Assembly: GCA_026393855.1 (NCBI GenBank)
Contig: JAPKZJ010000101.1
Coordinates: 1-35,422, forward strand
DNA: 35,422 nt
Direction of reading: 5' to 3'
From: Candidatus Aminicenantes bacterium
GTDB taxonomy: Bacteria > Acidobacteriota > Aminicenantia > Aminicenantales > UBA4085
The notes under the pieces are model-generated. The model had not been told where the DNA came from, did not search any database, and worked only from the letters and a program-made list of their open reading frames with translations. Made by a program: the position numbers and the translations under genes. How positions within the stretch are numbered: the stretch's first letter is position 1; each line of letters starts with the position of its first letter. Of the stretch, positions 1 through 35,422 are shown in pieces.

Positions 1-4
1 CTTC

Positions 5-1474
5 TTAGTTGGCCGCCAGCCCGCCCTTCCCAGGTACTTTGAGGCGCTTCCCCGGCAGCAGCAAGGCGTTGCGGGTGATCCCGTTGAGCTTGATGACCAT
101 GTCGAGCGAAGTCCGGTACTTCTGGGCGATGGACCAGAGGGTGTCGCCGGATCGGATGACATGGTAGGAGAAGCTGGCTTCGGGGGGCACGTACTTGGGG
201 ATGGCGGCGATGGCCTGTTGGGTTCTGTCGCCGTAGCCGGCCGGCACCTTGAGCTCGTAGGCCTTGTCCGGCGTCGAGTCGAGCCGCAGCTCGGGGTTGA
301 GGAAGGCCAGCTCGGTCGCCTCCAGCCCCAGCGCCGTGGAGAGAACCGACAGCTTGGCGGGTTTGGCGACCGAGACGGTGTCGTATTTGGCGGGCGCATA
401 GGTCGCCGGCAGGGCGATGCCGTACTTCTCCGGGTTCTGGGTGATGAGAACGACGGCGATGAATCGGGGGACGAAGCGGGCGGTCTCGAAGGGGAGCCGG
501 GTGAAGAGATCCCAGAAGTCGTCCAAGTAGTTGATGTGCTGGGTGTTGATGACCCGCTGGACGCCCCACTCGCCGCAATTGTATGCGGCCAGCGCCGTCG
601 CCCAATCGCCGAAAGCCGTATGCAGGTCGTTCAGATGCTTGATGGCGGCCCGGGTGGCTTTCTCGGGATCCATCCGTTCGTCCACCCACTGGTCCCGACT
701 CAGCCCGTACCGGTAGCCGGTCGAGGCGATGAACTGCCATAGACCGAGGGCCCGGGCCTTTGAGAGGGCGCGGGTCATGTAGCCGCTTTCGATGACCGGG
801 AGCCACGACAGCTCCTCGGGTAGGCCCGCTTTGCGGAATTCGGCCGCGATCAGCTCGCGGTAGAGGCCCGATCGCTTATAAGCTTCCAGGAAGGAGCCGC
901 GTTCGACCGTCTGGAAGCTCTTAATTTCGTCCAGAACCCATTTGTTCTCGATAAGCGGGATGGCCTTGCCGCCGGTCCCGGCCGGGTTGGCTTGGCAGGC
1001 ATAGATCTCCTGAACCCGCTGGGCGATCAGGATGCGGAGGTCGTTCTTTTCCTGGAGCAGCGGCGAATCCGCGGGCACTTCGGCCTTGAGCATCAAGGCG
1101 TAAGCCCGATCCAGGGCTTTGAGGGACCCGTCCAGGTCGCCCCCTTCGCGGCAGGTCTTGGCTTCGGTGTAGGCGTCAAGGGCTTCTTCGAGCGAAGCCG
1201 CCGCGCCCCCCTTGGTCGGGCTGTTCGTGTCCTCGATCCCCGTTTCGGCCGCGGCTTTCTTTTCTTCGGGGGGGATGATCGTCTTCGGCGATTCCTTGGC
1301 GGCGTCCTTGGGAATGTCGGCAGTCGAGGCCGGTTTGAGCTCGGTCTGGGAGACGGTTTTCCCAGTGGTCGGATCGATCCTGGGAACGATGTTTGGTTTA
1401 GGCGGTTTTGAGCATCCTGCGAGCAAGGCCAGGATACTCACGATTCCGATATAACGGAACATGCGTAAGTTCAT
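5..1474 (-). CDS. LysM-containing membrane-bound lytic transglycosylase (MltD-like lipoprotein)
   Basis: Predicted periplasmic lytic transglycosylase that cleaves peptidoglycan between MurNAc and GlcNAc. From the ATG at 1474 the protein has 489 residues. A short hydrophobic stretch ends in the lipobox LLAGC (Cys21), so it is probably a lipoprotein. A linker of about 170 residues precedes a transglycosylase SLT domain with the catalytic-Glu motif LPVIESGY followed by ALGLWQF and AAYNCGEWGV. A LysM domain (YHVIRSGDTLWSIAQKY) closes the C-terminus and should bind glycan. The open frame extends 20 codons further upstream, but the promoter at 1484-1512 lies inside that extension, so I reject it. 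ATG 1462 is an alternative start. It lies 88 bp downstream of the MBOAT acyltransferase gene, with its own promoter. Confidence 0.9.
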   Translation of the reverse strand: MNLRMFRYIGIVSILALLAGCSKPPKPNIVPRIDPTTGKTVSQTELKPASTADIPKDAAKESPKTIIPPEEKKAAAETGIEDTNSPTKGGAAASLEEALDAYTEAKTCREGGDLDGSLKALDRAYALMLKAEVPADSPLLQEKNDLRILIAQRVQEIYACQANPAGTGGKAIPLIENKWVLDEIKSFQTVERGSFLEAYKRSGLYRELIAAEFRKAGLPEELSWLPVIESGYMTRALSKARALGLWQFIASTGYRYGLSRDQWVDERMDPEKATRAAIKHLNDLHTAFGDWATALAAYNCGEWGVQRVINTQHINYLDDFWDLFTRLPFETARFVPRFIAVVLITQNPEKYGIALPATYAPAKYDTVSVAKPAKLSVLSTALGLEATELAFLNPELRLDSTPDKAYELKVPAGYGDRTQQAIAAIPKYVPPEASFSYHVIRSGDTLWSIAQKYRTSLDMVIKLNGITRNALLLPGKRLKVPGKGGLAAN

Positions 1475-1483
1475 GCACCGTCG

Positions 1484-1512
1484 TTTATAGCATCGGGAAC
1501 TGGCCGAGTCAA
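1484..1512 (-). promoter_or_regulatory. sigma70-type promoter for the lytic transglycosylase gene
   Basis: On the minus strand, TTGACT (1512-1507), a 17-bp spacer and TATAAA (1489-1484). The predicted transcription start is only a few bases before ATG 1474, so the mRNA would be nearly leaderless, or translation begins at ATG 1462. Confidence 0.6.
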
Positions 1513-1562
1513 CCGCGAAGGGGTCGATTTCCACCCCGCCCCGGCGGAACCAGGGGAAAATA

Positions 1563-3071
1563 TCAGAATTTAAAGTAGATAAAAGGCTGGATGGCGGCCG
1601 TCCGGAACTGGAAGACGAGCCAGATCATGGCTGCCAGGGCGGCCGATTGGGCGGGGAGCGGCATTCCGGCCGCGAAAAGCCTGGCCCGCTCCTTGGCCTT
1701 CTCCGGCAATAAGTGTAGGACCAGCCCCAAGGCGATGAGAGCGGAAACCAAAGGATATCCGGCCAGGAATTGGGGCAGGAGCCTGAGCTTGAACTGCCCG
1801 AAAATCCGGCCGACAACGGCCAGGGCTTTACCGGGAGAATCGGCCCGGAAAAAAATCCAGGCCAAACCTACATAATGGAACGTAAGGACTCGGGCCAATA
1901 GCCTCCGTTTCCGGCTCTTGCGGGCTTTCTGGGGCAGTCGGAGCGTCCGCTCGACCGCCACGGCCAGCCCGTGCATGAGCCCCCAGATGACGAAGCCCCA
2001 GGCGGCGCCGTGCCAGACGCCGCAAACCAGGAACACCACCAGGGTGGCCGCCACCGGGATGATCTTGTCCGTCCGCAGGCCGGCCACGCGGGCGGGCTTA
2101 ATCAGGCCGGACAGCTTGAGCGCCAGCGGCCAGAAGATGTAATCCCTAAGCCAGAACGACAGGGTCATATGCCAGCGGAGCCAGAAATCGCTGACGGTCA
2201 GGGCTTTGTAGGGCGATTGGAAGTTCGGCGGGAGGCGGAGCCCGACCAGCCGGCCGATCCCCAGGGCCATGTCGGTGTATCCCGAAAAGTCGCAGTAGAT
2301 CTGGACGGCATAGCCGTAGACCGCGATCAGGTTTTCCAGGCCCGAGTATAGTCCCGGCGAGGCGAAGACCCGATCCACGAAGTTCACTCCGATGAAGTCG
2401 GCGATGACCGCCTTCTTGAACAGCCCGGCCAGGATCAGCGATACCCCGCCGCCGACGAAGCGCTTGTCCGTTTCCGCCGGCTGGTCCAGCTGGCCGAAAA
2501 AGTCCTTGGCCCTCAGAATCGGACCGGCCGTGACCCGGGGGAAAAAAGAGACGAAGAGCAGGAATTCGGGGAAGCTTTTGACGACGGGCGTGCGCCCGGC
2601 CCGGACATCCGCCAAGTAGCCGATCTTTTGGAAGGCGTAGTAAGAGATTCCCACGGGCAGAGCCAGGTTGCGGAGGCCCGGCCCCAGCCAGCCCCAGCCC
2701 TGAAAGACGCCGATCCACTGGTGGGAATACTTGAAGACGAAAAGGACGGCCAGGTTCGCGGCGATTCCGGCCCACAGCCCGGCTCGGCGCCCGGCCTTGG
2801 ATTCCGTGCCCGCGATGGCCAGTCCCAGGCCGAAATCAGCCGCCGTGGACAGGACGAGAAGCCCCAGGAAGAGCCCTCCGACCTTGTAGTAGAAATACAG
2901 CGAAAAGAGGAGCAGAAGCAGGACCCGGGATTGACGCCGCCGCGAAGCCGCGGGCTGAAGGAGAAGCAGAATGAGCAGAAAGACCAGGAAGAACCCGCTG
3001 ACGAACCCCAGCGGGGCGGCTGGATCGAAGGCGAAAAGCGCGGCGAGTCTAGCGGGATCGAGCGGCGCCAT
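1563..3071 (-). CDS. MBOAT-family O-acyltransferase (AlgI/PatA-like)
   Basis: A polytopic membrane protein of 502 residues, the usual size for AlgI/DltB/PatA-type MBOAT proteins, which move acyl groups (normally acetyl) across the membrane onto extracellular polymers. Family motifs visible are RWHMTLSFWLRDYIFWPL, CGVWHGAAWGF and IWGLMHG; the last contains the invariant membrane-embedded His expected for catalysis. The start overlaps the 3' end of the upstream SGNH gene by 23 bp, indicating translational coupling. Together with two SGNH proteins this matches the two-part logic of polymer O-acetylation: the MBOAT exports acetyl and the SGNH esterase transfers it. Whether the acceptor is peptidoglycan or an exopolysaccharide is not shown by sequence; the adjacent lytic transglycosylase favours peptidoglycan. 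Confidence 0.92.
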   Translation of the reverse strand: MAPLDPARLAALFAFDPAAPLGFVSGFFLVFLLILLLLQPAASRRRQSRVLLLLLFSLYFYYKVGGLFLGLLVLSTAADFGLGLAIAGTESKAGRRAGLWAGIAANLAVLFVFKYSHQWIGVFQGWGWLGPGLRNLALPVGISYYAFQKIGYLADVRAGRTPVVKSFPEFLLFVSFFPRVTAGPILRAKDFFGQLDQPAETDKRFVGGGVSLILAGLFKKAVIADFIGVNFVDRVFASPGLYSGLENLIAVYGYAVQIYCDFSGYTDMALGIGRLVGLRLPPNFQSPYKALTVSDFWLRWHMTLSFWLRDYIFWPLALKLSGLIKPARVAGLRTDKIIPVAATLVVFLVCGVWHGAAWGFVIWGLMHGLAVAVERTLRLPQKARKSRKRRLLARVLTFHYVGLAWIFFRADSPGKALAVVGRIFGQFKLRLLPQFLAGYPLVSALIALGLVLHLLPEKAKERARLFAAGMPLPAQSAALAAMIWLVFQFRTAAIQPFIYFKF

Positions 3072-4302
3072 GGTCGGCGTATTCCTTCATCAGCGCATCC
3101 AGCAGCATCCGGCCCTGCCTCTGGTAGCCCTCCTTGGTGAAATGGATGTTGTCGGCGTTGGCCAGGGTGCTGTCCCGCCAGAGCCTCATCGAATCGGGCC
3201 CGCCCATCAAGGTGAAGAGATCCCAATAGGCGCAGCCACGGGCCGCCGCGGTCGAGGCGATGACGTCCCTGACCGCGGCCATGTTCGGGTTGGGCTTGGC
3301 CGGGCGCCGCCGGAGCCGGGGATAATAGGAATCGGGGGCCGTGGTCAGCAGGATGGCCGAATGGGGGGTGATTTCCCGGACCTTGGCCAGCAAGGCGTCG
3401 AGCCGGGCGGCAAAGTCCTCCCGCCGGAAAAGGGGGGTGGAGGCGTCGTTGGTGCCGAGCGAGATGATGATCAGGTCGGGCTGGACCCGCTCGAGCTGTT
3501 TGTGGAGGAAGGCGGATCTCAGCAAGGTGTCGCAATTGCCCCCGATGATCCCGTAATTGTGGTAGACGACCCCGCTTGTCCCGCTCTCGAGCGAGAGTCC
3601 GTAAAGCTGGGCGAATCGCGGACCGGTCCGCTGGGGATCCGCCGCTGTCTTCAAGACGACGCTCCGGTAGGTCCCCGGCAGCTCCACGCTCGAGGTTTGG
3701 ATGCTGTTCATTCCCGGCCAATCCTTCGGCCGCCCGCTCTTGACCGTCCCCAGGACCTGGTTATTCTCGTCGAGGATCTCGAAGTTGTAGTACTCGAATC
3801 CCTTGTCATGGTACAGGATCAGCCCGTTGAAGCCGCGGCTCGGGTCGTCGGGCTTGAGCCCCGCCCAGAGCCGGATGGCCTTGACTTCCTGGCGGATCAC
3901 GATCGAGGAGATTCGCTTTTTAGGGTAGAGGCCCAGGATCACCGGCTTGACATATCCGCGTCCGGCGTCCCCGAAGCGCTGTTGCAGCCCTTCCCGCACG
4001 ACGCCGGGGAAATAACCGGCCTCGACGTGGGAATCGCCGATGTGGAAGACCGCCACCTGACCGGGCTTCCCGGCCTCCAGGTCCTTCAATTTGTCGAAGA
4101 CGAGGCCCAGGGCCGAAGTCGGGTTCTGGATCCGGTTGATTTCGGGGTTGACCGGGACCAGGATGCCCTTGTAGGTCGGGGCGGCGGATTGCGGAGAGGT
4201 CCCGGCCCGGACACAGGCGGCCAGGATAAGGCAGGCGCCCAAAGCGGTTTTTCTAGCGGTCAAGGCTGTCCTCAAAGGCCCGGAAGCGGGCCAGGAGCGC
4301 AT
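3049..4302 (-). CDS. SGNH/GDSL-family esterase lipoprotein
   Basis: A 417-residue SGNH hydrolase or acyltransferase. Block I is HIGDSHVEAG with the nucleophile Ser, block III is SLGTNDAST, and block V is DNIHFTKEGY with the catalytic Asp and His. The N-terminus reads LGACLILAAC, a plausible lipobox with Cys30, so the protein is probably anchored in the periplasm. The start used overlaps the upstream gene by 50 bp; in-frame TTG codons shortly downstream would also keep the signal peptide. It sits between a second SGNH protein and the MBOAT gene, which suggests it passes acetyl groups delivered by the MBOAT to a polymer, or removes them. The direction of the reaction cannot be told from sequence. 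Confidence 0.88.
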   Translation of the reverse strand: MRSWPASGPLRTALTARKTALGACLILAACVRAGTSPQSAAPTYKGILVPVNPEINRIQNPTSALGLVFDKLKDLEAGKPGQVAVFHIGDSHVEAGYFPGVVREGLQQRFGDAGRGYVKPVILGLYPKKRISSIVIRQEVKAIRLWAGLKPDDPSRGFNGLILYHDKGFEYYNFEILDENNQVLGTVKSGRPKDWPGMNSIQTSSVELPGTYRSVVLKTAADPQRTGPRFAQLYGLSLESGTSGVVYHNYGIIGGNCDTLLRSAFLHKQLERVQPDLIIISLGTNDASTPLFRREDFAARLDALLAKVREITPHSAILLTTAPDSYYPRLRRRPAKPNPNMAAVRDVIASTAAARGCAYWDLFTLMGGPDSMRLWRDSTLANADNIHFTKEGYQRQGRMLLDALMKEYADHGAARSR

Positions 4303-5674
4303 TATATAGGAATCCCGCTACCCGCCGGGACCCGCCGCCGGAAAGGTGCGTATAATCGAGTGCGGCCAGCGGCGGCTCGTGCCGGACCCAAGCCACCATC
4401 GAATTTGTCCCGCCCATGGCGCCGAAGAGGTCGAAGAAGGCCGAACCGGTCTTCTCGGCCGCCCGGCGCTGGACTTCGACCAGGTCCGTAAGCCCCGGTA
4501 AAGTGACGTAGTCTAGGCCTTCCTTGATGCTGCGGTCGCCCGCGCCGACAAGCAGGATGGACGCCTCGGGGAAGGCTTCCCGGAAATGCCGGATCGTCTC
4601 GATCATCCCCTGCCCGTACCAGCCGTAGCTTTTCATCTCGGGCGAGGCGACGTTGGTCCCGAAGTGGAGGATAATCAGGTTGTAGCGAAGGCGGGCGTCG
4701 AAGTCGCGCAGAACGTCGACGGGAATCTCGCGTAGCGGGAGCCCGGAGTTGCCGCGCACGGCGAAATTGTCCACCTGGACGCCGTCCCCGCCTTCCCAGC
4801 TCGCGCCGTAGACGGACAGGGTGTTTGGGGACCGGAAGACGAGCCGCAGCTTGGCGGCCGGCGGATCGGGCTCGATCACGGCTTCGTGGACGCCTGCTCC
4901 GGGCTCCAGGGCGATTTCGACGGGCGGGCGGTCGTCGGCGGTCCATTCCAGAACGGCCGGCGCCTCGGCCCATTCGTAAAACACCCGGAGCCGGCGGAAC
5001 TCCTTGAGCAGGGAGCGCTTGGCGGGTGCTTTGTATTCCACCCAAGGCGCCGCGGCCGGATCGGCGCCCTCTGCCGCCGGCTTATTCAAGGGGAGATAGA
5101 CGAACCCGGAGATGCCGACCGGGGCGGCGGGCCGGCGCTGGAGGATGGAGACGGTCTTCCAATTCAACGAAAAATCCTGGCTGACCGTGATCCGGAAGGG
5201 AGCTACTTCCGAGGCGATCGGTAGGAATCCGGCGCCGCTTCCGCCGAAGGCTTTTTGGAAGCTGGTCCGCAGATCCTGGGTGATCAGATCGCCCTCGACG
5301 ATGGAGTCGCCGAAATAGGCGATCCGGACGTTTCCGATGCCGCGGACTCGATCCTCCATAGCCCGAAAGAAGGCATCCAAGGCATTTTCCGAAGACGCCT
5401 CGATCGGCTGGACCACGGCCTGCCCGGCGGCTTCCGGGACATTGGGGATCTTTACCGGGCGCCGCGTGATCGGCAGGGATCGGGCGATCCGCAGGGCCCG
5501 GACGATCCGCTCGGCGAAATACGGCGGCCGCGGCGGCGGAACGCGTGTTCCGGCCAGAAGATCGAACGGCCGGAGGAAAGACGTCTTTCCGCCGGAGGCG
5601 GGAAACGGCAGGAAAGTCATAACCAGGAGCAAGAGAACCGCCCCCAGGACGATGAGGGCCGGACGGAAACGCAT
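4253..5674 (-). CDS. SGNH/GDSL-family protein, membrane-anchored
   Basis: A 473-residue paralogue of the next gene. An N-terminal hydrophobic segment (about residues 5-24) serves as signal anchor or signal peptide. The SGNH blocks are IAYFGDSIVEGD, LHFGTNVAS and LDYTHLSGGG, so the Ser-Asp-His triad is intact. About 150 residues between blocks I and III form a beta-rich insertion of the kind seen in acyltransferase-associated SGNH proteins. It starts 7 bp after the pyrophosphatase stop and overlaps the next SGNH gene, so the four genes form one operon. Two SGNH proteins with one MBOAT suggest different acceptor positions, or a transferase plus an esterase. Confidence 0.88.
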   Translation of the reverse strand: MRFRPALIVLGAVLLLLVMTFLPFPASGGKTSFLRPFDLLAGTRVPPPRPPYFAERIVRALRIARSLPITRRPVKIPNVPEAAGQAVVQPIEASSENALDAFFRAMEDRVRGIGNVRIAYFGDSIVEGDLITQDLRTSFQKAFGGSGAGFLPIASEVAPFRITVSQDFSLNWKTVSILQRRPAAPVGISGFVYLPLNKPAAEGADPAAAPWVEYKAPAKRSLLKEFRRLRVFYEWAEAPAVLEWTADDRPPVEIALEPGAGVHEAVIEPDPPAAKLRLVFRSPNTLSVYGASWEGGDGVQVDNFAVRGNSGLPLREIPVDVLRDFDARLRYNLIILHFGTNVASPEMKSYGWYGQGMIETIRHFREAFPEASILLVGAGDRSIKEGLDYVTLPGLTDLVEVQRRAAEKTGSAFFDLFGAMGGTNSMVAWVRHEPPLAALDYTHLSGGGSRRVAGFLYNALLARFRAFEDSLDR

Positions 5675-5681
5675 GGACCCT

Positions 5682-6191
5682 TCAGGACAGCTGGGACGAA
5701 ATCAGGCTTTTATAGCGATCCTGGGATTCGTGGATGACCCGCCGGGCGGATTCGACGTCCTCCCATCCCAAGACGTCGGTCTTCTTGTGCTCGAGCTCCT
5801 TGTAGACGTCAAAAAAGTGCTCGATCTCGATCAGCATGTGGGGGGCCACGTCGGCGAGCCGGTTCATGTGGTTCCACAGCGGATCATGGATGGGGACGCA
5901 GAGAATCTTGTGGTCGAGGCCTTTCTCATCCCGCATCTTGAATAGGCCGATAGGCTTGGCTTCGATCAGGCAACCGGGGAAAGTGGGCTCGGTCAGCAGG
6001 ACCAGGGCGTCCAGGGGATCGCTGTCCTCGGCCCAGGTCTTGTCGACGAATCCGTAATCGCTCGGGTAGTGCATTGAGGAAAACAGCATCCGGTCGAGCT
6101 TGAAAGCCTTTTTGGCTTTGTCGAACTCGTATTTATTCCGGCTCCCCTTGGGGATTTCGATCATGACATCGATGATGTTGGTGGTGCTCAT
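5682..6191 (-). CDS. ppa: inorganic pyrophosphatase, family I
   Basis: A soluble family I pyrophosphatase of 169 residues that hydrolyses PPi to phosphate with Mg2+. Family signatures are present in order: EIPKGSRNKYEFDK, YPSDYGFV, the metal-binding block EDSDPLDALVL with its three Asp residues, and KMRDEKGLDHKILCVP. Length and motif spacing are normal for the bacterial type. It is the first gene of the operon that continues into the two SGNH proteins and the MBOAT protein. PPi removal is a general need of polymer biosynthesis, but the pairing could be incidental. Confidence 0.95.
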   Translation of the reverse strand: MSTTNIIDVMIEIPKGSRNKYEFDKAKKAFKLDRMLFSSMHYPSDYGFVDKTWAEDSDPLDALVLLTEPTFPGCLIEAKPIGLFKMRDEKGLDHKILCVPIHDPLWNHMNRLADVAPHMLIEIEHFFDVYKELEHKKTDVLGWEDVESARRVIHESQDRYKSLISSQLS

Positions 6192-6212
6192 GGGTCTTGC
6201 GGCTCCGCCCTT

Positions 6213-6241
6213 ACTCTAACTAGGGGTCTCGTTCTTGTCAA
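6213..6241 (-). promoter_or_regulatory. sigma70-type promoter for the ppa-SGNH-SGNH-MBOAT operon
   Basis: On the minus strand, a perfect TTGACA (6241-6236), a 17-bp spacer and TAGAGT (6218-6213), giving a leader of about 15 nt before the ppa ATG. It lies in the 98-bp gap between ppa and the diguanylate cyclase stop. Confidence 0.75.
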
Positions 6242-6289
6242 ACGGAGGACGGCAACGCCGATGGCGGGGGAATGGTTGGAGCGGCGGGC

Positions 6290-7864
6290 TTAAAGGTGGT
6301 CGGTGGTTATGCCCGTCGCGGCGCGGACGCAGCCTCGACCGGCCGTTTTGGCCCGATACATGGCCCGATCGGCGGTTCGGACGAGGTCCTCGATCGTCTC
6401 TTCGGCCACCTTCGCCACGCCGGCCACACCGAAGCTCGCCGTCAAGGCCACGGTCGTGTTCTGTTTGATGGGGATCGGCACGTCGGCGATCGCGGCTCGC
6501 AGGCGCTCCGCAGCCAGTAAGGCCTGGGCGGGAGGCGTTTCCGGCAGAAGTACGGCGAACTCTTCGCCGCCGTGGCGGCCCAAGAGATCGGCGGTTCGCA
6601 GGACGGACTTCAGCCGTCGGCAGGCCTCGACCAGGGCGGCATCCCCCGCCGCATGGCCCCATCGGTCGTTGATGATCTTGAAATGATCCAGGTCGAGGAC
6701 GATGAGCGACAAGGCATGGCCGCTGCGCTTGGCCCGGGCGATTTCCCGGCGTCCCTGATCCAGGAAGGCCCTCCGGTTGGCGGTTCCGGTCAGCTCATCC
6801 GTCGTGGCCAGACTGCTCAATCTCTGCCGCAGGATCGTCTGTTCGGTCGAATCGCCGAAGGAGAGGGCCCGGCAGATGATCCGACCCCTCCGATTGCGGA
6901 TGGGCGATAGGCGGATCTGGTAATAGCGGAGCCGGCCGTCGACGTCGACGCCGATCTCCGCTCCGGGCTCGCCCCCCCTGGCCAGGAGGTCCAGAACCGC
7001 GGGATGGCGGCTCAAGGTCTTGGGGAGAGGGAACCCGATCGACGCCCCGGCCAGGCCGGGAAAGAGCCTTTGGGCCGCGGGGTTGAAGTCGATGATCCGG
7101 TCGATCCCGTCCACCACGATGACGCCGTCGGTCATGCCCAGGAAGACGGCGTCCCGAGCCACCGGGACAAGATCGAGCAGGCGGAAGCGGAAGAGGCCGA
7201 GGGCGAAGACCGGCCCCAGCAAGATCAAGCCGAAGGGGCTCGTGTCGATGCCATAAGGGCTCCAGCCGAAGATATAGACGGCATAGGCGGTCCAGGGGAT
7301 GAGGGCGCCGCCGACCATAAGCGCGGCCTGGCGTTTGTATGGGGCCGTGGATCGAAAAAATGCGGCCAGGAGCAGGATCGTTCCCACCGCAATCGCCAGG
7401 TTGAGGTAGCCTTGGTGGACCCAGTACCAGGCGGCCTTCTCGGTCCGGAAGATTGGGAAGGGACCGGCCATCGAGACGGCGACGGAGCGGTAGAAAAAGT
7501 GGTGGAACGGGCTCGTCCAATTGAGGATCAGGGTGATCGCCGAAAGTCCGCCCATCGCGGCGAGAATGGGCTTGGTCAGCCAGCGGGTCCGTCCCGTGTA
7601 GCGGGAGGCCAGGGAGATCCAGAAGATCGGGATGGTCGCGATTCCCAGGTACTCGATCCGGGTCCAGAACAGCATCCCGGCCACCCGGGTCGAAGCCAGC
7701 TCGAAAGCGTAGCCGAAGGAATAAAAAGCGGTGGCGAGCATCAAGCCGACAAAGGGGAGGGCGATCTCCGACCGCCGCCGGGCCCAGGCGTAGAGAGCCA
7801 GGGCCATGATGACGGTCGAGCCGATCACCAGAAGGACGGTGTAAGGGACGCTCGATGACAACAC
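6290..7864 (-). CDS. diguanylate cyclase with N-terminal 7TM sensor and PAS-like domain
   Basis: A membrane protein of 524 residues predicted to make cyclic di-GMP. The first ~220 residues form seven hydrophobic segments of the histidine-kinase N-terminal 7TM type. A PAS-like segment follows (DGVIVVDGIDRIIDFNPAAQ), then a C-terminal GGDEF domain. The active site reads GGEEF (about 432-436). RTAD lies at the usual distance before it, so product inhibition through an I-site is likely. No EAL or HD-GYP domain is present. The start is GTG at 7864, set by the promoter just upstream. It faces away from the peptide transporter operon. Confidence 0.93.
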   Translation of the reverse strand: MLSSSVPYTVLLVIGSTVIMALALYAWARRRSEIALPFVGLMLATAFYSFGYAFELASTRVAGMLFWTRIEYLGIATIPIFWISLASRYTGRTRWLTKPILAAMGGLSAITLILNWTSPFHHFFYRSVAVSMAGPFPIFRTEKAAWYWVHQGYLNLAIAVGTILLLAAFFRSTAPYKRQAALMVGGALIPWTAYAVYIFGWSPYGIDTSPFGLILLGPVFALGLFRFRLLDLVPVARDAVFLGMTDGVIVVDGIDRIIDFNPAAQRLFPGLAGASIGFPLPKTLSRHPAVLDLLARGGEPGAEIGVDVDGRLRYYQIRLSPIRNRRGRIICRALSFGDSTEQTILRQRLSSLATTDELTGTANRRAFLDQGRREIARAKRSGHALSLIVLDLDHFKIINDRWGHAAGDAALVEACRRLKSVLRTADLLGRHGGEEFAVLLPETPPAQALLAAERLRAAIADVPIPIKQNTTVALTASFGVAGVAKVAEETIEDLVRTADRAMYRAKTAGRGCVRAATGITTDHL

Positions 7865-7885
7865 AGAGGCTTGATTCCGATAAAA

Positions 7886-7914
7886 ATACTATTCCCCGAC
7901 GGCATGGCTGTCAA
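7886..7914 (-). promoter_or_regulatory. promoter for the diguanylate cyclase gene
   Basis: On the minus strand, TTGACA (7914-7909), a 17-bp spacer and TAGTAT (7891-7886), about 15 nt leader to the GTG start. It lies back to back with the promoter of the POT transporter. Confidence 0.7.
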
Positions 7915-7927
7915 TTCCCATAATGAG

Positions 7928-7957
7928 TTGACACTCCGCGCGCCTTCCCCGTATAGT
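7928..7957 (+). promoter_or_regulatory. promoter for the POT transporter-reductase operon
   Basis: TTGACA (7928-7933), an 18-bp spacer and TATAGT (7952-7957). Only 13 bp separate its -35 box from that of the divergent diguanylate cyclase promoter. GGAGGG at 7985-7990 is the ribosome binding site for ATG 7997. Confidence 0.75.
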
Positions 7958-7996
7958 GGCTGCGTCCGCAACCATCCCACCGACGGAGGGCCGCAC

Positions 7997-9679
7997 ATGT
8001 TCAAGGGACACCCCAAGGGCTTGTTCATCGCCTTCTTCGCCAATATGGGCGAACGCTTCGGCTTTTACACTATGATCTCGATCTTCGTCCTGTTCATGCA
8101 GGCGAAGTACGGCTTGTCGGCCGCTTCGGCTGGGTTCATGTACTCGACTTTCATGGTCGGGGTTTATATCTTCCCCCTGCTGGGCGGCTTCCTGGCCGAT
8201 CGCTTCCTGGGCTACGGCAAGACGATCTCGTTGGGCATGATCACCATGTTCATCGGCTACGCCATGCTGACCCTCCCGACCACCATGAATTCGGGCTTTG
8301 TCCTGATCGTGGCCGCCCTGGCCGTCATCTGCCTCGGGACGGGGTTATTCAAGGGCAACCTGCAAGCCCTGGTCGGCAACCTCTATGACGATCCCAAGTA
8401 TAGCGGGATGCGCGATCGGGCCTTCAACATCTTCTACATGGGCATCAACGTCGGGGCCATGTTCGCCCCGACGGCCTCGGAGGCGGTCTCCAACTGGATC
8501 CTGGGCAAGGCCCATCTCTTCTACGACGCCCGCATCCCGGCCATGGCCAACGACTTCCTCAAGGGCAAGCTGGCTGACGTGGCGGCTTACCTCGGGATCG
8601 CCCGGGCCCAGGACGCAAACGTGACTATGGACTCGCTGCGGGGCTTTTCCGAGACCTACATCAACACCTTGAGCAAGTCCTACCACTTCGCCTTCGGCGT
8701 CGCCTGCATCTCACTTGTCCTGTCGATGCTCATCTTCTGGGGTTTCAAGAAGCACTACAAGGTGGCCGCCATGGCCGACGTCCAGAAGAAGAAATCGGCG
8801 GCTTACAAGGACCAAGTCGTCGAGCTGACCCGCGAGCAGACCAAGGAGCGCCTGGTGGCCCTGGGCCTCGTCTTCTTCGTGGTCATCTTCTTCTGGATGG
8901 CCTTCCACCAAAGCGCGGTGACGATGACCTTCTTCGCCCGCGATTATACGGTGCCCAGCGTCGGCCAGGCGACCAACTTATGGTTCGATCTGACCGGTCT
9001 TCTGCCGGTCTTCCTGGCGGTCGTGGGCCTTGTCTTCGCTCTGCGGAAGAAGTCCAAGGCGCTCGTTCGGGGCATCGGCGCCGCGGTCGCCATCGGATTC
9101 GGCCTGCTGGCCTTCCTTCGCTTCCAGAGCTATCCGGCCGTCAACCGATTTATGCCCCAGATGTTCCAACACTTCAACCCCTTCTTCATCGTGGCTCTGA
9201 CGCCGCTCGTCGTCGGCATCTTCGCCTGGATGAACAAGAAGGGCAAGGAGCCGTCGGCGCCCCGCAAGATCGGCTACGGCATGCTCATCACCGCCGGGGC
9301 CTATACTATTTTGGTTATTGGCTCGCTCGGCCTGCCCAGCCCCAAGTCGCTGGGCGGACTGGTCGCCCCCGCCGCCAGCCAGGTTTCCGTTTATTGGCTC
9401 ATCTCGACCTACTTTGCGGTCACGATCGCCGAGCTTTTGCTCAGCCCGATCGGCATCTCGTTCGTTTCGCGCGTGGCCCCGCCCAAATATAAGGGGCTCA
9501 TGCAAGGGTGCTGGTTTGCCGCCACGGCCATCGGCAACAACCTGGTCGGGGTGGTGGCTTGGTTCTGGATGCGGGTGCCGCTGTGGGCGGTCTGGGCCAT
9601 CCTGGTCACGGCTTGCGTGTTGTCGGCGACCTTCATGTTCAGTATCATGAAGCGGCTGGAGCGGGTGGCCAACGCCTGA
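7997..9679 (+). CDS. POT/PTR2-family proton-dependent oligopeptide transporter
   Basis: A major-facilitator protein of 560 residues that should import di- and tripeptides with protons. Family features are ERFGFYTM in TM1, [15 protein letters not shown] after TM2, and the PTR2 signature [16 protein letters not shown]. The ATG at 7997 is preceded by GGAGGG at 6 bp spacing; the frame is open for 42 more codons upstream, but those contain the promoter. The TM1 proton-coupling motif E-x-x-E-R reads N-M-G-E-R here, so the first Glu is replaced by Asn. The stop is 22 bp before the double-cubane reductase gene, so peptide uptake appears co-transcribed with a fermentative or reductive enzyme. Confidence 0.93.
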
Positions 9680-9701
9680 CGGCTGCGGCTCCGGACGCAC
9701 C

Positions 9702-11003
9702 ATGACCCATCGGCCTTCGCCTGAGGACGGGAAGCTCTGGGCCGGGCTCGGCCTGGACGTCGAGCTGCACGGCAAGATCCTGGCCTCGATCGCCGCCAAT
9801 TACGATCGCCAAGTCGAGTCCCGTCCCGGCCGCCCGGCGGGGATGCGCTATTTCGACGGCGTCATCCACGGCTCGCACGGCGACCGGGTCCGTGAGGTCA
9901 TGGCCAAGCAGGCGGCCGGGGCCAAGTTCGTCGGCACGTTCTGCGTCTATGTTCCCGAGGAGATCCTGATCGCCCTGGGGACGGTCCACTTGGCGCTGTG
10001 CGGCGGCACAGCCGCGTCTATCCCTTATGCCGAGCAGACCTATCCGCGAAATATGTGCCCCCTGGTCAAATCGACGTTGGGGCTGGCCATGTCCGGGGCC
10101 TGCCCTTATGGACCGCTCGAAGACCTGGCGGTGGGGGAGACGACCTGCGACGCCAAGAAAAAGACTTGGGACGTGCTGGGGCGCGAGGGCGGCTTTCACG
10201 TTTTGGAGCTGCCGCAGAAGAAGAACCCCGCCGACCGGGCGCTGTGGCTGGAAGAGGTCTTGGCCTTCGCCCGTCGGATCGAGGAGTTGACCGGGCGCCC
10301 GCTCGAGGCGGGTCTTTTGGCCGAGGCCGTTCGGCTGATGAACCGCAAGCGCCGGGCCTTGGCCCGGATGCACGAACTGCGGAAGGCCGAGCGGCCGCCC
10401 ATCAGCGGGACGGACGCGCTCGTCGTCATGCAGGCCGCCCTCATCGACGACCCAGAGCGTTTTACTCGCGAGCTGGAAGCCTTGAATGAGGAGCTTTCCG
10501 CCCGGGTCGCCGCGGGGTTCGGGGCCCTTCCGGAAGGGCGAAGGCGGATCATGATCGCGGGGTGCCCGTCGGTTCTGGGCAATTGGAAGCTGCACCATCT
10601 CGTGGAGACCTCGGGGGCCGCCGTCGTAGTGGATGAGAGCTGCACCGGGACCCGCTACTTTACCGGGTTGGTGGACGAGGGCGCCGCGGGATTGGATGAG
10701 ATGCTCGCAGCCATCGCCGACCGCTATATGACCATCGATTGCTCCTGCTTCTCGCCCAACACCGAGCGGATGGAAAACGCCGTCCGGATGGCCGGCGAAT
10801 ATCACGTGGACGGAGTCGTCCAATATATCCTCCATGCTTGCCATACCTACAATGTGGAAGCCATAGCGATGGCCGACGCCCTCAAGGCGGCCGGCGTCCC
10901 CTCGATCAAGATCGAGACCGACTATTCCGAAGAGGACATCGGCCAGCTCCAGATCCGGATCGAGGCCTTCATCGAGAGCTTGGAGTTCCGCCGTGGCGGA
11001 TGA
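9702..11003 (+). CDS. double-cubane-cluster reductase / 2-hydroxyacyl-CoA dehydratase-family subunit
   Basis: A 433-residue member of the 2-hydroxyacyl-CoA dehydratase D-component family (HgdB/BcrC type). The single-subunit form with its own activase matches the double-cubane-cluster anaerobic reductases, which use ATP to drive very low-potential electron transfer. Likely Fe-S ligands are among many conserved Cys: Cys81, Cys100, Cys119, Cys134 and Cys149, with later ones in [23 protein letters not shown] and HACHTYN. The last 11 bp overlap the activase gene, so the two are translationally coupled. The natural substrate cannot be read from sequence; acyl-CoA dehydration from amino-acid fermentation is the alternative. 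The enzyme would be oxygen sensitive. Confidence 0.9.
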
Positions 11004-11739
11004 GTCCCGGGTCGGAGTGGATCTCGGCTCGCGGACGACCAAAATCGTCGTCCTGAAAAGCGAGGCGATCGTCCATGCCGACGTCTTCGACACGACGCCT
11101 GACCCGCTGCCCGCGATCCGCGAGAAGCTTGCGCCTTGGGCCGGCCTCCCGATCCGGGCCACGGGCTACGGCCGGCGGATGTTAGAGCAGGAGCTGGGAG
11201 CCCGGGTCATCACCGAAATCAAGGCTTGCGCTCGAGGTGCCCATCACATTCGGCCTGCCTGCCGGCTGGTCATCGACATCGGCGGCCAGGACGCCAAAGT
11301 CATTCGGGTCCGGCCCGACGGCGGGTTCGAGGACTTCGAGCTCAACGACCGCTGTTCGGCCGGGACCGGCCGTTTTCTGGAAGTCATGGCCCGGGCCCTG
11401 GGCTATACGCTGGACGAGTTCTGCCGGGAGGCCATGCAGGCCGACCGGGCAGTGACCGTGAGCAGCATGTGTACAGTCTTTGCCGAATCGGAAGTCGTCG
11501 CGCTCATCGCCCGGGGCGAGGATCGGCGCCGTCTGGCCCTGGGACTCTATCAATCGATCGTCGACCGGGTCCATCCGCTCGTGGCCCGGCTGGAGACCGA
11601 GGGCGAGGTGATCTTCTGCGGCGGTGTCGCCCGCAGCCGTTGTGTCGCCTCTCTGCTCGGCCGCAAGATCAAGCGCGAGGTCGTCGTTCCTCCCTATCCC
11701 CAGATCTTGAGCGCCCTGGGCGCGGCGCTCACGGATTGA
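10993..11739 (+). CDS. acyl-CoA dehydratase activase-like ATPase (BcrAD/BadFG/HgdC family)
   Basis: A 248-residue ASKHA-fold ATPase that would bind a [4Fe-4S] cluster across a homodimer and inject electrons into the preceding double-cubane protein during ATP hydrolysis. Visible motifs are the phosphate-1 loop [23 protein letters not shown], the cluster Cys121 in [13 protein letters not shown], Cys160 in [12 protein letters not shown], and the C-terminal nucleotide motif FCGGVARS. It starts at GTG 10993 with GGAG at 10982-10985 inside the upstream gene. Length is normal for activases. It is the last gene of the operon, followed by a palindrome that may stop transcription. Confidence 0.93.
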
Positions 11740-11785
11740 ATTCTAGCTTCCCACCGCCGCAAACGCATCGCGGGTGGATCAGAGA

Positions 11786-11880
11786 GGGGGCAGGTCTCAA
11801 CATTCAACAAATCCGACAACAATTGGTGACGGTCGACGTGAACGGATGAAGTCGATTGTTGAATGTTGAGACCTGACCCC
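11786..11880. repeat. palindromic repeat (family A), possible bidirectional terminator
   Basis: Left arm 11791-11810 and right arm 11856-11875 are a perfect 20-bp inverted repeat (arm starts CAGGTCTCAACATT). G runs on one end and C runs on the other extend the pairing, and a shorter match (ATCCGAC/GTCGAT) continues inward. The loop is about 30-45 nt. It lies between two convergent genes and its right end touches the stop codon of the ABC permease. It could act as a two-way terminator. The arm style also fits a REP/REPIN-like element of the kind mobilised by Y1 transposases, but no transposase is present here. Confidence 0.75.
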
Positions 11881-13232
11881 TAGCGGCCCGTGAGGGCGCG
11901 GGAGGGATCGAGCCGGGCGGCCCGGTTAGCGGGGGCGAACGCCCCGAGCAGACAGAAGACGAGCGCCAGCGCCACTCCTCCCGCGAACATCCACCAGGGA
12001 TAGGCGAAGAAGTGGTCCGGCTTGAAGGGGAACTTGGGAAGAAGCCGGCCGGCCAACAAATCCGTCAACAGGCAGGCCGCCGTCCCCAGAAAGACCCCGA
12101 CCAGGCCTCCGACGATGCCGATGACAGCCGCTTCGCCCTGGATCATGGTTCGGATGTCCGTTCGGGAAGCGCCGACTGCTCGGAGCAAACCGATCTCCCG
12201 CTGCCGCTCGTAGATGATCATGTAGAAGGTATGGCCGATATTGACCGCGGCCACCGCCACGATGGTCAGGCTGATCAAGCTGAACCCGAGCATGACCAGG
12301 GTCACCGCCAGGGCGACGCTTTCGGCCATCCGCTGCTGGCCCGCGTCGATGGCGAAGCCCAGCTCGGCCACGGCCTCCTGGATTGACGTCAGCTTGTCCG
12401 CCGACGCGGCCTCGACGGAGGCGGAGTCGAAGAAGGCGGCGGCCGCCGCCCCGGCGAACTCGCGGTTGAGGGCTCGCACGGTGGCCAGCGGCATGGTCAG
12501 CCCGCCCAGGATGGCCTGGTGGCTTGTGCCGATGAGCTTGACCCGGACTTGGCGCTGCGGACCCGAGGCTTCGCGGTTGACATAAGACTCGTTGAGCGTC
12601 AGGGGCAGGGACGGGACCATCGGAATGAGGATCTCGCTGATGAGCGGCAGATGCCGGACCTCGGCAAAAGAGGCGTTGTAAATCTCGACCAGGCGTTTGG
12701 AGATGATCACCGGGACGGGCTGGCCGGGCGCCGGATCGGTGAACGTCCCGAACAGGACGTCGCTTCCGACGAGCCTCGGGTCGATGCCGTCGGCCATGAT
12801 CTCGAGCCACAGGTCCAGACGGCGAACGGAATCCAAGACGTCCGGCGAGATCCCGGGCAGATTCGCGATCCGGGCCAGATCCTCCTCGGGGAAATGGGCG
12901 CCGACCAAGGCCATGGTGGCCGGGACGGCCAGCCGCATCCGTGGATAGACGCCTTTGACACCGGGAATCGCCTCCAGCCGGGCAATGGCGGCGTCGTCGA
13001 TGCGGGCCGGCGGCGCGCCTCCCAGCCCGGACTTTTTGGCAACGACCTGGACGCGGTTGGCGTCGGTCGGGAAGATCTGGGTGGATACGACCCGCTTGAT
13101 GCCGCTGCCCAGCCCGATGAAGAAGAGAAAACTGGAGACCCCGACCACGATGCCGAAACCGGCGAAGAGGATGTTCTTGCGGTTGCGCCCCAGGTTCTGG
13201 GCCACGATCCGAGCCAGCTTGCGGGCCGTCAT
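11880..13232 (-). CDS. ABC transporter permease, FtsX/MacB-like
   Basis: A 450-residue permease with MacB topology: one TM segment near the N-terminus (FAGFGIVVGVSSFLFFIGLG), a periplasmic domain of about 230 residues, and three C-terminal TM segments with the conserved cytoplasmic loop IYERQREIGLLRAVGAS. Such proteins work as dimers with a LolD/MacB-type ATPase in lipoprotein release, efflux or mechanotransmission rather than channel transport. The ATPase gene ends 7 bp upstream. No membrane-fusion partner is visible nearby, so substrate is undefined. The TAG stop borders the palindromic repeat. Confidence 0.93.
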   Translation of the reverse strand: MTARKLARIVAQNLGRNRKNILFAGFGIVVGVSSFLFFIGLGSGIKRVVSTQIFPTDANRVQVVAKKSGLGGAPPARIDDAAIARLEAIPGVKGVYPRMRLAVPATMALVGAHFPEEDLARIANLPGISPDVLDSVRRLDLWLEIMADGIDPRLVGSDVLFGTFTDPAPGQPVPVIISKRLVEIYNASFAEVRHLPLISEILIPMVPSLPLTLNESYVNREASGPQRQVRVKLIGTSHQAILGGLTMPLATVRALNREFAGAAAAAFFDSASVEAASADKLTSIQEAVAELGFAIDAGQQRMAESVALAVTLVMLGFSLISLTIVAVAAVNIGHTFYMIIYERQREIGLLRAVGASRTDIRTMIQGEAAVIGIVGGLVGVFLGTAACLLTDLLAGRLLPKFPFKPDHFFAYPWWMFAGGVALALVFCLLGAFAPANRAARLDPSRALTGR

Positions 13233-13239
13233 CGGCGCC

Positions 13240-13917
13240 TCACGCCTCGCCCCCTACGACGATCCGGCCGTCCTCGAGCCGAACCGTCTGAGTAGCGTGG
13301 CGGAAGAGCGGCGCCTCGTGGGTAACGACGATCACGGTCAGGCCGTCGTCGCGGTTGAGCGATTCGAGCAGCTCGATGATTTGGCCGCTCGTCTTGGTGT
13401 CTAGGTTGCCGGTCGGCTCGTCGGCCAGAATCAAGCGCGGCTTGTTGAACAGGGCCCGAGCGATGGCCACCCGCTGCTTCTGCCCGCCCGACAGCTCGCC
13501 CGGCCGGCTGTGGAGCTTGCCGTCCAGGCCGACCCGAGTCAGGGCTTCTACCGCCCGCATTTCGGAGTCGCTCCCGTCCTCGTCGGCGAAGAACGAGGCG
13601 ATGGCGACGTTTTGGCGGGCGTCCAGGTGATCGAGAAGATGGAAGTGCTGAAAGACGAAGCCGACCGTGCGATTGCGGAACCGGCTTAGATCGCGGTCGG
13701 ACATCGACTTGAGGTCCCGCCCGGCTACGACCGCCGAGCCCGTATAGCCGGAGTCCAATCCGCCGACAACATTGAGCAGGGTCGTCTTGCCTGATCCCGA
13801 CGTGCCGACAATACGGACGAAGGCCCCATCCGCGACGCGCAGGCCGACGCCGCGCAGGGCGAAAGCGGCCGAATCGCCTTTGCCGTAGACGCGGTTGATG
13901 TTGGTCAGCTCGATCAT
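13240..13917 (-). CDS. ABC transporter ATP-binding protein, LolD/MacB-like
   Basis: A 225-residue ATPase. Walker A is GTSGSGKTTLLN, the Q-loop region is GFVFQHFHLLDHL, the signature is LSGGQKQRVAIARALF, Walker B is RLILADEPTGNLD, and the switch His is in VVTHEAP. These place it in the MacB/LolD/FtsE-like subfamily. ATG 13917 begins MIELTNINRVYGKGD, the usual family start; the 17 upstream in-frame codons include the promoter. It forms an operon with the permease and would energise it from the cytoplasmic face. Confidence 0.94.
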   Translation of the reverse strand: MIELTNINRVYGKGDSAAFALRGVGLRVADGAFVRIVGTSGSGKTTLLNVVGGLDSGYTGSAVVAGRDLKSMSDRDLSRFRNRTVGFVFQHFHLLDHLDARQNVAIASFFADEDGSDSEMRAVEALTRVGLDGKLHSRPGELSGGQKQRVAIARALFNKPRLILADEPTGNLDTKTSGQIIELLESLNRDDGLTVIVVTHEAPLFRHATQTVRLEDGRIVVGGEA

Positions 13918-13939
13918 CGGGTGGGCTCGATCTCTTTGG

Positions 13940-13968
13940 ATTCTATACCGGGGCGGCCGGCGATTCAA
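13940..13968 (-). promoter_or_regulatory. promoter for the ABC transporter operon
   Basis: On the minus strand, TTGAAT (13968-13963), a 17-bp spacer and TAGAAT (13945-13940), about 23 bp before the ATPase ATG. Confidence 0.55.
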
Positions 13969-13986
13969 CCGAGCGGATCGGGGGGA

Positions 13987-15384
13987 TCAGGCGTAATACC
14001 GCAGAACGAGGGCCAGGAGCGCCAGCGCCGGCGCAAAAGCGGCGAAGACCGCCAAAATGAGCCGCGCCGGCCGCGAATCGCGAAGCAGCGGCGGCAGGCG
14101 AAGGTTGTAAAGGGCCAGGAATATGAGAGGGCCGAAGGGGATGAAGTAGCGTCCTTGGGCGCCCTCGATGCCCGGCGAGCCGACGGGGTTCCAGAAGGCG
14201 TAGATCATCAGCAGGACGGCGAGCCCTCCAGCCGCGGCCAGGCCCAGCGAGAATGCCCTCCGGCCCCGGCTCCAAACGAGTCCGGGCGTCTTGTCGGTCA
14301 GCCCGGTGCCGATGAGCGCGAGGTAGTATGCCCAGACCAGGCCGAGCGGCAGGGTTACATCGAGCCAGCCGAGCTGGCCGATGAATTCGGGAAAGTGATC
14401 CCGCACATGGACTGTGAGTGAATGCCAAAGCGCACCCAGAAATATAGATGGGTGCGCGGAAGCGTAGCGGACTTGGCCGATCGCGGATACGCCGGCTTGA
14501 AGGGGCACGGAGGTGCCCGATGCGGCCAGTGACCACGCGGCCGTTAGGCCGATAGTTGCTGCCAGCACGAGCGCCGTGAAGGCCTGCTTTTTCTTCCCGC
14601 CTCCCAGCCGGGCTGCGGGGATGATCAGGACGAAGAAGGGCAGAACGGCGTAGATTGGCTTGCCGAGCGCCACGACCGCGGCCAGAACGGCGACGGCGAT
14701 TCTCGTCCGGGATCCGACGGCCGGCTCGGGCTCCAATGCCGCCCGCAGGACGAGGGCGATGAACAGAAACGCCGCGCCGTTCGTCACCGCATCGGCCGAG
14801 GCCGAGGCCGCCTGGGCCAGGGACATCGGCGCCAGCGCCAGGAGCAGGAAGACCCATTTGAAAATCGGCGTCATTCGGATCGCGGCGCCGGCGAGCAGGA
14901 GCCAGGCTAGCAGGTTGGCCAGGCGCATCAGGTAGAGCAGGATAAGAGGATGAGCCTTGACGAGCCGGCCCGCGGCGGCGACGGCGGCTTGCGGCAAGTA
15001 GGGGATGGGCGAGTAGAGAACGGTCGATGGAAATTCGATGAAAGTTTTTTCTTCGGGTGCCAGGGGGATGGCCAGCGCCCGCCGGGTTTCGGCGAGGTTC
15101 GCCTTGACGCTTTCGTTGTGCGCGATGTCGCCCATGGCCAGGTCGGCCGCAGCCTTGAGGCTTTTGGGAAGAAAACCTCCGGCTCTTTGGACCCCGCTGC
15201 TTCGGTCGGCCCGGCCCACGATCCCCCCCTCGGATAATTGATAGGCGCGATAGTAATGCTCCGGCTCGTCCGGAACCTGGAAGGGCGGCGTGAGAGCGAG
15301 GAAGAGAAGGCCGAAGATCGGCGCCAGAAAGGCGAAGACGCGGGAAGGCTCTGGCCCGGATGCTTGTGCGGAAATCGGCTTCAT
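13987..15384 (-). CDS. DUF2142 polytopic membrane protein (GT-C-like)
   Basis: A 465-residue membrane protein with about ten hydrophobic segments. Right after the first TM segment it has the DUF2142 hallmark PPFQVPDEPEHYYRAYQLSEG; the D-E-P-x-H motif resembles the acidic catalytic loop of GT-C glycosyltransferases that use lipid-linked sugars. ATG 15384 (MKPISAQASG) is chosen because the frame's further upstream extension overlaps the divergent YdeI gene and the promoter. Members of this family are often found in surface-glycan loci, but no other glycan genes are adjacent, so the role is inferred only from the family. Confidence 0.85.
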   Translation of the reverse strand: MKPISAQASGPEPSRVFAFLAPIFGLLFLALTPPFQVPDEPEHYYRAYQLSEGGIVGRADRSSGVQRAGGFLPKSLKAAADLAMGDIAHNESVKANLAETRRALAIPLAPEEKTFIEFPSTVLYSPIPYLPQAAVAAAGRLVKAHPLILLYLMRLANLLAWLLLAGAAIRMTPIFKWVFLLLALAPMSLAQAASASADAVTNGAAFLFIALVLRAALEPEPAVGSRTRIAVAVLAAVVALGKPIYAVLPFFVLIIPAARLGGGKKKQAFTALVLAATIGLTAAWSLAASGTSVPLQAGVSAIGQVRYASAHPSIFLGALWHSLTVHVRDHFPEFIGQLGWLDVTLPLGLVWAYYLALIGTGLTDKTPGLVWSRGRRAFSLGLAAAGGLAVLLMIYAFWNPVGSPGIEGAQGRYFIPFGPLIFLALYNLRLPPLLRDSRPARLILAVFAAFAPALALLALVLRYYA

Positions 15385-15411
15385 CGCGCCTTCGGCCTCC
15401 CGATCCGCGCT

Positions 15412-15440
15412 ATTATACCCTTCTCCGCGTCCGTTTATAA
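15412..15440 (-). promoter_or_regulatory. possible promoter for the DUF2142 gene
   Basis: A perfect -10 box TATAAT (15417-15412 on the minus strand) with a weak -35 (TTATAA, 15440-15435) at 17 bp. It sits in the 123-bp gap shared with the divergent YdeI-like gene. Confidence 0.45.
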
Positions 15441-15507
15441 CGGTCGCGGCGCGGCGGCCCGCCTCTGGCCCAGGGGGGTGTTGATTTTCATTTTGAAAAG
15501 GGCGAAG

Positions 15508-15999
15508 ATGAAGCCAAGGAAGAGTGTCATGGGTGGGAAGTCGTTTTCGGCCAAGCTCGTTCGCATGGAAGGGGTGGGAACCTGGACCTATCTGAAAGTC
15601 CCGTTCGACGTGGAGAAGGCTTTCGGCAAGGGCGGTCCGGTCAAGGTCAAGGGAACCGTCGACGGCATCCCCTTCCACAGCTCGCTGCTTCCCAACGGCG
15701 ACGGCAATCACTTCATGGTCGTGCCCAAGCCCGTCCGCGACAAGGCCAAGGTCAAGATTGGCGACCGGGTCAAGGTGGTGGTCGAGCCGGACGCCGCGCC
15801 TCGGCTCGTCGAAGCCCCGCCGGATCTAGCCAAAGCCATCGCCCGCAACAAGGCCGCCAAGCAGGCCTGGGATGGCTTGGCCCCTTCCCACCGCAAGGCT
15901 TACATCGAATGGATCGTTGAGGCCAAGAAGGTCGAAACGCGCGCCCGGCGTGTCGAGAAGGCCGCGGCGCTGATGGCCGAGAAGAAGCCTCTAAAATAA
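15508..15999 (+). CDS. DUF1905/YdeI (OmpD-associated-like) domain protein
   Basis: A 163-residue protein with two parts. The N-terminal DUF1905 beta-barrel-like domain has GTWTYLKVPFDV and VKVKGTVDGIPFHSSL. The C-terminal YdeI/OmdA helical region has LAPSHRKAYIEWIVEAKK, a signature of proteins annotated as bacteriocin-protection or OmpD-associated. The biochemical function of this family is unknown. ATG 15508 is used; ATG 15529 (MGGKSFSAKL), with AGGAAG just upstream, is an equally possible start. The open frame before 15508 overlaps the divergent gene and is rejected. It converges on the HD-domain gene with an 11-bp gap and is Lys/Arg rich. Confidence 0.85.
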   Translation: MKPRKSVMGGKSFSAKLVRMEGVGTWTYLKVPFDVEKAFGKGGPVKVKGTVDGIPFHSSLLPNGDGNHFMVVPKPVRDKAKVKIGDRVKVVVEPDAAPRLVEAPPDLAKAIARNKAAKQAWDGLAPSHRKAYIEWIVEAKKVETRARRVEKAAALMAEKKPLK

Positions 16000-16010
16000 T
16001 CGAGGGCGAG

Positions 16011-16670
16011 TCAGACGCTTCCCGCCGTTTCCTTGTTCAGCCGGCGGAAGTAGGCGGTCATGAAGGCGTGCCGCCCGCGGGCCAAGCGCTTGCCTTCGGC
16101 CGTGGTCATACGGTCCCTGATGTGGCGCAGCTTGACCAGGAATTCCCGGTAGGCCGTGTCTTCCTTGGTATAGGGCTTGGTCTTCTCCACGTCGACGGCG
16201 GGATCGTGCATCCGGGCGCCTACTTCGCCCGCGAAGAGGAAAGCCCGCCCGATCCCAACTGCCCCGATGGAGTCGAGCTTGTCGGCATCGAAGAGGATCC
16301 GGGCCTCTAGCGTCTCCGGCCGGGCCGCCTTGCGATAACGATGGGTTCCGATGCAGTGGACGATCGAGGCGATCGTCGCCTCGGGCAAGCCGTGCTTTTC
16401 CAGGATGACGCGGGCCTCGCGGGCCCCGGCTTCGGCATGGCAGGTGCGGCCGTTGGTGCGGTCCTCCTCGGCCCGGCCGATGTCGTGCAGGAGCGCGGCC
16501 AGGCGCAGCACGATCAGATCGGCCCGCTCGCGGCGGCCGATGTGGAGGCAGAGGCACAGGACCCGTTCGGTGTGGTCCCAGTCGTGGCTGCCCCGGGCGT
16601 CGTCCAGGCGGGCCTTGGCCTCGGCCCGCACGGCCGCGAGGAGATCTTTTCCAGCGGCCTGCCGGCTCAA
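16011..16670 (-). CDS. HD-domain phosphohydrolase
   Basis: A 219-residue HD-superfamily hydrolase. Metal-binding residues are visible as GSHDWDHTERVL, the HD pair in LAALLHDIGR, and a distal Asp in ILFDADKLDSIG. The family cleaves phosphate esters of nucleotides or related molecules; the substrate is unknown. I set the start at TTG 16670, which overlaps the stop of the upstream gene as TTGA and is preceded by GGAGG. Translation is therefore coupled to the Gfo/Idh gene. The frame stays open far into that gene, but that part is only its shadow. An internal GTG near 16634 is a less likely start. Confidence 0.87.
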   Translation of the reverse strand: MSRQAAGKDLLAAVRAEAKARLDDARGSHDWDHTERVLCLCLHIGRRERADLIVLRLAALLHDIGRAEEDRTNGRTCHAEAGAREARVILEKHGLPEATIASIVHCIGTHRYRKAARPETLEARILFDADKLDSIGAVGIGRAFLFAGEVGARMHDPAVDVEKTKPYTKEDTAYREFLVKLRHIRDRMTTAEGKRLARGRHAFMTAYFRRLNKETAGSV

Positions 16671-18040
16671 ACCGCCTCCTCGATCCGCGTCTCGACCGCC
16701 TTGCCTCCGGCCAGCCGGCTGTCCTCGGCGGCGAAGCCCATGAGGTGGCTTTCCATCGAGGCTTCGATGGTCGAGGTCAGCAGGGCCGGGTCGCGCCGGT
16801 CGACGGACCGCAGGAGGTCGTGGACCAGCCCGTAGTCGCCTCCGCCGTGGCCCGAATCGATGACCGCAAAGTCCTTGACGGCGAGCGTCGCCACGGTCTT
16901 CTTGGCGAAATCGCCGATCCGGATCGTCTCCTCGTCGCCGACCAGGTCGCCTCGGGTGCCCATGATCCTCGTCCGGCGCCCGGCGTAGGTCGTCAACCCT
17001 TCCATGGAAAAGGCGGCTGTGACACCGCCCTCGAACTCCATGTTCACGACCTGGTGGTCGACCACATCGTTGTCGCAATGATAAACGCAGCGGCCGTATG
17101 GACCGGTCTTGAGAGCCTGCAGGATCTCCTCTTTCGACCCGGTCTTGAGGTTGAGATGGCCCAGCCAGTTCGCGCTTCCGAGGTATACCTTGAGCGCGGA
17201 GAACGGGCATTCGGCCTCGACCGGACAGCCGTCCGTGCAGCGCCGCGGCGCGCCCTGGGGGGCCCGGGCCGGGATGAACTTGGACTGCGAGCCGAAGGAC
17301 TGGACGCGGCGGCAGGGCTTGTCGATGATCCAGCGCAGGATGTCCAGGTCGTGGCAGGACTTGGACAGGATCATCGGCGTCGACTCGATCGAATTGCGCC
17401 AGGGGCCGCGGACGAAAGAATGGGACATGTGGATATGTTCGACGGGCTCCAGATGCTGGATGCTGACGACGTCGCCGATCGTCCCGTTGTCAACGAGCTC
17501 TTTCAGCTTACGGAAGTAGGGCGTGTAACGCAGGACGTGGCAGACCGCGACGATGCGGTCGTAGGTCCTGCTTTGGACCAGGATGTTGCGGCACTGGGCC
17601 CAGCTTTGGGCGATGGCTTTCTCGAGCAGCAGATCGTAGCCGACTTCCAAGCCCTTCATGGCCGCCAGGTAGTGCAGCCGGTCGGGCATGGTGATGAAGA
17701 CCAAATCGGCGAACTTGGGGATGTCGAGGGCGTGCTCCCAGGTCACGAAGCGATGCTCGTCGGTGATGCCGTATTTCTTGGCGAAGCGCTCGTTCTTGTG
17801 GGCCACGGGTTCGGCCACGCCGACGATCCTGAGCTCGTCGGCGTGGGCGTCGGCGTAGCCGGCATAGACGTTGCCGCGGTTGCCGGCGCCCAGGACGACC
17901 GCGGTGAGGGGGCGCGCGAGCTTGGGGCCGGCGGGGGCTTGCCGGGGCGTTGCGGCGGCGGCCGGCCGTGCGGGCAGGGCCGTGCCGGCAGCGAGCGTGC
18001 CGATGGTCTTGAGGGCGTCGCGGCGATTCATGGCGGACAT
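16667..18040 (-). CDS. Gfo/Idh/MocA-family oxidoreductase with Tat-like signal
   Basis: A 457-residue NAD(P)-dependent sugar-type oxidoreductase or glycosidase relative. The N-terminus MNRRDALKTIG plus an Ala-rich stretch resembles a Tat signal, so it is likely exported folded with its cofactor. The Rossmann motif is TAVVLGAGNRGNVYAG, and LLLEKAIAQS holds the family's E-K motif. A Cys-rich insertion C-T-D-G-C-P-V-E-A-E-C-P about two thirds along could bind a metal. ATG 18040 is preceded by AGGAGG; ATG 18031 is the alternative. The HD-domain gene follows with overlapping codons. Carbohydrate substrate not identifiable. Confidence 0.9.
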   Translation of the reverse strand: MSAMNRRDALKTIGTLAAGTALPARPAAAATPRQAPAGPKLARPLTAVVLGAGNRGNVYAGYADAHADELRIVGVAEPVAHKNERFAKKYGITDEHRFVTWEHALDIPKFADLVFITMPDRLHYLAAMKGLEVGYDLLLEKAIAQSWAQCRNILVQSRTYDRIVAVCHVLRYTPYFRKLKELVDNGTIGDVVSIQHLEPVEHIHMSHSFVRGPWRNSIESTPMILSKSCHDLDILRWIIDKPCRRVQSFGSQSKFIPARAPQGAPRRCTDGCPVEAECPFSALKVYLGSANWLGHLNLKTGSKEEILQALKTGPYGRCVYHCDNDVVDHQVVNMEFEGGVTAAFSMEGLTTYAGRRTRIMGTRGDLVGDEETIRIGDFAKKTVATLAVKDFAVIDSGHGGGDYGLVHDLLRSVDRRDPALLTSTIEASMESHLMGFAAEDSRLAGGKAVETRIEEAV

Positions 18041-18070
18041 GGGCGCCTCCTGGCGGGGAATGACTCCGCC

Positions 18071-18099
18071 ACTATATTTCCCCATTTGGAAGGCGTCAA
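18071..18099 (-). promoter_or_regulatory. promoter for the Gfo/Idh-HD operon
   Basis: On the minus strand, TTGACG (18099-18094), a 17-bp spacer and TATAGT (18076-18071), about 30 bp before ATG 18040. Confidence 0.7.
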
Positions 18100-18251
18100 G
18101 CGGGGAGAAAGAGAGAGAATCATCTCCCATCGCCGGGAAATAATCGCGGATGGGGCATCGGCCAACGGCGAAAAGAGGCCGAAGCCGCCGGGATGATACC
18201 CCTATCCGCGTTTCCCGGAGTTGGGAGAAGAATGAGGAAAAATGGGTGGCG

Positions 18252-19577
18252 TCAGACCGAGGGGGCCACGAACGGAGCCGACGGCGGCGGAACCGCCGAA
18301 TCCAGCCGCGGACCGCGCCGGCCGTCACCGGAACGGGGCGGGCGTCCGCCGCCGCCGCCTTGCCGGCCCTGGCCGCCGCCGCTGCGGTCGCGGCCGCGCC
18401 CGCCGGAGCGCTCCCGCGGGGCTTCCGGGATGCCCACGCTGCGGTCGATGGCGTACATCGAGGCCGTGGCCCGCTTCTCCGGGATCATGCCGCCGATGTA
18501 GCGCTCGATCGGGTAGAGGTTCTCCAGGAACTTCTCGCAGGCGAAGGAGACGGCCTTGCCCGTGGCCCCGGCCCGGCCGGTGCGGCCGATACGGTGGACG
18601 TAGTTCTCGGACTCCTGGGGCAGGTCGTAGTTGACGACCAGATCGAGGGCGTCGATATGCAGGCCGCGGGCGGCCACGTCCGTCGCCACCAGAATGGGGA
18701 ACTTCCCGGATTGGAAGTCCTCCATGACCCGCAGGCGCTTGGCTTGGGGCAGGTCGCCGCTGATGTGGCGGGCCTTGAAGCCGTTGCGCTCCAGCTTGCG
18801 GGCCAGGCGCTCCGCCTCGTACTTCATATTGGTGAAGATCAGGGCATTGTGCGGCTTTTCGGCGGCCAGGATGCCGAGCAGGAGGTTGAGCTTGAGATGG
18901 CTCTTGACCTGGTACAGCTCCTGGGTGATGGCATCGACCGGGATCCGCACCGAAGAAAGCTCGATGTAGACCGCTTCGTTGAGGTAGACCGTGGCGATGC
19001 TGCGGGCGGCGCGGTCGAGGGTGGCGCTGAAAAGCATGCTCTGGCGGACGCCGGGGGGCGGTAGGCGGCGGGCGATCCGACGCAGATCGGGCAGGAAGCC
19101 CATGTCGAACAGCCGGTCGGCTTCGTCGATGACCAGAATGTCGAAGGCGTGCAGGTCCAGCGTCTTCTTCTGGTCCATGTCGAGCAGGCGGCCGGGCGTC
19201 CCGACGACGATGTCGACGCCGTGACGGAGGCTCTTTTCCTGGATTTCGTAACCGACGCCGCCGTAGATGGCGACGGCATCGAAGCCCAGGTTCTTGCCGA
19301 GGCGGAGCGCTTCGCCCTCGATCTGGACGGCCAGCTCGCGGGTCGGGGCGATGATCAGGGCCCGGCCCCGTTTGCCCTCCGACCGCAGGAGGCTTTCGTA
19401 AATGGTGATCAGAAAGGCGGCGGTTTTGCCCGTCCCGGTCTGCGACTGCACGGCGGCGTCGCCGCCGCGCAGGGTCACGGCCAAGGTCCGTTCCTGGACC
19501 TCGGTCGCATCGGTGTAGCCCCTGTCCGCAATGGCTTGCTGCAGGCGCGGATGGAGGCCGAGTTCTTCAAATCGCAT
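18252..19577 (-). CDS. DEAD-box ATP-dependent RNA helicase (RhlE/CshA-like)
   Basis: A 441-residue RNA helicase. Motifs in order: MRFEELGLHPRLQQAI with Q-motif TEVQERTL, motif I SQTGTGKTAA, Ia APTRELAVQ, Ib TPGRLLD, II VIDEADR, III FSATLD, IV LIFTNMK, V VATDVAARGLH and VI HRIGRTGRAG. The last ~70 residues are low-complexity Gly/Arg-rich, a typical unstructured RNA-binding tail. ATG 19577 is used, with AGGA upstream; TTG 19595 would add six residues. A leader of roughly 105 nt separates the predicted transcription start from the ATG, as in cold-regulated helicase mRNAs. It would unwind structured RNA in the cytoplasm. Confidence 0.95.
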   Translation of the reverse strand: MRFEELGLHPRLQQAIADRGYTDATEVQERTLAVTLRGGDAAVQSQTGTGKTAAFLITIYESLLRSEGKRGRALIIAPTRELAVQIEGEALRLGKNLGFDAVAIYGGVGYEIQEKSLRHGVDIVVGTPGRLLDMDQKKTLDLHAFDILVIDEADRLFDMGFLPDLRRIARRLPPPGVRQSMLFSATLDRAARSIATVYLNEAVYIELSSVRIPVDAITQELYQVKSHLKLNLLLGILAAEKPHNALIFTNMKYEAERLARKLERNGFKARHISGDLPQAKRLRVMEDFQSGKFPILVATDVAARGLHIDALDLVVNYDLPQESENYVHRIGRTGRAGATGKAVSFACEKFLENLYPIERYIGGMIPEKRATASMYAIDRSVGIPEAPRERSGGRGRDRSGGGQGRQGGGGGRPPRSGDGRRGPRLDSAVPPPSAPFVAPSV

Positions 19578-19690
19578 GATGAATCCTAAAATCAAATTTC
19601 AACACGGGGAATTTTTTGCGCCCGTCGGAGGGTTGCTGATCAAGTCGTGGCACGATACGGCAGACGTCTTCAATTCAGTGTTAAGGGGGC

Positions 19691-19719
19691 ATTATACGCT
19701 TTCCGGACGGCCGACACAA
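19691..19719 (-). promoter_or_regulatory. promoter for the DEAD-box helicase gene
   Basis: On the minus strand, TTGTGT (19719-19714), a 17-bp spacer and a perfect TATAAT (19696-19691). It leaves a 5' leader of about 105 nt. Confidence 0.6.
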
Positions 19720-19732
19720 TGGGGCGGATGAT

Positions 19733-20191
19733 TCAGAGGACGATCAACCCCAGCACCTCGGCCGCCAGGGCGGGCTTGGCTTGGCCTTCGATCTCGACCG
19801 TGGCCCCGATCTTGAGCAGCAGCCGGAAGAAGCCCTTGCGCTCGACTTCGTGCAGGACCGCCCGCAGGCGGATCCTCTGGCCCGGCCGGACGGGGCGGAC
19901 GAAGCGGACCCGGTCCAGCCCGTAGTTGACGGCCATCCGGAAGCGGGCCTGGAAGATCGAGCTTTCCGCGAGCCAGTGGGGGATGAGGGAGAGAACCAAA
20001 AAACCGTGCGCGACCGTGCCTTTGAGCGGCCCCGCCGCCGCCCGTTCGGGGTCCACATGAATCCACTGCCGGTCCTCGGAGCAGGCGGCGAAGGCGTCGA
20101 TTCGATCTTGGGTCATGGTCAGCCAGTCCGAGAGGATCAGCTCCTTCCCAATCTGGGCCTTGAGTGCGCGGATGGACAGGCGGTCGCTCAT
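19733..20191 (-). CDS. MaoC-like (R)-specific enoyl-CoA hydratase/dehydratase
   Basis: A 152-residue single hot-dog-fold protein of the MaoC family. It carries the hydratase motif around DRQWIHVDPERA and the following GPLKGTVAHGFLVLSLIP, so the catalytic Asp and His are present. Such enzymes hydrate (R)-3-hydroxyacyl/enoyl-CoA or -ACP intermediates in the cytoplasm. ATG 20191 (MSDRLSIRALKAQ) gives the normal length for the family; the longer frame upstream lies over the barrel-protein gene. It begins 8 bp after that gene's stop and is probably co-transcribed with it, although their functions do not obviously connect. Confidence 0.9.
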   Translation of the reverse strand: MSDRLSIRALKAQIGKELILSDWLTMTQDRIDAFAACSEDRQWIHVDPERAAAGPLKGTVAHGFLVLSLIPHWLAESSIFQARFRMAVNYGLDRVRFVRPVRPGQRIRLRAVLHEVERKGFFRLLLKIGATVEIEGQAKPALAAEVLGLIVL

Positions 20192-20199
20192 GGCTGCGA

Positions 20200-20922
20200 T
20201 TAAAACATGAAGTTCAGGCTGGCCGTGAGGGCCAGCGACGACGAGCGGAGCAAGCGGCCGAATTGGTCGCCGTCCTGGACGGTGCGGAGATGGTTGATGT
20301 CGCGGCCTTTGCCTTCGCCGTAGGCGTAGAAGAAGGCCAGAAACCGATAGACCAGGCCGATATCCAGGAAGGTGTCGGGAGCGAAGTCCCAGGTCAATCC
20401 GGCCCCGGCGTTGAGCCCCACGCCCACATACATGGCGTTGAGGTTCGCTCCCTGGAAAGCCGCTCCGTCCGGGACGACGATCAACGGCACATTGATGCCG
20501 ATTTGCCCGTAAGGCTGCAGAATCTCTCCCGGCCAGAAGTAGGATCGGCCGCTGATCTCCAGGTTGTGGATCTGGATCCCCTGGGTGCGGTCGGCTACAA
20601 CGGCCTGCGGCAGAGCCAGCGAATAACGGACTTCCCAGGAACCGTAGGCCGATTTGCGGCCGATCGCCAGGCCGACGTCGAGGTCGGAACCCTTCGTCAG
20701 GCGCGGGATGAAAAACGCCTTCTCGAAGTGCCACAGAACGAGACGGGAGCGAAAATCCCCCTGGACGAACTGGGGCCGGATCGAGAGGGACGTGTACCAG
20801 CCCTCGTTGCGGGCCTTCGCGATTTCGAATCGCTTGTCGTATCCGGAGGCGGCCTGGCTGAACGCAGCGAGGCCAATGACGGCCAGGAGGATGCCTAGGC
20901 CTAGGATTCCGCTCTTTTTCAT
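20200..20922 (-). CDS. predicted outer-membrane beta-barrel protein, uncharacterised
   Basis: A 240-residue exported protein. Residues 1-22 form a signal peptide (MKKSGILGLGILLAVIGL onward, cleavage near SQAAS). The rest has alternating hydrophobic strands and short turns and ends in SLNFMF, a terminal Phe as in outer-membrane barrels. No catalytic motif is recognisable. ATG 20922 is preferred because a strong promoter has its -10 box ending at 20930, which makes ATG 20928 unlikely to be on the mRNA; the message would then be leaderless. It is the first gene of a two-gene unit with the MaoC-like protein. Confidence 0.75.
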   Translation of the reverse strand: MKKSGILGLGILLAVIGLAAFSQAASGYDKRFEIAKARNEGWYTSLSIRPQFVQGDFRSRLVLWHFEKAFFIPRLTKGSDLDVGLAIGRKSAYGSWEVRYSLALPQAVVADRTQGIQIHNLEISGRSYFWPGEILQPYGQIGINVPLIVVPDGAAFQGANLNAMYVGVGLNAGAGLTWDFAPDTFLDIGLVYRFLAFFYAYGEGKGRDINHLRTVQDGDQFGRLLRSSSLALTASLNFMF

Positions 20923-20929
20923 AGGCATG

Positions 20930-20958
20930 AATGTAGCTTCCCGATGTAGCCGTGTCAA
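20930..20958 (-). promoter_or_regulatory. promoter for the barrel protein-MaoC unit
   Basis: On the minus strand, TTGACA (20958-20953), a 17-bp spacer and TACATT (20935-20930). The predicted transcription start coincides with ATG 20922, implying a leaderless mRNA. Confidence 0.6.
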
Positions 20959-21000
20959 GCGCCCGGCGAGCCGACGGCGAGCCCTTATCGCCCCGGCCGG

Positions 21001-23454
21001 TCAAAGACCGGCGCAGATCGCGTTCAGCCGGGTGTCGAGATCTTTCTGCTTGGCCAGGATCTTCCGGAAGCGCGGATCGGCCCGCAGGACGTCCAAGATC
21101 TTGTTTCCGATCAGGTAGGGATAACGATAGAGGTAGTCCTTGACGACCAGAAAGCCGCGGTCGATGCCGTCCCGGATCGACGCCAGCGCCTCTTCTTTGC
21201 GGCCCAAGAGGCAATAGGCGTTGACGATCTCGTAGCCGAAGGGCCGATCCGAAGCCCGGATCAGGCGGAGGGCTTCAGCCCCGTTTCCCGAGGCCGCCTC
21301 GAGCCAGAGCCGGTTGAGATCGTATGCGCGCCTTAGCGTTGACGCCAGAGCGGACGGATTGCCTATGGCCTCGAGCTCCGCCCTTGCTTCGGCCGTCTTC
21401 CGTTGGGCCAGAAGCTGGCGAGCCAACAGAATCCGGACCCGGATCTGGGATGGCCCGGCCGGCCCGAGCCCCCGCAGGATCCGTTCCGCTTCGGCGGCCT
21501 GGCCTAGGAATCCGCGGCAGCCGGCCAGCTGAAAAGCGGGATTGGTGGACAGCGGATCGGTTTCGCGACTTTTCTCGCCGGCCCGCTCGAGATAGACGAC
21601 TGCCTTTTCATAGAGCCCGATGCTGCGCAAGTAGGCTCCGACGCTGAGGAGAACGGGCGCCTGTTCCGGCGCCGCGTCCCGGGCCCGCTTGAAGTACCGC
21701 GCGGCCTCTTCCTGGTTCTGCTGGTAGAAGTAGGACCAGCCCATGGCGATCATCGAATCGGGCAAGGCGGGGTTGGTCTCGAAGGCGTTGCGATAATTCT
21801 CCAGCATCAAGGCCTGATCGGTCGGGTCGCCGGCTTTAACGAAGCGGGCTTCGTGGAGGTCCCCAAGCCCCCGCAAGGCCGGGGTGTAGCGGGCGTCGTG
21901 GGCCAATGCGCCGCGATAGAGCTTGGCCGCATCCTCAAAGTCCGCCGCGGCGTCGCCGTCGCGGTAGCGGGCCTCGAAACGGCGGCCCATGAGGTAATCC
22001 GTGTAGGCCTCCAGGCTGGCCGGGTCCGCTGCGGATGGCGTGGGGGCGACTTTGACTGTCCGGAACGCCGCCAGCCGTTCTCCCACGTCGTCCGCGATCA
22101 GGGCCTGTATGGCAAAATAGTCCCCGACCTTGCCGCCGTAAGGCCTCTTCCAGATCTCCGCTCCCGTCTGCGCATCCCCGAGGGCAAATTCAGCCGTAAG
22201 CATCCCGTCGTGGATATTCAGGCTCCCCGTGAGGATGTGCCGGGCTCCCAGCGTGCGGCCGATCTCGGCCAGCCCGGTCGGCGAGCCGGGGAACTGATTC
22301 GAGGAATATTCCGAAATGATCTTCAGGCCTCCTGCGGCGGCCAGCTTGCCCCGCAGGCCGTGGGTCATGCCGTCGCAGAGAACGGCCTGGTCCCGGCCCG
22401 GACTGCCGTCGACGAGCGGCAGGACCGCCAGCCGCGTCGTCCAGCCTGCCGGAGGGGGTGGGCCGGAGCCGCGGAAGATGAAAAGGTAAGCGCCCAACGC
22501 GGCGAGGATGATCAAGCCGGCCGCTACCGCCGCGGACGGGGCGCGGCGGGAGCGAAGCGCGGCCGAGGGCGTGGGCCGGAGGACGGAGGGATGAGCCGGA
22601 GCCGCCGGATCGATCTCGGCCGCGATCTCCGCCAGCGCGACGCCCAGGGCTTCCGCCGAAGCCGGCCGCGCGGACGGCTCTTTGACCAAGCATCGCAAAA
22701 TGAGGGCGTCCAACGACGCCGGGATCGCGGGGTTGATCGAGGCGGGGGACGGCGCGGCGGATTCGAGCCGGCGGCGAGCCATGGCCCGGTTCGATTCGGC
22801 CTCGAACGGCAGGCGTCCCGTGGTCATCTCGAAGAGGATGACGCCGAGGGCGTAGAGATCGGTCCGGCCGTCGACGTCCCGCCCCTCGACCTGCTCGGGC
22901 GCCATATAGGCCGGCGTGCCGATCATCGCTCCTTCCCGGGTCGGGCCGCTGCCGGCCAGCGGGCGGGCGATGCCGAAATCCATGATCCGCAGCCGATGGC
23001 GGTCGTCGACCATCAGGTTCTGAGGCTTGAGGTCGCGGTGGATGATTCCGGCCCGATGGGCGGCGGCCAGACCGTCACAGATTTGGCGGGCGTATTCGAC
23101 GGCGGTCTGGGGATTGAGGCGGCCGGCCATGCCCAGGACGCTGCGCAGAGTTTGACCTGGAGCGAACTCCATCGTTAAATAGGCGATTCCCTCGGCCTGG
23201 CCGAGGTCGTGCACGCGGACGACGTTGGCGTGGGTGACCTGGCGGGCCGACTTGAGCTCGCGCCGAAACCGTTCCATGCCGGTCGCGTCGTCGGCGATCT
23301 CGGGCGCCAGGATCTTGAGGGCGATCCGTTCGTTGATCGTCGTGTCCAAGGCCTTATAGACGATCCCCATCCCGCCCCGTCCGGCCTCTTCGATGATTTG
23401 GTAGCGGCCTGCGAATAGAGTTCCCGGCGCCAACGCCGGGTCGAACCCTGCCAT
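21001..23454 (-). CDS. transmembrane Ser/Thr protein kinase with TolB-like and TPR regions
   Basis: An 817-residue PknB-type kinase. The N-terminal kinase domain has the Gly loop EAGRGGMGIVY, ATP-binding Lys47 (IALKIL), HRDLKPQN with Asp141, DFG with Asp159, and APEQ. A single TM segment spans about 306-327. Outside it lies a region with LAVLPLVDGS and ARHILTGSLNI, like the domain of adenylate-cyclase/kinase receptors that resembles TolB N-termini. About 350 residues of TPR-like helices follow. The layout suggests an extracytoplasmic sensor controlling a cytoplasmic kinase; the signal is unknown. It faces away from the flavoprotein gene with a shared promoter region. Confidence 0.93.
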   Translation of the reverse strand: MAGFDPALAPGTLFAGRYQIIEEAGRGGMGIVYKALDTTINERIALKILAPEIADDATGMERFRRELKSARQVTHANVVRVHDLGQAEGIAYLTMEFAPGQTLRSVLGMAGRLNPQTAVEYARQICDGLAAAHRAGIIHRDLKPQNLMVDDRHRLRIMDFGIARPLAGSGPTREGAMIGTPAYMAPEQVEGRDVDGRTDLYALGVILFEMTTGRLPFEAESNRAMARRRLESAAPSPASINPAIPASLDALILRCLVKEPSARPASAEALGVALAEIAAEIDPAAPAHPSVLRPTPSAALRSRRAPSAAVAAGLIILAALGAYLFIFRGSGPPPPAGWTTRLAVLPLVDGSPGRDQAVLCDGMTHGLRGKLAAAGGLKIISEYSSNQFPGSPTGLAEIGRTLGARHILTGSLNIHDGMLTAEFALGDAQTGAEIWKRPYGGKVGDYFAIQALIADDVGERLAAFRTVKVAPTPSAADPASLEAYTDYLMGRRFEARYRDGDAAADFEDAAKLYRGALAHDARYTPALRGLGDLHEARFVKAGDPTDQALMLENYRNAFETNPALPDSMIAMGWSYFYQQNQEEAARYFKRARDAAPEQAPVLLSVGAYLRSIGLYEKAVVYLERAGEKSRETDPLSTNPAFQLAGCRGFLGQAAEAERILRGLGPAGPSQIRVRILLARQLLAQRKTAEARAELEAIGNPSALASTLRRAYDLNRLWLEAASGNGAEALRLIRASDRPFGYEIVNAYCLLGRKEEALASIRDGIDRGFLVVKDYLYRYPYLIGNKILDVLRADPRFRKILAKQKDLDTRLNAICAGL

Positions 23455-23489
23455 CGTCCGAGTTTCGATCTCCCCTTCCTCCCGGCCCG

Positions 23490-23519
23490 AATATAGCCCC
23501 CTCCGCGAACGAGTGTCAA
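23490..23519 (-). promoter_or_regulatory. promoter for the Ser/Thr kinase gene
   Basis: On the minus strand, TTGACA (23519-23514), an 18-bp spacer and TATATT (23495-23490). Confidence 0.65.
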
Positions 23520-23541
23520 GGCAGAGGGCGGCGAGATCGGC

Positions 23542-23547
23542 TATAAT
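23542..23547 (+). promoter_or_regulatory. -10 box of the thioredoxin-reductase-like gene
   Basis: A perfect TATAAT, 33 bp before ATG 23580. No good -35 is present at the right distance, so it may need an activator. GAGGAGAG at 23567-23574 is the ribosome binding site. Confidence 0.5.
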
Positions 23548-23579
23548 GGGGAAGAGCTTCGGAATCGAGGAGAGCGTTC

Positions 23580-24491
23580 ATGCAAAGCCATCAAGCGGAT
23601 ATCCTGATCATCGGCGCCGGCCCGGCCGGCCTGACGGCGGCCATCTACGCCGCCCGGGCGGGCAAGAAGACGATCGTCCTGGAGGGCGAACGGGCGGCCT
23701 CCCGCATGTCGATCGGCTGGGAGCTGGAGAACTTCCCCGGCTATCTGTCCATCAACAGCCAGGATCTGCTGGAGAAGTTCCGATCCCATGCCGCCCATTT
23801 CGGGGCCGAGTTCGTCAAGGGCGATGCCATCGCCTTGTCCCTGGAGGGCGATCCCAAGTTCGTCTCCACGACCGACGCCTTCATCGAGGCCAAGACCGTC
23901 GTCCTGGCGACCGGCAAGCCGTTCGCCAAGGAGCGCCAGATCCCGGGCGAGGAGCGGCTGGTCGGGTACGGAGTCAGCTATTGCGCGGTCTGCGACGGGC
24001 CGCTCTATCGGGGCCGCGAGGTCGCCGCCTACGGCGCGTCGGAAGAGGCCGTTGAAGACGTCATGGCCCTCAATCAGATGGGGGCCAACGTCCATTGGAT
24101 CACCGGGAAGCTCAAGGATCCGGCCGCCCTGGAAGAGTCCTTCGTCAAGGCCGAGAAGAAGGGCGTCGTCCTGCATGCCGGGATGGAGATCAGGGAAATC
24201 GTCGGTGAAAAGGGCGTTGAAAAGCTCGTCCTCAAAGGCCCGGCCGGGGACGAGGAGCTTTCCGTCGCGGCCGTCTTCCTCTTTCGGGAAGTCCCCACCG
24301 GCCCGCTCTTTACCAAGGCCGGACTCACCCTCGACCACAAGCAGTGCCTGGCGGTGGATCGGTTCGGGCGAACCAACCTGACCGGCGTCTACGCGGCCGG
24401 CGACAACACTTGCGGCGGGCTCCAGGTCGTGGCGGCGGCGGGGGAGGGATGTGTCGCGGCTTTGCAGGCTTTGGCTTATCTGCGGAAATAG
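23580..24491 (+). CDS. thioredoxin-reductase-like FAD oxidoreductase, atypical NADPH site
   Basis: A 303-residue two-domain flavoprotein of thioredoxin-reductase size. FAD binding is shown by ILIIGAGPAGLTAAIYAARAG at the N-terminus and YAAGDNTCGG near the C-terminus. The redox disulfide is Cys135-Cys138 in SYCAVCDG. The second nucleotide site is unusual: the usual GGGDSA-type loop is YGASEEA, and the segment after it reads NVHWITGKLKD with no HRR-type 2'-phosphate clamp. NADPH may therefore not be the donor; NADH or ferredoxin are alternatives. It lies about 1 kb from the selenoprotein array, but those proteins are exported while this one is cytoplasmic, so a direct partnership is unproven. 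Confidence 0.9.
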   Translation: MQSHQADILIIGAGPAGLTAAIYAARAGKKTIVLEGERAASRMSIGWELENFPGYLSINSQDLLEKFRSHAAHFGAEFVKGDAIALSLEGDPKFVSTTDAFIEAKTVVLATGKPFAKERQIPGEERLVGYGVSYCAVCDGPLYRGREVAAYGASEEAVEDVMALNQMGANVHWITGKLKDPAALEESFVKAEKKGVVLHAGMEIREIVGEKGVEKLVLKGPAGDEELSVAAVFLFREVPTGPLFTKAGLTLDHKQCLAVDRFGRTNLTGVYAAGDNTCGGLQVVAAAGEGCVAALQALAYLRK

Positions 24492-24558
24492 CCGGAAAGT
24501 CCCTTGGCCTTCCGCCCTCGGCCGCGGTCACCGAAGGAGCGCGTGAACCGGCCGCTGA

Positions 24559-24586
24559 TTGACAAGCCTCAAAAAATGGGTAGCAT
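24559..24586 (+). promoter_or_regulatory. promoter for the small barrel protein
   Basis: TTGACA (24559-24564), a 16-bp spacer and TAGCAT (24581-24586). AGGAG at 24601-24605 lies 8 bp before ATG 24614. Confidence 0.5.
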
Positions 24587-24613
24587 CAAAACACAAGGAA
24601 AGGAGACCATCTG

Positions 24614-25132
24614 ATGAAAAAAATGCTGGTCGCTCTGGTTCTCGTGTCTCTCATGGCGGGCATTTCCATTGCCGGGACCAAGGAGTTCTACAAGGGGTCG
24701 TTCACCCTGACGCCCGTCGTCGGGCTCAACAAGTACACCATTCCCTTCGGCCTGAACGCCGAGTATGCCTTCACGAACAACATCGGCTTCGGCGGGACCG
24801 CGATGGTCTGGCTGTGGAGCGATGAGTGGATCAAGCAGAGCATCATCAACCTGACAGCCGAAGCCCTCTACCATTTCACCGGGATCAAGGCGTCCGGCCT
24901 CGATGTCTTTGCCGGCATGGCCCTGGGCTACTCTGCCTATTCGTATACCCTGAAAATGGGCGACTCATTCCTCGGCGACTCCAGCGGCTCGGGACTCGAT
25001 CTCGGGATCGTTCTCGGCGGCCGCTATTTCTTCAGCCCCAAGCTGGCAGCCTGTCTGCGGCTAGTCAGCAGCTTCATCGGCGACTGGGCCGGCTTCGGCG
25101 GCCAGCTGGGTTTGACAATCCGGTTGAAATAG
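24614..25132 (+). CDS. small predicted outer-membrane beta-barrel protein
   Basis: A 172-residue exported protein with a clear signal peptide (MKKMLVALVLVSLMAGISIA). The mature part has about eight alternating amphipathic strands with Gly/aromatic-rich turns (LNAEYAFTNNIGFGG, LDLGIVLGGRYFF) and ends GLTIRLK. The pattern resembles OmpW/OmpA-like or lipid A-associated eight-stranded barrels, but no specific family motif is recognised. It has its own promoter and ribosome binding site. Function unknown. Confidence 0.8.
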   Translation: MKKMLVALVLVSLMAGISIAGTKEFYKGSFTLTPVVGLNKYTIPFGLNAEYAFTNNIGFGGTAMVWLWSDEWIKQSIINLTAEALYHFTGIKASGLDVFAGMALGYSAYSYTLKMGDSFLGDSSGSGLDLGIVLGGRYFFSPKLAACLRLVSSFIGDWAGFGGQLGLTIRLK

Positions 25133-25416
25133 CCCCTCGGGCGCAGATCGCCGGCCGTCTCCGTCTTCATTCTCGGGGCGAGAGCTGTGCACGTGTTGAT
25201 ATGTTCGCGGCGCCAAACCCCGATTTTCGAATCGGGGGCCATAGCGCCGCTCAGTATTAACCCTTCAAATACCCCGGGCTTCAGCCCGCCCTCATCCGCT
25301 TCGCGGCTGAGGACTGCAACCCCGTCGTCGAACCGCCGGTGCGGAAGCCGAGCCCGGGGTATCGAGCGGGTTTATTGGGAGTGATCCCGAGCACGGCGGG
25401 GATCGGGTGAGGAAGT
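25133..25416. other. intergenic region with nested inverted repeat
   Basis: About 280 bp with no gene. It contains a 12-bp perfect inverted repeat (ATACCCCGGGCT at 25269-25280, complement at 25351-25362) enclosing a smaller hairpin at 25290-25312 (CCTCATCCGC/GCGGCTGAGG). A second small hairpin is GATCCC 25383-25388 with GGGATC 25399-25404. It looks like a REP-type palindromic unit between convergent genes. No ORF with coding character is present. Confidence 0.55.
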
Positions 25417-25447
25417 AAAAAAAAGGGGCGGGAAAACCCGCCCCCTT
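25417..25447 (-). terminator. rho-independent terminator of selenoprotein paralogue 1
   Basis: An 8-bp GC stem (25425-25432 with 25437-25444), AAAA loop, and a run of A on the plus strand at 25417-25424 (U run in the transcript). It lies about 25 bp after the TAG stop at 25470. Confidence 0.85.
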
Positions 25448-25469
25448 GGCGAATCTGTTGGGCCGGCGG

Positions 25470-26948
25470 CTACTTGATGGCCGCGGCTTGGGTCTTGATC
25501 TGGTCCACCATGCGTTGCACGTTCGCTTTCTGGGCCGCGGGCGCGACTGCCAGGGCCTTGTCGGCCGCCTTGATGGCTTCGGCCCCGTTCTTCATCTTGA
25601 CGTAAACCTGGGCCATCGACGTCCAGGCGACGAAATTGTCCGGGGTCAGCTCGGCCGCTTTCTTGGCCGCTTCCAGGGCGCTGTCCAGGTTTTTCTCCTG
25701 GCGGGCCCAGAAAGAGGCGTAGGGAGTGAGGACTGTCGCGTTGGCCAGGTTCTTCTTCAGGAAATCCGGTCCGTAGCAGGCCAGAGCCTTGTCCTCTGCG
25801 CCGATGTCCAAGTATGCCTGGGCGAAGCTCGTGAGCGCGCGGGCGTTGTCGCCCGCCGTCTTGATGGCCGCGTCGACAGTGGCAACGGCTTGGGCCTTGT
25901 CGCCTTTGAGCGCGTAAAGCCGAGCCAGGTTGAGCTCCAGGCTGGAGTTCATGATGACGCCGCCGGGTCCGACCATCACCGTCCCCGGAACGGCCCCTTG
26001 CGGAGCCGCCGAAGACTTGGACATCGCAATGGCCGCCTTGGCCAGCTCGATGCCCTTGTCGACGGGCTCCTTGTCCTGCAGGATGCGCTGGACCCAAGCC
26101 GTGAGCGGCATGGCGTCGTTGGGGAAGCGGGCGGCGTATTCGGCGTAGAACGTGGCCGCCTGGTCCTTGGGCGCCGTGCGCGCGAAGTAGGCGCCGCTCA
26201 GGCGAGCGTAGGCCGTCTTGACCATCTCGCCGCCGGGGTACTTCTTGACGAAGGCCAGCATCGCGGCCGGATCGGCGGGACGGGTGCCCAGCGCGGCGAT
26301 GCCGATATTGAACTCGGCGTACTTGGTGTACGTCACTTTTTCGGAGACGCCGGGCTGGCCGGGCTCGTAAAGCGTCGTTCCCTTCTTCCCGTCGGGATCG
26401 AGGGCTACGACCTTTTTGTAGAATTCGGCCGCCTTGACCTGGTCGTAGCGATCTTCATACTTCCTGGCCAGCTTGAAGACGGTCTCGACCGCATTGGGGT
26501 CCTTGGCAAAAGCCAGCATCAGGCTCTTGTAGGTGCCCTCGCCTTTTAGAATATTGTCGACTTGGTCCTTGAATTTGTCGGCCGGGGGATCGTAGCCGAG
26601 GATCCAATCCACGGCTTCGCCGCTGCCGTCAAAGAACATGATTGTCGGGGTGGCCCTGACCGCGTACTTGTCGAAGACGATCCGTCCCGCGGGTTCCTGC
26701 GTAAAGACCCGGAAAAGAACGAAGTTCTTGGTCAGGAAATCCTTGTACTGGGGGTTGTCGTAGAACTGCTCACCGAGCAGTTTGCAGCTCGGTCACGTGT
26801 AGGAGTTGAAGTCGAGGAGAACCAGCTTGTTCTCCGCCTTGGCCTTGGCGAACGCTTCGTCAAGCGAGCCCTGGAACCAGGGCAGGCTCTGGGCGGAAGC
26901 AGCCGCGGCCAACAGGAGGAGAAGCGAAAGCGCCAGGGCTTTTTTCAT
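25470..26948 (-). CDS. selenocysteine-containing thioredoxin-fold/TPR protein, paralogue 1 (UPSC)
   Basis: One reading frame of 492 codons interrupted only by an in-frame TGA at 26795-26793, read here as Sec52. Residues 1-20 are a signal peptide (MKKALALSLLLLLAAAASAQ). The thioredoxin-like domain follows: LVLLDFNSYT, then U52-P-S-C55, KLLGEQFYDNP, and the cis-proline motif RATPT with Pro101, 46 residues after Cys55. The C-terminal ~340 residues are helical TPR-like repeats. ATG 26948 has GGAGG at good spacing. It likely acts as a periplasmic thiol/selenol oxidoreductase on unknown partners. The final stop is TAG. This copy has the most divergent active site, with Thr before Sec where the other three have Gly. 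Conventional gene calling would split it into 26793-26948 and a fragment starting near 26639. Confidence 0.88.
26766..26780 (-). promoter_or_regulatory. SECIS-like hairpin of paralogue 1
   Basis: In the transcript, CTGCTC-GGT-GAGCAG: a 6-bp stem extended to 8 bp by flanking AA/TT, with a GGU apical loop. The core stem begins 12 nt after the UGA, putting the loop 18 nt downstream, as expected of bacterial SECIS elements read by SelB. Confidence 0.8.
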
Positions 26949-26953
26949 GAAGA

Positions 26954-26978
26954 CCTCCGTTGGAATAAAGAACGGAGG
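26954..26978 (-). promoter_or_regulatory. 5' UTR hairpin covering the ribosome binding site of paralogue 1
   Basis: Arms 26954-26961 and 26971-26978 are a perfect 8-bp inverted repeat with a 9-nt loop. The GGAGG ribosome binding site is in the 3' arm, so the fold would hide it from ribosomes. Confidence 0.5.
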
Positions 26979-26979
26979 G

Positions 26980-27008
26980 ACTATAGCCCAGGCCCGGGGC
27001 GGAGTCAA
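26980..27008 (-). promoter_or_regulatory. promoter of selenoprotein paralogue 1
   Basis: On the minus strand, TTGACT (27008-27003), a 17-bp spacer and TATAGT (26985-26980). Confidence 0.65.
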
Positions 27009-27034
27009 TCAGCCTTCAGAATAGGGGGGAATGG

Positions 27035-27065
27035 CCGGGAGGGCGCCGCGGGGACGCCCTCCCGG
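27035..27065 (-). terminator. strong hairpin after selenoprotein paralogue 2
   Basis: An 11-bp perfect stem (CCGGGAGGGCG at 27035-27045 with 27055-27065), 9-nt loop, placed 10 bp after the TAA stop. No U run follows, so it may be a weak or rho-assisted terminator or an mRNA-stabilising structure. Confidence 0.55.
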
Positions 27066-27075
27066 AGAGAAGGGC

Positions 27076-28590
27076 TTACTTCTTGTCCGCGGCCTGGGCG
27101 GTCTTGATCCGCTCCAGGGAAGCGCGCATCGCCGGCTTGATTTGATCGTCGGCCAAGGCGACCGCCTTCTCGGCGGCCTGAACGGCCTCGTCCCACTTCT
27201 TGACCTTCTGAAGCGCCGTTGCCAGGCCGCTCCAATAGTAGTATTTGTCGGGGTCCGTGGCGATCGCCTTGCGGAGCGCCGCCAGCGCGGCATCCATGTT
27301 CTTGCCCTGGCCGCTCCAGAACGCGCCGTAGCTGTACTGGTTGGTGGATTTGTCGCCGTTCTTCGCGAGCCAAGCCGGGCCGAAGACCTCCATGGCCTTG
27401 TCCTCGCGCCCGAGCTTGATCAGGACGCTCGCCCCCTGCTGAATGATGTACAGAAAATCCGGTTTCAGCCGCATGGCCGTTTCGACCATTTCTAGGGCGC
27501 TATCCTTGTTGGCATCGCGCCCGGCCCAGAACTGGGCGTACTCGATCAGATCGATGGCCAGAGCGGTGGCCTGGCCTTCCATGAATGACTTGCCATAGAC
27601 GTCCTCGATCTTGGCCGTCTCGTTGCGGTTGGCGTAAAGCTCGGCCACGTCCTTGTTGTACCCCCGGACCGGGTTGGATCGGGTCAGGGCCCGGATCCGG
27701 GCGGCCAGCTCGGCACCCTTGTCGAAAGGCCCCTTGTCCCGGTTGATGCGGGCCAGCCACATATCCAGGACTTTCGGATCGTTGGGGAACTTGCCCGCGT
27801 ACTCCTCGAAGAACTTGGCCGACTCCTCTTTCGTACCCTGGTAGGAATAGGCGAAGGAAAGCGTCTGATACGCCTGCTTGAGAAGTTTGCTGTCGGGATA
27901 CTTGGCGATGAAAGCCCGCATCGACGCCGGGTCCGGCTTCATCGTCATGACCGAATTGTAGCCGATCTGGTACTCGGCATATTCGGTATAGGGGACCTCT
28001 AGGCCGTCGGGTTCCACCCGGTACGGCCCGGTCGTGCCTTGGGGGTCAAGCGCGATGACAGCCTGGAAGAACTCCTTGGACTTGGCCTCGTCGTAACGGT
28101 CGCCCCATTTCAGGGCCAGCTTGAAGACCGTCGGGACGTCCTTGGGATTCTTCGCATAAGCCGCGGCCAAAACCCTGTAGGTGTCGATGCCGGCCGGGAT
28201 CTTGAGCATCTTCTCATGAAAGACGTCGGCCGGAAGATCGTAGCCGACGATCCAGTCGATCTCCGCCCCGGAGGCGTCCAGGAAGAGGATGGTCGGCGTG
28301 GCGTTGATCTTGAAGCGCTTGAACAGGGCGCTGCCTGCTTTGTCGGCGCTGTCCGCCCGGACCATGACGAACGTCTTGTCGAAGAAGCCTTTATACTTGG
28401 GGTTGGTGTAATACTGCTGACCCAGCAGTATGCAGGCCCCTCAGCCACCGCTGAAGAAGTCGACGAGAACGAGCTTGTTCTCGGACTTGGCCTTGGCCAC
28501 GGCCTGTTCCACGGTGCCGGGGAACCAGGTCTGGGCCGAGGCGGCGGCGGCGAGGAGCAGGATCAGGACGGGAACGGCGAGCTTTTTCAT
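27076..28590 (-). CDS. selenocysteine-containing thioredoxin-fold/TPR protein, paralogue 2 (UGAC)
   Basis: One frame of 504 codons with a single in-frame TGA at 28443-28441, read as Sec50. A signal peptide (MKKLAVPVLILLLAAAASAQ) leads into the thioredoxin-like domain: LVLVDFFSGG, U50-G-A-C53, ILLGQQYYTNP, and NATPT with cis-Pro99. The remaining ~350 residues are TPR-like helices with recurring motifs such as EYAGKFPNDP. ATG 28590 is preceded by GAGGAGG. Downstream coding continues from TGA to TAA 27076 without another stop. Its SECIS-like stem differs from the others by a compensatory pair, giving LLGQQ instead of LLGEQ. The upstream promoter is unclear: a palindromic element lies where the -35 box would be. 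Confidence 0.88.
28414..28428 (-). promoter_or_regulatory. SECIS-like hairpin of paralogue 2
   Basis: In the transcript, CTGCTG-GGT-CAGCAG, extended by ATA/TAT to 9 bp. The closing pair C-G of the other three copies is G-C here, and an outer A-T is T-A. The core stem again starts 12 nt after the UGA. Confidence 0.82.
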
Positions 28591-28609
28591 TCCGGCCTCC
28601 TCGAGAATC

Positions 28610-28630
28610 GGCGGACGGGTTTCGTCCGCC
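28610..28630 (-). other. hairpin upstream of paralogue 2
   Basis: A perfect 8-bp stem (GGCGGACG at 28610-28617, complement 28623-28630) with a 5-nt loop. It would fall in the 5' leader or promoter of paralogue 2. Role unknown. Confidence 0.45.
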
Positions 28631-28650
28631 CGCAAAAGAATACATCAAAG

Positions 28651-28780
28651 AATAGGGGGACACCATACATAACTCCCGAATTATTTCCGCGAACTTTTAT
28701 TGACGGCAACGGGGCCATAAATTGACAGGAAGCTCTCGTTGAAAACAGCAATTCGGGAGTTATATAGGGTGTCCCCGAAT
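28651..28780. repeat. palindromic mobile-type repeat, family B copy 1
   Basis: Left arm 28656-28682 and right arm 28750-28776 are a 27-bp inverted repeat with two mismatches (arm begins GGGGACACC and includes ATAACTCCCGAATT). The core is about 67 bp without coding content. The outer edge reads AATAGGGGGACACC. It shares ACACCATACATAACTCCCGA-type sequence with the element at 32035-32236, so the two are copies of one family. REPIN or MITE-like; no transposase nearby. Confidence 0.75.
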
Positions 28781-28781
28781 T

Positions 28782-28814
28782 AAAAAAAAAGGACGAGCCC
28801 GAAGGCTCGTCCTT
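28782..28814 (-). terminator. rho-independent terminator of selenoprotein paralogue 3
   Basis: An 11-bp perfect stem (28789-28799 with 28804-28814), CGAA loop on the plus strand, followed in the transcript by a run of about nine U (A run at 28782-28790). It starts 20 bp after the TAA stop at 28834. Confidence 0.92.
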
Positions 28815-28833
28815 GTAGAACTTCGGATTCGTC

Positions 28834-30339
28834 TTACTTCTTTTCGGGGGCCAGAAGCTTGTCGAGAGCGGGCTTGTACATCGGCTTAACCTGGTCGGGC
28901 GCCAGCTCGATGGCCTTCTGATAGGCCTTGATCGCCTCGGTCTTGGCGCCCGTCTTGCCCAGGATGTCGCCCAGGTTGGCCCACTGGTAATACTGGGCCG
29001 GCTTGAGCGCGACGGCTTTCTTGGCTGCGGCCAGGGCGCTGTCCAGATTCTTGCCCTGCCGGGCCCAGAACGAGGAGTAGGAGTAGAGCGCGGAGGCGTC
29101 GGTCATCTTGGCCTCGGCCCATTTCGGGCCGAACAGGGCCATGGCTTTATCCTCCAGGTTCATCTTCACGTACAGCGCGGCCGCCTGCTGGATGAAATAG
29201 GCGTTCTCCGGCTCGAGCTTGAGGGCCGTCTCGGCCATGGCTCGGGCGCTGTCCAGGTTTTCATTCTTTCCCAGCCAGAACTCGGCGTAGGAGATGAGGT
29301 TGTAGCCCAGGCTCTGGACCTGACCATCGGCGTATTCCTTGCCGAAAGCGGTCGCGGCCTTGGCCTTGTCGCCCTTGGCCAGGTAGAAGTCGCCCAGCGA
29401 CTGCTGGAGATAGGGATCCTGGTTGCGCTGGGTCAGCCGCTCGATCGTTTCAGCCAGCTCCAGGCCTTTGTCATAGGGCCCCTTGTCCATGACGATCCGG
29501 TTCAGCCACGCCTGCAGGGCGTAGGGATCATCGGGGTACTTGGCCGCGTACTCGGCGAAGGCGGCGGCCGCTTCGTCCTTGGACGCTTGACGACCGTAGT
29601 AATTGGCCATAGACGAATAGGCGCTCTTGACCATCGGACTCGAGGGGTACTTGGCAATGAAGGCCTTGATCGGCCCCATGTCCGGCTTGGCCGTCCGCGG
29701 CATCGTCGTGGCCAGGCTGTACTCGGCCATGACCGTGTAGGGCACGGTCACCTTGGTGTACTCGTTGGTGTAATTGCCCGACTTGCCCTCGGGATCGAGG
29801 GCGATGACCTTCTTGTACAGCTCGATGGGCTTGACCTCGTCGAAGCGGTCGGACCACTTGCGGGCCAGCTTGAAGGCCAGGGCGGCGTCATTGGGGTTCT
29901 TGGCGTAGGCGTCGTTGACGGCCTTGAAGGTGTCCTCGCCCTTGATGACCTTCTCCAGCTTGGCCTGGAAGTTCTCGGGCGGGGGGCCGTAGCCGACGAA
30001 CCAGTCCACTTCGGCCCCATCGGAGCCGAGGATGATGGTCGTCGGGGTGGCGCGGATAGCGTACTTTTTAAAAACGGCGCTGCCGATGTCCGTGTCGGTA
30101 TCGGCGCGGAAGAGGACGAAATTCTTGTCCTGGAAGGCGTGGAACTTGGGGTTTTCGTAGAACTGCTCACCGAGCAGTTTGCAGCCCCCTCAGCCGGCGC
30201 TGAAGAAGTCGATGATGACCAGCTTGTTCTCAACCTTGGCCTTGGCCACGGCCTGGTCCAAAGAGCCTTTAAACCAGTTTTGGGCCGAAGCGAAGGAGGC
30301 GAGAACAAGCACGAGTGCTATGACCAGTGCTTTTTTCAT
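28834..30339 (-). CDS. selenocysteine-containing thioredoxin-fold/TPR protein, paralogue 3 (UGGC)
   Basis: One frame of 501 codons with an in-frame TGA at 30192-30190, read as Sec50. Signal peptide MKKALVIALVLVLASFASAQ, then the thioredoxin-like domain: LVIIDFFSAG, U50-G-G-C53, KLLGEQFYENP, and RATPT with cis-Pro99. This is followed by GAEVDWFVGYGPP, a conserved segment also found in its paralogues, and ~350 residues of TPR-like helices. ATG 30339 has GAGAGG upstream. The gene has its own promoter and a strong terminator, so it is a separate transcription unit. Apart from Sec in place of Cys, the active site resembles thioredoxin-like periplasmic proteins of the WCxxCK type. Confidence 0.9.
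30163..30177 (-). promoter_or_regulatory. SECIS-like hairpin of paralogue 3
   Basis: In the transcript, CTGCTC-GGT-GAGCAG with AA/TT extension to 8 bp. The core stem starts 12 nt after the UGA. A more distant GGGG/CCCC pairing around it is also possible. Confidence 0.8.
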
Positions 30340-30356
30340 GCTTACCTCTCTTGAAG

Positions 30357-30386
30357 ATACTACTTTCGACCGGGGTGGCCTGTCAA
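30357..30386 (-). promoter_or_regulatory. promoter of selenoprotein paralogue 3
   Basis: On the minus strand, TTGACA (30386-30381), an 18-bp spacer and TAGTAT (30362-30357). Confidence 0.7.
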
Positions 30387-30470
30387 ATTCGCTGACGACG
30401 GCGCAGCCCGGGCGGAAGCCGTTCGTAAGAGAATACGCCGTTTCGGCCGTGAAGGTTACGATCCGGAAGA

Positions 30471-31982
30471 CTATTTTTTTTCGGCTGCGGCCGCCTTGGC
30501 TTTCTCCAGATTCTTCTGCATGGCCGGCTTGGCCGCGGGGGAGGCGAACTCGACCGCCTTTTCGGCTGCTTGGACGGCTTCTCCGTAGTTTTTCATCTTG
30601 AGCAGGACGTCGGCCATGGCCTGCCAGTGGTAGTAGGCTCGGGGCCGGAGGTCCAGCGCCCGTTTGCACGCGGCCAGGGCGCTGTCCAGGTTGATTCCCT
30701 TCTGGGTCCAGAACCAGATGTAGGACCGCAGCTCGCCGGGCTCGTCCCAACGGGCGCGAACGAATCCGGGCCCGAACAAATCCAGAGCTTTGGCCTGGTC
30801 GCCCAGCGTCAGAAACACGTCGGCGGCCTGCTGGAGAATGTAAGGGTTCCCGCCCAGGAGCTTCACGGCGGCTTCGGCCATCGACCGGGCGCTGTCCTGG
30901 TGGAGGCCCTGCTTGACCCAGAAGTCGGCGTATTCGAGGAGTCCGAAGGCCGTCGAGGACAGCAGGCTGTCGGCGAAAGCGAGGCCGAACTCTTCTTCGG
31001 CCTTGGCCTTGTCCCCGCTGTCGACGTAGAACTGGGCCGTGAGGGCGGTCAGGAACGGCTCGGGCGAGTTTTCGGTCAGCTCTTTCAGCCGCTCGGCGAT
31101 CTGGCGGCCTTTGTCATAAGGTCCCTTCTCGGCCATGATCCGCTGCAGCCAATAGTAGAGGACCATGGAGTCGGACGGGAAGCGGGCGGCGTATTCCTCG
31201 TAGAACGCGAAGGCTTCCTCTTTGGGCGCCGATCGGATGAAGAAGATTTCAAGGCTCGAGTAGGCCTGACGGATCATCTCGCCGGCCTGGTGGGTTTTGA
31301 TGAACTCTCTCATTGGGACCGGGTCGCGCTTGCCGGTCAGCGGGGCGTAGGCGATCTGGTATTCGGCCCATTCCTTATAGGGGACCGCCACTTTCATGTA
31401 ATCGGGCTTGTAAGAGCCGGCCTTGCCGTCGGGGTCGAGGGCCAGGACTTCGCGGAACTTCTCGGCCGCCTTGTCGGCCATCGCCCGCATGCGGTACTTC
31501 TCGCCCAGCTTGAAGACCGCGGACACATCCTTGGGGTTCTTGGCGTAGGCCTGGGTCAGGGCCCGGACGGAGTCGATGCCGTCCAGGGCCAGCTTGACCT
31601 TGGCCTTGAACTTGTCCGCCGGCGGCGTATAGCCGACGATCCAATCGATCTCGTTTCCGTCGCCGTCCAGGATCAGGGCGGTCGGCGTGCTCCGGATGCC
31701 GTACTTGGCGAAGAGGGCGGCGCCTTTCTCTTCGTCCCGGTCGGCCCGGAAGGGGATGAAGTTCTCTTTCAGAAAGGAGGCGTAGGCGGGGTTTTCGTAG
31801 AACTGCTCACCGAGCAGTCGGCAGCCCCCTCAGCCGTCCGAGTAGAAGTCGACGATGACCAGCTTGTTCTCGGTCTTGGCCTTGGCCAGGGCCTCTTCGA
31901 ACGACCCGGGGAACCAGCCCTGGGCCGAGGCGGCGGCGGCGAAGGCAAGGAGGAGGGCGATGGCGAGCGCGGCGCGTTTCAT
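30471..31982 (-). CDS. selenocysteine-containing thioredoxin-fold/TPR protein, paralogue 4 (UGGC)
   Basis: One frame of 503 codons with an in-frame TGA at 31832-31830, read as Sec51. Signal peptide MKRAALAIALLLAFAAAASA, then LVIVDFYSDG, U51-G-G-C54, RLLGEQFYENP, and RSTPT with cis-Pro100, followed by NEIDWIVGYTPPADKF. The C-terminal ~350 residues are TPR-like (for example EYAARFPSDSMVLYYWLQRI). ATG 31982 is supported by GAGAGG and by the promoter at 32001-32030, which lies inside the longer open frame. The final stop is TAG. It is the first gene of the array on the minus strand. It is probably a periplasmic selenol-dependent oxidoreductase; partners unknown. Confidence 0.9.
31803..31817 (-). 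promoter_or_regulatory. SECIS-like hairpin of paralogue 4
   Basis: In the transcript, CTGCTC-GGT-GAGCAG, extended by A-T and a G-U pair. The core stem starts 12 nt after the UGA, exactly as in the other three copies. Confidence 0.8.
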
Positions 31983-32000
31983 GGGCACCTCTCGCCCCCG

Positions 32001-32030
32001 AATGTAGCCCCGCGCCGCCGCACCTGTCAA
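32001..32030 (-). promoter_or_regulatory. promoter of selenoprotein paralogue 4
   Basis: On the minus strand, TTGACA (32030-32025), an 18-bp spacer and TACATT (32006-32001). The palindromic element begins 4 bp upstream of the -35 box. Confidence 0.7.
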
Positions 32031-32034
32031 TATA

Positions 32035-32236
32035 AATAGGGGGACGAGCTTTGCCGTCCTCGTTGATTGAACAACGAGGGCACCATACGTAATCCCCTAT
32101 CCTATTTGCTGCAAAGGGTGCCGACTGGGGCGGGCAAACTGAATTTTATCGATGATTGACGCAATAGGATCGGGAGTTACGTATGGTGCCCTACCATTCT
32201 TACGAATGATAGGACTGCCGAGCCCGTCCCCCTATT
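32035..32236. repeat. nested palindromic mobile-type repeat, family B copy 2
   Basis: About 202 bp with ends AATAGGGGGACG and its complement. Inside each arm is a small hairpin: 32058-32079 (CCTCGTTG/CAACGAGG) on the left and about 32191-32212 (CTACCATTC/GAATGATAG) on the right. Further in is a long inverted match (GGGCACCATACGTAA at about 32079-32093 with its complement at 32176-32190, then CCTATT with AATAGG). The whole can fold into a branched cruciform. The right end contains the OsmC-like gene's TAG stop; the left end abuts the paralogue 4 promoter. Confidence 0.75.
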
Positions 32237-32657
32237 CTTTTTTGATGACGAAAGAGGACGTGATTGCGATGCTGCCTTTGAGCATGGCCCAGACGGGGCA
32301 GTACTTTTCCTCGGACATCTTGATCGCCTTCGCGACGACGGCGGGATCGATACCGGGCCCGGCCACCCGGAACTCGAGGTGGATCGCGGTGAAGACCCGG
32401 GGATGCTCTTCGTGCTTGTCGCCGGCCGCCCGGACCGAAAAAGCCCGGACATCCTGCTTCATCTTCTGAAGAAGCGAGACCGTGGTCTGTCCGGAACACG
32501 AGGCCAGGGCCATCAGCAGCAGCTCCGTCGGCTTGTGCCCGAGCCCGTCGCCGAGCGGCGGCAAATAATCGATGGGCACGGGGTGATCGAACTCGGCCGT
32601 GCCTTCAAAATGATATCGGCCCGTCCACTTCGTTTCGCAGGTCGATTGTTCCGGCAT
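32232..32657 (-). CDS. OsmC/Ohr-family protein
   Basis: A 141-residue OsmC-fold protein; the family reduces organic hydroperoxides with two Cys. Here the two expected Cys are present: LLMALASCSGQTTVSLL and KMSEEKYCPVWAML. Length is normal for the YhfA-like OsmC branch, which is less well understood than Ohr. ATG 32657 lies 15 bp after the VapC-like stop, so it may be read through from the toxin-antitoxin promoter. The final TAG stop lies inside the terminal repeat of the palindromic element, suggesting insertion at the very end of the gene. Confidence 0.92.
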   Translation of the reverse strand: MPEQSTCETKWTGRYHFEGTAEFDHPVPIDYLPPLGDGLGHKPTELLLMALASCSGQTTVSLLQKMKQDVRAFSVRAAGDKHEEHPRVFTAIHLEFRVAGPGIDPAVVAKAIKMSEEKYCPVWAMLKGSIAITSSFVIKKE

Positions 32658-32672
32658 TGGGGATTCCTCGTT

Positions 32673-33059
32673 TTATGCGTTCTTTTTCTTGGCCGGTACG
32701 AAATGAACTCCCGGCAAGCTCTCGAAATGGCGGTCTTGGGTCCAGATCTCGGCGTCGCAGCGGGCCGCCGTCGCGGCGATGATGCTGTCGGCCGTCGGTA
32801 GTCGATGGGCCAGGCTGATCCGAGCCGCGCGTACGGCGATATCCTCGGTCAACTCGATGATCCGGCCCTGCCTCATGGCGGCTACAGCCTGCACCGCCGC
32901 ATCTTCCCCGCGCTCTCGCGACGCGACCTTGAAGACCTCGAATATCACCAAAGTCGGGACGAGGAGATCTTCCTTGGCGGCCAGGGCAGGTTCGAAAAAG
33001 GCCGCGTTGGGACCGTCGGCGAAGAATTCAAGCCAGCCCGACGAATCGACTAGATTCAC
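32673..33059 (-). CDS. PIN-domain ribonuclease toxin (VapC-like)
   Basis: A 128-residue PIN-domain protein. The acidic metal-binding residues are visible: Asp in MNLVDSSGW, Glu in LVIFEVFKVA, Asp in LPTADSIIAATA and Asp in TQDRHF. The family cleaves tRNA or rRNA and is held inactive by its cognate antitoxin. Its ATG overlaps the antitoxin stop by 4 bp (ATGA), the usual translational coupling for such pairs. Confidence 0.92.
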   Translation of the reverse strand: MNLVDSSGWLEFFADGPNAAFFEPALAAKEDLLVPTLVIFEVFKVASRERGEDAAVQAVAAMRQGRIIELTEDIAVRAARISLAHRLPTADSIIAATAARCDAEIWTQDRHFESLPGVHFVPAKKKNA

Positions 33060-33262
33060 GTTCGATCGTCCTCCCGCTCGAATCCCGTATCGATTCCCCG
33101 TAGGAAGCCGCGGAGATCGGAAAGCTCCCGCTCCGGGACAAGCTCGATCCGATCGCCCAAGATGAGAACCTGGATTTTCTGCCCGGGCTTGAGGTTCATC
33201 GCCCGACGGACATTTTTCGGAATTACAACCTGAAATTTAGGAGATAATTTTACTGTTTCCAA
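33056..33262 (-). CDS. AbrB/MazE/SpoVT-type antitoxin
   Basis: A 68-residue protein from TTG 33262 that begins LETVKLSPKFQVVIPKNVRR, the normal start of a SpoVT-AbrB swapped-hairpin DNA-binding domain, with KPGQKIQVLI after it. The acidic C-terminus (REDD) likely binds the toxin. The frame stays open to ATG 33346, which would add 28 residues. That extension is AT-rich and holds a TTGACA promoter box and palindromes, so I favour the short form, although TTG 33262 lacks an obvious ribosome binding site. It should repress its own promoter and neutralise the PIN toxin. Confidence 0.8.
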   Translation of the reverse strand: METVKLSPKFQVVIPKNVRRAMNLKPGQKIQVLILGDRIELVPERELSDLRGFLRGIDTGFEREDDRT

Positions 33263-33270
33263 TGTCTTGC

Positions 33271-33322
33271 TCGATCGATTATAGATATGTTTAACGATAT
33301 CTCTATCGATCGATATTGTCAA
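33271..33322 (-). promoter_or_regulatory. autoregulated promoter/operator of the toxin-antitoxin pair
   Basis: On the minus strand, TTGACA (33322-33317), a 17-bp spacer and TATCGT (33299-33294). A 12-bp perfect palindrome TATCGATCGATA (33304-33315) fills the spacer and a second TCGATCGA lies at 33271-33278; both are candidate antitoxin operators. A TATAAT also occurs at 33283-33278. Confidence 0.45.
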
Positions 33323-33383
33323 GCCCGATGCTTTTCCGTTCATCATAAGTAGAGACGAACGAAACCGCTCTTTTTCTCTGCGA

Positions 33384-34940
33384 TTACTTCAGTTCTTTGC
33401 GCGGCACCATCTCGTCCGCCGTGGCTGCGTGCCAGGCATAGGCGGCCATGATGACGGCGTTCTTGATCAGGTCTTGCGGCTGGATCGTGTCCAAAAAGTC
33501 GAGATTGGTATGGCCCGCCGTTCCCGGGATGCGGTCCTGAATGAACTGGAACCCGGGCAGGCCGGCCCGGTCGAACGAGACGTGGTCGGTCGAGCCGACG
33601 CTCTGGTTTGAGACGGCCCAGCAGCCCATGTCGCGGAACGGCTCCATCCAGGCCGCGAGCATCCGCCGAGCCCGCTCGTTGCCCTGCAGGTAGATGCCGC
33701 GGAAAGCCCCAGCCCCGTAATCCATGTTGAAGTAGGCCGAGAGCTTGTCGTACTCGGGCTTTTTGCCGATCCTGGCGTCTTTGGGATCGCCGAAGTGCTT
33801 CTTGACGTATTCGCCCGATCCGAACAGCCCCTGCTCCTCGCCGCCCCACCAAGCCACCCGGATCGTCCGGCGCGGCTTGGCTCCGATCGCCTTGAGAATG
33901 CGCGCCGCCTCCAGGGCCACGGCGCAGGCGGCGCCGTCGTCGCTGGGGCTCGGGCTGGCGTGCCAGGTGTCGAAGTGGGCACCGATGATGACAATCTCGT
34001 CCTTGAGGTCGGAGCCGGGAATCTCGCCGACGAGGTTCTGGGCCCACTCGCGCTCCTTGCCGATGCGGTTGCGGACTTCGACCTCGACCTTGACCGGGAT
34101 GTTCCGCTTCAGGATGCGGTACATCCGGTTGTAGTGCTCGGGGGTGATCGAGAGGATGGGAAGCGAGGCCATGGTAGCCTCATAACCCCATTTATCGTCG
34201 CGCGTCCCGGGCCGGGCGAATCCGGTGACCGCGCCGGGCCGGCCGCTGGGGCATTGGAAAACGACGAGGGCGCCCTCGGCCTTGAAGAAGGCGATCTTAT
34301 CCTCGGGCCGCGCCTGATCGGGATTGGGTCCGCCGCCGCCGGCCGCGGGATTCGCGGGCCGGGGCGCCGGAAGGACGGTCTCTTCGAGCTTTTTCAGGTC
34401 TTCGTCGGTGTAGCGGTTGACCGTGGCGAAAATAGCGTAGGGATCGACGGCCGCGGGCGGCGTCATCAAGATCGCCGCACCTTTGAGCTTGCCCTTGAGC
34501 TTGGCCAAGTCGGTCTTGGTCTGGGCGTCGACGATGACGGCCGGGAGGGTCAGCTTGCCGTTCGTGCCCGGCGTATGGGCCAGCGGGTAACCGACCATCA
34601 TCTGGTAGTCGGGCTCAAGCATATGGATCGAAGTGTATTCGTTGTCCCAGGCGACTCCGTAGTCCATGAACGGTTCCAGGGCGACGTTCTCGAGCCCGAC
34701 CTGGACGAACTTGTCCTTGGCCCAGGCGTGGCCCTTCTTCATGTCTTGCGAGAGCGTCAGGCGCGGCCCGATGACGTCGGTCATGTAGCCGACGACGTCC
34801 ATGACCTGCGAGCGTTGCAGGCCTTCCTCGCGGATGCGGGCGACCGTGTCCCAGTCGACCTTCGGCGAGCCGGATTGGGCGAAGCCAAGGAGCGGGACGA
34901 GGATCAGGGCGGCGATGAGAGATTTGCGGGCCAAGGACAT
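33384..34940 (-). CDS. secreted M28-family zinc aminopeptidase
   Basis: A 518-residue exported metallopeptidase with a signal peptide (MSLARKSLIAALILVPLLGFAQ). A protease-associated-type insertion (about 130-280) precedes the M28 catalytic domain. The two-zinc ligands and catalytic residues are visible in order: His in GAHFDTWH, Asp in SPSDDGAA, Glu-Glu in WWGGEEQGLFGSG, Asp in YFNMDYGAG, and His in GTAGHTNLDFLD. It would release amino acids from peptide N-termini outside the cytoplasm, matching the POT peptide importer elsewhere in the window. AAGGAGG lies just before ATG 34940. Confidence 0.95.
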   Translation of the reverse strand: MSLARKSLIAALILVPLLGFAQSGSPKVDWDTVARIREEGLQRSQVMDVVGYMTDVIGPRLTLSQDMKKGHAWAKDKFVQVGLENVALEPFMDYGVAWDNEYTSIHMLEPDYQMMVGYPLAHTPGTNGKLTLPAVIVDAQTKTDLAKLKGKLKGAAILMTPPAAVDPYAIFATVNRYTDEDLKKLEETVLPAPRPANPAAGGGGPNPDQARPEDKIAFFKAEGALVVFQCPSGRPGAVTGFARPGTRDDKWGYEATMASLPILSITPEHYNRMYRILKRNIPVKVEVEVRNRIGKEREWAQNLVGEIPGSDLKDEIVIIGAHFDTWHASPSPSDDGAACAVALEAARILKAIGAKPRRTIRVAWWGGEEQGLFGSGEYVKKHFGDPKDARIGKKPEYDKLSAYFNMDYGAGAFRGIYLQGNERARRMLAAWMEPFRDMGCWAVSNQSVGSTDHVSFDRAGLPGFQFIQDRIPGTAGHTNLDFLDTIQPQDLIKNAVIMAAYAWHAATADEMVPRKELK

Positions 34941-34974
34941 GGCGGCCTCCTTGCGGGTTTAGTCGAGACTCCCT

Positions 34975-35003
34975 CTTTTATCCCATTCCCCGGGGATTTT
35001 CAA
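34975..35003 (-). promoter_or_regulatory. possible promoter for the M28 peptidase gene
   Basis: On the minus strand, TTGAAA (35003-34998), a 17-bp spacer and TAAAAG (34980-34975). Confidence 0.4.
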
Positions 35004-35096
35004 ATCGGTCCGCAACCCTATCCGCCGAGTGATTTTTGCGAGAGCGCTATTCCGGCGGCGTCCTCCTCGATTACAATAGCTCCGGAGCGTGCCGCC

Positions 35097-35422
35097 ATGA
35101 AATTGAATCAAATCCCTTTCGGTTTGACGGATTGGTCCACCGTAGAGGCCAGCGTTCATCCGGGAGCGTCCGGTCAAGCGCTCTGGAGGACCCGCCAATT
35201 CGACGACATCCGGGTGCGTATGGTGGAATACTCCCCCGGCTACGTTGCCGACCATTGGTGTTCGAAAGGCCATATCCTCTTAGTTTTAGAGGGTGAGCTG
35301 ACGACCCGGCTCGAGGACGGACGCGAGTTTACCCTCACACCCGGCATGAGCTACCAGGTGGCCGACGACACCGAGCCCCATCGCTCCTCCACGCGAACGG
35401 GCGCCAAGCTGTTCATCGTTGA
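35097..35422 (+). CDS. DHCW-motif cupin-fold protein (partial, runs off the window)
   Basis: 108 codons plus two bases, cut by the window end. Translation gives MKLNQIPFGLTDW, then VRMVEYSPGYVADHWCSKGH, which carries the D-H-W-C variant used to name the DHCW cupin group. HILLVLEGELTTRLEDG and LTPGMSYQVADD follow, the two cupin strands. The His/Cys set likely binds a metal. GGAG at 35084-35087 precedes ATG 35097, and a TACAAT at 35072-35077 is a possible -10. Function unknown; the missing C-terminus is probably only a few residues. Confidence 0.85.
   Translation, partial: MKLNQIPFGLTDWSTVEASVHPGASGQALWRTRQFDDIRVRMVEYSPGYVADHWCSKGHILLVLEGELTTRLEDGREFTLTPGMSYQVADDTEPHRSSTRTGAKLFIV

Follow-up and report, generated by a model that had tools for sequence, protein, structure and literature searches.

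Tandem thioredoxin-TPR genes with in-frame TGA codons in a Candidatus Aminicenantes genome, predicted to encode exported U-x-x-C selenoproteins

The analysed stretch of DNA (35,422 nucleotides, referred to throughout as the window) corresponds to contig C101 in a Candidatus Aminicenantes assembly of 3.68 Mb in 144 contigs with an estimated completeness of 95.3%, the closest named relatives of which are nearly all Candidatus Aminicenantes MAGs (Acidobacteriota). Four consecutive genes on the minus strand, here named A to D, were identified in the window, each with exactly one in-frame TGA, no further in-frame stops and a Shine-Dalgarno-like sequence upstream (Table 1). When the TGA is read through, the open reading frames give intact proteins of 492–504 residues ending in TAA or TAG, as a preliminary description of this sequence had stated.

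Table 1. Features of the array, its surroundings in the window and the selC regions of related genomes
Feature	Sequence	Position	Strand	Details
Gene A	Window	30471-31982	-	Predicted exported Trx-TPR selenoprotein, 503 aa; Sec51 (TGA 31830-31832); stop TAG
Gene A SECIS-like element	Window	31785-31832	-	TGA + hairpin CTGCTC-GGT-GAGCAG; R1 model 65.0 bits; covariation
Gene B	Window	28834-30339	-	Predicted exported Trx-TPR selenoprotein, 501 aa; Sec50 (TGA 30190-30192); stop TAA
Gene B SECIS-like element	Window	30145-30192	-	R1 model 75.5 bits
Gene C	Window	27076-28590	-	Predicted exported Trx-TPR selenoprotein, 504 aa; Sec50 (TGA 28441-28443); stop TAA
Gene C SECIS-like element	Window	28396-28443	-	Compensatory G-C version CTGCTG-GGT-CAGCAG; R1 model 68.6 bits
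Gene D	Window	25470-26948	-	Predicted exported Trx-TPR selenoprotein, 492 aa; Sec52 in U-P-S-C (TGA 26793-26795); stop TAG
Gene D SECIS-like element	Window	26748-26795	-	R1 model 68.4 bits
OsmC-family gene, upstream of array	Window	32232-32657	-	Pfam OsmC 71.7 bits
PIN-domain ORF, between M28 and OsmC genes	Window	32673-33059	-	
M28 peptidase gene	Window	33384-34940	-	Pfam Peptidase_M28 108.4 bits
Ser/Thr protein kinase with TPR	Window	21001-23454	-	
Thioredoxin-reductase-like gene	Window	23580-24491	+	233 bits (cut-off 343)
Double-cubane-cluster anaerobic reductase, HgdB type	Window	9702-11003	+	NF040772, 447.6 bits, over cut-off
selC region of relative	L162	4293-7900		
selC region of relative	L163	1-9200		
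selC region of relative	L164	7179-7275		
selC region of relative	L165	6559-6602		

All four predicted proteins begin with MKK or MKR followed by a hydrophobic stretch ending in ASAQ, which reads by eye as signal-peptide-like, and share the motifs LV(L/I)(L/V/I)DF, U-x-x-C, LLG(E/Q)Q(F/Y)Y and TPT. Each matched Thioredoxin_2/Thioredoxin_7 (PF13098/PF13899) at 36–58 bits (Pfam gathering cut-off 27) and continues as TPR repeats to its end, over ~370 residues. Pfam and the alignment, together with the signal read by eye, therefore bear out the architecture first reported for these tandem minus-strand genes, with one amendment: the TPT proline, initially placed about 46 residues past the TGA residue, lies 49 residues past it. 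The four TGAs occupy a single alignment column, which corresponds, as proposed, to the first Cys of CxxC. The other array paralogues are 44–46% identical to gene A, the most divergent of the four in the tree. A fifth copy with the same TGA, its 3′ end cut off, was found at the end of host contig C8.

The window holds several other genes. The PIN-domain ORF looks like an insertion, given that the M28 and OsmC genes overlap or adjoin in relatives. Genes related to the TPR-containing kinase also occur near arrays in three other loci (L072, L074 and L075). The thioredoxin-reductase-like gene lies ~1 kb beyond the array on the opposite strand, in a neighbourhood not seen conserved in relatives, and the HgdB-type reductase gene adjoins a gene for a POT-family transporter.

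Homologues of the array genes were recovered from 10 of the 12 family genomes, and every match spanning the active site contained one TGA. A scan of the phylum (396 genomes) gave the same result for every core homologue, defined by a score of over 300 bits, all of which fell inside the host's order; two Ignavibacteria MAG contigs (L078 and L084) also carried the same TGA. Among close orthologues, the sequence past the TGA was under purifying selection (dN/dS 0.10–0.42 over 436–453 codons). Since the codon is shared by independently assembled relatives and selection extends beyond it, its presence by chance is not credible, and the earlier judgement that the TGAs are hard to explain by error or decay is upheld.

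Among the core homologues, none with Cys at the site was found. Distant relatives in other acidobacterial groups (~100 bits) had either Cys (DWCxxC; L146, L147, L149-L151, L155-L157, L160 and L092) or a predicted Sec (WUGxC or DTUxxC; L145, L148, L152-L154, L158 and L159) at the site. Comparison of homologues at the TGA position, suggested in the preliminary description, thus returned Sec in the core and Sec or Cys further out, with no random residues. Shorter, apparently exported Trx-like proteins from other acidobacterial classes form a sister group with WUGxC or DTUxxC (L090, L093, L148, L152-L154, L158 and L159); there the putative SECIS hairpin differs, most of the distant Sec forms having another hairpin-forming stretch, GGACCGTGA-GTCC, in common. 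Three longer Sec homologues of ~722 aa (L063, L088 and L089) share the N-terminal TGA and its hairpin but are extended at the C-terminal end. A second TGA in these, at residue 723, was judged a normal stop because the lengths past it differ.

Phylogenetic analysis separated a clade of gene D and its orthologues from a clade of the A/B/C type. Both types are adjacent in several genera, and the tandem layout is therefore old and no local artefact. Searches of viral and plasmid collections returned one weak Trx-level match each.

Within the order, the Trx-TPR family was found as a Sec form or not at all, and its distribution tracked that of selA: 19 genomes had both and 15 neither, with one discordant genome in each direction (Fisher p = 4e-8, relatedness ignored). 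One of these, G005, is 86% complete and has the family without selA, while the other, G344, has selA only, with an incomplete gene where a contig ends. selA was also unmatched in some genomes with distant Sec forms (G287 and G147).

A further feature, absent from the preliminary description, is a covarying SECIS-like hairpin. In nearly every core gene the TGA is followed by a perfect hairpin of 8 bp, CTGCT(C/G)-GGT-(G/C)AGCAG, with the GGT (GGU) loop at +22 to +24 (the T of TGA being +1), presumably the position of the hairpin loop in E. coli fdhF as well. The hairpin lies just 3′ of the TGA, as expected of a bacterial SECIS element, and its apical loop is small and includes a conserved G, a feature described previously (PMC1088965).

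Across 36 distinct sequences, standard pairs filled 98.6% of pair cells, compared with 88.1% in shuffles, the covariation score was 0.259 (0.075 in shuffles), and four of the eight pairs showed changes on both sides. Sliding the partner by 1–3 columns destroyed the pairing, and RNAalifold predicted the same helix unaided. The innermost pair (21-25) was C-G in 12 sequences and G-C in 24, with zero exceptions. This pair couples the silent third base of a Leu codon to the first base of a Glu/Gln codon, and protein constraint alone therefore does not account for the covariation. The switch has arisen several times, scattered over the tree, and even the sister genes G008_1 and G009_1 differ in it; of the outer pairs, one is replaced by U-A in the two Ignavibacteria sequences, and L028 and L063 have C-G at another. 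When sequences were folded singly, each hairpin was only slightly more stable than its shuffled versions (z −0.7 to −1.7) and the MFE fold of gene D was a different hairpin, so that the case for the element rests on covariation. Scoring of 150 of the 1215 first-look candidates in the host with a family-specific SECIS model gave no credible hairpin beyond the five copies.

The machinery for Sec decoding, which the preliminary description had named as a check on its reading, was recovered in part. selA, selB and selD (533.6, 367.2 and 367.9 bits, each over its curated cut-off) are clustered on host contig C60, where the gene downstream of selB encodes an S41 peptidase. selC was absent from the incomplete host assembly in searches with the Rfam model, an anticodon/T-arm pattern and BLAST with the tRNA-Sec of a relative, and from the sel contig in searches with ARAGORN or Rfam; the best host matches to the Rfam tRNA-Sec model were tRNA-Ser, and the pattern gave non-tRNA matches only. 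A clear and complete tRNA-Sec with anticodon TCA was present in three family genomes (G001, G008 and G009). In G009 selC directly follows selB, after which the contig ends, and in G001 some 3.5 kb separate the two genes; a contig of G007 ends inside selC, and in G008 partial copies occur both at the start of a contig and further inside it. The anticodon of one G008 copy (L115) is TAA. In G001, G007 and G008 selC is split, duplicated or displaced, often at contig ends, in a manner resembling integration sites or repeats. The host gene may accordingly lie where the genome is rearranged or prone to repeats, and have been dropped from the assembly.

TGA also terminates ordinary genes in the window and the sel cluster, among them those for a pyrophosphatase, a kinase and selB. 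Two further candidates on L014 were not taken as selenoproteins: an ORF with one TGA beside selD (6763-8256), in which the TGA looks like an ordinary stop, and another (13975-15924) in which it precedes the likely start.

An AlphaFold model of the gene B product (mean pLDDT 91.4, pTM 0.71) placed Sec50 just ahead of the active-site helix (residues 51–61). The closest fold to the Trx domain was DsbH (2ju5; Z 15.7, rmsd 2.2, 115 residues aligned), and many thioredoxins also matched at Z of about 14.5. The tail matched the TPR proteins CTPR4 and MamA in fold comparison. Whole-model Foldseek matches were TPR superhelices with high rmsd, indicating little beyond 'TPR', and CnoX was not among the fold matches listed, an absence that carries no weight. 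A DsbD-like protein is encoded elsewhere in the host (302 bits, cut-off 330).

The Trx fold and motif, the TPR tail and the DsbD-like protein point to a thiol:disulfide reductase that is exported and holds clients with its TPR arm, and we consider it likely that the array consists of functional tandem selenoprotein genes encoding such a protein. Tandem duplication would have given rise to the four genes, with Sec inserted by the ribosome at each UGA under the direction of the adjacent hairpin and SelB/tRNA-Sec; judged from sequence, Sec decoding of the TGAs, taken alone, appears almost certain. The product would be exported via its signal peptide and act as an extracytoplasmic thiol:disulfide (selenenylsulfide) reductase, in which the Sec of UxxC, where the active-site helix begins, would act as nucleophile and the Cys three positions later would resolve the intermediate. 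Fold and genome content suggest that the TPR tail serves to hold substrates or partners, the protein working in the manner of an exported, selenium-using chaperedoxin or DsbH-like reductase, and that re-reduction is probably carried out by the DsbD-like membrane protein of the host. We hold this reductase and TPR-client mechanism, considered separately, with moderate confidence.

The Trx-TPR unit might instead be mainly a peroxidase or oxidant scavenger tied to the neighbouring OsmC-type gene, which we regard as unlikely. Known families owe a higher peroxidase reactivity to Sec, and OsmC, upstream of the array in the window, separates M28 from it in three related loci (L072, L077 and L081); given this M28–OsmC–array order, the proteins may have a role in oxidant defence. 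However, the U-x-x-C motif, the TPT that follows it and the nearest fold matches, DsbH and thioredoxin, are features of reductases, the OsmC protein has no visible signal peptide and would thus reside in a different compartment, and the OsmC linkage is not universal. The M28 gene adjoins the array in five related loci, and OsmC and M28 as neighbours indicate no single pathway.

A periplasmic disulfide oxidase or isomerase of the DsbA/DsbC type would also fit a Trx fold, apparent export and replacement of CxxC by U-x-x-C. We give this reading slightly less credence still, as the best matches are reductases (DsbH, thioredoxin and the C-terminal domain of DsbD) and the host encodes a DsbD-like reductant.

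That the TGAs are real stops, in decayed genes or as sites of leaky termination with short products, could find support in the selC gene missing from the host assembly. We consider it highly improbable, as the same single TGA is shared by dozens of homologues, drawn from many genera and from Ignavibacteria, the codons past it are under selection at the dN/dS values given above, a covarying hairpin follows at fixed spacing and there are no other in-frame stops in the four array genes. A genome-wide code change to an ordinary amino acid, from which an open frame cannot by itself distinguish Sec, is scarcely conceivable, since TGA ends the three genes named above, selA, selB and selD are present, and two features are particular to Sec, namely the hairpin and, in distant relatives, the Sec/Cys exchange.

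If the favoured reading of exported Sec reductases is correct, exported Sec chaperedoxins may be the reason why these bacteria keep selenocysteine, with tandem copies diversified per client. In known bacterial selenoprotein families, Cys forms are mostly common. The proteins described here, in contrast, have an architecture outside the current inventory, are Sec-only in the core family, have been multiplied in tandem and track the Sec-decoding genes. Opinion can be evenly divided on whether they amount to an unlisted, lineage-restricted and obligately Sec-containing Trx-TPR U-x-x-C family that may explain why the order keeps the Sec trait; as such they would be a candidate reason for selenocysteine retention in a widespread uncultured lineage. 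Automated annotation would tend to call such genes truncated or to start them past the TGA, so that the N-terminal active site is lost from databases. The covarying hairpin with its Glu/Gln switch, moreover, is an example of protein sequence constrained by RNA structure.

An inventory of 119 prokaryotic selenoprotein families published in 2026 contains no Trx-TPR family (PMC13188914), no NCBIfam model reaches its cut-off for these proteins, and the open-access literature, to which the search was confined, yielded no article about Aminicenantes selenoproteins. These results agree with the original suggestion that no tandem family of this kind had been described, and the array proteins look like a real selenoprotein family missing from current lists. 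Sec-containing Thioredoxin_2 proteins with UxxC are already known (PMC13188914). Among them, the thiol:disulfide interchange selenoprotein WP_011366075.1 shares PF13098 and Sec as the first residue of UxxC with the array proteins, whereas Table 1 of that inventory, the description on which this comparison is based, gives it neither a TPR tail nor a tandem array. The Trx7/PDZ selenoprotein NF041199 is likewise of the Thioredoxin_7 type but has CxxU and PDZ in place of UxxC and TPR (19 bits, cut-off 300). TsoB (NF045694), a rhodanese/DsbD fusion-like selenoprotein, matches weakly through its C-terminal DsbD-like Trx (33–44 bits, cut-off 805) and differs in its UxxxxU motif and architecture. DsbH and the C-terminal thioredoxin domain of DsbD provide the closest fold (2ju5) and weak profile matches, yet they lack both TPR and Sec, and the DsbH model NF043050 gave about 20 bits against a cut-off of 190. 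In overall layout the array proteins resemble the chaperedoxin CnoX/YbbN, in which an N-terminal thioredoxin domain is also followed by a C-terminal TPR region (PMC6282202); unlike CnoX, a cytoplasmic protein with an SxxC or CxxC motif, they combine a signal-peptide-like N-terminus with a predicted Sec and a longer TPR tail.
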